Position numbers and translations under genes: made by a program | In this document: positions 1 to 64,000 of the stretch, one piece after another | How the letters are laid out: the number at the start of each line of letters is the position of its first letter | Position numbering within the stretch: position 1 is the stretch's first letter | Assembly: GCF_964199755.1 (NCBI RefSeq) | Contig: NC_133929.1 | Coordinates: 5,287,806-5,351,805, forward strand | Source of the DNA: Larus michahellis | Taxonomy: Eukaryota > Chordata > Aves > Charadriiformes > Laridae | DNA: 64,000 nt | Direction: 5' to 3' | The notes under the pieces: generated by a model | The model's input: the letters and a program-made list of their open reading frames with translations, nothing else | What the model was told of the DNA's origin: nothing | Databases searched by the model: none

Positions 1-231
1 AATTCACAATTGGTTGAGAAAAAGATTCAACAATTAAAAGATTTAGCATCTGAATTTAAAGAACGAGAGGGATTAGACTTTTCCTAGTTACTGTCATGGC
101 TTCCCAACTTAAATTGGTTAAAACAATTATTCCTTTTCGCAATATTGATTGTACTTCTAATTGTTATAATGTGCTGCTTAATTCAATGTATGCCACTTTG
201 TACGCCTGGTACGTATAAAGGAATGGTGTGA
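1..231 (+). pseudogene. env: Retroviral env transmembrane-subunit fragment (3' end)
   Basis: Reading frame 1 from the first base encodes the last part of a retroviral TM protein: an amphipathic helical stretch, a Leu/Ile/Val-rich membrane anchor (about bases 120-190) followed by Cys-rich CCLIQC residues, and a short tail ending in TGA at 229-231. An in-frame TAG at 85-87 breaks it. The purine run AAAGGGGGAAA (about 257-267) just downstream is a good polypurine tract, so a 3' LTR should follow. The fragment enters from outside the window. The subtype is uncertain; the anchor and tail look more beta-like than gamma-like. Confidence 0.65.
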
Positions 232-267
232 GACTTTTGATGCTGGACATCATAAGTCTCAAAGGGG

Positions 268-790
268 GAAATCGATATGGGGCATCCTGACCTAAGAAGT
301 TAGCTTATGGTAGTATTGTTTATGTTAGCTTTAATTAACTAATTATGAACAGTTTGAAGTCCCTGTTCTCTAGACCTTAACCAGAGGGCACATTCGTGTT
401 TGATTGTATATAGGATGAGTTATTTGACGACCTGGCAAGATAACTATCCAGCTGGTCAATTTGGCAACAAGACTTACTTTTAGGGTGTCCTGAAGCAAAC
501 TGCCTTCATTATAATACTACAAAACACGCACACAGGTCAAGACAACCCTTACCCAGGTGAAGACCCTTCCTCCATGCAGGCGTAGTGATTGAAGAGAATG
601 ACACAACAGATATTATAATTATACATAAATTACTAACCAATCATTGTAACTGGGAGTGTACTACCTTGTAACTTTTGTGTATAAATATAACAAAGAAGCC
701 GGCATAGGGTGTGCTTGATTTGTGGAAAATCCACCTAGCACCCAGGCCTGAATAAACACAATATCTCTCCTGAGCGTGTGAGATTGGTTA
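268..790 (+). mobile_element. 3' LTR of the env fragment at the window start (approximate limits)
   Basis: This follows the polypurine tract. It has a TATA box (TATAAATA, 680-687), then a short hairpin GTGGAAAATCCAC and a polyadenylation signal AATAAA at 751-756. A related block occurs inverted at about 44,885-44,945, with the same GCTTGATTTGTGG, TCCACCTAGCAC and poly(A)-signal order, so this is a repeated LTR family. The exact LTR ends could not be fixed. Confidence 0.5.
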
Positions 791-799
791 ATTGAACGC

Positions 800-1062
800 T
801 GGGCATGAATCCACTTTTTGAACAACAGTGGGATTGGGGGAGAATCAGAAGAAAAGGCAAAACTCGTGGGTTGAGATATAGGCAGTTTAACAGAAAAGCA
901 AAGGATGGAGGAAAACAATAACAATAATACTGATAGAGGAATATACAAAACATGATTAATGTACCACCGCTCACTGACCAGAACCCGAAGCCCAGCCCAC
1001 TCCAAGCGGTGATTCCTGACACCAATGGCCAGGGGTGCCCACACGCCTGGTCTGACTCCAGT
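800..1062 (-). mobile_element. Degenerate LTR fragment related to the A/B ERV family, antisense
   Basis: The stretch matches the reverse complement of the A/B LTR in order: AAGAAAAGGCAA, GGCAGTTTAACAGAA, an AAC/AAT-rich block, then GATAGAGGAATATACAAA. It is clearly diverged. It is cut at 1062 by the gammaretrovirus-like ERV that follows. Confidence 0.5.
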
Positions 1063-1066
1063 AGCT

Positions 1067-1592
1067 TGTAAGAAATAAGTTCCGGTCCGAATGAAATAGG
1101 CTCAGGCAGAATCCTCTGTGAAGCACATTTTTATTCACGTTCTTGCAAGAGCGGGTGACCTAGCAAGTAGGCACACTTCCAGTTCTTGAAACACACCTTT
1201 TTATTTCCTAATCCCGGCTGAATTTTTCCCTCCCCTGTTTCCCATTGGTTAGGTACTCCAGGGTTCACAGTCTGTCCGAGGCGCCTAAAATTCTTCCCGC
1301 ATGTCCTGCCTCTGTTTACTTCTCTTTATGCTACACCTAAAGGGATTATCTGACTAGTTTATTTCTTTCCCTTTTGGTAAAAGACTGCTCAATGTCATTA
1401 GCCCTGGTTAAATGTTTGACTCCCCTTCTAGACACTAATCCAGTAGGAATCAGTTTGTCCTTTTGTCTGTGTGATAAGAGATGTTCTACAAGCCTTTGCT
1501 GGAGCCTCTTTGTCTTAGTCATTCCCTTATCATGTCACCTCTGATGGAAACGGCTTTTCTCCTCTGCAAAAGCAATACCTCCCTTTCTTACA
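1067..1592 (-). mobile_element. 3' LTR of the gammaretrovirus-like ERV
   Basis: The 526-bp LTR has inverted ends TGTAAGAAA...TTTCTTACA. On the minus strand it follows a purine tract (about 1593-1612, AAAGGGAAAGGGGGAAGT) and carries an AATAAA signal near 1129. Only the first ~27 bp of the partner LTR remain, at 12966-12992, recognisable by the shared GCAAAAGCAATACCT. Confidence 0.75.
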
Positions 1593-1710
1593 ACTTCCCC
1601 CTTTCCCTTTTTCATAATCTTATTGTCTTTTGCATTTCTAGGGCATGGTTCCATATGAGGCCTCTAGGGCCGACAGCAGGATGTTACATTCCTCTTCTTC
1701 TTGAGAGTTT

Positions 1711-3640
1711 TTATTTTCTTCTAGATGAAGCATTTTCCCAGGGTATGGGGGGGTGGTCTACTTCCATTCGTTTCGTTAGGGCAGTTTCAATTAATCGTTG
1801 AACTAATCCTCGCACACAGGGAATGATACAGCATCCTACAGCCACTAACATTCCCGCTACCATTATAAGAGAAGTCAGTATTGATACCACCCTACCTTTC
1901 CATTTCCCAAACCAGGAATCCAGCCAACCTGTCAGTGAGTTGTCTATTCCAGAGTTCTCAGCTAACTCATCAGCTAGAGTGGTGAGCCCCTGAAGGGCTT
2001 TAGTTATAGTATCATCTGGAGCTGTATTGTTGGGGATGAAGGTACAGCACCGATTTCCTAACATTACACACACACCTCCCTTCTCTGCTAAGATCATGTC
2101 CAGGGCGATCCTATTTTCCCATGCCATTCGGCTGGTTGCATCCAATTGTTCAGCTATTCCTTTTAATGCATCTCTGGTACAATTAATAAACCTCTGTTGG
2201 TTATAGTAAATATAATTTATCCAATCTACATTTTTGTTTATAGTTACCCACCAGAAAAAGACAGACTTGAATCCTGCTCCTATCTGATTCCTTGCTTTGT
2301 GTTCATCTGGGACTCCTCTAGGGACTCCAATGGGATCTCTATATATTTGTTCATCAAAGGATACACCCACACTTCTTTTTACTCTATTGCCTGAGATCAG
2401 GGTTCCTGTTCCTTTGTCAAATGCTAGGGTGAATGGTATTGCCAATTGTACTATTCCACATGGACCTTTCCAGTTAGCCGTCAACACAGATCGCAAGGTC
2501 TTCCCTCCACAATACCACCAGAGATCCGCCCGAGGCACTCGTATCGCTGAGTAGTTTCCTTTCACATCCTTGGTCACATTCAGAGTTTCAGTGCACAGGG
2601 TAAATCCCCCCACAGGTCTGGCAGCCTTCACACCCTGCCGTGAGAGGCACGCTGGATGGTTACCAATTGCTGTGGAAAATGCTGGTGGCACTTTAACATC
2701 TCTAGACTCCAAGGCAGGAAACAGTAAGGAAAGTGAATGACAAGTCTCATTTCCCCAGGCGGTCCTTTCTTGGTATAATGCTATCATACACCACATCCCT
2801 ACGGAATCTTTCGTCCACCCTAAGGGAAAAGGGACGATCTGTGCTGGGGGCCTTCCTGAAGCACAAACAGAGCAATTGCTTTGGTTCAGACTATTAACAA
2901 TATATTTTACCCATTCTACCCAAGCATTTGTCTCACTGTACCCTGTCTCAATCCCAAATGTTTGTCTAAGATCTTTAATCTCAGTAACCGTTACCAAAGC
3001 TGGATCATTCAGTGGTTCCCACTGTTGTATTACTGGGAGTTTTAGTAGTCATAGTTGTCCCTTCTGCTTAACTGCTATTTTCCAGTGTGTCTATTCTAAA
3101 TCTTCCCCTTGGATCTCTTCCAGACACATCTGCTCCTATTCCATACATTAGGTTAGCCGTATCATCCCCCTGGGTTATAGTTATCAACAGAGGATTACAT
3201 TCTAAAAGGCCACACTCTGGGGAAGGTGATCCTTTGTAAAAATGTATTTTCTTTTTGAGAGGGTGATAATAAGACGACTTGATCCACTTGTCATCAACGG
3301 TCCACCCTCCAATTTGGGTGGTCCACCACACTTCACTCCATCGGTCACAAGGTGTAGCCTCGTGATATCCCTCTGCGACCCTCCAAATTTCTGGGCACAG
3401 GTACTTGTTTTCACCACTCAACCATCTTTGGGCCTCTAGATTCCCACACTTCAGTACTTGACAGGCATCAAAGCGTACGGTCTGTGGGGTATTTCCTTTG
3501 GTGATATTTATGATAAGCCTAACCGGGTAATCTGGGTGTGCACTTCGTATGTGATCTAGGCGTACAACACCACCCCTATGACCAGTATCATTGCAAAATG
3601 CTTCTTAAAATTCATGCCGTACACAGATTTATATCTCCTG
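1711..3640 (-). pseudogene. env: Gammaretrovirus-like env, frameshifted
   Basis: The envelope glycoprotein would bind a receptor (SU) and fuse membranes (TM). The longest open part (1711-2997, 428 codons) contains the end of SU with a CSVC (CXXC) motif near residue 42, a furin-type RVKR near 205-208, a CX6CC motif (C310, C317, C318) that links SU to TM in gammaretroviruses, and a membrane anchor near residues 370-395. An SU piece at 3068-3421 lies in another frame, so at least one frameshift falls near 3,000-3,070; more degraded SU continues to about 3,640. The 3' end lies about 120 bp from the LTR. Confidence 0.75.
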
Positions 3641-3668
3641 ACTGGATCATCCCGCCCCAACCCATGGC

Positions 3669-5195
3669 TTATTGTCTCTTTAGGGTTACTTGCAGCGGGC
3701 TGTCAGTAGAAGGTACAGTCCACTGTTCTACCGGATCTGTTGGCGGGGGTTCAACGGGTCCTTTTAGCTGAGTGTAGTGAGTCCAACCCCTGTCGGCCGT
3801 CCTCACTGCAGTCTCAGTTGTCAGTAACACTTGGAACGGGCCTTCCCATTCTGGTTGGAGCTTGGTTTCCTTCCAGGATTTGATCAAGACCCAGTCTCCT
3901 GGTCGGAAGGCATGGACTGCAAATTCCAATGGGTGGAGTTTGGGCAAGAAGTCCTTTATTTCTGAGGAGAGAGAAAGAAGATGACAACTCCAGTATATAG
4001 TTCTTAAAAAAACCACATCTTTAGTTTCAAAAGTGGGCAAGTCTTCTCTGTTACCCATATAAGGTAGTTCAAAAAGCATCTCATAGGGCAAGAGACATGT
4101 ATCTTTTCTAGAAGTCTGGATCCTCAACAATGCTATTGGTAAACATTTAGTCCATGGTAATTTGGTTTCTAAAATCAGTTTCAACAATTGTCCCTTAATG
4201 GTCTGGTTCATCCTCAACTTTTCCTGATGATGGGGGATGCTAGGGGATATGAAATTCCCATACTATCCCTAAACTTTCCACAATTCCTTGAAGGATTTTA
4301 GAAGTAAAATGACTGCCCTGATCTGAGTTTATATTCTCCACTAACCTGTATCTGGGAATAATTTGTATTAGTATTATCTTAATTACCCCTGCTGCAGTAG
4401 CTGACACCAAGGGGTAGGCTTCCACCCATCCAGTAAGACAGTCCACTAGGACTAAAAGATCTTTTAGCCTGCCCGTTGGTGGTAGTTCAGTGAAGTCTAC
4501 CTGTATACTTTGGAACGGTCTCAAGCCGGGCTCTCCTCCTCCTGAAGGTTGCTTTCTCAAGGCTTTCTTGTTTACTTTCTTACAAATAATACATCCCTCA
4601 CAAATTTGTTTGGCTATTGCGTATATGCCAAAGCACTTGTACTTCCACAGAACTATTCGCACGTTGCATGCGTTCCCCAATGGCTTCCCTGTTGTAACAC
4701 TGTCACTGTTTCTCTCATTGTTTGTTGACCGTTTCCCTTCCATCAGCCAGAATCCATTTACCACATTTCTCCACTGCCCCTGCTTCTGTCATTGCTTCTC
4801 CTGCCCCAAGGCTGCCTCTTTTGCCACCTTGTCTGCTAATCTGTTTCCCCTTGCGATAATTGAATTGCCTCTCTGGTGACCTTTAACATGTAAAGCTGCT
4901 ATTTCACTCGCTATTAATATATTAGCTAACACCTGCTTTGTACGTTCTTCGTGTAAAAGTTCTTTCCCTTTGCTGTTTATTAGTCCTCGTTCTTCGGAAA
5001 TTTTACCAAAGGTATGCACTACCCCAAGGGCATAACAAGAGTCTGTATATATTGTTCATTCCCCTTTCTCCAATTAATTTAAATGCCTGGTTTAAGGTAT
5101 ACATCTCACATATTTGAGCGGACCATGCACCAGGTAATTTTTCAGATGCTTTTACTTGTTGGTGTCGTGTTAAAAGGACTGTAGTTTTGATACTT
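3669..5195 (-). pseudogene. pol: Gammaretrovirus-like pol: RNase H end and integrase
   Basis: On the minus strand, 5195-4789 encodes the end of RNase H (IYTDS, VVHTFGKI, HVKGHQ, NRLADKVAKEAAL). 4764-4240 encodes integrase with the CEGCIICKK zinc part, QVDFTELP and NSDQGSHFTS. 4217-3669 gives the integrase C-terminal domain (WVLIKSW, WEGPFQVLLTT, TAVRTADRGWTHY). The frame changes between 4240 and 4217 and again upstream of 5019, and stops are present, so this is dead. The same domain words occur in the intact pol of elements C/D, so the two are distant relatives. Confidence 0.8.
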
Positions 5196-5198
5196 GTC

Positions 5199-5785
5199 TG
5201 TCAGAGTCCCAGGACTTTCACTGATTTACTATCAGAGTCCCACCAAAGGACTTTCACTGAATCAGATTCACAAATAATCGAAATTAGTTATTTTATTGAG
5301 AGCGACAGAAGCAGATTCGAAATTGCCGTTGATAAATTCACTAACTACAATTGCGCTAATTAATTAAGGCTAATATTGCTAGCAAAAATAACGATAGTAC
5401 AACAACCTGGGGCAACATTCACCAGAGGGTGAAAGGCGCAGCGCTTACCCAGAAAGACATCCCTGCCTGGGGTGGAGGGAGAGAACACAGCCCATGGACT
5501 GGTCCGTCACGTATCAAGTTTCTTCTCTCCCAATTTAACAGTCATTTTCTCCATCCTTTTATCCCCAAAATTACAAGGTTTCCCTCCCCTAGGTGACGTG
5601 TAGTATGATTTGGGTGGAGAGACAAGTGCTATAGTCATATATGTTTAGCATGAGCTCTAAAATCTTCATTATATACAGGGGTGTCAACTTTAATATGCAT
5701 TTCACAGGTAATGAGGCAAAGGTCAATTACCAGACATGGTAGCCTCTCAAGGGAACAAAGAGCTACACAAGGTCTCTGTTATCTT
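5199..5785 (-). repeat. Unidentified LTR-like insertion inside pol
   Basis: This stretch interrupts RNase H coding sequence. It starts TGTCAGAGTCCCAGGACTTTC, which is repeated imperfectly about 35 bp later. On the minus strand it has AATAAA near 5,295. The right end was not found; it may continue on the far side of the nested ERV, at about 11,983-12,110. LTR status is inference. Confidence 0.35.
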
Positions 5786-5791
5786 GATTTT

Positions 5792-6149
5792 TGAGGAGAA
5801 ATAACTGGACTCCAGATGATCCAATGTGAATCAACAGAAGCCGTTTATTAAGCACAGATCATCATCTTTTATACCCTGTGTTGTAGCCGTACACGCCACT
5901 GGCTTATTTCTGATTAGCTAGTTACACTGTCCACGCGCTGTCCATGCAGTTCATTCACACATCAGATTGGTTACAAGAATTCGCATAGTAAATTGCTTAG
6001 TCATTAGCACAACATGTTTTCTACCTTCTCAGTTCCCGTTTTTCCCATGTACTAATTCCATCTTCTACCACCTGTTTTGCCCTTAATCTAATCTCTCACA
6101 GTAGGGAGGCTGGCTCACATGGCCATTTTCTCTCAGACACATTCCTACA
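5792..6149 (-). mobile_element. 3' LTR of the nested alpha/beta-like ERV
   Basis: 358 bp, near-identical to 11619-11976. The visible differences are few (for example CAGATGATCC versus CAGACGATCC, TTTTATACC versus TTTTAAACC). A minus-strand AATAAA lies near 5,850. The polypurine tract AAGAAAAAGGGGG abuts it at about 6150-6166. Confidence 0.85.
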
Positions 6150-6478
6150 ATACCCCCTTTTTCTTCTTGAGCCAGCCAGACCTTATGCATGGCATTTTCT
6201 ACCATGTCAGTCACTTTGCAGAGAACACACGAGGCTACCATAATCAATAATAATATAAGCAACAATAGCATGAGCCCTTGCTTTAGTAAATCTGATAACC
6301 ATCCCGTTATACCCCATGAGCTTAACCAGTCATCGAAACTATTTTTGACCACTTTTAATTTGGACATGTTATCCTTCAGCTCCCGTAACTGCTTATGAAT
6401 GGATGATAAGTGGTCAGAAAGGTTCATACAACACATACCTTCAAAATCTTCACATCCATGACCCTGAGCCAACAGCAA
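6083..6478 (-). pseudogene. env: Alpharetrovirus-like env TM fragment
   Basis: The fragment encodes the disulfide region HGHGCEDFEGMCC (CX6CC), then NLSDHLSSIHKQL, a Leu/Ile-rich anchor (about residues 70-90) and a tail that runs 67 bp into the LTR. The HGHGCED..GMCC arrangement is the one known from avian alpharetrovirus TM. Upstream SU (6480-7250) has no usable frame and is replaced partly by tandem repeats. Confidence 0.75.
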
Positions 6479-6930
6479 AAATCAATCATCACCCCTGTGG
6501 TGTCTCCACAAAAGTTCACTAGGGACGTGTTAAATGTTGGGTAAACTGAATTGAATCCTGCTGTATTAAAAGAAGCCGAAATACCAAGGGTTCTCAATTT
6601 TGTGCTCATCTGCAACTTCCAATCACAAGGATAAGCCCGACACTAATTCCCATTGGCATCTTCAAATATCAGTACCCTTGCCCTTCTTTCTGCGCTGTAG
6701 ATGACCGAACCTGTTGCTACAGTGACGTACTACCTGTTCCCACTAGTCCTCCGGAACCGACCAGACCTCTGGCAGTAGCACTGTGTAACAGCACTGTATG
6801 CCACACCCTGACCAATCCTTGTGAATGGTAGACTTCCCTAATCTCCTGTCGCTCAGCCAGCTCGTGTTGAGGTGAACCTGACTCTATATGCCCTGTTGCA
6901 ATAGCTAAACGAATTAAACCCGTCACCTTA

Positions 6931-7162
6931 CTTAGTTCTTTATTAAAACACACAGCACACCGGATTAAAAACACACAGCACACCCTGTCACCTTACTTAA
7001 CTCCTTATTAAAACACACAGCACACCGGAATTAAAATACACAGCACACCGGATTTAAAACACACAGCATACCCCGTCACTTTACCTAATTCCTTATTAAA
7101 ACACACAGCACACCGGAATTAAAATACACAGCACACCGGATTTAAAACACACAGCACACCGG
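6931..7162 (-). repeat. Tandem repeat of an ACACAGCACACCGG-type unit
   Basis: About eight copies of a roughly 25-30 bp unit (ATTAAAACACACAGCACACCGG and variants) lie in the degraded SU region. A higher-order block containing CCGTCAC and TTCCTTATT recurs about every 105-110 bp. Confidence 0.8.
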
Positions 7163-7263
7163 GCCGCAGCACGTGGTCTTTCAAACCACCACCAGCCTCA
7201 ACAATCCTCACAAGGCACAAGGATCTATGGGTCACAGTTCCACACCTAGGGCACTACACTTCT

Positions 7264-8110
7264 TCAGCCCTCATCGTCGTCGTTGGTATTGTGGGGTAAC
7301 TCATTTGAATCCGTCTGCTCAAACCAGGGCTTTATCCACTTGGCTGGTACCCATCTGGTTCCAGCATCTGTAACGACACAGGCATATCCTCGACCCCAGG
7401 TTAATAGTCTACACGGTCCTTCCCACTTCCCCGTCACACTGTTTTTAACTGCTACCATGCCATTTTCCTGCCTAAAATCTCCCAGGTCTCTCTGCAGGCC
7501 TGCGCCGTGCCGCACGATTGGAGGTACAAGGCAGTGTTGAGGAAGGCGTAGGAAGTTCAGGACGTAAACGGCTTTGTTCAGTTGATCTACTGGACTCAGC
7601 CCTTGCTCTCCCCCTTTTTGTTTTTGAAGCAAATTTTTTAAAGACTGGTTCATGCGTTCCACTACGGCTTGACCCGTCGGAGAATGTGGTGTGCCAGTCA
7701 CATGTGTAATGCCCCACAGCTGTAGACATACCTCTGTTGAACGGGCTACGTACCCTGGGCCATTATCAGTCTTTATCACACGCGGTACACCTAAGGCTGC
7801 AAACGCGGATCGCAAATGGTTTTGTACATGTTTACTAGATTCACCAGTCTGCGCAGTTGCCCAAATTGCAGTTGAATAACAGTCTACACTCAGGTGTATA
7901 AATTTCAGTTTTCCAAACTCTGACACATGGGTTACATCAGTCTGCCAGAACTCCAAAGGTCCATGCCCTCGGGGACTGACACCTGGGTTGAAGTTAGGTA
8001 TAAATGGTTGACAATCAGCACAAGTTCACACAATATCATGTGCTTGTTGTTGTGTTAAAGAAAAGCTTCCTCAATGCCTTCGCATTTTGATGAAAAAAAA
8101 ATCATGTGAC
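7264..8110 (-). pseudogene. pol: Beta/alpha-like integrase
   Basis: Integrase inserts viral DNA into the host genome. Minus-strand 7956-7264 is open for 230 codons: FWQTDVTH (first Asp), KTDNGPGY (second Asp), VVERMNQSL (Glu), and the C-terminal WEGPCRLLTWGRGYACV and WVPAKWIKPW. The zinc-binding part (FHQNA, CADCQ) continues to about 8,110 but has a stop. It is clearly homologous to the integrase of the 13,289-20,783 element. Confidence 0.8.
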
Positions 8111-8870
8111 ATTTCAGCTTGCTGCATAATGTTCGGAGTTGTTACCAACAGTGTGATAATCCGCAACTGTGTTTCCCTCAGTTAAAGGACCAAGTAAACA
8201 GCTATGAGAGCGTATGTGGACAATAAAATAATGAAACTGTCTTTTTCATAAAAGCAACATTAATTGCAGTAAGAGACTGAATAACAATTGGTTCTCTACT
8301 TGTTTTATAAATGCTGCTTCAGGTCTTTGAACAATACCAGTAACATATTGAGATTCTGCCTACATTTAACAGTTCCTGTTGAAATAAGTCAAAAGCCTTT
8401 ACTGTGTCCCTGAACCATCTACAAACACTGTACAGGTGCCATCAAGAGGCTTTGGCGCTAGCAGGATGCGCGGCTGTAAAGGAATTTGTGAAAGTGACTG
8501 TAATAGTCTGTGCTAGGGGAAAGAGTAATTTATTTGCCCAATATAATGTACTAAGGAGGTTAAGACTTTGTGATAACCAAGGGTCAAGGTCATCCTTTTT
8601 GATGGGGACATGTATGTGACTTGGATCCATTCCAGAAAGCTGGTGAGAGCACAAACGACCCTGGAAAAACAATCTTGGTAACATTTCAATCATCATAGTT
8701 ACTGGTTTTGAAAAGGTATGTGGCAAAAATACCCACTCTAATGCAGTCAGGCTCTTTGCCGAGTGCATCATCCCACTGTCCTAACAGGGCATAAAGTTGA
8801 AATTCTTGTAGGAAGGTGTTCAATGTGTCTTGCAGCAGTAGTAGACTATATCTTATCTGTAACATGCTGT
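8111..8870 (-). pseudogene. pol: Beta/alpha-like RT connection and RNase H remnant
   Basis: Minus-strand 8771-8442 encodes LEWVFLPHTFSKP and HQLSGMDPSHI, which align with IEWVFLPNQPTKT and ALSGMDFASI in the connection region of the 13,289-20,783 pol. RNase H sequence between 8440 and 8110 is degraded. The RT palm with the catalytic Asp residues is missing: near 8,870 the sequence switches to an LTR of another element. Confidence 0.6.
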
Positions 8871-8884
8871 AATGCCTTCTGAAG

Positions 8885-9187
8885 TGTTGGGGTTAATGAG
8901 CATAGAACTTATGGGGGGGCGGGGGGGCGGGGGCAGACACAGTGCTTCAGGGCATCCCCTGTATCTTCAAAGTGCGCTCATGTCTCTCTCCCACTCTCTG
9001 ACCCGAGACAGCCCCCTTATATCCTGCATTGGATTGAGTGGAGAAGTACAGGCTAGAGTCACTGCATGCATGGCCAGTGCATGCAGCGAGTCCCACCAGA
9101 CTCTCCTGCACTGGATCGAGTAGAAAAGTACAGGCCAGAGTCGCTGCACGCGTGGCCAGCGTATGCAGCGAGTCTCACCAAACTCAT
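8885..9187 (-). mobile_element. LTR (U3) fragment of a second ERV with a duplicated block
   Basis: On the minus strand this directly follows the env tail that ends near 9,184. It contains two adjacent copies of a ~70-bp block (about 9045-9115 and 9116-9187: ACTCGCTGCATRC, CTGGCCAYGC, TCTRGCCTGTACTT, ACTCRATCCARTGCAGGA), then ATATAAGGGGGCTGTCTCGG, a TATA-type promoter. A related LTR with one copy of the block lies on the plus strand at about 48,260-48,736. Confidence 0.6.
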
Positions 9188-9771
9188 GATCCAGCTTTGC
9201 TAACAGCGGCTGTCTGATACGTGACTACATTGTTGTAATCCCTTCTTGTTATCTTCTTCTGTGAAGGTCGGGTTCTCATGGATACACACATAGTTTTTAG
9301 AGCAACATATTCTACAACTCGTACAAGGGTACGATGCAAAGCAGCATTTACAGCTGATTGTATAAGGCTTATTAAACACGGCAAACAGCATACTAAACAT
9401 AACAGACAAATTCCTTCCACACAGGCAATGAGTATAATTTGCTTCAACCAACCCCACCCCCAAGTCCTTCCAGCAAAGAGATTTCACCCAGTGGTCTCCA
9501 CAAGTTGCTGGTTCGGTTGGTGCAGTTCCTGCAACTGGGCATGGATGGATTTGGAGTGGTCACTTAGATTCATACAATACAGTCCTTTCAAATCTTGACA
9601 ACCATGTCTGTGAGCTGAAAGCAAAAAATCAGTAGCAGTTCTGTTTTGCAACATCACATATCGAATACTATCTACATCTAGCAATAACTCAGAAATAGCG
9701 GTACTAGTAGCATTGTTAAACTTATCCTTGGCAGCAAGAGAGTCCTTGTTATCACGAATCCTTGGCAGCAA
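9184..9771 (-). pseudogene. env: Env TM fragment of a second alpha-like ERV
   Basis: 9771-9484 encodes VMLQNRTATDFLLSAHRHGC, then QDLKGLYC and NLSDHSKSIHAQL. The CX6CC motif is changed: its first paired Cys is Tyr. 9447-9184, in another frame, gives a Cys/Leu-rich anchor and a tail ending YQTAAVSKAGS. The same tail is coded on the plus strand at about 48,170-48,258. The fragment is broken by a frameshift. Confidence 0.7.
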
Positions 9772-10287
9772 AAGAGTCCTTGTTAGCTAGAGCGCATGCG
9801 GACTCCCTGTTCTTGCTGGTACTGTGCTTTGATCTTCTTCCACAACAGGCCAAGATTCCCAAGCAGCTGGATAAGGTGTCTGTGAGTCCATTACAGGCTT
9901 ATGTCATCCAAATGTTTTTCTTGCCAGCACCCGAGACTGAATAACACTTGGTGTGATATATGTGTTTTCCAGCACCCAGGTGCGAGTCCCTTGAGTGTAT
10001 GTACAATCCTCCTCGCCGATCTTCCGTTGCTTTCCCATATTCCACCCCCTTGCTCAAGAGACCGCTTCTGCTGGGGTTCATTTTAGTCTTGCAGGGTATA
10101 ACACAGAGCAATCTACTAAGGCATGCAATAACATAGACACATATAGGAAAAAAACCAAAAACATATCTCTCTGGTACTGCTTTGAATCAGGTGTCCTATT
10201 TCTCTTTTTCTGATGCTTTCTCGTAATGCTTATGGCATACTTTTGTGCTAACATGGCACATTTCCCATCTAATTGTTCCTGTTTGGT
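9772..10287 (-). pseudogene. Degraded env/unknown coding remnant
   Basis: Between the TM fragment and the pyrimidine tract only short open stretches occur (for example minus-strand 10111-9899). No domain could be recognised. A duplicated phrase CCTTGGCAGCAARAGAGTCCTTGTTA is seen twice at about 9,726-9,785. Probably degraded SU; low certainty. Confidence 0.3.
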
Positions 10288-10402
10288 TTCTTTTTTTTTT
10301 CTTTTTTTTTCTTTTTTTTTCTCTTTTTTCTCATTTTTTTCTCTTTTTTCTCTTTTTTATTTTTTTCTTTTTTTCTTTCTCTTTTTTTCTTTTTTTTTTT
10401 TC
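10288..10402 (+). repeat. Polypyrimidine tract (T)nC
   Basis: About 115 bases almost wholly of T with single C at intervals. Read on the minus strand, the coding strand of this element, it is an A-rich purine tract. Confidence 0.95.
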
Positions 10403-10478
10403 CAATCACAGCTGACATAAAAGTCTGCCTTTGCAACAAGAGCTCAGCTTCTCATTTTTCCTTAAGTTTCTCATTTTC

Positions 10479-10769
10479 CTACAGAGCATCCGATAGATTT
10501 TGGCTCAACTCCTTTTCCCAATCAACCACGATCTTATAGACAAACAACAAACAACCAGCCATACACTCTGCACGGGCGAGCCATTCCCAAGAGCGTAAAC
10601 GTGTCGGCTGGTGAAAACTCCCCCAATATTTCAGGACTTCCATCGGTTCTACAGCCCATCCTGGTGTATCTGCCTGGGGCGCGCTCGCCTTACGTCTAAA
10701 CATTGTGTATATACAAACTTCTTCACTTGACGGAGTGTCAGCCCTAGTTGCATACGAGAACAGTACCAC
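10479..10769 (-). other. Unidentified frame with coiled-coil character
   Basis: A 96-codon minus-strand frame between gag MA and the purine tract. It contains a Trp-rich middle (VLKYWGSF, SWEWLARA), a short hydrophobic run (AGCLLFVYKIVV) and a Leu/Glu-rich end (EKELSQNLSDAL). Helix-forming residues (ENEKLKEK) continue beyond the stop, so the frame may be truncated. I do not recognise the family. Its place in a retroviral interior suggests a gag- or env-leader-derived piece. Confidence 0.35.
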
Positions 10770-10958
10770 ACCGGGCAGAACACCTGCTCAAGGGGAGTCA
10801 CCTAACAACACTGCACACAACAAAAAGCAAACAGTAGCACACATGCTGATCAGCAGGTATAAGGTGGCACCCACACACACTTACACAGCAGACATGCGAA
10901 AACAGCACTTCTATCTCAGGGAGACAACTGGGGAGGGGAGGGGGCGAGGAGGGCAATG

Positions 10959-11417
10959 TCAGGAGCAAACAGCTCCGGCTCTGTCCTTCTCTGCTGACAT
11001 TCTGCCTCCTCCCTCGGCCTCAGGTGGAGCAGAGGGGATCAGCAGGGGATAGTCCCAGACCTTCGGACCTGGCCTGTTCGATCCCCCTCCCGTGGGTTGT
11101 AATGCTGCAAAAGCCCCGGCTGCCGTGGCTCGCTCCGCCTTCATATCTTGTAAGGTCGATAACACCAACCACCATGTCGTCGCTAATGGTGATGCCTCTT
11201 TGTCTCCTTTACTTATCACTTCCCACAGTTTTTTCCCAACAGCCTCCCATATTTCTGGTTTAAAAGCTGTCTGGGGCTCTGGTGCGAATCCGTTCTCTCT
11301 GCACCAGGTTAACAACCTTCGGAGCATACGCTCATCGTATTTCACCCCTCTCTTAGAGAGGATATGCAGGAGAAGTCTTAATACAGCCCCTTCTTCTTTT
11401 GTTACTTGTTGCCCCAT
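10959..11417 (-). pseudogene. gag: Gag matrix domain, truncated
   Basis: Starts MGQ, a myristoylation-type start, about 180 bp downstream of the primer site on the minus strand. The N-terminal ~100 residues (LLLHILSKRGVKY, LLTWCRENGF, IWEAVGKKLWEVI) align in pattern with the matrix of the 13,289 element gag (LRKHKKDISG, LWDNVGVKLWDLA). The frame ends after a Gly/Pro-rich linker with no capsid or zinc knuckle, so it is a stump. Confidence 0.7.
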
Positions 11418-11598
11418 CTCCTGCCCCGGCTGCTCACCTCTCTCTGGGTGTCTGTGGCCACGTCGTCTGTTTCCTCTATTCCGGATTGCCGCCCAATCCG
11501 CCCGGTCTCAGTCCAGCTGAGCCGTCCTCCAGCCGGTGGATCTCCTTCTGGGTCTTCCGCCCCTCGCATTCCATTGCTCAAGCCAAGCGCCGATCGGT

Positions 11599-11616
11599 AT
11601 CACGTCGGGGTCACCA
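11599..11616 (-). other. Primer-binding site, tRNA-Trp
   Basis: Minus-strand TGGTGACCCCGACGTGAT, 2 bp inside the LTR, is the complement of the tRNA-Trp 3' end used by avian alpharetroviruses. It matches the 13,289 element exactly. Confidence 0.9.
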
Positions 11617-11618
11617 TC

Positions 11619-11976
11619 TGAGGAGAAATAACTGGACTCCAGACGATCCAATGTGAATCAACAGAAGCCGTTTATTAAGCACAGATCATCATCTTTTAAA
11701 CCTTGTGTTGTAGCCGTACACTCCACTCGCTTATTTCCAATTAGCTAGTTACACTGTCCACGCGCTGTCCATGCAGTTTATTCACACATCAGATTGGTTA
11801 CAAGAATTCACATAGTAAATTGCTTAGTCATTAGCACAACATGTTTTCTACCTTCTCAGTTCCCGTTTTTCCCATGTACTAATTCCATCTTCTACCACCT
11901 GTTTTGCCCTTAATCTAATCTCTCACAGTAGTGAGGCTGGCTCACATGACCATTTTCTCTCAGACACATTCCTACA
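11619..11976 (-). mobile_element. 5' LTR of the nested alpha/beta-like ERV
   Basis: 358 bp, TG...CA in plus reading, near-identical to 5792-6149. It borders the tRNA-Trp primer site on its left and the GATTTT duplication on its right. Confidence 0.85.
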
Positions 11977-12109
11977 GATTTTACTGTCTCTGCTGAGGAA
12001 AAGCAGGGCTGTCCTGGCTCCCCAAGACTACCCCGTCATTTATGTATCCTGCGATAGCCAGCCTTCACTCCCCTGGTCTGCACAAGAGATAGCAAAGCGA
12101 GTCTTAATT

Positions 12110-12960
12110 GCTCTTTGAGCACAGAGACTTCACCTCATTATCCAAATTCCACAGTTGACTCACTCCATGCACCACCGCATAGCCATTACACCTCTTTCCT
12201 TCTATCACTCTTGAAGAACCGTCTATGAACAAATGAAGACCCCCAGATAGGGCTTCTTCCCTTAAGTCAGGTTGTATCTTAGTCTGGTACTCAATTTACA
12301 TCTAAGGATTCGTGTGTAAGTTCTTCATCCTTTGCCTCTATTTTTTTTTTTTTTTTTTTTTTTTCACAAAAAGCTCGCTGGGTTAAGGCAAGGGCTGGTA
12401 GTTAAAATCAAATCATCCTTTTCAATTAAAATTCCTTCATACTTCAGTATTCTTGAATCGGTTAGCTGTTTTCCCGTGGTTTGGGCTAAAATGGTTTTTA
12501 CTTGGTAAGGGATGCTAACTTCTATCATTCCCCTGGCCACCCTCGGGAGACCAGATCTAAGAGTTTAGATAAATAGGCCACTGGCTGCCGCAGGCAGCCC
12601 CTTTTGTCTACAGTTAACAAATAGTTGAAAAGATTTCTCCAAAGAACATAAGGCTAAAACTGGAGCTCTGATTAGGCTCTGTTTTAAATCTTCCACTAAA
12701 TCCTCCTCTTCTTCTGTCTAAACCAATACATTTGGTTCTTCAGCTAACAGTTTGGAATATAGTCCTTTAGTCTTTTGAGCATACCCCTCTATTCACAGTC
12801 TACAGTACCCAGTCAGCCCCCAAAATTTTCTCAGTTCCCTCTTGGTCTTTGGCAGAGGTAAGTCTGCTATTCCTTTGATCCTCTGAGGATTTATAGGATT
12901 TATTTATTTTCGACTCCCTTCACTGACTAGATGTCCCAAGTACTTCACTTCTGTTTCCAC
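12110..12960 (-). pseudogene. pol: Gammaretrovirus-like RT end and RNase H start
   Basis: The minus strand gives VETEVKYLGHLVSEG near 12,950, matching EEEVKYLGHWLIKG of the C/D pol, then a thumb/connection region and an RNase H start (DGSSRVIEGK near 12,220). Stops are frequent. A 23-bp T run sits at about 12,342-12,364. The remainder of this RNase H lies on the other side of the nested insertions (5195-4789). Confidence 0.65.
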
Positions 12961-12965
12961 ATATT

Positions 12966-12992
12966 GCAAAAGCAATACCTGCCTTTCTTACA
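12966..12992 (-). mobile_element. 5' LTR stub of the gammaretrovirus-like ERV
   Basis: GCAAAAGCAATACCTGCCTTTCTTACA matches the end of the LTR at 1567-1592 and is followed by the AGCT duplication. The rest of this LTR, the leader, gag and protease are deleted. Confidence 0.75.
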
Positions 12993-12996
12993 AGCT

Positions 12997-13282
12997 GACC
13001 CCAAGTCCACTCACACCAGTTCCCCTGCTAACTGGTACTCCTGGCATGAAATCTCTAGGACCCTCCCTAGATCCAGAGAGCTATGGCCCCTCCATCTACT
13101 GTCGCTAGCACCCTCACTGACTCCAGTTGTTGGCACCACAAGCCACAGGGTGCCTATACCCTCCATCTGATTCCAGTTGCTGGCCCAGCATCCACTCACA
13201 CAGGTTTCACCAGTAGCTGGCACCTAATCCTTACAGTACTCACATGTGAGATACAGAGTGATATTACACAGAGAGATAGCTA
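12997..13282. other. Flanking repeat, no gene seen
   Basis: Short imperfect repeats (CTCACACCAG, CCAGTTGCTGGC, TGACTCCAGTTG) resemble 1030-1066 on the other side of the gamma-like ERV, so the two are probably halves of one older repeat. Confidence 0.4.
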
Positions 13283-13288
13283 AGAAAG

Positions 13289-13673
13289 TGTTGGGGGCGG
13301 CTAGCAGAAAAGTACAAGTATGCAAGAAATTCGAGGGTATGCCGACCTTGCAGACCTGAGACAAATAAATCTGAGGAGCCAGGGAACAACTGGCCTTGCA
13401 GGTCTGAGATAAATAACCTTGAAGAAGTAGGGAGTAGGCAACAAGTTATCACTGTAGCTTTTAGCACATTCCAAAACTGTAGCTTCTAGCATGTAGCGAA
13501 ACCGCAGGTAGGAGGGATTATTGTAATGAAACATTTAGAACTAAGCCAATTAGAAATGATAGAATTTGTGTAATTTATGTAACTGTTAAGTAGCTGTATA
13601 AAAGCTTTCCGACGCCTCTAATAAACCGACATCTTGCTTGCATCAAGCAGCGTCCCGTCTCTCAATCGCGGCA
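13289..13673 (+). mobile_element. 5' LTR of the mosaic ERV
   Basis: 385 bp. U3 holds two imperfect direct repeats: CCTTGCAGACCTGAGACAAATAA / CCTTGCAGGTCTGAGATAAATAA, and ACTGTAGCTTTTAGCA / ACTGTAGCTTCTAGCA. A TATA box (TATAAAAG, 13597-13604) and AATAAA (13620-13625) mark the promoter and poly(A) signal. Confidence 0.95.
13597..13604 (+). promoter_or_regulatory. LTR TATA box
   Basis: TATAAAAG in the 5' LTR, about 20 bp upstream of the poly(A) signal. The same box is at 20707-20714 in the 3' LTR. Confidence 0.8.
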
Positions 13674-13676
13674 AAT

Positions 13677-13694
13677 TGGTGACCCCGACGTGAT
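13677..13694 (+). other. Primer-binding site, tRNA-Trp
   Basis: TGGTGACCCCGACGTGAT, 3 bp after the LTR; complement of the tRNA-Trp 3' end, as in avian leukosis/sarcoma viruses. Confidence 0.93.
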
Positions 13695-13818
13695 GGGGTG
13701 GTGAACCGCCTAGCTGAGCGGCTTGCTGCGAGTCCCACGGAACTTTGAATGAGCTGCTGAAAGGAAGCAGGAACTGGCCAGGAATCCCTCTGGATTTAAG
13801 AGGTGAGCTGTGGGAAAC

Positions 13819-15420
13819 ATGGGGAATCAGATGTCCCCCGCAGAGAGAGACGTATATGAAGTTATGAAAACGCTCCTCCGGAAACATAAAAAAGATATTT
13901 CCGGGCAGGACTTAAAGATTATGCTTAAGTGGGTACAAATGAAGATCCCCACTGTTACGGCCTCCAGTATTTTTACCCGGGAACTTTGGGACAATGTGGG
14001 GGTAAAGTTGTGGGACTTAGCGACGTCAGGGAATGCCGAGGCTCAGCGTTTGCTTCCGTGGTGGAGAAATATCTTTGAGGCTATTAAGGCACAGAAAAAG
14101 GGCCATAAAGACTCTCCAGATACTAAGGGGGAACCTTCATCAGCTCCGCCTTTGCTTCCCCCTCCGCTACCTCCGCGACGCGCTAAGTCGCCCGGACCCT
14201 TAAAGGTCTGTGCCGCAGGCTACCCTCCTGAGGAAGATCCGCTTGACCCGGGGCCCGTTGATCCTGATAAAGAGCCTGACTTGTACCCCCCTGACCCTCA
14301 TGATACGTGGGCGAATATTAGACGTCAAGCTTTAAAAGAAGGTGACTTGGAAATAGCGCGAACGATAGTCGCCCCTGTTATTTATCAAGGCCGGGGAGTG
14401 CAGTGGGAGGCTTTGTCCTTCCCGGTGATTAAAGAGCTGCGCCGTACCGTCACAGAACACGGGCTCTCTTCCCCATATTTTGCGAGCCTGCTGTCTTCTG
14501 TCTTTGATACGTATGTTATGACTCCCCATGATTTAAAATCGCTAGCGCAATTGTTATTAACCCCTTCCCAGTATTCCCTGTGGGAGTCGCATTGGAGGGG
14601 GGGCCTTCAAACTCTCCTCAACAGCTACGTGGGTCATAATAATGCTGCTCTTGCCGCACTGACCATGGAGCACCTTATGGGTACGGGTCAGCACTCTAAT
14701 CCAGCGGCACAGGCTCGAGATTGTCCACGAGAGGCCCTGGAAGCGATCCGCGAAGAAGCAAAAAAGGCTTTACTTAAAATACCCGATTCCAGTAAACCTC
14801 AAAAGGCATTCACCTCTATTACGCAGGAACCTTGGGAGCCGTACATGCAATTCATTGATAGACTTAAGCAAGCTTTAGAACGCCAAATAGATAATACCGA
14901 AGCTCGAGAAATTTTGCTATTAAAATTAGCAGTTGAAAATGCTAACGCCGACTGTAAAAAATTACTTAAATCTCTCCCTAACCCAGCTCTGACTTTGGTT
15001 GAAATGGTAGAGGCTTGTAATCGTATCGGTACTGTGGACCATAAATTTGAAGCGATGGCAGCTGCTTTCGCAGCTATGAGAGGCATGTCTGGGGGAGGAA
15101 ATTGTTACGGTTGTGGTAAACCAGGCCATATCAAACGAAATTATCTTGCTTCTAATGGGGGGGCTAAAGCCCAAGCCCCTGAGATCTGTCCCCGATGCAG
15201 GAAGGGGCGTCATTATGCTAATCAATGTCGTTCTAAGTATAATTTTCAAGGGCAGCCGATACAGGGAAACCGCTTGCGGAGCGCGGGGCAGCGACGCGCA
15301 CAGACACAAGTATCGTCGCCGGTGGATCGAGCCATGCAGATGGGTGTGACCTCGCCACAAGTCTTCGCCCAGCAACAGCCGGTAGCGCCGGATTGGACCT
15401 GGCAACCTCACACGCAGTAA
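13819..15420 (+). CDS. gag: Gag polyprotein, beta-like
   Basis: Gag builds the particle and packages RNA. I chose ATG 13819 (MGNQMSP, with Gly at position 2) over an in-frame GTG 9 bp earlier; length is 533 codons. An N-terminal matrix (~1-95) is followed by a Pro-rich linker (SAPPLLPPPLPPRR), then a capsid (about 160-400; conserved helices WANIRRQALKEGD and PYFASLLSSVFD, major-homology-like QEPWEPYMQFIDRLKQAL) and two zinc knuckles. Knuckle 1 is C429-C432-H437 but has Tyr442 where Cys is expected. Knuckle 2 (C457, C460, H465, C470) is normal. The frame is otherwise open to TAA 15418-15420. A GGGAAAC slip site lies inside its 3' end. Confidence 0.92.
   Translation: MGNQMSPAERDVYEVMKTLLRKHKKDISGQDLKIMLKWVQMKIPTVTASSIFTRELWDNVGVKLWDLATSGNAEAQRLLPWWRNIFEAIKAQKKGHKDSPDTKGEPSSAPPLLPPPLPPRRAKSPGPLKVCAAGYPPEEDPLDPGPVDPDKEPDLYPPDPHDTWANIRRQALKEGDLEIARTIVAPVIYQGRGVQWEALSFPVIKELRRTVTEHGLSSPYFASLLSSVFDTYVMTPHDLKSLAQLLLTPSQYSLWESHWRGGLQTLLNSYVGHNNAALAALTMEHLMGTGQHSNPAAQARDCPREALEAIREEAKKALLKIPDSSKPQKAFTSITQEPWEPYMQFIDRLKQALERQIDNTEAREILLLKLAVENANADCKKLLKSLPNPALTLVEMVEACNRIGTVDHKFEAMAAAFAAMRGMSGGGNCYGCGKPGHIKRNYLASNGGAKAQAPEICPRCRKGRHYANQCRSKYNFQGQPIQGNRLRSAGQRRAQTQVSSPVDRAMQMGVTSPQVFAQQQPVAPDWTWQPHTQ
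15264..15270 (+). promoter_or_regulatory. gag-pro -1 ribosomal frameshift site
   Basis: GGGAAAC is in the correct phase (G GGA AAC in the gag frame). The -1 frame from 15270 is open into the dUTPase domain. The GC-rich stretch that follows (15271-15300) can form a stem. GGGAAAC is a known slip heptamer in betaretroviruses. Confidence 0.85.
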
Positions 15421-16076
15421 CGTTACTTGATTCCTCTGTTCATTTATTAGCAACTAATGTTTCAGGTCCTTTATCCCCGAAAACACAAGGGCTACTATTA
15501 GGGAGATCATCGGTTACCTTAGACGGACTTTTTGTATTGCCTGGAGTAATTGATGCGGATACCGTTGGGGAAATTAAAATCATGGCCTGGACCCCATTTC
15601 CCCCTTGCACAGTACCCAAAGGAAGCCGCATTGCACAATTACTACTGATCCCGCAGAACGCAAGCTCTCTTTCGCCTCACCCACCTCTGCAGTAAAGACA
15701 AGGAGGTTTTGGATCTACTGGGGATCCACAGATTCTCTGGGTACAGTCCATTTCCCAGAAGCGACCACTTTGTCAATGTACTCTTATTCACGGCACTCAG
15801 CAAGTAATCCTAAATGGGATTATTGACACCGGGGCCGATGTTACCGTAATTTCACAGGCGAAGTGGCCTCCACAATGGCCTTTGGCAGCTGTGCCTCAGG
15901 CACTAGCTGGAATCGGAGGAGTTGGTAGAAGCCACCAATCCTCGGAATTGATCCAAATCAAAGGCCCAGAAGGACGAGTGGCTTCCGTCAAGCCTTTTGT
16001 GCTGCCTGTTCCTATGGTCTTATGGGGACGTGATGTGCTATCACAATGGGGAACTTCCATTCAGTCGCATTTTTAG
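15270..16076 (+). pseudogene. pro: dUTPase-protease (pro), one stop
   Basis: Reached by -1 frameshift from gag. First a dUTPase domain, which keeps dUTP out of DNA: AGSAGLDLATS, QGLLLGRSS, LPGVIDADTVGEI and GSRIAQLLL. Then the aspartic protease that cuts Gag and Pol: IIDTGADVTVIS with DTG at 15825-15833, and LWGRDVL near the end. An in-frame TAA at 15693-15695, between the two domains, would stop translation before the protease; the same frame is open on both sides. The end overlaps pol by about 30-40 bases. Confidence 0.85.
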
Positions 16077-18736
16077 GGGGGGCCATTGAGGTGCGCGACA
16101 CCCTGAAACTGACTTGGAAAACTCAGACACCCATTTGGGTAGATCAATGGCCCCTACCACTCGAAAAGCTTCGCGCTCTCCAAGAACTGGTTACGGAACA
16201 ATTAGCAAAAGGACATATAGTACCTACTACTAGTCCTTGGAATTCACCTGTCTTTGTTATTAAGAAGCAATCTGGCAAGTGGCGCCTGCTCCATGATCTC
16301 AGAAAAATCAATGATGCTATGGTAGATATGGGAGCTCTGCAGCCAGGGCTCCCTTCTCCAACTATGATCCCCCGCAATTGGCATCTCACCGTTATTGACC
16401 TTAAGGATTGCTTTTTTAACATTCCACTACACCCTGATGACGCTGCCAAATTTGCTTTTTCAGTCCCAAGTGTCAATATGCAAGCCCCTGTGCAACGATA
16501 TCAGTGGGTTGTACTGCCACAGGGAATGAAAAATAGCCCGACAATTTGTCAATGGTATGTCGCTAAGGTACTTAGCCCTGTCAGGGTTGCGTTGCCTCAA
16601 GTTCTGTTATATCATTATATGGATGATATCTTGATGGCTGCGCCTCACCTTGAGCTCATGGAAAAGGCCGTAGCCCTTGTCACGGCCGCTGTCAATTCGG
16701 CAGGCCTCTGTATTGCGCCTGAAAAAGTCCAGAAAATGCCCCCTTGGACCTACTTGGGTTGGCGCATCAGGACCCAGACGATAGTTCCCCAACCTGTGCA
16801 TATACAGGCCGACATTAAAAATTTGCACGATGTTCAAAAATTATTAGGGACCATTACTTGGGTCCGACCCTTGCTAGGAATCTCCAATTCAGACTTAAGC
16901 CCTTTGTTTGAACTCCTCATGGGAGATTCCGATTTACGCTCCCCTCGTCGACTTGGTCCTGAAGCCGCTGCCTCATTACAAAAAGTAGCGGAAGCCATCG
17001 CCTTACGGCAAGCACACCGCTGTGCGCCTGAATTGCCCTTCAATTTAATTATTTTGAACCCTGCACGTCAGCCATATGCTTTGATTTTTCAATGGGACCC
17101 TAACAATCCTGATCCCTTATTAATCATTGAGTGGGTCTTTTTACCCAACCAGCCCACTAAAACAATTTGGACACAGCATGAAATGTTTGCTTCCTTGATA
17201 ATTAAAGCATGGCAGCGCTTGCTTGCCCTGTCAGGGATGGACTTTGCTTCTATCTGTTTACCTGTAACTAATATGTACCTACAATGGTTATTCCAACAGT
17301 CTGATGCTTTCGTGTTTGCCTTAACAGATTATACGGGTCAACTAACCTCACATCCTCCGTCCCACAAGCTTCTACATGCTCATTTTAACTTAATATCCAT
17401 ACCAAAGAGATGTCACCAGCCCCTCCAAGGCCTTACTGTGTTCACCGATGGGTCTGGAAAAACACACAAGTCGGTGATTGTCTGGTGGGATGACCGCTCT
17501 CAACAATGGGAGTCGGACGTTGAGACAGTCTCCGGGTCCCCTCAAATCGTAGAGCTTGCCGCTGTTGTTCGAGCTTTTCGTAAGTGGTCTAAACCACTGA
17601 ATCTTATTACTGATTCTGCTTATGTTGCAGGCGTCGTCGAACGGGCAGAGGCCTCGGTGCTGCGTCATACTTCGCATGCTGATTTGTTTGCTTTGTTGCA
17701 GGAACTTGTTTTCCTTTTAACCTCTCGAACGCATCCCTATTTTGTTTTACATGTTAGATCGCACACCTCTTTACCTGGGTTTATTGCAGAAGGCAATCAA
17801 CGGGCCGATATGCTCACTCTGCCGGTACAAGTTTTACCTGACCGTATTGCACAAGCTAAGCTTAGTCATTCCTTTTTCCATCAGAATGCAGGGGGCCTCA
17901 AACGTCAGTTTGGCCTCACTTCTCAGCAAGCGGCGAACATTATCGCTGTCTGCCCTGATTGTCAAAAACATTCTTTTCCTACGGCACCAGGTGGGGTTAA
18001 TCCCAGAGGCTTACAAAGCCTGCAATTATGGCAGACGGATGTCACACACTATCCAGAATTTGGGAGATTAAAATACGTCCATTCCTCTATTGACACCTTT
18101 TCAGGCACTCTATTTGCCTCCTGCCATGTGGGGGAGGCGGCGAAAGATGTTCGCAGGCATCTGCTGCGTGCTTTTGCTACCTTAGGCATCCCTGCACAAA
18201 TCAAAACAGACAATGGCCCTGCTTATATCTCGGCTGCACTTAAAACCTTTTTTATCTCTTGGGGGATCACTCACATCACTGGGATCCCGCATTCCCCTAC
18301 GGGCCAGTCCCTGATTGAACGCTCTCATCAGTCTTTAAAGCGCTTGTTACAACAACAGAAAGGGGGAGTAGGGACAGCCACCCCTGAAGAACGTCTACAG
18401 AAAGCCCTGTATGTTTTTAACTTTTTAAATTGTTCTTTAATAGATAACAACCCTCCGATCGTTCGCCACTTTAACACAAACACTTCTTTCGAAGCCAGCG
18501 TAAAAGCTCCAGTCCTGATCCGCGACCCTGAGACAGGTAAGGTCTTGGGGCCATACCCCCTTGTCACATGGGGCAGAGGCTATGCTTGTGTTTCCACAGA
18601 ACGAGGCCCCAGGTGGATCCCAGCGAAGAGCGTGCGACCTTTCCGTGAACCCCTACCACAATCGGATGGCCACAACACCAATCCACAGCTAGATCATTCC
18701 CCTGAATGGCATACCGAAAAACATTCGGAGGATTGA
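16046..18736 (+). CDS. pol: Pol: reverse transcriptase, RNase H, integrase (beta-like)
   Basis: Open for 896 codons, -1 relative to pro (the pol frame is open from 16034). RT (~1-290) carries LPQGMKNSP and the catalytic YMDD at 191-194. RNase H has FTDGSG (~466), Glu503, ITDSAY (~521) and NQRADML (~585). Integrase has the zinc part H-FFH (~608-612) and CPDC (636-639), catalytic D665, D722 and E758 (D-35-E), and a C-terminal GYACV...WIPAKSVRPF. No inactivating change was seen in these residues. With the pro stop upstream, Pol would not normally be made from the genomic RNA. Confidence 0.93.
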   Translation: MGNFHSVAFLGGAIEVRDTLKLTWKTQTPIWVDQWPLPLEKLRALQELVTEQLAKGHIVPTTSPWNSPVFVIKKQSGKWRLLHDLRKINDAMVDMGALQPGLPSPTMIPRNWHLTVIDLKDCFFNIPLHPDDAAKFAFSVPSVNMQAPVQRYQWVVLPQGMKNSPTICQWYVAKVLSPVRVALPQVLLYHYMDDILMAAPHLELMEKAVALVTAAVNSAGLCIAPEKVQKMPPWTYLGWRIRTQTIVPQPVHIQADIKNLHDVQKLLGTITWVRPLLGISNSDLSPLFELLMGDSDLRSPRRLGPEAAASLQKVAEAIALRQAHRCAPELPFNLIILNPARQPYALIFQWDPNNPDPLLIIEWVFLPNQPTKTIWTQHEMFASLIIKAWQRLLALSGMDFASICLPVTNMYLQWLFQQSDAFVFALTDYTGQLTSHPPSHKLLHAHFNLISIPKRCHQPLQGLTVFTDGSGKTHKSVIVWWDDRSQQWESDVETVSGSPQIVELAAVVRAFRKWSKPLNLITDSAYVAGVVERAEASVLRHTSHADLFALLQELVFLLTSRTHPYFVLHVRSHTSLPGFIAEGNQRADMLTLPVQVLPDRIAQAKLSHSFFHQNAGGLKRQFGLTSQQAANIIAVCPDCQKHSFPTAPGGVNPRGLQSLQLWQTDVTHYPEFGRLKYVHSSIDTFSGTLFASCHVGEAAKDVRRHLLRAFATLGIPAQIKTDNGPAYISAALKTFFISWGITHITGIPHSPTGQSLIERSHQSLKRLLQQQKGGVGTATPEERLQKALYVFNFLNCSLIDNNPPIVRHFNTNTSFEASVKAPVLIRDPETGKVLGPYPLVTWGRGYACVSTERGPRWIPAKSVRPFREPLPQSDGHNTNPQLDHSPEWHTEKHSED

Positions 18737-18936
18737 TGCAGTGCTCTTATGGACAATAGAGCAGAGACTCCAGTAGAACATATTCATTGCGTCGCCTGTG
18801 GTAATTGTGACCCTTGGGTTTTATGTATGTGACTGCTATCGCTGTGGTAAGAGATGGTAGCGATGGTTAACATTGGCCAATAGATGGTGTGACAGTTGCC
18901 TAATATATGAAGTTAGCATTGTAAGAATTTAGCATT

Positions 18937-18971
<35 letters not shown>

Positions 18972-18998
18972 GGTGGGGGGAAGAGTCCGTCAAACATT
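18737..18998 (+). other. pol-env spacer with poly(A) run
   Basis: About 260 bp without a gene. It contains a run of about 29 A at 18940-18968 directly followed by a G-rich stretch (GGGGGTGGGGGG). The run resembles a second purine tract but is longer and has no LTR after it. Confidence 0.7.
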
Positions 18999-20353
18999 AT
19001 GATCCTGTTAACACTTTTTTGTATATGTGCAGCCTGGACACATGCCAATCCTTTGCCAGGGTACCATCCTCACCTTTTTGACCCCCGTCAAAATGTCTGG
19101 GTTACTCTGGCCAGGTCGCTCAATACAACTAGCTTTTGTGCCAGTCTTGCTACGCCCAGCTCGCCCTTCACCACCTGCTTAGTAGGGGTACCACTGAATA
19201 ACTCGACCTTTTACTGTTTAATAACTCTATGACAACCTTACGGAAGCAGTACAATATTTCTGGAAGGCTTCCTTTTTCATGGAAAAATCTTAAGGACCTT
19301 TTTGAAAATTACGATAATTGGGATGATAAATTACCAATAGGGCCCGAGCCGCAGGAAATTGACTTAGTAGATTCTCTTAATGCTTCTCACTGTTTGTTTA
19401 TTGGCCTTAGGTCATGGTCAGGGGCCCGAAAAGAGGGGCGCTTAGTAAAGGATTCTCCACCGACCATCATCTCACCTATTGGTAATGCTACCCTCTGGCA
19501 ACAACAATGGTGTTTGAGCATTGCTCGAGACGCCACTCACTCAGCCCCCGGTACCATGCTCCCTAGGCGGCTCCCCTTGGGGTTCTTTTTTATTTGTGGA
19601 AATAGAGCTTGGTCTGGGATCCCTTCTAACCCTAGAGGAGGCCCGTGTACTATTGGACAGCTTAGTCTTGGCACTCCTCACTATCATCCAAGCCCAAAAC
19701 AGCGGTTACGTTTTACTCGTGACACAATACAAGCATTAGATAATACCTGTGACGATAATGTTAAGCTATGGAATCGCTGGGAGGTTTTTTTCGCCTCGCT
19801 ATTTACCCCTGGGGTGGCAGCAGCGAGAGCCCACAGAAACTTAGATGCAATTGCCTGTTGGGTTGTTAAGCAAGCAAATGCTACCAGCCGCATACTATCT
19901 GAGATGGCTGAAGACTTGTCCACGGTACAACACGCAGTCCTGCAAAACAGAGCCGCTATTGACTTCTTGCTACTAGCCCATGGACATGGCTGTGAGGATT
20001 TTGACGGAATGTGCTGCATGGACTTAGAGGACCACTCTTCTTCGATACATAAGCAAATTACACAACTCCTTGCGCATTCACAAAAGGTGCAATCTGATAC
20101 GGACTTCTTCGGATTGGGTACTTTTGGTGATTGGTTTGGGCTAAAGGGCTGGCTTAGGAGCCTGGTACAATCTGCTGTACTCATATTAGTTATTATATTG
20201 GTAGGCCTCTTGATTCTAAGCTGCGTTCTTTCCTGTGTTAGGTCTATGGTGACTAAAGTTGTTCGACATACATGGTTTATTCAAAACGGCGATATTCCGA
20301 AGATTTACGATAGTGTTAGTTCTGTCCAGCTCACTGAGTATGATGACCTTTAA
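18999..20353 (+). pseudogene. env: Alpha-like Env, split by a frameshift
   Basis: Frame 1 (18999-19232) encodes a signal peptide (MILLTLFCICAAWTHA) and the start of SU, then stops. Frame 2 (19229-20353, 374 codons) carries the rest of SU, a weak basic site (KQRLRF), the disulfide motif HGHGCEDFDGMCC (Cys codon at 19991), a membrane anchor (~20155-20235, VLILVIILVGLLILSCVL) and a 40-residue tail. The frames overlap by the four bases ATGA. SU is short (roughly 200 residues over both frames) compared with about 340 in ALV. The break could be a mutation; restart at the ATGA overlap is less likely. Confidence 0.8.
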
Positions 20354-20385
20354 ACCCGCGCCTCAGTTCTGCCTTTAAAGAAACA

Positions 20386-20398
20386 AAAAAGGGGGAGA
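20386..20398 (+). other. Polypurine tract
   Basis: AAAAAAGGGGGAGA runs up to the 3' LTR; it primes plus-strand DNA synthesis in retroviruses. Confidence 0.8.
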
Positions 20399-20783
20399 TG
20401 TTGGGGGCAGCTAGCAGAAAAGTACAAGTATGCAAGAAATTCGAGGGTATGCCGACCTTGCAGACCTGAGACAAATAAATCTGAGGAGCCAGGGAACAAC
20501 TGGCCTTGCAGGTCTGAGATAAATAACCTTGAAGAAGTAGGGAGTAGGCAACAAGTTATCACTGTAGCTTTTAGCACATTCCAAAACTGTAGCTTCTAGC
20601 ATGTAGCGAAACCGCAGGTAGGAGGGATTATTGTAATAAAACATTTAGAACTAAGCCAATTAGAAATGATAGAATTTGTGTAATTTATGTAACTGTTAAG
20701 TAGCTGTATAAAAGCTTTCCGACGCCTCTAATAAACCGACATCTTGCTTGCATCAAGCAGCGTCCCGTCTCTCAATCGCAGCA
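20399..20783 (+). mobile_element. 3' LTR of the mosaic ERV
   Basis: 385 bp, same length as the 5' LTR. Differences seen: GGCGGC/GGCAGC near the start, GTAATGAAAC/GTAATAAAAC, and TCGCGGCA/TCGCAGCA at the end. Confidence 0.95.
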
Positions 20784-20789
20784 AGAAAG

Positions 20790-22886
20790 GATTTGATAAG
20801 AAGATAGGACGGACTGCAGTGATCACTTGCAGAGCTTGGTCAGGCAAATGTACTGACCAGTCAGAGTTTACACACCACAGGCCCCATTTATACTCTTTCC
20901 TGTCTACAAACCACTTTGTTCCTCCCCAGTCCCCTTCCCCTGCACATTCCTTCATTGGTTTGCATAGTTCCACCTCCCCCCCCAGTCTGGCACCCGGAGA
21001 TTTGCATCTTTATCAGTTGCAAAGTCCAGGTTTGCCTGTAGTTCCTTGATGGTCCATCAATTAGTGTCACTGAGGAGTTTGATTTCTTCTTATTGTCTCC
21101 ATTATTGCTTGTCTGTCAGGTTTGTGTCTCTGTATGCTTTGTTTATTGCCTCCCCCTTTTCCTTATCAACCCATTTTGACAAGGTCCTTGATCATATAAT
21201 CTTACATGAACAGATGCTCTCTCCTTCCACATACCCTTACACTGCCTCACTTAACGGGGAAGCTGCACCACTCCTTGTCTCCCCCATAGAGCCTGAATGC
21301 ATTTCCCATGGCACCCCATCTGTGGGCTGCGCACATTGGGGCAGCCAACTCCACTGGGTGTTACCTCTGCAGGGTGCCAGGGCTGCAGTTGCTGGACAAC
21401 CATGGCCCCTTTGAGGAAATACGACATGTACATAGTGAGGCATTTAAGATCAATAATGCCTCTGAAGAGTAACAGTCCAGTTATCTGGCTTTGATAGCAG
21501 CATCTCACCCAGGCACCAGGTCATGGGGCATCTGAATGTTATTTCAGCCCCCTTCCCCCATGGTTTCCCCACTTCGACAAATCACCGCTGCTGCCATCAC
21601 TTTTAGTGCTCACTTGGGGGTGTGTCATGCAGGACGGCACTGAAACTGTAATCTGACCCATACCATGTGTCTGCATTGCTGACAGAAACTTTAAGGATCC
21701 CTAGAAGGGCCCCAGATCCTTAAAATTGTTTATATTCCCTTGGATCAGGACTTATCTGAGCATCCTCAGAAGCACAGACTTGTACCACTAATAATCATAC
21801 TGGCTGACCCTGGGTTGTCCTGTCCAGACACTTCTTGTTTACTAGCAGGTTGACATGCATTCGTCTAATAACAGGAGCCACAAGAGATTTATATTTCCAC
21901 TAGGTACATTATTTCCATTATTTATAGACTTAAGTGATGCTTGAGAGAAGGAATTAAAGGAGGCATAGGGAAGAATAGGAAGGATTCAAAATAATAAAAC
22001 TAAGCAGAGCAAGGTAAGGTTGAAATTTGTACTGTTTGTTCCCCCATAGTTCACAGCTTTTCTCTGTAACACTCAGTTCTACTACTTGGCTCCATCAGGT
22101 TTAAATCTCTCTGTAAATTGAGGCTAGTCCTTTACAATTCTGAATTTCCCTTTTCTACCTGATTTTTTTTCCACAAATTTGAAGGTTTGATTTGTACAGA
22201 GCTCAGCCTTAGTCTGATTCTCTCAAGTTTCCTCATGCTCTATCATTTGTTGATTTGATAGTTTGAGGTGATCTACTACTTACAAAAGGTCTTGTACATA
22301 CTCGCATGTCTATTTTCATCCCACAAGGTACAAATTTCAGCCACTAGTCCCTGCAGTTGAAGCCATTTCATACCTCTTATTGTTCTTCTATTGTTCTGTT
22401 ACCATGCTTCCAATCCAATTGCTCCAATTACCCCCAAAATTTACTGGGACAGGTCCTGTTCAGGTGTTCCCATAATGCTCTAGAAGTTTGGTTACAAATT
22501 TAACACTATAGGCACATTTGCAAAAGATCAGTCCCCTTATCACATATGGATTATATACACAAAAATCTCAGAAATACTCACAACTTGACTGAATCCTGCT
22601 GGCTACACCAGATGTTAAGGGATGTTACAAGTGGCTGCTGCTTATAACATCCCTTAACAATAAATTTATGAGGGGAGTGGGGAACAAGTGTGCACAGGCC
22701 TCTAAGACTCCGGTCATTTGTCTAACTTGCTTTGAACTACCGAGAGTGAGGAAGAACGAGACTACTTTTCACTCCAGAAGCTTTGTAGCTAAAATGTAGG
22801 TGAGGAGCAGTACCCGTTAGGCTAATCTCACACGAATCAGCAAGGCAAACAAATGCATTGCTGCTCAGCCCCAGGAGATGTGCCTC
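20790..22886. other. Repeat-derived flank, no gene seen
   Basis: 20790-21060 may be the other half of the older LTR into which the mosaic ERV inserted: on the minus strand it has GTATAAATGGGGCC near 20,890 followed by a U5-like stretch. From about 21,060 to 22,886 I see only short ORFs without domains, no RNA gene and no clear repeat ends. Confidence 0.4.
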
Positions 22887-23464
22887 TGTTCTGGTTCTGA
22901 CTGGGATAGAGTTTATTTTCTTCACAGTCGCTAGTATGGGGCAATGTTTTGGATTTGTGCTGAAAACAGTGTTGATAATACAGGGATGTTTTAGTTATTG
23001 CTGAGCAGTGCTTACACGGCATCAAGGCCTTTTCTGCTTCTCAAACTGTCCTGCCAGTAAGTAGACTGAGGATGCACAAGAAGTCGGGAGGGGACACAGC
23101 TGGGACAACTGACCCCAACTAACCAAAGGGATATTCCATACCATATGACATCATGCTCAACAATAAAAAGCTGGGGGAAGAAGAAGGAAGGGGGGATGTT
23201 TGGAGTGATGATGTTTTTCTTCCCAAGTAACTGTTATGTGTGATGGAGCCCTGCTTTCCTGGAGATGGCTGAACACCTGCCTGCCAATGGGAAGTAGTGA
23301 ATGAATTCCTTGTTTTGTTTTGCTTGAGCATGCAGCTTTTGCTTTACCCATTAAACTCTCTTTATCTCACTTTTACCCTTCCAATTCTCTGCCCCATCCC
23401 AACTGGGGTAAGTGAGTGAGTGGCTGCGTGGTGCTTAGCTTCCTACCAGGGTTAAACCACAACA
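22887..23464 (+). mobile_element. Solo LTR, class III-like
   Basis: 578 bp from TGTTCTGGTTCTGACTGGGA to AGGGTTAAACCACAACA, with a 5-bp duplication GCCTC (22882-22886, 23465-23469). An AATAAA lies near 23,161. It is nearly identical, in opposite orientation, to 55556-56150. The ends resemble those of the A/B LTRs (TGTCCTGGTT...AAACCACGACA), so the families are related. Confidence 0.9.
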
Positions 23465-23469
23465 GCCTC

Positions 23470-24062
23470 CCAGACCAGCCCCATAGGTCAAGGGGACTGA
23501 GTCAGCTGATACTCACCTGCTCCCCAAATGAGACATAGAGAGACAGAGAGAAAACAAATGGGACCCTACTGCTGCTGAACTGATGTTATCTGCAAATGTC
23601 ACTGATTAATTGCTGCTGTATCTGCAGTGCATTGTAAAGAACAGCCTGCTCTTAATTTTGACTTTCTGTAGCAGTAATACAGTAATGTCATCTTGTCATG
23701 AGTAAACCTGTTCCCCAGGACATTTAACTTCACATTAAACAGTGTTTCCTTTTTCACATACTAGCATAAGGAGGAAAAATTGCATGTTGATTTCAGTGTT
23801 CATCTCATATTTCTTAAATCTGAAGCTAATACACATGGAATATGTGAATATTGTCAGAGATGGAAAAACATAAATTCCAGATTCAACAGTACATTTCAAG
23901 ATATTAGAACAAAAGTTCTGTTTCAGATCATCATAGGATGATGGGAAGCTATAGGAACAAACCAAAAATGGGACACAGGGATGTAAGACTCATGTATTTC
24001 AAAGAGAGTTAAGTAGCTAAACACATTTCTGAAGCTGAGCCACAAAACCAAAATGCACAATG
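23470..24062. other. No feature recognised
   Basis: About 590 bp of AT-rich sequence without a supported gene, RNA or repeat boundary. Confidence 0.5.
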
Positions 24063-24448
24063 CATAGAATCATAGAATCATAGAATGCTATGAGGACAAG
24101 CTGAGAGAGATGGGGTTGTTCAACCTGGAGAAGAGAAAGGCTCCAGGGAGACCTTACAGCAGCCTTCCAGTACCTGGAGGGGGCCTACAGGAAAGCTGGA
24201 GAGGAACTTCTTACAAGGGCATGTAGTGATAGGATAAGGGGTAATGGTTTTAAACTGAAAGAGGGGAGATTTAGATTAGACATTAGGAAGAAATTCTTTA
24301 CTGTGAGGGTGGTGAGGCACTGGAACAGGTTGCCCAGAGAAGCTGTGGATGCCCCATCCCTGGAAGTGTTCAAGGCCAGGTTGGATGAGGCTTTGAGCAA
24401 CCTGGTCTAGTGGGAGGTGTCCCTGCCCGTGGCAGGGGGTTGGAACTA
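24063..24448 (+). mobile_element. CR1 LINE 3' fragment (plus), interrupted
   Basis: Contains the CR1 3' consensus words TGGGGTTGTTCAACCTGGAGAAG, GTGAGGCACTGGAACAGGTTGCC and GGTTGGATGAGGCTTTGAGCAACCTGG. It stops at GGAACTAGA. The expected remaining tail (TGATCTTTAAGGTCCCTTCC then ATTCTATG repeats) is found at 32041-32095, beyond the next CR1 and ERV A. Confidence 0.88.
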
Positions 24449-25674
24449 GAATCATAGAATCATAGAATTGCTGAGGTTGGAAGGGACCTTTAAGATCATC
24501 GAGTCCAACCTTTAACCTACCCTGACAAAAGCCACTTCTAAACCATGTCCCTAAGTGCCCCATCTACCCTTTTTTTAAACACCTCCAGGGATGGTGAATC
24601 CACCACCTCCCTGGGCAGCCTATTCCAATGTTTAATAACCCTTTCAGTGAAAAAATGTTTCCTAATATCCAATCTAAACCTCCCCTGACGTAACTTGAAC
24701 CCGTTTCCCCTCGTCCTATCACTTGTCACCAGGGAGAAGAGGTCAGCCCCCATCTCTCTGCAACCTCCTTTCAGGTAGTTGTAGAGAGTGATAAGGTCTC
24801 CCCTCAGCCTCCTCTTCTCCAGGCTAAACAACCCCAGCTCCCTCAGTCGTTCCTCATAAGGTTTGTCCTCCAGACCCCTCACCAGCTTTGTAGCCCTTCT
24901 CTGGACACGCTCCAACACCTCAATGTCCCTCTTGTAGCGAGGGGCCCAAAACTGAACGCAGTACTCGAGGTGGGGCCTCACCAGTGCCGAGTACAGGGGG
25001 ATGATCACTTCCCTAGTCCCGCTCACCACACTATTCCTGATACAGGCTAGGATGCTGTTGGCCTTCTTGGCCCCCTGGGCACACTGCTGGCTCATATTCA
25101 GCCAGCTGTCAACCAACACCCCCAGGTCCTTTTCTGCCGGGCCGCTTTCGAGCCACTCTGCCCCAAGCCTGTAGCGCTGCATGGGGTTGTTGTGACCCAA
25201 GTGCAGGACCCAGCACTTGGCCTTGTTGAACCTCATACCATTGGTCTCAGCCCATCGGTCCAGCCTGTCCAGATCCCTCTGCAGAGCCAACCTACCCTCA
25301 AGCAGATCAACACGCCCGCCCAGTTTAGTGTCATCTGCAAACTTACTGAGGGTGCATTCGATCCCTTCATCCAGATCATTGATAAAGATATTAAAGAGAA
25401 CCGGCCCCAGTACCGAGCCCTGGGGGACACCACTTGTGACCGGACACCATCTGGATTTAACTCCATTTACCACCACTCTCTGGGCACGGGCCATCCAGCC
25501 AGTTTTTTACCCAGCGAAGAGTACACCTGTCCAGGCCATAAGCAGCCAGTTTCTCCAGGAGAATGCTGTGGGAAACAGTGTCAAAAGCTTTGCAAAAATC
25601 CAAGTAGATAACATCCACAGCTTTTCCCTCATCCACTAAGTGGGTCACCTTATCATAGAAGGATATTAGGTTTG
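24449..25674 (-). mobile_element. CR1 LINE, 5'-truncated (minus)
   Basis: The 3' tail repeats (ATCATAGAATCATAGAATT) are at the left edge and ORF2 sequence runs to the right. It inserted into the plus-strand CR1, with AACTAGA present on both sides (24442-24448 and 32034-32040). Its 5' end was then the landing site of ERV A. Confidence 0.85.
24538..25648 (-). pseudogene. CR1 ORF2 reverse transcriptase, C-terminal part
   Basis: LINE ORF2p makes cDNA at the target site. Minus-strand 25494-24538 is open for 318 codons: [19 protein letters not shown], the catalytic FADDTKL, then [12 protein letters not shown] and the C-terminal [18 protein letters not shown]. Upstream in another frame (25648-25457) is VDVIYLDFCKAFDTV. 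The frame change and missing endonuclease domain make it a dead copy. Confidence 0.88.
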
Positions 25675-26024
25675 TGTCCTGGTTCCGGTGGGGATAGGGT
25701 TAACTTTTCCTGGTATTCCATGCCATGTGAGCCACGCCCACCCTGAGCTGCCGGGGGAGGGGGCAGGAAGTTGCTGCTTAAAAGCGGGCTGGGGCGTCCC
25801 GGGTCCGGCCAGTCGGCGAGCGGCGGGGAGCGGCGGTCCCGTAATCGCGTTTGTATATTCCTCTATCCGTGTTGTTGTTGTTTGCCTGTTCCCTTTGCTG
25901 TTTTGTTAAACTGCCTTTGTCCCAACCTAAGAGTCTTGCCTTTTCTTACGATCCTTCCTGTGTTAGGAAGGCACGTGCGAGCGGCACGTGGTTCTTTGTT
26001 GCCATCTGAGGCTAAACCACGACA
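25675..26024 (+). mobile_element. 5' LTR of ERV A
   Basis: TGTCCTGGTTCCGG...AACCACGACA. A weak TATA (TTAAAAG) lies near 25,778. No AATAAA was seen. It contains a 10-bp direct duplication (GCGGCGGGGA GCGGCGG) that the 3' LTR lacks. Confidence 0.92.
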
Positions 26025-26032
26025 GTCCTTTT

Positions 26033-26050
26033 TGGCGCCCAACGTGGGGC
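26033..26050 (+). other. Primer-binding site, tRNA-Lys1,2
   Basis: TGGCGCCCAACGTGGGGC, 8 bp after the LTR; complement of the 3' end of tRNA-Lys (CTT). Confidence 0.92.
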
Positions 26051-26165
26051 TTGAAGGGTTGAGATAACGACAGAATCCAACTAGAACGTGGAAAAAACGG
26101 TTTTGGTTTTTTTTTTTTTTTTCTTGTATGCATTTATTTTATTAGGTAAGTAGTCACTGGTCATC

Positions 26166-28028
26166 ATGTTGCTTGGTTTGTTCTCATGGCTGTGTTACAT
26201 AAATTCCTATATGGCTTATGTGCTCCCTGCAATGCTGTTTACCATGTCTGGAAGAGGGATGAGGATTATCATTCTGCTGTCCTGTGCGATATCTGTTTAT
26301 GATATGATAACATCACTGTTCAGACGGTTATTTTGGGGTGTTTATGTGGTTTTGTTGTCCTGTCCGTACATTGGACACCGTCTCTCAGAATTTGTTAATG
26401 GTTTCCCCAGCCCTTTTGCCTCCCTTTTCTCCTTCGGGTCAGGTATGACAGCTTTTGAGAATCTTGAATATCCTTGGGATACTCAAACTAGTGTGTTCCT
26501 AGTGCTATGTCTCCTGAATACGTTCCAGGTCTTGTTTAGGGTTAAGCGACTATTTAAGACTACCACCCGGAGATCTGCTCCGAGGCTGGATAGTCAGGGG
26601 TGGCATGGCATGTGGGAGAGCATGGGCAGGTACCTAGAGAACTACTCACCTCCAATGGTCTGGGACTTCACCCCTGAACAATTACAGGACCCTGATAAAG
26701 TGGTAGAATATTTGAAGGGAAAATGTTGTGGCTATTCTAGAGAGGCACAACTCACGGCACTGTGCTGGGCCCTGGCCAGTATCTACCAGGCACTGCTCAG
26801 AATTATGCAGCACCCTCAAGGGGAAGAGATGGAAACCAGACCGGCGGCCCCTGCGGCTGCTGCGGCCCCCGCGGCGGCCCCTGCGGCTGCTGCAACCCCT
26901 GCGGCAGACACTGCCACTGAACCAGAGAACCAACCCGTGCCGGTATCAGTTGCCCCCATACAGAAGAAGAAGTACACAAAGAAATCAGTTCGCTTAGTAA
27001 GAGATGATGATGAACCAGGGCCATCACGAGAGCAGGAGGAAGAGGCAGAACCAGAGATAATTACTCGATCCCTATCCTTGAGTGAGCTGCGGGATATGCG
27101 AAAAGATTTCAGCCGACTTTCAGGCGAGCACATTGTCACCTGGCTGCTCCGGTGCTGGGATAATGGGGCCAGTAGCCTGGAATTAGAGGGTAGGGAGGCC
27201 AGGCAGCTGGGATCCCTGTCTAGGGAAGGCGGCATTGACAAGGCGATTGGGAAAAAGACCCAAGCCCTCAGCCTCTGGAAACGACTCCTGTTAGGCGTGA
27301 GGGAGAGGTACCCCTTCAGTGAGGATGTTGTATGCCACCCAAGCAAGTGGACTACCATGGAAAGAGGTATCCAGTACCTGAGAGAATTAGCCGTGCGGGA
27401 GATGATTTATTATGACCTGGACAATGCAGACTTACCCACAGACCCTGATGAGGTGCGATGCACAAGGCCCATGTGGCGGAAGTTTGTACGGAGCGCACCA
27501 TCATCATATGCCAACTCCCTGGCAGTAATGGAATGGAAAGGTGAAGAGGGACCAACGGTGGATGAGGTAGCTGGCCGGCTCCGGCGATATGAAGAAAGTC
27601 TCTCTTCCCCCCTTGTCTCAGCTGTGGAGAAACTGTCGCGGAAGGTCCAGCAACTTGAAGAGAATATGTTCTACTCCCCACCTGCACGGGCCAGCATCTC
27701 AGCTATTAGAAGCAGGCATTTCCCCACTCAAGAGAGAGAGTACAGAGGGTACACACCACGAGGCACCCTGTGGTTCTACCTGCGGGACCACGGAGAGGAC
27801 ATGAGGAAGTGGGATGGACGACCTACTTGGATCCTGCGGACACGGGTACAGGAGTTGCAAGGAAGGACAACCACAAAAGGGGATCCCTCCAGGAAAAGTG
27901 CCGCCCCAGTTTCCAGTGGGCCGTTCCCCAGACAAAGCAGAAGGCCTGATCTTGCTTCTGATCCTCTTGAAGGAACTTCCAAGTCATTTATGCAAGAAGT
28001 GAGTAATGGATACTATGACGAGTATTAG
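26166..28028 (+). CDS. gag: Gag-like protein with N-terminal membrane segments
   Basis: 620 codons, open. Unlike most Gags it has no MG start. Its first ~125 residues hold four hydrophobic stretches (about 2-25, 33-51, 54-70 and 107-125) separated by basic turns (GRGMR, FRRLF, RVKRLFKTTTRR). An Ala/Pro-rich low-complexity linker follows (about 222-255), then acidic and basic patches and a capsid-like helical region (~290-500; SLSELRDMRKDFSRLSGEH, TWLLRCWDNGASSLEL). No Cys-His zinc knuckle is present, as in spuma- and ERV-L-like Gags. It ends in UAG with pol in the same frame. Assignment as Gag rests on position and the helical region; membrane or ER targeting is inference. Confidence 0.82.
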   Translation: MLLGLFSWLCYINSYMAYVLPAMLFTMSGRGMRIIILLSCAISVYDMITSLFRRLFWGVYVVLLSCPYIGHRLSEFVNGFPSPFASLFSFGSGMTAFENLEYPWDTQTSVFLVLCLLNTFQVLFRVKRLFKTTTRRSAPRLDSQGWHGMWESMGRYLENYSPPMVWDFTPEQLQDPDKVVEYLKGKCCGYSREAQLTALCWALASIYQALLRIMQHPQGEEMETRPAAPAAAAAPAAAPAAAATPAADTATEPENQPVPVSVAPIQKKKYTKKSVRLVRDDDEPGPSREQEEEAEPEIITRSLSLSELRDMRKDFSRLSGEHIVTWLLRCWDNGASSLELEGREARQLGSLSREGGIDKAIGKKTQALSLWKRLLLGVRERYPFSEDVVCHPSKWTTMERGIQYLRELAVREMIYYDLDNADLPTDPDEVRCTRPMWRKFVRSAPSSYANSLAVMEWKGEEGPTVDEVAGRLRRYEESLSSPLVSAVEKLSRKVQQLEENMFYSPPARASISAIRSRHFPTQEREYRGYTPRGTLWFYLRDHGEDMRKWDGRPTWILRTRVQELQGRTTTKGDPSRKSAAPVSSGPFPRQSRRPDLASDPLEGTSKSFMQEVSNGYYDEY

Positions 28029-31000
28029 GGGGGCCCTGCCTCCGGACAGGTGGAGGAAAGGGACAACCGGGTTTATTGGACGGTGTGGATTCGATGGCCT
28101 GGCACATCAGACCCACAGGAGTATAAGACTCTAGTGGACACGGGTGCGCAGTGTACTTTAATACCATCAAGCTATAGAGGGGCAGAACCCATTTGTATTT
28201 CTGGGGTGACAGGGGGATCCCAAGAGTTGACTGTACTGGAGGCAGAAGTGAGCCTAACTGGGAATGAGTGGCAATAGCATCCCATTGTGACTGGCCCAGA
28301 GGCTCCATGCATCCTTGGTATAGATTACCTCAGGAGAGGGTATTTTAAGGACCCAAAAGGGTACCGCTGGGCCTTTGGCATAGCTGCTTTGGAGACAGAG
28401 GAAGTTAAACAGTTGTCTGCCTTGCCTGGTCTCTCGGAGGATTCTTCTGTTGTGGGGTTGTTGAGGGTCAAAGAACAACAGGTGCCGATTGCTACCACAA
28501 CGGTGCATCGGCGGCAGTATCGCACTAACCGAGACTCTCTGATTCCCATCCATGAGCTGATTCGTCAACTAGAGGTTCAAGGAGTGATCAGCAAGACTCG
28601 CTCACCCTTTAACAGTCCCATATGGCCGGTGCGAAAATCTAATGGAGAGTGGAGGCTAACTGTAGACTATCGTGGTCTGAATGAAGTCACGCCACCGCTG
28701 AGTGCTGCCGTGCCGGACATGCTAGAACTCCAGTACGAACTGGAGTCCAAGGCAGCCAAGTGGTATGCCACGATTGATATAGCGAATGCATTCTTCTCAA
28801 TCCCTTTGGCAGCAGAGTGCAGGCCACAGTTTGCTTTCACTTGGAGGGGCGTCCAATACACCTGGAATCGACTGCCCCAGGGGTGGAAACACAGCCCCAC
28901 CATTTGCCATGGACTGATCCAGACTGCACTGGAACAGGGTGAAGCTCCAGAACATCTGCAGTACATTGATGACATCATTGTATGGGGAAACACAGCAGAA
29001 GAAGTTTTTGAGAAAGGGAGTAAAATAGTCCAAATCCTTCTGAACGCTGGTTTTGCTATAAAGCGAAGTAAGGTCAAGGGACCTGCGCAGGAGATCCAGT
29101 TTTTAGGAATAAAATGGCAAGATGGACGCCGTCAGATTCCAATGGATGTGATCAACAAAATAGCAGCTATGTCTCCACCAACTAGTAAAAAGGAAACACA
29201 GGCTTTCTTAGGTATTGTGGGTTTTTGGAGAATGCATATCCCAGATTACAGTCAAATTGTAAGCCCTCTGTATCAAGTAACCCGGAAGAAGAATGATTTT
29301 AAATGGGGTCCTGAGCAACGACAAGCTTTTGAACAAATCAAACAGGAAATAGTCCATGCAGTGGCCCTGGGGCCAGTCCAGGCAGGACAAGATGTTAAAA
29401 ATGTGCTCTATACCGCAGCCGGGGAGAACGGCTCTACCTGGAGCCTCTGGCAGAAAGCACCAGGGGAGACTCGAGGTCGACCCCTAGGGTTTTGGAGTCG
29501 TGGATACAGAGGATCCGAAGCCCGCTACACTCCAACAGAAAAAGAGATATTGGCAGCATATGAAGGGGTTCGAGCTGCTTCGGAAGTAGTTGGTACAGAA
29601 GCACAGCTCCTCTTAGCACCTCGACTGCCGGTGCTGGGTTGGATGTTCAAAGAAAGGGTCCCCACCACACATCATGCAACCGATGCTACATGGAGTAAGT
29701 GGATTGCACTGATCACGCAGCGAACTCGAATGGGAAACCCCAGTCGCCCAGGAATTCTGGAAGTGATCATGGACTGGCCAGAAGGCAAGGATTTCGGAAT
29801 GTCACCAGAGGAGGAGGTGACGCGTGCAGAAGAGGCCCCACCATATAATAAACTGCCAGAAAATGAGAAGAAATATGCCCTGTTCACTGATGGGTCCTGC
29901 CGCATTGTGGGAAAGCATCGAAAGTGGAAGGCTGCTGTGTGGAGTCCTACACGACGGGTTGCAGAAGCCAGTGAGGGACAGGGTGAATCGAGCCAGTTTG
30001 CAGAGGTGAAGGCTATTCAGCTGGCTTTGGACATTGCTGAGCGAGAAAAATGGCCAGTACTTGATCTCTACACTGACTCATGGATGGTGGCAAATGCTCT
30101 CTGGGGGTGGTTACAGCAGTGGAAGCAGGGCAACTGGCAGCGCAGAGGCAAACCCATCTGGGCTGCTGAACTGTGGAAAGATATTGCTGCCCGGATAGAG
30201 AATCTGGTTGTGAAAGTACGCCATGTAGATGCCCATGTACCGAAGAATCGGGCCACGGAGGAACATCAGAACAACCAGCAGGTGGATCGGGCCGCTAGGA
30301 TTGAAGTGGCTCAGGTGGATCTGGACTGGCAACGTAAGGGTGAACTATTCATAGCTCGGTGGGCCCATGACTCCTCAGGCCATCAAGGGAGAGATGCGAC
30401 ATATAGATGGGCTCGTGACCGAGGGGTGGACTTGACCATGGACACTATTGCACAGGTCATCCATGAATGTGAGACATGCGCTGCGATCAAACAAGCCAAG
30501 CGTGTGAAGCCTCTTTGGTATGGAGGGCGATGGCTGAAATACAAATATGGGGAGGCCTGGCAGATTGATTATATCACACTGCCACAAACCCGTCAAGGCA
30601 AGCGCTATGTGCTCACAATGGTGGAAGCAACCACTGGATGGCTGGAAACATACCCTGTGCCCCATGCCACTGCCCGGAACACTATCCTGGGCCTTGAAAA
30701 GCAAGTCCTGTGGCGACATGGTACCCCAGAGAGAATTGAGTCGGACAACGGGACTCATTTCCGAAACAGCCTCATAGACACCTGGGCCAAAGAGCATGGT
30801 ATCGAGTGGGTGTATCACATCCCCTATCACGCACCAGCCTCTGGGAAGATAGAACGATACAATGGACTGTTAAAAACTACACTGAGAGCAATGGGTGGTG
30901 GGACTTTCAAACACTGGGATACACATTTAGCAAAAGCTACCTGGCTAGTTAACACCAGGGGATCTAACAATCGGGCTGGCCCTGCCCAATCAAAACTTCC

Positions 31001-31214
31001 ACGTACCATAGAAGGGGATAAAGTCCCCGTAGTGCACATGAAGAATATGCTAGGGAAGACAGTCTGGGTTAGTCCTGCCTCAGGCAAAGGCAAACCCATC
31101 CGTGGGATTGCTTTTGCCCAAGGACCTGGGTGCACTTGGTGGGTGATGCGGCAGGATGGGGAAGTCCGATGTGTACCTCATGGGGATCTGATTTTGGGCG
31201 AGAATAGCCAATGA
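28029..31214 (+). pseudogene. pol: Pro-pol of ERV A, one early stop
   Basis: In frame with gag after its UAG. The protease starts LVDTGAQCTLIPSS. A TAG at 28275-28277 stands where element B has AAG (Lys), cutting the protein after about 80 codons. The remaining frame (28287-31214) is open and complete: RT with YIDD, RNase H with FTDGSC, and integrase with CETC, QIDYITLP, ESDNGTHF and KIERYNG. Apart from the stop it differs from B by scattered single-residue changes. Confidence 0.9.
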
Positions 31215-31666
31215 ATCAGATTGTGTGCTGTTAATTGATAAGTAACACTGTCACTGTATGTCCTCATTGCTATAATTGCTATCAGTTGTACTACAAGTAA
31301 GGCACAGGGATGATGGGATAAGAACTGATCTCAGCAGCTGGCGCCCAGCAGTTTCCTCAAGATCTACATCTTCAGCCCACGGACTGCGTGCATGAGCCAC
31401 ACCAGGTGCACCAGTCACAAGCTCCGAAAAATACAGCATGCAACAGACCAGCACCACCCAGCATCTCACCTGCCCTGAGAGACTGTTCTAACAAATGGAG
31501 CCCAAAGCCGTGGATTGAAAGAACTCAACGGACACTTTGGAGGGATGACCCATAAACTAAGGGCATTATATGTGTGTATATATATATATATAACAGGGGA
31601 AAGTGGTGGCAATTCATTGGAACCTGCTGGGCATGGCATAGATGGTATGGAATAAGGGGTGGATAA
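31215..31666 (+). other. Non-coding tract between pol and 3' LTR (no env)
   Basis: Only about 450 bp separate pol from the LTR and no envelope, dUTPase or splice-linked frame is visible. It includes a short (TG)n/(TA)n run near 31,570-31,590 and a purine-rich GGAATAAGGGGTGGATAA just before the LTR, the likely purine tract. Confidence 0.8.
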
Positions 31667-32006
31667 TGTCCTGGTTCCGGTGGGGATAGGGTTAACTTTT
31701 CCTGGTATTCCATGCCATGTGAGCCACGCCCACCCTGAGCTGCCGGGGGAGGGGGCAGGAAGTTGCTGCTTAAAAGCGGGCTGGGGCGTCCCGGGTCCGG
31801 CCGGTTGGCAAGCGGCGGTCCCGTAATCGCGTTTGTATATTCCTCTATCCGTGTTGTTGTTGTTTGCCTGTTCCCTTTGCTGTTTTGTTAAACTGCCTTT
31901 GTCCCAACCTAAGAGTCTTGCCTTTTCTTACGATCCTTCCTGTGTTAGGAAGGCACGTGCGAGCGGCACGTGGTTCTTTGTTGCCATCTGAGGCTAAACC
32001 ACGACA
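31667..32006 (+). mobile_element. 3' LTR of ERV A
   Basis: 340 bp. It shares A-specific variants with the 5' LTR (CCCAACCTAAGAG, TTTTGTTAAAC, CTGTGTTAGGAAGG) and lacks the 10-bp GC-rich duplication. Confidence 0.92.
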
Positions 32007-32011
32007 GTTTG

Positions 32012-32095
32012 ATTGATAGGCATCAACTAGATCATCAACTAGATGATCTTTAAGGTCCCTTCCAACCTAAACCATTCTATGATTCTATGAATGAT
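32012..32095 (+). mobile_element. CR1 3' tail (rest of the copy starting at 24063)
   Basis: ACTAGATGATCTTTAAGGTCCCTTCCAACC and ATTCTATGATTCTATGA are the canonical CR1 end. The order fits the CR1 cut at 24448. Confidence 0.85.
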
Positions 32096-33334
32096 GTTGT
32101 GTCAGAAAATCCAGTAAGTGAGCAGTGAAAAGAGTGCTGCTTTATGAACTGATAACATAACTTATTCTCCTTGTTTAGAAAGTCACATTACCATTTTTCC
32201 CCTCCAAACAGCAAGAGACAAACCTCATAAATCATAGAATTGCCTAGGTTGGAAGGGACCTTTCAGATCATCTAGTCCAACCTAACTCTGACAAAAACCT
32301 TCACTAATCTAAACTATATCTCTAAGCACTATGTTTTAGAAATGACAGGAATCTTTCCTATTCTTCATGCTATTCTCAGAAAATTCTTCACTTATTTCTT
32401 TTTCTTTGACCAAATAGAGCTGATGAGGCGGGGAGACAAGATACCAGACAGTATTCACACTTCAGATCAAAACAAGCCATTAGGTAAATTGCACTTTTCA
32501 CATTCACTGCTAAATCACATTGTTTCCACAAGGCACCATATCTGTTTAAATCCTTCTGCCCTTTCTGCAATTTTCAGTATTTATGCATGCCTTTTTGCTC
32601 TTTCTAATGCTTTGCAGAAGACTGGAAATGACTTCAAGCTTTTGAGAAGTTCCCTGTCTGTACTTTGGAATAGGCTAACACATGAACACTGCATAAACAC
32701 CAGAGAGCACAGTACAGCCTCAGCCCATACTGACTGAACGGGGCACTAAGACAACTAGTAATCTCAGTATTTTCCTAGGTTAATTTCTTGTACTACTGAA
32801 AGTTCTTGAATTTTTTGTTTAAAACTATAGATTATACCCCTTTATACATGTAATAACAATCTGACATACTTGTGATTGAGAAAACTATCAAGGATTAATT
32901 TGACACCTGTGTTGTATTCTCAAGAGTGATTCAGGTTTTCCTATACAGTGACTACAGCCCAGATTCTAATTTTCCATCTATTTTACATTGGATTGCTTCT
33001 ATTAACATCAGTGGTGTCACACTGGCTGTATGTACCCATAATTTTTTAGACAAATAGAAGGTTGTGCTATATAATTATCAAAGGACATTCTTACATCTCT
33101 AGTTCAGGCAAGACCAAAATGCACATCCTGAAACTAATAGTGTTTCCGAGTGCTCCATTTTTTCATCCTTAATATATCTTGTCCATGCTCTATATTCCAT
33201 TTTTCAGTCATTCTCCCATGTGGTTTTATCATCCAAACTTTCTGTCCTTGTTTTCTGGGAGGACAGCATACATACAGACCCTCTGATATTTTAAACCAAG
33301 CCAATTTTTTACATATGAGAGAGTTCAACATCAT
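32096..33334. other. No gene; one short CR1 tail
   Basis: A minus-strand CR1 end lies at about 32,228-32,300 (ATCATAGAATTGCCTAGGTTGG, AAGGGACC). The rest is AT-rich sequence without a supported feature. Confidence 0.6.
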
Positions 33335-34096
33335 TGTTGTGGTTTGGGCCGCATTGGCCAATCATAGAGAGATGCTCCCCCCACCTCTCTCTCCAAAGAG
33401 AGGAGAGAAAGAGATAAGGAGATTTATGAGTTTAGTAAAAACTTTTGTTAGTAAAAACTAAACTACTTTAATGAAAATATTAATAAATTAATATTATAAT
33501 AATAAAATTATAATAGTAATAATATATATACAATATATACAAAACCATATCAAGCTCCCAGGATGACTATCGTGTCACCAGCAGGCACAGGGAAAGTCCC
33601 AGACTGGACTCAGTGATGGATGGAAGATAGATTACGGATCTGGATTCAGGAATGCTCGGATCAGGATCAAAGGTAGAAAACCAGAAAGAGTCCTCCTTGG
33701 ATGCTGGCCATTGAAGAAAGAGGGTTGACCCTTTGATCCCTCAGCTTTTATACTGAGCATGAGGCAGATGGGATGGAATACCCTGTTGGTCACTTTTGGG
33801 TCACCTGTCCTGTCCGCTCCTCCCCACAGGTGGGACCCCTCTATGCTTTTCCATTTCCGACCTTCCAACAGGGCAAATAACAAAGTTAGCTGACCTTGAT
33901 TGTTATAGCAATAAGTCTAAGCAAGAGCCTCTCTGCATACCATTCCTTGGTATAATCAAATCTTATCACTCTGAGAGCGAACAGTTTCTGCACAATATGC
34001 TGTTAATTTTCAGAGTTTAGTTAGTTAGAAGAGGCTTAGTTAAAAAGTGAAATTACTGAACAGAAAATTGGTTCTGTTTTACCTCAGCCCAGGACA
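33335..34096 (-). mobile_element. Solo LTR, class III-like (antisense)
   Basis: 762 bp, from TGTTGTGGTTTGGGCC to CTCAGCCCAGGACA. On the minus strand it reads TGTCCTGGGC...AACCACAACA, the ends of this LTR superfamily. The 5-bp flanks ATCAT (33330-33334) and ATCAC (34097-34101) are a near-match duplication. An AT-rich block lies at 33,455-33,545. On the minus strand AGTATAAAAGCTG near 33,750 is a TATA box. Confidence 0.8.
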
Positions 34097-34101
34097 ATCA
34101 C

Positions 34102-36037
34102 TCAAAACAAACTGACAAAATTGTAGTTGAAAACAAATATACAGTTTTATTGAGTTCATCTCTATTGAATCTTGTCACTGAAAACTGTAGAAAAATCTAA
34201 AATGCAACTATACTGGATTAATGCATGCTGTAAATAAAACTAATGGTTCAATTTAAAAAGAAAAAAATAGATGCCCCATGAAATAAAAAGACATCTTTCA
34301 TCTTGATACATAGGATTCTTATTCATATGCCAATATTTCTATACATGCTACTCAAGACTGTAATTCTATTCTAAATAACAGCAAAAACGCCTGCCCTGAA
34401 GGCAAACACCATATCACGCTGATGATACTCTGACTTCTGCCATGAAAAGTGGCATCTTATATCAGTGTGATCCAACCAGCTAAAACTGGTCTATATACAT
34501 GTAATAAACAGACAGATCCCTTAAACAGAAATGGCACTTATTTTATTATAGGGATAAAGCCAATAAAGCAAAAGCACAGCGCTGGGTGCATGACTCAAGT
34601 CAGAGGCACACCAGCTAACACTTCACCCACATCTTATATACATTCAATATTGCATACGTATTCACTATTTTAGACAGAGTAATTGTTTATGATGATTGAT
34701 TATCATTAGCCCCTTTTCTCTTCTATTTGTGTGTTTCCTTCTGACAATTGTTTCTGAGGATCGATGATCTTTGGTTCCCTTTTCCCATGCATCTGTTTCC
34801 TTCTGGTAGGATCAGCTCCCTTTTCCCATGCATGTGTTTCCTTCTGGTAGGATCGATTATCATCAACTCCCTTCTCCTATGCATCTGTTTCCTTCTGTTA
34901 ATCATTTGTGGGGTCTTTTGGAGAAGTTCTCTTTTGTTTCTCTCGGATGTTTTTCTTCATAGCTGCTGTTAGTTGTTATCTTTGAGGTTTCTCATGTTTC
35001 CTAATTTACTGAAGGTTAGTTATCCTTATAAGTCAAAGATTTATAGCCTTGTTATTATGGCGAAAGCCAACAATACCTTCACTATTTTTCACAATACACC
35101 TCTGTTTAGCCCAATGTCTTCCTCCCCAAAGAGGACAGAAAATTCCAGAAAATGACTGTTTGGGCAGCGTGAGCAATCCAAGCAGCCAAAACCTTCCTCT
35201 GTGCATGGCACAACTCAGAGCCAACGAGCTGCCCCTGTCAACAACCAGCCCATGAAAACAGGCCATGAACTGGGATCTTGTCCCTGTTCAGCCACTCTTT
35301 AATACACAAAGCATCACAGATTTCTTCAATTAAATTATCTCCATTATCTGAATTTGTATCAATGATTAAAGGGGCACTGTCAGCCACTTCTATGCATTTT
35401 TTTCTCTACTGCTCTTTTCAATTTGCAAAGTCATTTTAAAAGTATAAAACATTAATATATTCCCTACCATTTTTTGCCCTTTTGTTGTTTGTCCTACAAT
35501 CTTTAAATTCCTCTATTGTAATGATCCTGACTGGAAGACGATTGCACATTGAGGAGTTAGTGATCCACAGTACAGTTAACCTGACTAGGCTGATGCCTCT
35601 GCTGTGCTGTGCTGTTTTGCACATAGAGCATGGCCTTCAGGCCTGTGTTGTGCTGCACAAAGCTCTTTGCTGCAGCATAAATGCAGCCAGCTCATTGTAA
35701 CAGAGGAGCCTTCAGGCAGCTCCCACATGATACAGGTGATTATGCCCCCTTCACGGCCTTGCCTTTATCTAAAAGTGTGTCAGGAAGTTCATAATTTCTG
35801 TTTTGACTGTAGAAATAATAGACTTGTTTCCTTTTAAGAAAATCCTATAATAACTTGAAAGACCAAAAGGGGAGAATCTCTGCTATGGATGAAGTCTGCA
35901 TGGCACACTGCATATGGGTCAGAGTCCTGTTCGATGCTATACTACTCAGGGCTCCAAGCACCTAAAGGGGCATAAGATTATCTATGCTATTCTCTTCTTA
36001 TAGTGTTAAATCTAATAAACAGCATTTAAAATGATAC
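34102..36037. other. No gene recognised
   Basis: Mostly unique-looking AT-rich sequence. Short open stretches have no domains. It contains the tandem repeat annotated at 34735-34905. Confidence 0.5.
34735..34905 (+). repeat. Minisatellite, about 3 units
   Basis: About three copies of a 50-60 bp unit: TTCCTTCTGGTAGGATC, then CTCCCTTTTCCCATGCAT plus GTTTCCTTCTG. Confidence 0.75.
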
Positions 36038-36472
36038 TGTAATAAGTAACTAAAGGTGATTTGCTGATCGAACAAGTTAAGCAAGAGGAACGAACCCATT
36101 GTGGCAGTCTTGAGAACTCCCTGTTTAACCAGAAGAGACATGTCCACAATGTTATCTTGCTACACCAACATGGGAACTCCTGTTTGACAAAAAGCTTAAC
36201 CACAATGTTATCAGAATGTATTGTTTTGAGCTGATTCTGTGACCAACATTTTATCTAAACTACTTCAAGCAAGAAGCTACAGAGGGGCATACCGAAGATG
36301 TCGAAACCCGACCTCCGTGAAGATAAAAAGAGCTGCTCAGCTTGCTTGAATTTGCGAGCCTTTGGTGGAGCTGTGACTCCCCGGCCGCCCAGCGCTGCTT
36401 TTGCCTTCCTACCTCAATAAATATTTATTGAATCTATTTCGGACTCGATTTATTTTAAATTCAACTATAACA
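36038..36472 (+). mobile_element. 5' LTR of ERV C
   Basis: 435 bp. A TATA-like GATAAAAAG is at 36322-36330 and AATAAA at 36416-36421, inside a small palindrome AATAAATATTTATT. Confidence 0.95.
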
Positions 36473-36476
36473 AATT

Positions 36477-36494
36477 TGGTGCCGTGACTCGGAT
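36477..36494 (+). other. Primer-binding site, tRNA-His
   Basis: TGGTGCCGTGACTCGGAT, 4 bp after the LTR; complement of the tRNA-His 3' end, as in HERV-H-type class I elements. Confidence 0.92.
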
Positions 36495-36880
36495 CCAGAC
36501 AGCCGACTCGGAATTCAACTCTGGGAGGGCGCCCCGTCTTCGGATGGTCCCGGAGGAGATTCCGACTTAGCTCACCTGGATTTTCTGAACTGAGATAGGA
36601 AAGCAAAAAGAAAAGAGAAAGGAGATACTGCAGTTCCCCATAATTTTTGTGCACGAAGATCCGGACGAAGACTCGGGAGTGAGTAAGTATATTGCGGTTC
36701 CGTTCGGTCGGGGATTGGGTACCCGGGTGCGAGTGACTGAGACGTCCACTGGGCTTAGTAGCCCACCAGACGAAGTGAGTGTGGACCTCCTAATAGTGCG
36801 GTTCCCATTGTCCGCGAGGGCGTGGGCCACGAACGGAGGGAAGTGAGTGAATTTTGAGTGAAAGAAGGCACTTTCGGAAG
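36495..36880 (+). other. Leader / likely packaging region of ERV C
   Basis: About 385 bp between PBS and gag. GGTAAG-type splice donors are not obvious, though GAGTGAGTAAGT at about 36,679 is a candidate. The gag frame extends only 27 bp upstream of its ATG, so a long leader-Gag like that of MLV is not seen. Confidence 0.55.
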
Positions 36881-38326
36881 ATGGGACAGAAGAAAAGTAG
36901 GACTTCTGGTTCCATGCAGGAGATACGGGGTGGGGGTGGGCTCCCCGATATACCCCAAGATAGCCCGTTAGGCCTAATGATTAGATATTGGGATAGTTCC
37001 CCTTCTCGAAAAGGGAAGTCCAAGGAGAAATTGGTCTATTATTGTATGGAGGTATGGGGAAGAAAACAGATAAGAAAAGATTTATATTGGCCAATTCATG
37101 GATCCTTAGAGGATTGGATATGCCAACAATTAAACATATATGTTAACAACAAACGACCATTTAATAAGGAGGAGAGTGAATACGCCTTTTTATGGATCCT
37201 GGGCACGGCTCAGGCCGCTAATTTGTTTCCATTAAAAGAAAAGAAAAATGATAGAAAGAAAAGGTGGGATGTAGACGAACCTCCAGCGTCTCCCCCACCC
37301 TATGTCCCCCCTCCGCAAGGTCCTGAGCAAGATCTCCCTCCAACAGCCCCCACAGAAGCTGGGGAAGAGGCTCCTCCTTCTAATCGAAGAATAACTAGAA
37401 GTCAAACTAGAGAAAGGAGGGAGGAAAACTTGTTGTATCCCTTAAGGGAGACTGCTATGGGGGGACCACAACCCGGAGTTGGATTTGTATCTGTACCCCT
37501 CAGCTCCGGAGATGTGAGGGAATTTAAGAAAGAAATGGGACACTTGTTAGAGGACCCATCAGGGGTAGCAGAACGTTTTGATCAATTCCTCGGGCCTAAC
37601 ATTTATACTTGGGACGAGATGGAATCTATTTTAAAGATCTTGTTCACAAACGAAGAGCGAGGAATGATCAGAATGGCAGGCATGAGGCATTGGGATCAGA
37701 GGCATCAGCATGGTCCCGCCGGAGATGTAAAATGGCCCTTACAGTGGCCCAATTGGGACAATCAAGACCCCGCACATAGAAATAACATGATTGATCTCCG
37801 GGATATAATAATTCAGGGGATTAGAGATTCTGTACCCAGAGGGCAAAATATTAATAAGGCCTTTAATGAACAACAAAAGAAAGATGAAACCCCCACCGAA
37901 TGGCTGGAAAGATTGAGAAAAAGTTTACAGCTATATTCCGGGTTAGACCCCGATAGCCAAGTGGGTCAAGCCCTGCTGAAAACTCAATTTGTAGCTAAAT
38001 CTTGGACAGATATAAGGGAAAAGTTAGAGAAAGTAGAAGACTGGCAGGGAAGGGGGTTAGATGAATTATTACGAGAAGCTCAGAAGGTGTATGTGAGAAG
38101 GGAGGAAGAAAATCAGAAGAAACAAGCCAGAATCCTGATGGCAGCTGTAAGGGAAGGACAAAATCAGGGCAGGAGAGGAGAAAGTCCCCGGAAGGGCCCA
38201 GTAGAACCGAGAAGAAGAAGATTTAGTTCGCAGGACATAGAATGTTTTTATTGTCGCAAGAAGGGACATCTACAGAGAAATTGTCGGAAAAGAAGGCAGG
38301 ATGAGGAGATTTTTAAGGAAGATTAG
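36881..38326 (+). CDS. gag: Gag polyprotein, gammaretrovirus-like
   Basis: 481 codons from ATG 36881. I chose this start because it gives MGQKKS, a myristoylation-type start, rather than an upstream TTG in frame. Matrix ~1-130, then a late-domain PPPY at 138-141 in a Pro-rich region, capsid ~200-410 with the homology-region words ETPTEWLERLRKSLQLYSG, a charged stretch, and one zinc knuckle CFYCRKKGHLQRNC at 455-468. One knuckle and a PPPY are typical of gammaretroviruses. It ends in UAG followed by GGGGGTCAGGGG, in frame with pol. Confidence 0.95.
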   Translation: MGQKKSRTSGSMQEIRGGGGLPDIPQDSPLGLMIRYWDSSPSRKGKSKEKLVYYCMEVWGRKQIRKDLYWPIHGSLEDWICQQLNIYVNNKRPFNKEESEYAFLWILGTAQAANLFPLKEKKNDRKKRWDVDEPPASPPPYVPPPQGPEQDLPPTAPTEAGEEAPPSNRRITRSQTRERREENLLYPLRETAMGGPQPGVGFVSVPLSSGDVREFKKEMGHLLEDPSGVAERFDQFLGPNIYTWDEMESILKILFTNEERGMIRMAGMRHWDQRHQHGPAGDVKWPLQWPNWDNQDPAHRNNMIDLRDIIIQGIRDSVPRGQNINKAFNEQQKKDETPTEWLERLRKSLQLYSGLDPDSQVGQALLKTQFVAKSWTDIREKLEKVEDWQGRGLDELLREAQKVYVRREEENQKKQARILMAAVREGQNQGRRGESPRKGPVEPRRRRFSSQDIECFYCRKKGHLQRNCRKRRQDEEIFKED

Positions 38327-38341
38327 GGGGGTCAGGGGCTC
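38324..38341 (+). promoter_or_regulatory. gag-pol UAG readthrough context
   Basis: The gag stop TAG is followed in frame by GGG GGT CAG GGG and then protease sequence. This is nearly the MLV context (UAG GGA GGU CAG), where readthrough yields Gag-Pol. The downstream pseudoknot was not tested. Confidence 0.8.
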
Positions 38342-41300
38342 TATTTGCTGGGGACCCCTAAGGTTACCGAGCCCGTGATAAAATTGAAATTGGGTCCTCA
38401 GCACGAAGTGTTCGAGTTCCTTGTGGACTCGGGTGCCAAAAGATCAACAGTCCAAAAGTTACCATCTGGATGTGTTGAATCAAAGGATAAACTCCAAGTA
38501 ATTGGTGCAAAGGGGGAACCTTTTAAGGTGCCCCTGATAAGGAATGTAACAATAGAAGCCCCAAATAAATATGGAGTGGGAACATTTTTATTGGTCCCAG
38601 AAGCTGAGTATAACCTCTTGGGACGAGACCTGATGGTGGAATTAGGAATCAATTTGGAAGTAGAGCAAGAGAAATTAAAAGTAAGATTATGCTTATTAAC
38701 TGCGGAAGATGAAGCCAAGATTAATCCAGAAACTTGGTATAGCCCAGGGTCGGTGGGAAAATTAAATATCAAACCGATCACGGTCTCCATAAAAGACCCA
38801 GACCAGCCAATTAGGATAAAACAGTATCCCATCTCTAGGGAGGGGAGAGAAGGGTTGCAGCCAGTAATTGAGAGACTTTTGGCCCAAGGGCTTTTGGAAC
38901 CCTGTATGTCTCCCCACAATACTCCCATATTGCCCGTAAAGAAGCCGGATGGGTCCTATCGTTTAGTACAAGATCTGAGAGCCGTAAATGAACGAACCAT
39001 TACCCGGTTCCCTGTGGTGGCTAACCCGCACACTATACTTAATCAGTTAAGTCCAGATTATAAATGGTATAGTGTTATAGATTTAAAAGATGCTTTTTGG
39101 GCTTGTCCCTTAGAAGGAAAATGTAGGGACTATTTTGCTTTCGAGTGGGAGAACCCCAAGACCCATAGAAAACAACAATTACGGTGGACCGTTTTGCCCC
39201 AGGGATTTACAGAGTCTCCGAACTTGTTTGGACAAGCTCTGGAACAGTTACTGGAATCTTATGAATTAAGTCAGGGACTAATTCTAATACAATACGTGGA
39301 TGATTTATTGATCGCTGGAAGAACTCAAGAAGAAGTCAGAAATGAGAGCATCAAATTATTGAACTTTTTAGGCCTCAAGGGATTAAAGGTTTCTAAGTCC
39401 AAATTACAGTTTACTGAAGAAGAGGTAAAATATTTGGGGCATTGGCTCATAAAGGGACACAAGAAATTAGATCCCGAAAGAGTAAAAGGAATTTTGTCTC
39501 TAACAGCGCCCACTAATAAAAGACAGATAAGACAGTTATTGGGATTATTAGGGTATTGTCGACAGTGGATAGAAAATTACAGCAGTAAAGTAAAATTCTT
39601 GTACGAAAAATTAACTAAAAACGGGTTGGTAAAATGGTCCCCTGAAGATGACAATTGTTGGGAAAATATAAAAAGAGATCTGGTAGAAGCACCTGTCCTC
39701 AGTTTACCCGATATCCGTAAACCCTTTCAACTCTTTATCAATGTAGATAACGGGACAGCTTATGGGGTTCTGACCCAAGGATGGGCAGGGCAGAGAAAGC
39801 CTGTAGGATATTATTCTAAAATACTGGATCCTGTAAGCCGCGGGTGGCCCACCTGCTTGCAAGCAATAGTGGCCACTGCATTAGTAGTGGAAGAAGTTGG
39901 AAAAGTCACCTTGGGAGGTGAACTAAAAGTATACACCCCCCATAACATTCGAGGAGTATTGCAACAACGGGCTGATAAGTGGCTTACAGATAGTCGACTG
40001 CTAAAATATGAGGGAATTTTAATTAACTCCCCTCGACTAGAAATGGAAACCACTTCTATTCAGAATCCTGCCCAATTTTTATACGGAGAACCTAAAGAAG
40101 ATTTGACACATGACTGCCTTCAACTAATAAATTTGCAGACTAAAATAAGGGAGGACTTAGAAGATGATGAATTAGACGAAGGAGAAAAATTATTTGTGGA
40201 CGGCTCCTCACGAGTGGTTGAAGGACAACGGAAATCAGGTTATGCTATTGTGGATGGGTATACTTTTAAGATAAAAGAATCAGGACCATTAAGTAAAGCC
40301 TGGTCCGCACAAGCGTGTGAGTTATATGCTATGCTAAGGGCATTAAAGCTCTTAGAAAATAAAGTTGGAACTATTTATACAGATTCAAAGTATACCTTTG
40401 GGGTGGTACATACTTTTGGAAAAATTTGGGAAGAGAGAGGCTTAATTAACACCCAGGGAAAAGGATTAGTCCATGAAAAGCTAATCTTAGAAGTTTCAAA
40501 GGCATTAAGAGGTCCACTAAAGATAGCCATAGTCCATGTAAAAGGACATCAGAAGGGACTAACCCATACTGTAAGAGGAAACAATCTAGCCGACGCGGAG
40601 GCAAAACGGGCTGCATTATTAATGGTTCAGACCTTGAGAGAGGAACCTGAAAGGCTAAAATTAGATAAAACTTTCACTCTCCAAGAATTGGATAAGCTAA
40701 AACAAATTGGAGCAAAAAGAGATGGTGATAAATGGCTGCTACCAAACGGCAGGGAAATTCTTCCAAAAGGATTAGCTCGGGGAATACTGAATAAATTACA
40801 CCATAAAACTCATTGGGGAATTCAAGCTTTAGTGGATCAGTTTGAGACAAACTATGCCTGTGTCGGAATATACGGTCTAGCTAAGAGGATTTTAGAGGGA
40901 TGTTTAACCTGTCACAAAGTGAATAAACGACAACTTAGGGAAAAGGTTCAAGGAGGTCGTGAATTGGCTAAAGGACCCTTTGAGAAAATACAGGTGGATT
41001 TTACCGAATTGCCAAAGGTGGGGAGATATCAGTATTTATTGGTCTTGGTTGATCACCTTACGCACTTTGTAAAAGCCTTTCCAGTGGTAAGAGCTACTGC
41101 AAAGACAGTTATTAAGATTCTCTTGGAAGAAATTATTCCAAGATATGGGACTGTTGTGGTAATTGACTCAGACCGAGGTCCACATTTCACATCCAAAGTA
41201 ATTAAAGAGACAACTGAATTGTTTGGTACAAAATGGGAATACCATACTCCCTGGCACCCACAGAGTTCTGGGAAAGTAGAAAGAATGAATGGGGAGATAA

Positions 41301-41818
41301 AGAAACACCTAACCAAACTTATGGTGGAAACAAAAATGAATTGGGTTAAATGTTTACCATTGGCTTTGCTTTACATTAGAACTCAGCCAAGAACAGATAC
41401 TGGTATATCCCCCTTTGAAATGTTGTATGGAATGCCTTATGACTTTGGGTTATTAGTGGAACACCCAAAAGTCGAGGATAAACTTTTAACAGAATATATT
41501 TTAGAACTTACAAAAAGAAGACAGGAACTAAGAAAGAAGGGCTTGGTAGTACAAAGACCTCCCTTGGACATTTCCATACACCGAATCCAGCCCGGAGACC
41601 AGGTACTAATCAAAACCTGGAAAGAAACCTCCCTAACACCCCGTTGGGAAGGACCCTTTGTTGTTTTACTTACCACAGATACGGCTGTACGGACAGCAGA
41701 AAAAGGATGGACTCACGCTAGTAGGATTAAGGGACCTATCTTCCCAGAGAAGTGGACTGTGACGTCGGAACCAGGAGATCTTCGAGTAAAGATAAGGAAA
41801 AGCGAGACCGGTAAATGA
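38327..41818 (+). CDS. pol: Pro-Pol polyprotein, gammaretrovirus-like
   Basis: Made by readthrough of the gag UAG; open to TGA 41816-41818. Counting from 38345, the protease has FLVDSGAKRST (DSG near 28-30). RT has LPQGFTESP and YVDD at 317-320. RNase H has FVDGSS (D619), Glu659, IYTDSK (D680) and NNLADAEA (D750). Integrase has HH-x-x-H (819-823), CLTC (853-856), and catalytic D885, D943 and E979 (D-35-E), and ends with the gamma-type WKETSLTPRWEGPFVVLLTT segment. All catalytic residues are present. The last bases overlap the start of the accessory frame by ATGA. Confidence 0.95.
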   Translation, partial: GGQGLYLLGTPKVTEPVIKLKLGPQHEVFEFLVDSGAKRSTVQKLPSGCVESKDKLQVIGAKGEPFKVPLIRNVTIEAPNKYGVGTFLLVPEAEYNLLGRDLMVELGINLEVEQEKLKVRLCLLTAEDEAKINPETWYSPGSVGKLNIKPITVSIKDPDQPIRIKQYPISREGREGLQPVIERLLAQGLLEPCMSPHNTPILPVKKPDGSYRLVQDLRAVNERTITRFPVVANPHTILNQLSPDYKWYSVIDLKDAFWACPLEGKCRDYFAFEWENPKTHRKQQLRWTVLPQGFTESPNLFGQALEQLLESYELSQGLILIQYVDDLLIAGRTQEEVRNESIKLLNFLGLKGLKVSKSKLQFTEEEVKYLGHWLIKGHKKLDPERVKGILSLTAPTNKRQIRQLLGLLGYCRQWIENYSSKVKFLYEKLTKNGLVKWSPEDDNCWENIKRDLVEAPVLSLPDIRKPFQLFINVDNGTAYGVLTQGWAGQRKPVGYYSKILDPVSRGWPTCLQAIVATALVVEEVGKVTLGGELKVYTPHNIRGVLQQRADKWLTDSRLLKYEGILINSPRLEMETTSIQNPAQFLYGEPKEDLTHDCLQLINLQTKIREDLEDDELDEGEKLFVDGSSRVVEGQRKSGYAIVDGYTFKIKESGPLSKAWSAQACELYAMLRALKLLENKVGTIYTDSKYTFGVVHTFGKIWEERGLINTQGKGLVHEKLILEVSKALRGPLKIAIVHVKGHQKGLTHTVRGNNLADAEAKRAALLMVQTLREEPERLKLDKTFTLQELDKLKQIGAKRDGDKWLLPNGREILPKGLARGILNKLHHKTHWGIQALVDQFETNYACVGIYGLAKRILEGCLTCHKVNKRQLREKVQGGRELAKGPFEKIQVDFTELPKVGRYQYLLVLVDHLTHFVKAFPVVRATAKTVIKILLEEIIPRYGTVVVIDSDRGPHFTSKVIKETTELFGTKWEYHTPWHPQSSGKVERMNGEIKKHLTKLMVETKMNWVKCLPLALLYIRTQPRTDTGISPFEMLYGMPYDFGLLVEHPKVEDKLLTEYILELTKRRQELRKKGLVVQRPPLDISIHRIQPGDQVLIKTWKETSLTPRWEGPFVVLLTTDTAVRTAEKGWTHASRIKGPIFPEKWTVTSEPGDLRVKIRKSETGK

Positions 41819-42114
41819 ACCACTCCAGAAGGGAACTAAGAGATAGTTTATATCGATGGTTCCAAATACCACCAGGAAATACTCTACGAAAGGTATATTT
41901 TGCACCTTGGAGTGAAGAAAGGATACCGGACCAAACAGGGGGGGGGTGGATTATACAAACTAACAGGAACTCCCCAGGTTTTTCCATTTTGTTGCGAAAC
42001 AGAGACGGAGATACCCGAATCGCCCAGAATAGGAGATCTCTGGGGAATACCCTGCTTAAAACACCCTACTTCCGGACATTTATGTTGGGTTGTTTGCCGA
42101 TGTCTAAATTGTAA
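41815..42114 (+). CDS. Accessory frame 1 between pol and env (unknown)
   Basis: 99 codons whose ATG overlaps the pol stop (ATGA). It encodes a basic, aromatic N-terminal part (LRDSLYRWFQIPPGN, KVYFAPWSEERIPDQ) and then reaches a run of nine G at 41938-41946. Before the run this frame looks like real protein; after it, the other frame (41900-42358) looks better. Gammaretroviruses normally have no gene here. Identical in copy D. I do not recognise the family. Confidence 0.5.
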   Translation: MNHSRRELRDSLYRWFQIPPGNTLRKVYFAPWSEERIPDQTGGGWIIQTNRNSPGFSILLRNRDGDTRIAQNRRSLGNTLLKTPYFRTFMLGCLPMSKL

Positions 42115-42358
42115 TAGAGATTGGTCCTGTGTTTCATTTAAGAGACAACCCTACTGTATGAAATGTCGCAATGATTTGATACGTGCCAGGGGACCAGAGG
42201 ATCCAGTGGAAATTCGTAAATTATTTTGTGGGTGGGAACTGTCAGTACCTGAACTTTGGGAAGTACATGAAACAGACTGGTATAGAGTTTTAAGACAGTG
42301 TGCTATAAGATTCGCCTGGAAACGGGCACAACAACCACATAGGTGGAAATATATTTGA
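41900..42358 (+). CDS. Accessory frame 2: cysteine-rich, zinc-finger-like (unknown)
   Basis: The protein-like part begins at the nine-G run (41938-41946), +1 relative to frame 1, and runs to TGA 42356-42358. It holds 13 Cys, most in one cluster: CLKHPTSGHLCWVVC, RCLNCNRDWSC and YCMKCRNDL. The CXXC pairs and nearby His suggest one or two bound zinc ions. A Trp-rich basic C-terminus follows (ELWEVHETDWYRVL, FAWKRAQQPHRWKYI). It has no ATG of its own near its start; expression by slippage on the G run, by splicing, or not at all are all open. No similarity was recognised. A nucleic-acid-binding or regulatory role is speculation. Confidence 0.55.
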   Translation: MHLGVKKGYRTKQGGGGLYKLTGTPQVFPFCCETETEIPESPRIGDLWGIPCLKHPTSGHLCWVVCRCLNCNRDWSCVSFKRQPYCMKCRNDLIRARGPEDPVEIRKLFCGWELSVPELWEVHETDWYRVLRQCAIRFAWKRAQQPHRWKYI

Positions 42359-42513
42359 GAGATAACTAACTCTTTAGACCTTGGAAATTATTGACAGGAT
42401 AACAGCAAAATTCCCCTGAAGACTATCTGCTGCTGCCGAGAAGATCTTGATATCCCGTTGCTCTCTGCAAAGGAGTAGACGAGGAAGGCAGAGAGGTACT
42501 AAACAGTGGGGAA

Positions 42514-44352
42514 ATGAAAGCTGGTATCCTATTAATGGTATTGATTACCATGACTTTAGAAAATGAACATCAACCCTTCAATTGGACCTTAGGTCGATGG
42601 GAAGATTCAATGGAAGTTCGGTATAATGTGACAGCCGGACCCCCAGAATTCCAAGTTAAATTGGAAGATTTAGTCTTTTATGAACTAGACCCACCTGGCC
42701 GACGAGAAAGAGCAATAAAACCTTTTTATCTCTGCCCCAGTTCGAATCCAGGGAAAAGCTATTGCAATTTCCCTAATCACTATTACTGTGCATATTGGGG
42801 ATGTGAAACCATAGCTTCAAACTGGGACGTAGCCATTAAAGATAGATTTTTAACTATAACATGGGGACCCAGAGGATGCAACCCGCCAGCTCCTAGCTGG
42901 GATGGACACATAGAGGGCCCCCACCTTGGCAACTGTAAGCATGTTATACTAGACATCCTGCAGCCTAATGACCACGGATGGTTATTGGGACGAACCTGGG
43001 GAATGCGATATTGGGAATCTGGAACTGATAGAGGAGGACTAATATTCATTCAAAAACGGGAAGTTAAAATGCCACAAGCAGTAGGGCCCAATCGAGTCAT
43101 CACAAAGCAAAAAGGGAAAAAGAAGAAGCCAAAGGTAGGAAACTCCACAGCCTCAGTCACCCCAGGGACATACCTAACCTCTACAAATAAAGTGGAGAAA
43201 ATACCCAAAGACAATGAACCCTTATGGGCTGTAATGCAGGCAGCCTATCAAGCTTTAAATACAACAAATCCAAATTTTACCATTTCCTGTTGGTTATGTT
43301 ATGACATAAAGCCCCCTTTTTATGAGGGGATAGCTGTGTCATCTCCTTTTAATACCTCTACCGAGGACAATCCCTCCAGATGTAATTGGAAGGAACGGAA
43401 GGCGGAGATTACTCTCCAACAGGTCAGAGGGAGTGGTTGGTGTATAGGGAAGGTAACGAACGAGAGAAGAACTCTATGTACCAACCAGACTCAAAACTTT
43501 ACATCTAATACTAAATGGGTTCTGCCCAGTCCTGGGGCATGGTGGGTCTGCTCCATAACCGGATTAACACCGTGTTTGTCCACTGCTGTTCTCAAGGAAA
43601 GTATCTCAGAATTTTGTGTACAGGTTACTGTGGTACCTAGAATCCTCTTACATGGGGAAGAAACTATGTATTTACACTGGAGCAATTTAGGACATAAAAT
43701 CAACAAACAAGAGCCAATATCTACAATTACTATAGCTACTCTACTTGGTTTAGGGGTCGCTGGGACCGCCACTGGCATAACCTCCTTGGTGCAACAACAG
43801 CAGAGTCTAACATCTCTAAGAGCTGCAGTAGACGAAGATTTGGCCCGAATAGAAAAATCTATTTCCTATTTAGAGAAATCATTGACCTCATTGTCGGAAG
43901 TAGTTTTACAGAATCGAAGAGGATTGGACCTTTTGTTCTTGCAAAACGGAGGATTATGTGCTGCCCTAGGTGAAGAATGTTGCTTTTATGCTGACCATAC
44001 AGGGGTAGTAAGAGATTCGTTAGCTAAACTGAGAGAGGGATTAGAGAAAAGAAAACGAGAGCGAGAGGCTCAGTCCTCCCGGTATGAATCTTGGTTTAAT
44101 CAGTCACCATGGCTGAGTACCTTAATTTCTACTTTGGCGGGACCCCTCATGATGTTGCTATTGGCTCTGACTCTTGGACCCTGTGTCATTAACAAATTTG
44201 TAACCTTTGTTGAAAGCAGGTTAGAAAAAGTGCAGCTAATGGTGATGAAGCAATCAGAACTGGAAATGAAACTTATACCGAACGAAAATCCTGAATTAGA
44301 TGCAGCTTGTGAGGTATTGTCTAGGTTTGATCAGCAAATCACTTATAAATAA
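42514..44352 (+). CDS. env: Env glycoprotein, gammaretrovirus-like, intact frame
   Basis: 612 codons. A short hydrophobic leader (residues 1-14) is followed by an SU with many N-glycosylation sites and a CWLC motif (259-262), the CXXC isomerase-type motif of gamma SU. A fusion-peptide-like stretch (~401-427, ITIATLLGLGVAGTATGI), a heptad region, LQNRRGLDLLFLQNGG and CX6CC (C482, C489, C490) follow, with an anchor ~537-562. No Arg-X-Lys-Arg furin site precedes the fusion peptide: the local sequence is HKINKQEP. The same 612 residues are coded by copy D. The stop lies about 14 bp from the LTR, with the purine tract AAAAGAAGGGGGGG between. Confidence 0.95.
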   Translation: MKAGILLMVLITMTLENEHQPFNWTLGRWEDSMEVRYNVTAGPPEFQVKLEDLVFYELDPPGRRERAIKPFYLCPSSNPGKSYCNFPNHYYCAYWGCETIASNWDVAIKDRFLTITWGPRGCNPPAPSWDGHIEGPHLGNCKHVILDILQPNDHGWLLGRTWGMRYWESGTDRGGLIFIQKREVKMPQAVGPNRVITKQKGKKKKPKVGNSTASVTPGTYLTSTNKVEKIPKDNEPLWAVMQAAYQALNTTNPNFTISCWLCYDIKPPFYEGIAVSSPFNTSTEDNPSRCNWKERKAEITLQQVRGSGWCIGKVTNERRTLCTNQTQNFTSNTKWVLPSPGAWWVCSITGLTPCLSTAVLKESISEFCVQVTVVPRILLHGEETMYLHWSNLGHKINKQEPISTITIATLLGLGVAGTATGITSLVQQQQSLTSLRAAVDEDLARIEKSISYLEKSLTSLSEVVLQNRRGLDLLFLQNGGLCAALGEECCFYADHTGVVRDSLAKLREGLEKRKREREAQSSRYESWFNQSPWLSTLISTLAGPLMMLLLALTLGPCVINKFVTFVESRLEKVQLMVMKQSELEMKLIPNENPELDAACEVLSRFDQQITYK

Positions 44353-44366
44353 AAGAAGGGGGGGAT

Positions 44367-44801
44367 TGTAATAAGTAACCAAAGGTGATTTGCTGATCGA
44401 ACAAGTTAAGCAAGAGGAACGAACCCATTGTGGCAGTCTTGAGAACTCCCTGTTTAACCAGAAGAGACATGTCCACAATGTTATCTTGCTACACCAACAT
44501 GGGAACTCCTGTTTGACAAAAAGCTTAACCACAATGTTATCAGAATGTATTGTTTTGAGCTGATTCTGTGACCAACATTTTATCTAAACTACCTCAAGCA
44601 AGAAGCTACAGAGGGGCATACCGAAGATGTCGAAACCCGACCTCCGTGAAGATAAAAAGAGCTGCTCAGCTTGCTTGAATTTGCGAGCCTTTGGTGGAGC
44701 TGCGACTCCCCGGCCGCCCAGCGCTGCTTTTGCCTTCCTACCTCAATAAATATTTATTGAATCTATTTCGGACTTGATTTATTTTAAATTCAACTATAAC
44801 A
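44367..44801 (+). mobile_element. 3' LTR of ERV C
   Basis: 435 bp. Differs from the 5' LTR at four places by eye: AACTAAAGG/AACCAAAGG, CTACTTCAA/CTACCTCAA, GCTGTGAC/GCTGCGAC and GACTCGATT/GACTTGATT. Confidence 0.95.
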
Positions 44802-44811
44802 ATACCTTACA

Positions 44812-45440
44812 GAGTCTGAGTACTTTTCTCACTGAGATTGTTACCTGAAATAAAAGCTCTCAAAACCAAAAGTAGTTTAGAGAGGAGATATTGCTTTATT
44901 TGACATCATGTGCTAGGTGGAAATCCACAAATCAAGCACACCTTACCAGGGATATTCCCCCATTATTCATACACAAAAGATTCTCATAATTCCGCCTACC
45001 TAATACATAACTCCACCTAGGGTTACATATTCATTAGGATGACCGAATAGCCTTTTTGCACATGCGTATTAAATTTTGCTGCGTTGGCAAGACACTTCTG
45101 CACAAGCATGAGCTTCTCAGTGGTCGTTTGGGTAAGGAGACCCTTCCTCACATTATCCTTTTAAGGTATTGAGTCATCTCAGGACAGTAAAAGTTTGCTG
45201 TAAGTTTGCCAACTTCTTGAAGATAATAAGGATGTTCCTTGAAGTAGCCACAGCTCTGTCCTAATTGGTATAGGAGGACATACTTGATGCATAAAAGAAC
45301 CTCGAAGTGATTAACTACTTCTTGTTATCCCATCCTTGGTGATTAGCTACTTCTGGCTGTCTCCTCATTATCATTATTTGTAACATCTGCTTAGAGATTA
45401 ACTGTTTTCTACAACCTATGTCAGCACAGTAAGAAGGTTA
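44812..45440 (-). mobile_element. LTR-like sequence, family of the window-start LTR (limits uncertain)
   Basis: 44,885-44,945, read on the minus strand, matches 708-770: GCTTGATTTGTGG, a hairpin loop, TCCACCTAGCAC, then AATAAA and CAATATCTC. Limits are guesses. ERV C inserted next to its left end. Confidence 0.45.
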
Positions 45441-46680
45441 GTAGGAAACAAACAACATTTTAGTTAGCATATGGTTATAAACAAAGCAGAGGCCTGTCTT
45501 TAGTAACAAGATCACAACAAACCAGTACCTCTTGGTGCAAAACATTTCTCTCATATGCAGCTTAATCTGTTTTGATTACTTCCTTGTTTGACTATAACAC
45601 AATCCATCATGAAGTCAAACAAATAACAGTTTTGCCACTAAATTGTGCAATCCCTGCTGACTGTAGCAGAAGGCTTTAATGTTGCTACAGAGATTTACCC
45701 CCTAAAAGACCTGAACCACAGTCCCATCAAAACATAGGCTAGTAAATTTCAAAGTGTCATTCAAACATCATCTTACTCAGAAGCAGCATGGAGGAGGGAG
45801 ATGATGATTAACCACACTGCCTGTACATCAGTCAATTTTTATTAACTAGCTGAGGCCTTCTGGAAAAGGTCTACACTTGCAGCTATTTGTCATTTATTGA
45901 TGTTAATGGCTAACATGAAGTGTCTATACCCTGATCTTGGGACTGAACAGTGTTGATGCTCTAAGAGGCCTTTCCTGTATGAACTCATCTCTGCTCCCTG
46001 CTTCTTCCAAGACAGATATATTAATATAATCTTTAAGTAGCCCTCCCTAATGGGGATTTTCACAAGCAGTAACTGGGACAGTGATTTCACTGGGGGGCAG
46101 ATTGTCACCACACTTATCACAGCTCTGCTGACTTCTGATGTGAGCAGCCTTGTCTTTTCTCAAGCAGGTACAACTCATCATAATTTCAAAAAAACTGCTC
46201 CAACTGTACTGACAAACTACGTTTCAGCTCAAGGACAGCAGACTGGCAAAATGCCATATTAGATACATAGATAAATACATGCTTTCTTCTGTATCCGTTA
46301 TTGTGGAAAATAGCTGTTGCATAAACTTTTAATAGCAGTGTAGGGATTTATCTCCCCCTGTGGTCTATGGCACACTTTTCTCCTGTTCTGTGATGTACTT
46401 TGATCATTTCTTAGTCCTCTAGCTGCAAACCTTTAAAATCACTAGGAGATCTCAGATCCCCTTTTCAAGTGCAAATGATTCATTTTGGCAAAGTGCGGCC
46501 TCCCTATTCTTGTGCTAGTCATTGTGTTTGTGAAAGGACCATCTCAAATTTCTTGTGCAAGAGCAGCTGTTGCTGGACTGAAGCAACCTTTTCAGAACCT
46601 CACTGCAGCTGCTTTTCACTTCTCCTCCTCCTCTCCCTCCTCCATTCTTTTTTCTCACCCAAAACAGCTCCAGTCATAAG
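45441..46680. other. No gene recognised
   Basis: About 1.2 kb without a supported gene, RNA or repeat boundary; short open stretches lack domains. Confidence 0.5.
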
Positions 46681-46689
46681 ACTTGTGCT

Positions 46690-47780
46690 CTAGACCGCTC
46701 AACAGCTTTGTTGCCCTTTTCTGGACTTGCTCCAGAATCTAAATGTCTTTCTTGTAGTGAGGGGCCCAAAACTGGACACAGTATCCCAGGTGGGACCTCA
46801 CCAGTGCTGAGTACAGGGGGACGATCACCTCCCTAGTCCTAGTCACCACACTGTTCCTGATACAGGCCAGGATGCTGTTGGCCTTCTTGGCCACCTGGGC
46901 ACACTGCTGGCTTCTATTCAGCTGACTGTCAACCAACACTCCCAGGTCCTTTTCTACCCTCAAGCAGGTTGACACTCTCGCCTAAATTGGTGTCCTCTGC
47001 AAATACAATTGCCGTCTGAACACCATTCATGACTGGCCACCAATTCCATTCACCACCACTCCCTAGGCCCAGCCCTCAAGCCAGTTTTTTACCAAGTGAA
47101 GAGTGTTCCCGTCCAAGCCATGGGCAGCCAGTTTCTCCAGGAGAATGCTGTGGGAAACTGTATCAAAGGCCTTACTAAAGTCCAGGTAAACAACATCCAC
47201 AGCCTTTCCCTCATCCACTAAGTGGGTCACCTTGTCACGGAAGGAGATCAGGTTTGTCAAGCAGGACCTGCCTTTCATGAACCCATGCTGACTGGGCCTG
47301 ATCACCTGGTTGTCCTTCGTGTGCAGCATAATGGCACTCAGGATGATCTGTTCCATGACCTTCCCAGGCACTGAGGTCAGGCTGACAGGCCTGTAGTTCC
47401 CCGGAACCTCCTTCTGGCCCTTCTTGTGGATGGGTGTCACATTTGCTAGCTGCGAGTCTACTGGAACCTCCCTGTTTTGCCAGGACTGCTGGTAAATGAT
47501 GGAAAGTGGCTTGGTGAGTGCTTCTGCCACCTCCCTCAGTACCCTCGGGTGGATCCTATCTGGCCCCATAGACTTGTGTATGTAGGTCCCTCACCATTTT
47601 CCCTTGGATTATGGGGGCTTCATTCTGCTCCCCACCCTTATCTACTAGCTCAGGGGTCTGGGTACTCAGGGAACAACCGTTTCTACTACTAAAGACTGAG
47701 GCAAAGGCGGCATTAAGTACCTCAGCCTTCTCATCCTTTGTCACCATGTTACTGTACCCATCTAGAAAGGATGGAGATTC
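46690..47780 (-). pseudogene. CR1 LINE ORF2 fragment with internal deletion
   Basis: Minus-strand 47569-47063 encodes RT fingers/palm: DRIHPRVLREVAEAL, ANVTPIHKKG, NYRPVSLTSVPGKVMEQI, SQHGFMKGRSCLTNL and YLDFSKAFDTVSH. 46975-46739 encodes [12 protein letters not shown] and [12 protein letters not shown]. About 300 bp containing the FADD catalytic motif, which is present in the copy at 24538, is missing near 46,980-47,060. The 3' tail is absent. Confidence 0.85.
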
Positions 47781-48129
47781 TCTTTAGTCCTCCTTTTATT
47801 ACTAATATATCATGCATCGTGAGTATTTACCATAAACTCAGAAAAGGGAAATTTTGGCTATAGGCTAGCTTGTCTTCCATCCACCTCTCCACCTATATGT
47901 TTGTGATATACACATTAGCTTTATGGATGTGGGTGTTGTTCCATTTGTCCACGCATGCGTAGGAGTTAAAAGCAGTACCTGTCAGCTCATTAGAGTCGCC
48001 TGCTATTAAGAAATTCCTGATTCCAGCAATCAGAGACCTCTGTGTGTGTGTGTGCATGTGTGTAAGGGATAATAGAGGATGGTCTGAGTGAGACACAACA
48101 GAAAATTACTAGTTGAACCAAACCCAGTA

Positions 48130-48258
48130 TACATGCCGAGAAAAAGGAACTCAGTACTGTTGCTGCAAAAACTATGTGTGTATCCATGAGAACCTGACCT
48201 TCGAAGAAGAAGATAACAAGGGAGTACAACAATGTAGTCACGTATCAGACAGCCACTG
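48130..48258 (+). pseudogene. env: Env TM tail fragment (alpha-like family of 9184-9771)
   Basis: Encodes NYVCIHENLTFEEED-type and, in another frame, NNVVTYQTA and VSKAGS followed by TGA, matching the minus-strand fragment at 9184-9300. Confidence 0.55.
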
Positions 48259-48736
48259 TTAGCAAAGCTGGATCATGAGTCTGGTGAGGCTCACTGCATG
48301 CGCTGGCCACATGTGCAGTGACTCTGGCCTGTACTTTTCCACTCAATCTGGTGCAGGATATAAGGGTGCTGTCTCGGGCCAGAGAGGGAGAGAGACATGA
48401 GTGCACTTTGAAGATACAGGGGCCGCCCTGGACGTGCTGTGCCTTGCCTTCCTCTGCCGTAGTGATGTAGCTCCTCGATATCCTGCTGCTCAGTGGTACT
48501 ACTACAATCTATGGGGTTGATAAGACTCTCTGAAGTAACTTTTGGGACATTTGGGAACTGCTTAGCAAGCTCTGTGCCTACCTCCCTCTGCCGTACCGAT
48601 GTGTCTCCTCATTATCCTGCTGCTCATCGGTGCTGCTACGATCTATGGGGTGGTAAGACTCTCTGAAGTAACTTTTGGGACATTTGGGAACCGCTTTGCA
48701 AGGCTTCACAATAAAGCAGTTAACCTTTTTTTTCCT
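48259..48736 (+). mobile_element. LTR fragment (family of 8885-9187) with a tandem duplication
   Basis: Follows the env tail. GGATATAAGGGTGCTGTCTCGG near 48,355 is the promoter-like block shared with the minus-strand copy. A ~115-bp segment is duplicated at about 48451-48575 and 48585-48700 (CCTCTGCCGTA...CTCTCTGAAGTAACTTTTGGGACATTTGGGAAC). AATAAA lies near 48,709. It is cut by ERV B; 55,167-55,518 may be its remainder. Confidence 0.55.
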
Positions 48737-49174
48737 TGTCCCTGTCCCTGGTGGGGATAGGGTTAACTTTTCCTGGTATTCCATGCCATGTGAGCCACGC
48801 CCACCCTGAGCTGCCGGGGGAGGGGGCAGGAAGTTGCTGCTTAAAAGCGGGCTGGGGCGTCCCGGGTCCGGCCGGTTGGTGAGTGGCGGGGAGCAGTGGT
48901 TCTGTAATCGTGTTTGTATATTCCCCTATCGTTGCTGCTGTTGCTGCTGTTGCTGCTGTTGCTGCTGTTGCTGCTGTTGCTGCTGTTGCTGCTGTTGCTG
49001 CTGTTGCTGCTGTTGCTGCTGTTGCTGCTGTTTGCCTGTTCCCTTTGCTGTTCTGTTAAACTGCCTTTGTCCCAACCCAAGAGTCTTGCCTTTTCTTACG
49101 ATCCTTCCTGTATTAGGAAGGCACGTGCGAGCGGCACGTGGTTCTTTGTTGCCATCTGAGGCTAAACCACGACA
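48737..49174 (+). mobile_element. 5' LTR of ERV B with expanded repeat
   Basis: 438 bp; about 90 bp longer than its partner because of the repeat at 48931-49030. The left edge is altered (TGTCCCTGTCCCTGGTGGGG in place of TGTCCTGGTTCCGGTGGGG). Confidence 0.88.
48931..49030 (+). repeat. (GTTGCTGCT)n microsatellite in the 5' LTR of ERV B
   Basis: About eleven tandem copies of the 9-mer GTTGCTGCT. At the same place the 3' LTR of B and both LTRs of A have only three to five GTT units. Confidence 0.95.
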
Positions 49175-49182
49175 GTCCTTTT

Positions 49183-49200
49183 TGGCGCCCAACGTGGGGC
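49183..49200 (+). other. Primer-binding site, tRNA-Lys1,2
   Basis: TGGCGCCCAACGTGGGGC, 8 bp after the LTR, identical to that of A. Confidence 0.92.
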
Positions 49201-49312
49201 TTGAAGGGTTGAGATAACGACAGAATCCAACTAGAACGTGGAAAAAACGGTTTTGGTTTTTTTTTTTTTCTTGTATGCATTTATTTTATTAGGTAAGTAG
49301 TCACTGGTCATC

Positions 49313-51175
49313 ATGTTGCTTGGTTTGTTCTCATGGCTGTGTTACATAAATTCCTATATGGCTTATGTGCTCCCTGCGATGCTGTTTACCATGTCTGGAA
49401 GAGGGATGAGGATTATCATTCTGCTGTCCTGTGCGATATCTGTTTATGATATGATAACATCACTGTTCAGACGGTTATTTTGGGGTGTTTATGTGGTTTT
49501 GTTGTCCTGTCCGTACATTGGACACCGTCTCTCAGAATTTGTTAATAGTTTCCCCAGCCCTTTTGCCTCCCTTTTCTCCTTCGGGTCAGGTATGACAGCT
49601 TTTGAGAATCTTGAATATCCTTGGGATACTCAAACTAGTGTGTTCCTAGTGCTATGTCTCCTGAATACGTTCCAGGTCTTGTTTAGGGTTAAGCGACTAT
49701 TTAAGACTACCACCCGGAGATCTGCTCCGAGGCTGGATAGTCAGGGGTGGCATGGCATGTGGGAGAGCATGGGCAGGTACCTAGAGAACTACTCACCTCC
49801 AATGGTCTGGGACTTCACCCCTGAACAATTACAGGACCCTGATAAAGTGGTAGAATATTTGAAGGGAAAATGCTGTGGCTATTCTAGAGAGGCACAACTC
49901 ACCGCGCTGTGCTGGGCCCTGGCCAGTATCTACCAGGCACTGCTCAGAATTATGCAGCACCCTCAAGGGGAAGAGATGGAAACCAGACCGGCGGCCCCTG
50001 CGGCTGCTGCAGCCCCTGCGGCAGACACTGCGGCTACTGCAACCCCCGTGGTAGCCACTGCCACTGAACCAGGGAACCAACCCGTGCCGGTATCAGTTGC
50101 CCCCATACAGAAGAAGAAGTACACAAAGAAATCAGTTCGCTTAGTAAGAGGTGATGATGAACCAGGGCCATCACGAGAGCAGGAGGAAGAGGCAGAACCA
50201 GAGATAATTACTCGATCCCTATCCTTGAGTGAGCTGCGGGATATGCGAAAAGATTTCAGCCGACTTTCAGGCGAGCACATTGTCACCTGGCTGCTCCGGT
50301 GCTGGGATAATGGGGCCAGTAGCCTGGAATTAGAGGGTAGGGAGGCCAGGCAGCTGGGATCCCTGTCTAGGGAAGGCGGCATTGACAAGGCGATTGGGAA
50401 AAAGACCCAAGCCCTCAGCCTCTGGAAACGACTCCTGTTAGGCGTGAGGGAGAGGTACCCCTTCAGTGAGGATGTTGTATGTCAGCCAAGCAAGTGGACT
50501 ACCATGGAAAGAGGTATCCAGTACCTGAGAGAATTAGCCGTGCGGGAGATGATTTATTATGACTTGGACAATGCAGACTTACCCACAGACCCTGATGAGG
50601 TGCGATGCACAAGGCCCATGTGGCGGAAGTTTGTACGGAGCGCACCATCGTCATATGCCAACTCCCTGGCAGTAATGGAATGGAAAGGTGAAGAGGGACC
50701 AACGGTGGATGAGGTAGCTGGCTGGCTCCGGCGATATGAAGAAAGTCTCTCTTCCCCCCTTGTCTCAGCTGTGGAGAAACTGTCGCGGAAGTTCCAGCAA
50801 CTTGAAGAGAATATGTTCTACTCCCCACCTGCACGGGCCAGCATCTCAGCTATTAGAAGCAGGCATTTCCCCACTCAAGAGAGAGAGTACAGAGGGTACA
50901 CACCACGAGGCACCCTGTGGTTCTACCTGCGGGACCACGGAGAGGACATGAGGAAGTGGGATGGACAACCTACTTCGATCCTGCGGACACGGGTACAGGA
51001 GTTGCAAGGAAGGACAACCACAAAAGGGGATCCCTCCAGGAAAAGTGCCGCCCCAGTTTCCAGTGGGCCGTTCCCCAGACAAAGCAGAAGGCCTGATCTT
51101 GCTTCTGATCCTCTTGAAGGAACTTCCAAGTCATTTATGCAAGAAGTGAGTAATGGATACTATGACGAGTATTAG
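49313..51175 (+). CDS. gag: Gag-like protein with N-terminal membrane segments
   Basis: 620 codons, colinear with the A copy; same four hydrophobic N-terminal stretches and no zinc knuckle. The main difference is in the Ala-rich linker (~228-250), where B reads AADTAATATPVVATATEP. Other differences are scattered single residues (for example Asn/Ser near 79, His/Gln near 389, Arg/Trp near 472). Ends in UAG, in frame with pol. Confidence 0.83.
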   Translation: MLLGLFSWLCYINSYMAYVLPAMLFTMSGRGMRIIILLSCAISVYDMITSLFRRLFWGVYVVLLSCPYIGHRLSEFVNSFPSPFASLFSFGSGMTAFENLEYPWDTQTSVFLVLCLLNTFQVLFRVKRLFKTTTRRSAPRLDSQGWHGMWESMGRYLENYSPPMVWDFTPEQLQDPDKVVEYLKGKCCGYSREAQLTALCWALASIYQALLRIMQHPQGEEMETRPAAPAAAAAPAADTAATATPVVATATEPGNQPVPVSVAPIQKKKYTKKSVRLVRGDDEPGPSREQEEEAEPEIITRSLSLSELRDMRKDFSRLSGEHIVTWLLRCWDNGASSLELEGREARQLGSLSREGGIDKAIGKKTQALSLWKRLLLGVRERYPFSEDVVCQPSKWTTMERGIQYLRELAVREMIYYDLDNADLPTDPDEVRCTRPMWRKFVRSAPSSYANSLAVMEWKGEEGPTVDEVAGWLRRYEESLSSPLVSAVEKLSRKFQQLEENMFYSPPARASISAIRSRHFPTQEREYRGYTPRGTLWFYLRDHGEDMRKWDGQPTSILRTRVQELQGRTTTKGDPSRKSAAPVSSGPFPRQSRRPDLASDPLEGTSKSFMQEVSNGYYDEY

Positions 51176-51193
51176 GGGGGCCCTGCCTCCGGC
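51173..51193 (+). promoter_or_regulatory. gag-pol UAG junction (probable readthrough)
   Basis: TAG GGG GGC CCT GCC follows the gag frame directly, and the same frame stays open through protease, RT and integrase. No ATG lies between. A has the same junction at 28026-28028. Readthrough is inferred from the shared frame and the purine-rich 3' context. Confidence 0.65.
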
Positions 51194-54100
51194 CAGGTGG
51201 AGGAAAGGGACAACCGGGTTTATTGGACGGTGTGGATTCGATGGCCTGGCACATCAGACCCACAGGAGTATAAGGCTCTAGTGGACACGGGTGCACAGTG
51301 CACCCTAATACCATCAAGCTATAGAGGGGCAGAACCCATTTGTATTTCTGGGGTGACAGGGGGATCCCAAGAGTTGACTGTACTGGAGGCGGAAGTGAGC
51401 CTAACTGGGAATGAGTGGCAAAAGCATCCCATTGTGACTGGCCCAGAGGCTCCATGCATCCTTGGTATAGATTACCTCAGGAGAGGGTATTTTAAGGACC
51501 CAAAAGGGTACCGCTGGGCCTTTGGCATAGCTGCTTTGGAGACAGAGGAAGTTAAACAGTTGTCTGCCTTGCCTGGTCTCTCGGAGGATTCTTCTGTTGT
51601 GGGGTTGTTGAGGGTCAAAGAACAACAGGTGCCGATTGCTACCACAACGGTGCATCGGCGGCAGTATCGCACTAACCGAGACTCTCTGATTCCCATCCAT
51701 GAGCTGATTCGTCAACTAGAGGTTCAAGGAGTGATCAGCAAGACTTGCTCACCCTTTAACAGTCCCATATGGCCGGTGCGAAAATCTAATGGAGAGTGGA
51801 GGCTAACTGTAGACTATCGTGGCCTGAATGAAGTCACGCCACCGCTGAGTGCTGCCGTGCCGGACATGCTAGAACTCCAGTACGAACTGGAGTCCAAGGC
51901 AGCCAAGTGGTATGCCACGATTGATATAGCGAATGCATTCTTCTCAATCCCTTTGGCAGCAGAGTGCAGGCCACAGTTTGCTTTCACTTGGAGGGGCGTC
52001 CAATACACCTGGAGTCGACTGCCCCAGGGGTGGAAACACAGCCCCACCATTTGCCATGGACTGATCCAGACTGCACTGGAACAGGGTGAAGCTCCAGAAC
52101 ATCTGCAGTACATTGATGACATCATTGTATGGGGAAACACAGCAGAAGAAGTTTTTGAGAAAGGGAGTAAAATAGTCCAAATCCTTCTGAACGCTGGTTT
52201 TGCTATAAAGCGAAGTAAGGTCAAGGGACCTGCGCAGGAGATCCAGTTTTTAGGAATAAAATGGCAAGATGGATGCCGTCAGATTCCAATGGATGTGATC
52301 AACAAAATAGCAGCTATGTCTCCACCAACTAGTAAAAAGGAAACACAGGCTTTCTTAGGTATTGTGGGTTTTTGGAGAATGCATATCCCAGATTACAGTC
52401 AAATTGTAAGCCCTCTGTATCAAGTAACCCGGAAGAAGAATGATTTTAAATGGGGTCCTGAGCAACGACAAGCTTTTGAACAAATCAAACAGGAAATAGT
52501 CCATGCAGTGGCCCTGGGGCCAGTCCGGGCAGGACAAGATGTTAAAAATGTGCTCTATACCGCAGCCGGGGAGAACGGCCCTACCTGGAGCCTCTGGCAG
52601 AAAGCACCAGGGGAGACTCGAGGTCGACCCCTAGGGTTTTGGAGTCGTGGATACAGAGGATCCGAAGCCCGCTACACTCCAGCAGAAAAAGAGATATTGG
52701 CAGCATATGAAGGGGTTCGAGCTGCTTCGGAAGTGGTTGGTACAGAAGCACAGCTCCTCTTAGCACCTCGACTGCCGGTGCTGGGTTGGATGTTCAAAGA
52801 AAGGGTCCCCACCACACATCATGCAACCGATGCTACATGGAGTAAGTGGATTGCACTGATCACGCAGCGAACTCGAATGGGAAACCCCAGTCGCCCAGGA
52901 ATTCTGGAAGTGATCATGGACTGGCCAGAAGGCAAGGATTTCGGAATGTCACCAGAGGAGGAGGTGACGCGTGCAGAAGAGGCCCCACCATATAATAAAC
53001 TGCCAGAAAATGAGAAGAAATATGCCCTGTTCACTGATGGGTCCTGCCGCATTGTGGGAAAGCATCGAAAGTGGAAGGCTGCTGTGTGGAGTCCTACACG
53101 ACGGGTTGCAGAAGCCAGTGAAGGACAAGGTGAATCGAGCCAGTTTGCAGAGGTGAAGGCTATTCAGCTGGCTTTGGACATTGCTGAGCGAGAAAAATGG
53201 CCAGTACTTGATCTCTACACTGACTCATGGATGGTGGCAAATGCTCTGTGGGGGTGGTTACAGCAGTGGAAGCAGGGCAACTGGCAGCGCAGAGGCAAAC
53301 CCATCTGGGCTGCTGAACTGTGGAAAGATATTGCTGCCCGGATAGAGAATCTGGTTGTGAAAGTACGCCATGTAGATGCCCATGTACCGAAGAATCGGGC
53401 CACGGAGGAACATCAGAACAACCAGCAGGTGGATCGGGCCGCTAGGATTGAAGTGGCTCAGGTGGATCTGGACTGGCAACGTAAGGGTGAACTATTCATA
53501 GCTCGGTGGGCCCATGACTCCTCAGGCCATCAAGGGAGAGATGCGACATATAGATGGGCTCGTGACCGAGGGGTGGACTTGACCATGGACACTATTGCAC
53601 AGGTCATCCATGAATGTGAGACATGCGCTGCGATCAAACAAGCCAAGCGTGTGAAGCCTCTTTGGTATGGAGGGCGATGGCTGAAATACAAATATGGGGA
53701 GGCCTGGCAGATTGATTATATCACACTGCCACAAACCCGTCAAGGCAAGCGCTATGTGCTCACAATGGTGGAAGCAACCACTGGATGGCTGGAAACATAC
53801 CCTGTGCCCCATGCCACTGCCCGGAACACTATCCTGGGCCTTGAAAAGCAAGTCCTGTGGCGACATGGTACCCCAGAGAGAATTGAGTCGGACAACGGGA
53901 CTCATTTCCGAAACAGCCTCATAGACACCTGGGCCAAAGAGCATGGCATTGAGTGGGTGTATCACATCCCCTGTCACGCACCAGCCTCTGGGAAGATAGA
54001 ACGATACAATGGACTGTTAAAAACTACACTGAGAGCAATGGGTGGTGGGACTTTCAAACACTGGGATACACATTTAGCAAAAGCTACCTGGCTAGTTAAC

Positions 54101-54361
54101 ACCAGGGGATCTACCAATCGGGCTGGCCCTGCCCAATCAAAACTTCCACGTACTGTGGAAGGGGATAAAGTCCCCGTAGTGCATATGAAGAATATGCTAG
54201 GGAAGACAGTCTGGGTTAGTCCTGCCTCAGGCAAAGGCAAACCCATCCGTGGGATTGCTTTTGCCCAAGGACCTGGGTGCACTTGGTGGGTGATGCGGCA
54301 GGATGGGGAAGTCCGATGTGTACCTCATGGGGATCTGATTTTGGGTGAGAATAGCCAATGA
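51176..54361 (+). CDS. pol: Pro-Pol polyprotein, class III-like, intact frame
   Basis: Open for 1,061 codons after the gag UAG. Counting from 51197, the protease has LVDTGAQC (DTG 30-32), RT has LPQGWKHSP and YIDD at 305-308, RNase H has FTDGSC (D614), LYTDSW and QQVDRAA. Integrase has H-x4-H and CETC, and catalytic D840, D899 and E935 (D-35-E). Its words IESDNGTHF, IEWVYHIP and GKIERYNGLLK resemble ERV-L/foamy-like integrases more than beta or gamma ones. No dUTPase follows integrase, unlike mammalian ERV-L. A has a TAG where B has Lys at 51422-51424. Confidence 0.93.
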   Translation, partial: GGPASGQVEERDNRVYWTVWIRWPGTSDPQEYKALVDTGAQCTLIPSSYRGAEPICISGVTGGSQELTVLEAEVSLTGNEWQKHPIVTGPEAPCILGIDYLRRGYFKDPKGYRWAFGIAALETEEVKQLSALPGLSEDSSVVGLLRVKEQQVPIATTTVHRRQYRTNRDSLIPIHELIRQLEVQGVISKTCSPFNSPIWPVRKSNGEWRLTVDYRGLNEVTPPLSAAVPDMLELQYELESKAAKWYATIDIANAFFSIPLAAECRPQFAFTWRGVQYTWSRLPQGWKHSPTICHGLIQTALEQGEAPEHLQYIDDIIVWGNTAEEVFEKGSKIVQILLNAGFAIKRSKVKGPAQEIQFLGIKWQDGCRQIPMDVINKIAAMSPPTSKKETQAFLGIVGFWRMHIPDYSQIVSPLYQVTRKKNDFKWGPEQRQAFEQIKQEIVHAVALGPVRAGQDVKNVLYTAAGENGPTWSLWQKAPGETRGRPLGFWSRGYRGSEARYTPAEKEILAAYEGVRAASEVVGTEAQLLLAPRLPVLGWMFKERVPTTHHATDATWSKWIALITQRTRMGNPSRPGILEVIMDWPEGKDFGMSPEEEVTRAEEAPPYNKLPENEKKYALFTDGSCRIVGKHRKWKAAVWSPTRRVAEASEGQGESSQFAEVKAIQLALDIAEREKWPVLDLYTDSWMVANALWGWLQQWKQGNWQRRGKPIWAAELWKDIAARIENLVVKVRHVDAHVPKNRATEEHQNNQQVDRAARIEVAQVDLDWQRKGELFIARWAHDSSGHQGRDATYRWARDRGVDLTMDTIAQVIHECETCAAIKQAKRVKPLWYGGRWLKYKYGEAWQIDYITLPQTRQGKRYVLTMVEATTGWLETYPVPHATARNTILGLEKQVLWRHGTPERIESDNGTHFRNSLIDTWAKEHGIEWVYHIPCHAPASGKIERYNGLLKTTLRAMGGGTFKHWDTHLAKATWLVNTRGSTNRAGPAQSKLPRTVEGDKVPVVHMKNMLGKTVWVSPASGKGKPIRGIAFAQGPGCTWWVMRQDGEVRCVPHGDLILGENSQ

Positions 54362-54815
54362 ATCAGATTGTGTGCTGTTAATTGATAAGTAACACTGTCA
54401 CTGTATGTCCTCATTGCTATAATTGCTATCAGTTGTACTACAAGTAAGGCACAGGGATGATGGGATAAGAACTGATCTCAGCAGCTGGCGCCCAGCGACT
54501 TCCTCAAGATCTACATCTTCAGCCCACGGACTGCGTGCATGAGCCACACCAGGTGCACCAGTCACAAGCTCCGAAAAATACAGCATGCAACAGACCAGCA
54601 CCACCCAGCATCTCACCTGCCCTGAGAGACTGTTCTAACAGATGGAGCCCAAAGCCGTGGATTAAAAGAACTCAACGGACACTTTGGAGGGATGACCCAT
54701 AAACTAAGGGCATTATATGTGTGTGTATATATATATATAAAACAGGGGAAAGTGGTGGCAATTCATTGGAACCTGCTGGGCATGGCATAGATGGTATGGA
54801 ATAAGGGGTGGATAA
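54362..54815 (+). other. Non-coding tract between pol and 3' LTR (no env)
   Basis: About 450 bp, near-identical to 31215-31666 of A, with a short TG/TA run near 54,720-54,740 and no open frame of interest. The absence of env in both copies makes it a family trait. Confidence 0.8.
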
Positions 54816-55161
54816 TGTCCTGGTTCCGGTGGGGATAGGGTTAACTTTTCCTGGTATTCCATGCCATGTGAGCCACGCCCACCCTGAGCTGCCGGGGGAG
54901 GGGGCAGGAAGTTGCTGCTTAAAAGCGGGCTGGGGCGTCCCGGGTCCGGCCGGTTGGCGAGCGGCGGTTCCGTAATCGCGTTTGTATATTCCCCTATCCG
55001 TGTTGTTGTTGTTGTTGTTTGCCTGTTCCCTTTGCTGTTCTGTTAAACTGCCTTTGTCCCAACCCAAGAGTCTTGCCTTTTCTTACGATCCTTCCTGTAT
55101 TAGGAAGGCACGTGCGAGCGGCACGTGGTTCTTTGTTGCCATCTGAGGCTAAACCACGACA
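54816..55161 (+). mobile_element. 3' LTR of ERV B
   Basis: 346 bp. Has (GTT)5 in place of the long 9-mer array and lacks the 10-bp GC-rich duplication found in the 5' LTR. Confidence 0.92.
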
Positions 55162-55166
55162 TTCCT

Positions 55167-55550
55167 TTGTGTGGGCTCCAGTTTGTACGTTGGAATCTTT
55201 AAAAAAGATCCGGTTACAGCATGCTTATATGTTTTGCTTATGTGTATATGTATTAATTTGAGATCTGTGCTTTTGCCCATATATGTATGTATTGATTTGG
55301 AATACCTTATAGTAAGTTAGTGTGAATCTTGCCATCTTCAAATCTGTAGTTAAGTCGCTGTTCAATTATTTTGTTAAATCACTTTGTAAACCTCTAAACC
55401 TGTTAATGATTAAGTGCTGCTAAAATTCAACCTCTTGATCTACCTTAAATCACTAATAAATTTTGAATTGCTGTTAAATCGTAACCGTGTCAAATATTTC
55501 CATCTGCGACACAGTGCTTTCAAGATTAACAAATCTGTAGAAAGATTTAA
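55167..55550 (+). repeat. Possible LTR remainder right of ERV B
   Basis: AT-rich; AATAAA at about 55,454 and an end-like ATCTGCGACA near 55,518. It may be the continuation of the LTR cut at 48,736. Weak evidence. Confidence 0.35.
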
Positions 55551-55555
55551 CTGAC

Positions 55556-56150
55556 TGTCGTGGTTTAACCCCAGCCAGCAACTAAGCACCACACAGCCGC
55601 TCGCTCACTTACCCCAGTTGGGATGGGGCAGAGAATTGGAAGGGTAAAAGTGAGAAAACTCATGGGTTGAGATAAAGAGAGTTTAATGGGTAAAGCAAAA
55701 GCTGCATGCTCAAGCAAAACAAAACAAGGAATTCATTCACTACTTCCCATTGGCAGGCAGGTGTTCAGCCATCTCCAGGAAAGCAGGGCTCCATCACACA
55801 TAACAGTTACTTGGGAAGAAAAACATCATCACTCCAAACATCCCCCCTTCCTTCTTCTTCCCCCAGCTTTTTATTGTTGAGCATGATGTCATATGGTATG
55901 GAATATCCCTTTGGTTAGTTGGGGTCAGTTGTCCCAGCTGTGTCCCCTCCTGACTTCTTGTGCATCCTCAGTCTACTTACTGGCAGGACAGTTTGAGAAG
56001 CAGAAAAGGCCTTGATGCCGTGTAAGCACTGCTCAGCAATAACTAAAACATCCCTGTATTATCAACACTGTTTTCAGCACAAATCCAAAACATTGCCCCA
56101 TACTAGCGACTGTGAAGAAAATAAGCTCTACCCCAGCCAAGACCAACACA
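55556..56150 (-). mobile_element. Solo LTR, class III-like (antisense)
   Basis: 595 bp with a 5-bp duplication CTGAC (55551-55555, 56151-56155). On the minus strand it is the same family as 22887-23464 and nearly identical over most of its length. Confidence 0.88.
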
Positions 56151-56155
56151 CTGAC

Positions 56156-57072
56156 AAAGGAGATGCCACATCACAGAGACCTACCCACATACAGACACCT
56201 CAGGGGTTTTAATAACCTTGTAGGGATGAACCAGAATCTTCAATAAAGAGTAAGTTGCTTTGGGTGGGGAAGGTCAGCATTAGTCATCTGGGTGCAATCA
56301 GTTTTCCTATAGTACTCAGAGAAATCACAAAGGGATGCATTTTGCTTTCAGTTAAGCAAATACAAATGCAATCTTGACTTACTCCCATGCAGAGCCACCA
56401 AAAGCACAGGCAGGAAGCAATATGCAGTCAAAAAAAGGTGACTCAAAATAAAAATGCTAGACATTAAATAAAAATAAAATGGATAACACCTTAAGATTCA
56501 TCAGATTTTAACAACTATGTTGCTTAAGAGTGGCTCACAAGACCTGACTTTCATCGCTGGTTCTGCTGTCCCATGTCTCACTTTCCCTGTCTGCCAAATT
56601 GGGCCAGTAACCCTGAATTTTTGGTGTAAAGTTCTGTGAGATTTATGGAGGATGAGTAGTATCCAAATGTATTTGCTTTATGTGGCAAGGTTTGGTAGCA
56701 GGGAGGGGCTGAAGGGGTGGTCTCTGTGAGAAGAGGCCAGAGGCTGCCCTGTGCTGGACGCAGATGTTTCTAGCCAGCTCAGCAATAGACTCACCGCAGG
56801 CCAAAGCTGAGCCAATCATCAAAGCTGGTGGCACCTCTGTGAAAACATATTTAAGAAAGGGGTAAAAAAACACTGCACAGCAGTGATGAGTGAGAAAAAA
56901 AAAAAGAAGTGTGAGAAACAATCCTGTGAACATCAAAGTCAGTCAGAGAAGAAGGAGGGAGGAGGGGAAGGAGCTGCTCCAGGCACTGGAGCATATATTC
57001 CCCCGCAGCCCATGGAAGAGACCACCCTAAAGCAGGTATTAGGCTGTAGCCTGTGGGAGGGGTCACAGTGAA
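56156..57072. other. Unassigned, with the left arm of an inverted repeat
   Basis: 56,156-56,640 shows no feature. About 56,643-57,060 is an arm whose reverse complement resembles 57,150-57,565; for example GCTGAGCCAATCATCAAAGC at 56806 faces GCTTTGCTGATTGGCTCAGC at 57403-57422. Confidence 0.6.
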
Positions 57073-57145
57073 GCCTAGCTAGCTCAGACAGTAGAGCTAT
57101 CAGACCCTTAATCTCAGGGTTGTGGGTTTGAGCCCCATGTTGGGC
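57073..57145 (+). pseudogene. tRNA-Lys(CTT)-like sequence, probably a pseudogene
   Basis: 73 nt that fold as a tRNA: acceptor GCCTAGC/GTTGGGC, D-arm GCTC...GAGC, anticodon loop CCCTTAA with CTT at the anticodon position, T-arm GTGGG/CCCAT. It departs from conserved tRNA bases: C instead of U33, T instead of C56 (TTTGA for TTCGA), a broken anticodon-stem pair and a changed GG in the D-loop. So a working tRNA is unlikely; a tRNA pseudogene or tRNA-derived repeat head is more likely. No T-run terminator follows directly. Confidence 0.7.
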
Positions 57146-57149
57146 ACTG

Positions 57150-57565
57150 AAAAAGACTGTAGTGTGTTGACTTTGGCTGGCTGTTCTTTCATTCCCCTTC
57201 CATGGGCCACAGTTCCTTCAGGGAATATCCACTTGCTCTGGCATGGTCTCTACTTCATGGTAGTAGACCCTTCCACAGGAATCTCTGCTCTGCACTTCCT
57301 CCCCCTTCTTCCTCTCTGACCTTGGTTTCTGCAGGGTTGTTTCTCACACTTCCATGCAACGTTTTGCCCTTCCTTAAGTATGTTATCACAGAGGCACCAC
57401 CAGCTTTGCTGATTGGCTCAGCTTTGACTTGTGGTGGGTCTGTTGCTGAGACAGGACTAGTTGTGTCTGGCACGAGGCAGACCCTGGCCTCTTCTCACAG
57501 AGGCCAACCCCACAGCTGCCCCCCCTCCCCCAAAAAAAACAACCTTGCCACATAAACGAAATACA
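57150..57565. repeat. Right arm of the inverted repeat around the tRNA-like sequence
   Basis: On the plus strand it can encode PFLKYVITEAPPALLIGSAL; the left arm on the minus strand encodes PFLKYVFTEVPPALMIGSAL. Arms are imperfect; the axis is near 57,114. Confidence 0.6.
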
Positions 57566-57893
57566 TCAGAAGTATTAAGAGATACTATCATTAGGTGATT
57601 TGTTATTCTTACTGGCAGCAGCATCAGCAGAAGTTGAAATAGTTCATCTATCCAGGAAAGGCAAGAAAAATCTTAGAAGCACATGTTGAAGCTATGGTCT
57701 CTAACGCTGGCAGCCCAAATGCCCAAAATAGTGCAGCCTAAAGGATCTGTGCCTCTCATGCTGTTCAAAGAGGAAAAATTATGGTGTGTGTGACTGGCAA
57801 AGGGAAGCTCAGGACAGACAGGGTGGCATGGCCTTATTTTGTGCCCTGAGCAACAACTGACAAACTGTGAAGGAGCTCAGTTTTGAACCAAAG
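57566..57893. other. No feature recognised
   Basis: About 330 bp with no gene or repeat seen; ends AAAG at the LTR of ERV D. Confidence 0.5.
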
Positions 57894-58328
57894 TGTTATA
57901 GTTGAATTTAAAATAAATCGAGTCCAAATTAGATTCAATAAATATTTATTGAGGTAGGAAGGCAAAAGCAGCGCTGGGCGGCCGGGGAGTCGCAGCTCCA
58001 CCAAAGGCTCGCAAATTCAAGCAAGCTGAGCAGCTCTTTTTATCTTCACGGAGGTCGGGTTTCGACATCTTCGGTATGCCCCTCTGTAGCTTCTTGCTTG
58101 AGGTAGTTTAGATAAAATGTTGGTCACAGAATCAGCTCAAAACAATACATTCTGATAACATTGTGGTTAAGCTTTTTGTCAAACAGGAGTTCCCATGTTG
58201 GTGTAGCAAGATAACATTGTGGACATGTCTCTTCTGGTTAAACAGGGAGTTCTCAAGACTGCCACAATGGGTTCGTTCCTCTTGCTTAACTTGTTCGATC
58301 AGCAAATCACCTTTGGTTACTTATTACA
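57894..58328 (-). mobile_element. 3' LTR of ERV D
   Basis: 435 bp, same length as the C LTRs. It has the C 3'-LTR variants AACCAAAGG, CTACCTCAA and GCTGCGAC but GACTCGATT like the C 5' LTR, plus its own change near the end (TTTGGACTCG versus TTCGGACTCG). Confidence 0.93.
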
Positions 58329-58342
58329 ATCCCCCCCTTCTT

Positions 58343-60181
58343 TTATTTATAAGTGATTTGCTGATCAAACCTAGACAATACCTCACAAGCTGCATCTAAT
58401 TCAGGATTTTCGTTCGGTATAAGTTTCATTTCCAGTTCTGATTGCTTCATCACCATTAGCTGCACTTTTTCTAACCTGCTTTCAACAAAGGTTACAAATT
58501 TGTTAATGACACAGGGTCCAAGAGTCAGAGCCAATAGCAACATCATGAGGGGTCCCGCCAAAGTAGAAATTAAGGTACTCAGCCATGGTGACTGATTAAA
58601 CCAAGATTCATACCGGGAGGACTGAGCCTCTCGCTCTCGTTTTCTTTTCTCTAATCCCTCTCTCAGTTTAGCTAACGAATCTCTTACTACCCCTGTATGG
58701 TCAGCATAAAAGCAACATTCTTCACCTAGGGCAGCACATAATCCTCCGTTTTGCAAGAACAAAAGGTCCAATCCTCTTCGATTCTGTAAAACTACTTCCG
58801 ACAATGAGGTCAATGATTTCTCTAAATAGGAAATAGATTTTTCTATTCGGGCCAAATCTTCGTCTACTGCAGCTCTTAGAGATGTTAGACTCTGCTGTTG
58901 TTGCACCAAGGAGGTTATGCCAGTGGCGGTCCCAGCGACCCCTAAACCAAGTAGAGTAGCTATAGTAATTGTAGATATTGGCTCTTGTTTGTTGATTTTA
59001 TGTCCTAAATTGCTCCAGTGTAAATACATAGTTTCTTCCCCATGTAAGAGGATTCTAGGTACCACAGTAACCTGTACACAAAATTCTGAGATACTTTCCT
59101 TGAGAACAGCAGTGGACAAACACGGTGTTAATCCGGTTATGGAGCAGACCCACCATGCCCCAGGACTGGGCAGAACCCATTTAGTATTAGATGTAAAGTT
59201 TTGAGTCTGGTTGGTACATAGAGTTCTTCTCTCGTTCGTTACCTTCCCTATACACCAACCACTCCCTCTGACCTGTTGGAGAGTAATCTCCGCCTTCCGT
59301 TCCTTCCAATTACATCTGGAGGGATTGTCCTCGGTAGAGGTATTAAAAGGAGATGACACAGCTATCCCCTCATAAAAAGGGGGCTTTATGTCATAACATA
59401 ACCAACAGGAAATGGTAAAATTTGGATTTGTTGTATTTAAAGCTTGATAGGCTGCCTGCATTACAGCCCATAAGGGTTCATTGTCTTTGGGTATTTTCTC
59501 CACTTTATTTGTAGAGGTTAGGTATGTCCCTGGGGTGACTGAGGCTGTGGAGTTTCCTACCTTTGGCTTCTTCTTTTTCCCTTTTTGCTTTGTGATGACT
59601 CGATTGGGCCCTACTGCTTGTGGCATTTTAACTTCCCGTTTTTGAATGAATATTAGTCCTCCTCTATCAGTTCCAGATTCCCAATATCGCATTCCCCAGG
59701 TTCGTCCCAATAACCATCCGTGGTCATTAGGCTGCAGGATGTCTAGTATAACATGCTTACAGTTGCCAAGGTGGGGGCCCTCTATGTGTCCATCCCAGCT
59801 AGGAGCTGGCGGGTTGCATCCTCTGGGTCCCCATGTTATAGTTAAAAATCTATCTTTAATGGCTACGTCCCAGTTTGAAGCTATGGTTTCACATCCCCAA
59901 TATGCACAGTAATAGTGATTAGGGAAATTGCAATAGCTTTTCCCTGGATTCGAACTGGGGCAGAGATAAAAAGGTTTTATTGCTCTTTCTCGTCGGCCAG
60001 GTGGGTCTAGTTCATAAAAGACTAAATCTTCCAATTTAACTTGGAATTCTGGGGGTCCGGCTGTCACATTATACCGAACTTCCATTGAATCTTCCCATCG
60101 ACCTAAGGTCCAATTGAAGGGTTGATGTTCATTTTCTAAAGTCATGGTAATCAATACCATTAATAGGATACCAGCTTTCAT
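58343..60181 (-). CDS. env: Env glycoprotein of ERV D, intact frame
   Basis: 612 codons, with no residue difference seen from the C Env. Same CWLC, fusion peptide, CX6CC and anchor, and the same lack of a basic cleavage site (HKINKQEP). Confidence 0.95.
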   Translation of the reverse strand: MKAGILLMVLITMTLENEHQPFNWTLGRWEDSMEVRYNVTAGPPEFQVKLEDLVFYELDPPGRRERAIKPFYLCPSSNPGKSYCNFPNHYYCAYWGCETIASNWDVAIKDRFLTITWGPRGCNPPAPSWDGHIEGPHLGNCKHVILDILQPNDHGWLLGRTWGMRYWESGTDRGGLIFIQKREVKMPQAVGPNRVITKQKGKKKKPKVGNSTASVTPGTYLTSTNKVEKIPKDNEPLWAVMQAAYQALNTTNPNFTISCWLCYDIKPPFYEGIAVSSPFNTSTEDNPSRCNWKERKAEITLQQVRGSGWCIGKVTNERRTLCTNQTQNFTSNTKWVLPSPGAWWVCSITGLTPCLSTAVLKESISEFCVQVTVVPRILLHGEETMYLHWSNLGHKINKQEPISTITIATLLGLGVAGTATGITSLVQQQQSLTSLRAAVDEDLARIEKSISYLEKSLTSLSEVVLQNRRGLDLLFLQNGGLCAALGEECCFYADHTGVVRDSLAKLREGLEKRKREREAQSSRYESWFNQSPWLSTLISTLAGPLMMLLLALTLGPCVINKFVTFVESRLEKVQLMVMKQSELEMKLIPNENPELDAACEVLSRFDQQITYK

Positions 60182-60336
60182 TTCCCCACTGTTTAGTACC
60201 TCTCTGCCTTCCTCGTCTACTCCTTTGCAGAGAGCAACGGGATATCAAGATCTTCTCGGCAGCAGCAGATAGTCTTCAGGGGAATTTTGCTGTTATCCTG
60301 TCAATAATTTCCAAGGTCTAAAGAGTTAGTTATCTC

Positions 60337-60795
60337 TCAAATATATTTCCACCTATGTGGTTGTTGTGCCCGTTTCCAGGCGAATCTTATAGCACACTGT
60401 CTTAAAACTCTATACCAGTCTGTTTCATGTACTTCCCAAAGTTCAGGTACTGACAGTTCCCACCCACAAAATAATTTACGAATTTCCACTGGATCCTCTG
60501 GTCCCCTGGCACGTATCAAATCATTGCGACATTTCATACAGTAGGGTTGTCTCTTAAATGAAACACAGGACCAATCTCTATTACAATTTAGACATCGGCA
60601 AACAACCCAACATAAATGTCCGGAAGTAGGGTGTTTTAAGCAGGGTATTCCCCAGAGATCTCCTATTCTGGGCGATTCGGGTATCTCCGTCTCTGTTTCG
60701 CAACAAAATGGAAAAACCTGGGGAGTTCCTGTTAGTTTGTATAATCCACCCCCCCCCTGTTTGGTCCGGTATCCTTTCTTCACTCCAAGGTGCAA
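60337..60795 (-). CDS. Accessory frame 2 of ERV D: cysteine-rich (unknown)
   Basis: Same sequence as 41900-42358, including the Cys/His cluster. The nine-G run (nine C on the plus strand, 60749-60757) has the same length as in C, so the frame relation is the same in both copies. Confidence 0.55.
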   Translation of the reverse strand: MHLGVKKGYRTKQGGGGLYKLTGTPQVFPFCCETETEIPESPRIGDLWGIPCLKHPTSGHLCWVVCRCLNCNRDWSCVSFKRQPYCMKCRNDLIRARGPEDPVEIRKLFCGWELSVPELWEVHETDWYRVLRQCAIRFAWKRAQQPHRWKYI

Positions 60796-60880
60796 AATAT
60801 ACCTTTCGTAGAGTATTTCCTGGTGGTATTTGGAACCATCGATATAAACTATCTCTTAGTTCCCTTCTGGAGTGGTTCAT
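60581..60880 (-). CDS. Accessory frame 1 of ERV D (unknown)
   Basis: Same as 41815-42114; the ATG overlaps the pol stop as ATGA. Confidence 0.5.
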   Translation of the reverse strand: MNHSRRELRDSLYRWFQIPPGNTLRKVYFAPWSEERIPDQTGGGWIIQTNRNSPGFSILLRNRDGDTRIAQNRRSLGNTLLKTPYFRTFMLGCLPMSKL

Positions 60881-63800
60881 TTACCGGTCTCGCTTTTCCT
60901 TATCTTTACTCGAAGATCTCCTGGTTCCGACGTCACAGTCCACTTCTCTGGGAAGATAGGTCCCTTAATCCTACTAGCGTGAGTCCATCCTTTTTCTGCT
61001 GTCCGTACAGCCGTATCTGTGGTAAGTAAAACAACAAAGGGTCCTTCCCAACGGGGTGTTAGGGAGGTTTCTTTCCAGGTTTTGATTAGTACCTGGTCTC
61101 CGGGCTGGATTCGGTGTATGGAAATGTCCAAGGGAGGTCTTTGTACTACCAAGCCCTTCTTTCTTAGTTCCTGTCTTCTTTTTGTAAGTTCTAAAATATA
61201 TTCTGTTAAAAGTTTATCCTCGACTTTTGGGTGTTCCACTAATAACCCAAAGTCATAAGGCATTCCATACAACATTTCAAAGGGGGATATACCAGTATCT
61301 GTTCTTGGCTGAGTTCTAATGTAAAGCAAAGCCAATGGTAAACATTTAACCCAATTCATTTTTGTTTCCACCATAAGTTTGGTTAGGTGTTTCTTTATCT
61401 CCCCATTCATTCTTTCTACTTTCCCAGAACTCTGTGGGTGCCAGGGAGTATGGTATTCCCATTTTGTACCAAACAATTCAGTTGTCTCTTTAATTACTTT
61501 GGATGTGAAATGTGGACCTCGGTCTGAGTCAATTACCACAACAGTCCCATATCTTGGAATAATTTCTTCCAAGAGAATCTTAATAACTGTCTTTGCAGTA
61601 GCTCTTACCACTGGAAAGGCTTTTACAAAGTGCGTAAGGTGATCAACCAAGACCAATAAATACTGATATCTCCCCACCTTTGGCAATTCGGTAAAATCCA
61701 CCTGTATTTTCTCAAAGGGTCCTTTAGCCAATTCACGACCTCCTTGAACCTTTTCCCTAAGTTGTCGTTTATTCACTTTGTGACAGGTTAAACATCCCTC
61801 TAAAATCCTCTTAGCTAGACCGTATATTCCGACACAGGCATAGTTTGTCTCAAACTGATCCACTAAAGCTTGAATTCCCCAATGAGTTTTATGGTGTAAT
61901 TTATTCAGTATTCCCCGAGCTAATCCTTTTGGAAGAATTTCCCTGCCGTTTGGTAGCAGCCATTTATCACCATCTCTTTTTGCTCCAATTTGTTTTAGCT
62001 TATCCAATTCTTGGAGAGTGAAAGTTTTATCTAATTTTAGCCTTTCAGGTTCCTCTCTCAAGGTCTGAACCATTAATAATGCAGCCCGTTTTGCCTCCGC
62101 GTCGGCTAGATTGTTTCCTCTTACAGTATGGGTTAGTCCCTTCTGATGTCCTTTTACATGGACTATGGCTATCTTTAGTGGACCTCTTAATGCCTTTGAA
62201 ACTTCTAAGATTAGCTTTTCATGGACTAATCCTTTTCCCTGGGTGTTAATTAAGCCTCTCTCTTCCCAAATTTTTCCAAAAGTATGTACCACCCCAAAGG
62301 TATACTTTGAATCTGTATAAATAGTTCCAACTTTATTTTCTAAGAGCTTTAATGCCCTTAGCATAGCATATAACTCACACGCTTGTGCGGACCAGGCTTT
62401 ACTTAATGGTCCTGATTCTTTTATCTTAAAAGTATACCCATCCACAATAGCATAACCTGATTTCCGTTGTCCTTCAACCACTCGTGAGGAGCCGTCCACA
62501 AATAATTTTTCTCCTTCGTCTAATTCATCATCTTCTAAGTCCTCCCTTATTTTAGTCTGCAAATTTATTAGTTGAAGGCAGTCATGTGTCAAATCTTCTT
62601 TAGGTTCTCCGTATAAAAATTGGGCAGGATTCTGAATAGAAGTGGTTTCCATTTCTAGTCGAGGGGAGTTAATTAAAATTCCCTCATATTTTAGCAGTCG
62701 ACTATCTGTAAGCCACTTATCAGCCCGTTGTTGCAATACTCCTCGAATGTTATGGGGGGTGTATACTTTTAGTTCACCTCCCAAGGTGACTTTTCCAACT
62801 TCTTCCACTACTAATGCAGTGGCCACTATTGCTTGCAAGCAGGTGGGCCACCCGCGGCTTACAGGATCCAGTATTTTAGAATAATATCCTACAGGCTTTC
62901 TCTGCCCTGCCCATCCTTGGGTCAGAACCCCATAAGCTGTCCCGTTATCTACATTGATAAAGAGTTGAAAGGGTTTACGGATATCGGGTAAACTGAGGAC
63001 AGGTGCTTCTACCAGATCTCTTTTTATATTTTCCCAACAATTGTCATCTTCAGGGGACCATTTTACCAACCCGTTTTTAGTTAATTTTTCGTACAAGAAT
63101 TTTACTTTACTGCTGTAATTTTCTATCCACTGTCGACAATACCCTAATAATCCCAATAACTGTCTTATCTGTCTTTTATTAGTGGGCGCTGTTAGAGACA
63201 AAATTCCTTTTACTCTTTCGGGATCTAATTTCTTGTGTCCCTTTATGAGCCAATGCCCCAAATATTTTACCTCTTCTTCAGTAAACTGTAATTTGGACTT
63301 AGAAACCTTTAATCCCTTGAGGCCTAAAAAGTTCAATAATTTGATGCTCTCATTTCTGACTTCTTCTTGAGTTCTTCCAGCGATCAATAAATCATCCACG
63401 TATTGTATTAGAATTAGTCCCTGACTTAATTCATAAGATTCCAGTAACTGTTCCAGAGCTTGTCCAAACAAGTTCGGAGACTCTGTAAATCCCTGGGGCA
63501 AAACGGTCCACCGTAATTGTTGTTTTCTATGGGTCTTGGGGTTCTCCCACTCGAAAGCAAAATAGTCCCTACATTTTCCTTCTAAGGGACAAGCCCAAAA
63601 AGCATCTTTTAAATCTATAACACTATACCATTTATAATCTGGATTTAACTGATTAAGTATAGTGTGCGGGTTAGCCACCACAGGGAACCGGGTAATGGTT
63701 CGTTCATTTACGGCTCTCAGATCTTGTACTAAACGATAGGACCCATCCGGCTTCTTTACGGGCAATATGGGAGTATTGTGGGGAGACATACAGGGTTCCA

Positions 63801-64000
63801 AAAGCCCTTGGGCCAAAAGTCTCTCAATTACTGGCTGCAACCCTTCTCTCCCCTCCCTAGAGATGGGATACTGTTTTATCCTAATTGGCTGGTCTGGGTC
63901 TTTTATGGAGACCGTGATCGGTTTGATATTTAATTTTCCCACCGACCCTGGGCTATACCAAGTTTCTGGATTAATCTTGGCTTCATCTTCCGCAGTTAAT
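60877..64000 (-). CDS. pol: Pol of ERV D (partial at window edge)
   Basis: Open from the window edge to the TGA at 60877-60879. It covers the last residues of protease, RT (YVDD), RNase H and integrase. One residue difference from C was noticed (Asn for Ser in the NQL-x-PDYKW segment). All catalytic residues of RT, RNase H and integrase are present. Confidence 0.94.
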   Translation of the reverse strand, partial: LTAEDEAKINPETWYSPGSVGKLNIKPITVSIKDPDQPIRIKQYPISREGREGLQPVIERLLAQGLLEPCMSPHNTPILPVKKPDGSYRLVQDLRAVNERTITRFPVVANPHTILNQLNPDYKWYSVIDLKDAFWACPLEGKCRDYFAFEWENPKTHRKQQLRWTVLPQGFTESPNLFGQALEQLLESYELSQGLILIQYVDDLLIAGRTQEEVRNESIKLLNFLGLKGLKVSKSKLQFTEEEVKYLGHWLIKGHKKLDPERVKGILSLTAPTNKRQIRQLLGLLGYCRQWIENYSSKVKFLYEKLTKNGLVKWSPEDDNCWENIKRDLVEAPVLSLPDIRKPFQLFINVDNGTAYGVLTQGWAGQRKPVGYYSKILDPVSRGWPTCLQAIVATALVVEEVGKVTLGGELKVYTPHNIRGVLQQRADKWLTDSRLLKYEGILINSPRLEMETTSIQNPAQFLYGEPKEDLTHDCLQLINLQTKIREDLEDDELDEGEKLFVDGSSRVVEGQRKSGYAIVDGYTFKIKESGPLSKAWSAQACELYAMLRALKLLENKVGTIYTDSKYTFGVVHTFGKIWEERGLINTQGKGLVHEKLILEVSKALRGPLKIAIVHVKGHQKGLTHTVRGNNLADAEAKRAALLMVQTLREEPERLKLDKTFTLQELDKLKQIGAKRDGDKWLLPNGREILPKGLARGILNKLHHKTHWGIQALVDQFETNYACVGIYGLAKRILEGCLTCHKVNKRQLREKVQGGRELAKGPFEKIQVDFTELPKVGRYQYLLVLVDHLTHFVKAFPVVRATAKTVIKILLEEIIPRYGTVVVIDSDRGPHFTSKVIKETTELFGTKWEYHTPWHPQSSGKVERMNGEIKKHLTKLMVETKMNWVKCLPLALLYIRTQPRTDTGISPFEMLYGMPYDFGLLVEHPKVEDKLLTEYILELTKRRQELRKKGLVVQRPPLDISIHRIQPGDQVLIKTWKETSLTPRWEGPFVVLLTTDTAVRTAEKGWTHASRIKGPIFPEKWTVTSEPGDLRVKIRKSETGK

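What the first reader, a model, noticed from the sequence alone, without database searches (positions are those of the whole stretch)
41815..42358. Cysteine-rich accessory gene candidate between pol and env of a gammaretrovirus-like ERV
Simple gammaretroviruses have no gene here, yet elements C and D both keep about 540 bp with protein-like frames. Frame 1 starts with an ATG overlapping the pol stop. Frame 2 carries a dense Cys/His cluster (CLKH...HLCWVVCRCLNC...CMKC) that looks zinc-binding. The two frames meet at a nine-G run and differ by one base, so the region is either a gene with programmed or polymerase slippage, a spliced exon, or a gene broken in a shared ancestor.
Basis: partly seen in the sequence, partly recalled or inferred. 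Interest (0 to 1): 0.88.

Follow-up and report, generated by a model that had tools for sequence, protein, structure and literature searches.

The report
Shared accessory gene of bird retroviruses
Between the polymerase and envelope genes of a bird endogenous retrovirus lies a damaged copy of a real, conserved cysteine-rich gene of unknown task, and relatives of it sit at the same place in quite different retrovirus families of the same genome.

Summary
The region is a real accessory gene. In elements C and D its frame is lost at the nine-G run; the two are identical there, so they count once. The same bird genome holds at least 55 close copies. Of 42 read, 13 have one frame of about 180 codons, 7 stop two codons early, 16 lose the frame at the G run and 6 break elsewhere. 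A second gamma-like family carries the gene in one frame (186-232 aa, about 45% identity) without a long G run, so neither slippage nor a spliced-in exon is needed. For one copy of each family pN/pS is 0.55 (0.43-0.70), against 0.9 and 1.26 in shifted frames; eleven Cys/His positions are invariant in seven sequences. Distant relatives lie between pol and env of class II elements: a 143-codon frame, hhalign 95.6%, E 1.3e-8, above all scored shuffles. Element A holds a decayed trace, element B a weak one. Pfam and PDB show no convincing match. Most likely it is a zinc-binding accessory protein made from a spliced mRNA; its molecular task is inferred only. Ten text searches found no description.

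The parts
36038..44801 (+). Element C: gamma-like provirus; 4-bp repeat ATAC at both flanks, LTRs 99.1% alike; open frames gag 36854-38326, pol 38327-41818, env 42514-44352
   Evidence: (Gag_p30, RVT_1, rve, MLVIN_C, TLV_coat); the primer site resembles that of tRNA-His (recalled)
41815..41937 (+). Accessory gene, N-terminal part, in frame 1, own ATG overlapping the pol stop
   Evidence: the same part aligned to family 2
41938..41946 (+). Nine-G run where this copy loses the frame; length varies between copies
41948..42358 (+). Accessory gene, C-terminal part with the Cys/His cluster, in frame 2; no ATG of this frame before 42158
41658..41678 (+). Candidate 3' splice site upstream of the gene (rank 2 of 658 AGs by a home-made score); identical in 36 of 42 copies; not seen at this spot in family 2
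   Evidence: inference
42455..42472 (+). Candidate 3' splice site for env (rank 10 of 658); identical in 39 of 42 copies
   Evidence: inference
60337..60880 (-). Same gene in element D, identical letter for letter
6692..6799 (-). Decayed C-terminal remnant of a class II relative in element A, with a stop in it, between integrase and env TM
   Evidence: (E 4e-7 by the class I profile)
18785..18932 (+). Weak Cys-cluster trace in two frames just after pol of element B (class II); near the noise level
   Evidence: E 0.003; E 0.006 and 0.013 for the two frames; a match on the other strand reaches 0.0095; the class I profile finds nothing here
1711..5200 (-). Class I element X (its other part lies at about 12.2-13.0 kb, beyond element A): pol followed by an env-like frame after about 55 bases, no such gene found

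Best explanation
41815-42358 is one member, with its frame lost at a G run, of a conserved retroviral accessory gene that lies between pol and env. Shown: the gene is read as one frame in 13 of 42 close copies and in a second family; its sequence differs between the families in the way of a constrained protein; a Cys module and a C-terminal module (VP-x-LWE...W...C..RF) are shared with class II elements of the same bird. Inferred: it is translated from a spliced mRNA whose first sizeable AUG is the one over the pol stop; the Cys/His residues bind zinc; the basic, Trp-rich C-terminus docks on a partner. Inferred and uncertain: it acts inside the infected cell after or beside entry (it is kept in env-deleted copies), most likely as an adaptor that turns a host factor to the virus's use or blocks it, as Vif does by position and build (about 0.35), otherwise as an RNA-binding regulator (about 0.3).
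For:: 104 matches among 150 scored (165 candidates); 55 rows cover residues 1-135 or 2-135 at 93% identity or more (C and D among them), 40 rows lie at 38-43%, E to 6e-21; 42 of 42 copies keep the ATG, 13 of 42 one frame; 7 natural frames aligned, the two families 44-45% identical, invariant C60 C80 H83 H88 C94 C96 C99 C114 C117 C138 C162; pN/pS 0.55 between one copy of each family, shifted frames 0.9 and 1.26; class II frame, 28.4 bits against a best shuffle of 8.1 (1982 scored of 2000), and of 11.1 and 13.4 in two runs with Cys kept in place (1996 scored of 2000); hhalign 95.6%, E 1.3e-8; the class II profile finds A (3e-5), C and D (7e-4, 8e-4) in the window by itself; env-deleted copies keep the gene whole or two codons short in 9 of 17, copies with env in 11 of 25.
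Against: No transcript or protein was seen. Both structure predictions failed (mean pLDDT 41 and 36). Selection within the close copies is not distinguishable from neutral. Codon statistics do not favour frame 2 over the Cys cluster itself. The class II frame has no Met, so its start is unexplained; the profiles compared are shallow (Neff 1.2 and 1.0). The candidate splice site is not seen in family 2. No Pfam or NCBIfam family was convincing: none for the window's pieces, none for the class II frame (125), one HypA match at E 0.15 for one of seven sequences (95); PDB matches are at E 0.03 or worse. The function rests on position and composition only.
Confidence: 0.85

Rival explanations
1. 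A gene that is expressed through programmed slippage at the G run.
For: Nine Gs where the coding frame changes; RNA downstream of the run folds somewhat better than shuffles, z -1.6.
Against: 13 of 42 copies need no slippage; 6 of 6 family 2 loci have no G run above 4 in the first 300 nt; z -1.6 is not notable (14 of 200 shuffles fold as well).
Confidence: 0.05
2. The frame loss in C and D is a miscount of the run by the sequencer, and the copies are in truth whole.
For: Long G runs are hard to read (general knowledge); the run is the longest of the coding part.
Against: Several run lengths appear in near-identical copies, as reverse transcription would also give; no reads are at hand to decide.
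Confidence: 0.15
3. An RNA-binding regulator (Tat-, Rev- or Rem-like) and not a host-factor adaptor.
For: Cys-rich module followed by a basic C-terminus in classes I and II.
Against: No Pfam profile of a known regulator matches; no arginine-rich stretch as dense as in the recalled examples.
Confidence: 0.3
4. A captured host gene, as KIT-ligand in CrocERV29.
For: Such capture between pol and env is in print (PMC4299795, passages and section 15 read).
Against: No row of three whole-genome protein searches was recognised as a host gene; but at most 150 candidates were scored in each, the lists are cut, and the flanks of most rows were not looked at.
Confidence: 0.1
5. Chance open frames in a spacer.
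For: None left.
Confidence: 0.01

Closest known systems
Lentiviral Vif (recalled comparison)
   Same: Lies after pol and before env, start overlaps or touches the end of pol; Cys/His cluster, many Trp, basic protein
   Different: No Vif profile of Pfam is among the matches at E up to 10; different virus class; function untested
KIT-ligand gene in CrocERV29 (PMC4299795; abstract, passages and section 15 read)
   Same: Extra gene between pol and env of an ERV, reported to be under purifying selection
   Different: That one is a recognisable host cytokine; here no host relative was recognised, and the gene is shared by class I and class II elements
Simple gammaretroviruses and element X of the window
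   Same: gag, pol with MLV-type integrase end, env of the TLV_coat kind in C; X integrase 50% identical to C and 47% to family 2
   Different: X has an env-like frame about 55 bases after pol and no match to either profile there
XtERV-S additional ORF / JSRV orf-x (PMC8278194, passages read)
   Same: Extra frame near the end of pol
   Different: Those overlap pol; this gene lies after it and has relatives in two classes

Membership tests
Retroviral accessory gene (as a kind) | Own frame outside gag, pol and env, kept in independent lineages | tested here: met
Retroviral accessory gene (as a kind) | Protein under purifying selection | tested here: met
   between families, one pair; within family 1 inconclusive
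Retroviral accessory gene (as a kind) | Expressed and of use to the virus | not testable with these tools
   no reads, no bench
Lentiviral Vif | Sequence match to the Vif profiles | tested here: not met
   none among Pfam matches at E up to 10:
Lentiviral Vif | Bridges an antiviral deaminase to a ubiquitin ligase (recalled) | not testable with these tools
   none
Simple gammaretrovirus | No gene between pol and env | tested here: not met
Programmed slippage gene | Frame change conserved among relatives | tested here: not met
Host gene capture | Recognisable host homologue | tested here: inconclusive
   none recognised (at most 150 candidates each); protein database not available
Zinc-binding protein | Invariant Cys/His ligands | tested here: met
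   in class II the CxC..C, the CxxC and two C-terminal Cys align, the CxxH..H part does not
Zinc-binding protein | Binds zinc | not testable with these tools
   structure models failed

The most novel reading that the evidence does not exclude
Probability: 0.35. Interest if true: 0.88.

Novelty: new variant of a known kind. Interest (0 to 1): 0.78.

Why it matters
Complex genomes with accessory genes are held to be a mark of lentiviruses, deltaretroviruses, spumaviruses and a few others (recalled). A gene family shared at the same place by gamma-like and alpha/beta-like elements would mean that 'simple' avian retroviruses carried a regulator or counter-defence gene, exchanged between classes or very old. 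The many young copies, most of them on one 27-Mb contig, make expression and function testable in living birds.

Tried and rejected
Chance frames: rejected. Slippage and spliced exon: not needed. AlphaFold on the C-terminal piece and on alignment A1: mean pLDDT 41 and 36, so no fold search was made. Viral contigs: seven scans; the only locus returned (L001) is a phage gene matched by chance (L001 looked at in 73, 74). Bacterial and archaeal contigs: two scans, none. Rfam and tRNAs in the window: none. PDB matches to the profile, most of them antibody light chains, at E 0.03 or worse: rejected. NCBIfam was asked for the window's two pieces only; PHROGs and PADLOC were not asked. The weak match in element A looked like chance at first (E 2e-4, 0 of 400 shuffles reach it; 0.004 with composition correction) and was raised by the profiles.

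Ten literature searches found no report of this gene; the library lacks most subscription papers and preprints. I saw the search listings, and passages of PMC4299795 (also its abstract and section 15), PMC8278194, PMC2717909, PMC6523648 and PMC8310711.

Full report
What is there. The window is a cluster of endogenous retroviruses in a bird: element B has an Avian_gp85 envelope match, and the window lies at 5.29-5.35 Mb of a 26.9-Mb contig of a 1.4-Gb genome. That contig holds most of the copies found and may be the W chromosome (inference; PMC8310711, abstract and passages seen, describes W as an ERV refugium). Element C has open gag, pol and env frames with Gag_p30, MLV-type integrase end and TLV_coat matches. 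D is an inverted near-twin, cut by the window's end.

Is it coding. Codon statistics trained on the element's own genes call the right frame in 26 of 29, 68 of 74 and 30 of 38 test stretches of gag, pol and env. In the region they favour frame 1 before the run (0.19 per codon; genes 0.19-0.22) and frame 2 after it as a whole (0.15), but not over the Cys cluster, where the third frame does as well or better. 0 of 5000 shuffles reach the open length and 1 of 5000 the Cys count. Frame 2 has no ATG before 42158, so its N-terminus had to lie elsewhere.

Copies. A DNA search of the genome scored 40 copies of 59 candidates, a protein search gave 104 matches from 150 scored of 165 candidates. I compared 42 distinct full-length copies: 38 fetched by place and 4 from other loci, one of these C itself; D was dropped as identical to C, the partial copy L062 was left out, and 12 further full rows, mostly the more diverged ones, were not fetched. 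All 42 keep the ATG. 13 read one frame to the stop, 7 stop two codons before it, 16 lose the frame at the G run (judged by where the first stop falls), 6 break elsewhere. Run lengths take 8 values, counting 'no run of five or more'. The run is thus a hot spot, as homopolymers are for reverse transcriptase and also for sequencers. 17 of the 42 copies lack most of the env start; all 17 show a deletion, 15 with the same breakpoints near 42567 and 44084. The gene is whole or two codons short in 9 of these 17 and in 11 of 25 with env.

Second family. 40 rows at 38-43% identity belong to another gamma-like element; its integrase is 58% identical to that of C (six loci read). There the gene is one frame of 186 or 232 residues from its ATG in 5 of the 6 loci; the sixth lacks the ATG. 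In the one junction printed the ATG stands three bases behind the pol stop. In one search, 4 of 9 rows that cover all 232 residues have no stop. It aligns with both pieces of the window's gene in one frame: 44-45% identity, with invariant Cys/His and Trp positions. For one copy of each family over 156 codons pN/pS is 0.55 (bootstrap 0.43-0.70), shifted frames 0.9 and 1.26. dS is near saturation (1.95), so the ratio is rough. Within family 1 the ratios are 0.69 and 0.66 with intervals from below 0.3 to above 3: no test there.

Class II relatives. A profile of the seven natural frames, which holds no class II sequence, found the trace in element A at E 4e-7. Six loci just downstream of class II integrases of two groups were then fetched by choice; 6 of 6, and L085, gave a match at E 3.4e-5 or better, the E-value being set for 636 sequences by me. 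B-type elements were not fetched. One group has a 143-codon frame without Met; 19 of the 21 rows that span it have no stop, 15 of them on one contig and 99% alike, so perhaps duplications. Against the class I profile it scores 28.4 bits; the best of 1982 scored shuffles is 8.1, and with Cys kept in place 11.1 and 13.4 in two runs. hhalign gives 95.6% and E 1.3e-8 over 84 columns, 23% identity, from shallow profiles. The class II profile by itself finds A, C and D in the window; B is at the noise level. The N-terminal part of the class I gene was not found in class II. Where I looked the order is pol, this gene, env.

Where it is not. Element X of the window, integrase 50% and 47% identical to families 1 and 2, has an env-like frame about 55 bases behind pol and no match to either profile there at E 10. 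So the gene was gained before, or lost beside, the split of families 1 and 2.

How it may work. In family 1 a good 3' splice site lies 137 bases before the ATG (rank 2 of 658 by my own score), with a four-codon frame between and a second site before env; this is inference, and family 2 does not show the first site. The product would be about 180 residues with a module C-x2-H-x4-H-x5-C-x-C-x2-C-x14-C-x2-C, then a motif around VP-x-LWE and a basic end. I take it for a zinc-binding accessory protein. Vif resembles it in place and build only; no profile match exists.

Limits. The large protein database was off, other birds could not be searched, models failed, and no expression data were at hand.

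Noticed in passing
window 42567-44084 as seen in 15 of 17 env-deleted copies: An env-deleted form of this element with the same breakpoints sits at many places in the genome; two other copies (L032, L046) have deletions of their own. It seems to have spread after losing env.
   Followed up: partly
window 36038-36473 and 44367-44802: The two LTRs of C differ at 4 of 436 compared sites, while C and D differ at one site before the 3' LTR and at three near the end of that LTR; the 5' LTR may come from recombination.
   Followed up: no
window 1711-5200 and about 12158-13017, minus strand: An older class I element (X) is split by the class II element A inserted in it.
   Followed up: partly
G000 contig C19, about 36-1137 kb: Fifteen nearly identical copies of the 143-codon class II frame lie along one contig, which looks like a duplicated array.
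   Followed up: no
L062: One copy has an internal deletion that runs from pol into the accessory gene and leaves an open frame of 817 codons.
   Followed up: no
window 25870-32006 and 49020-55161: A pair of elements 98.7% identical, with no env frame seen; the gag frame of 620 codons of the first matches no Pfam family at E 0.01.
   Followed up: no
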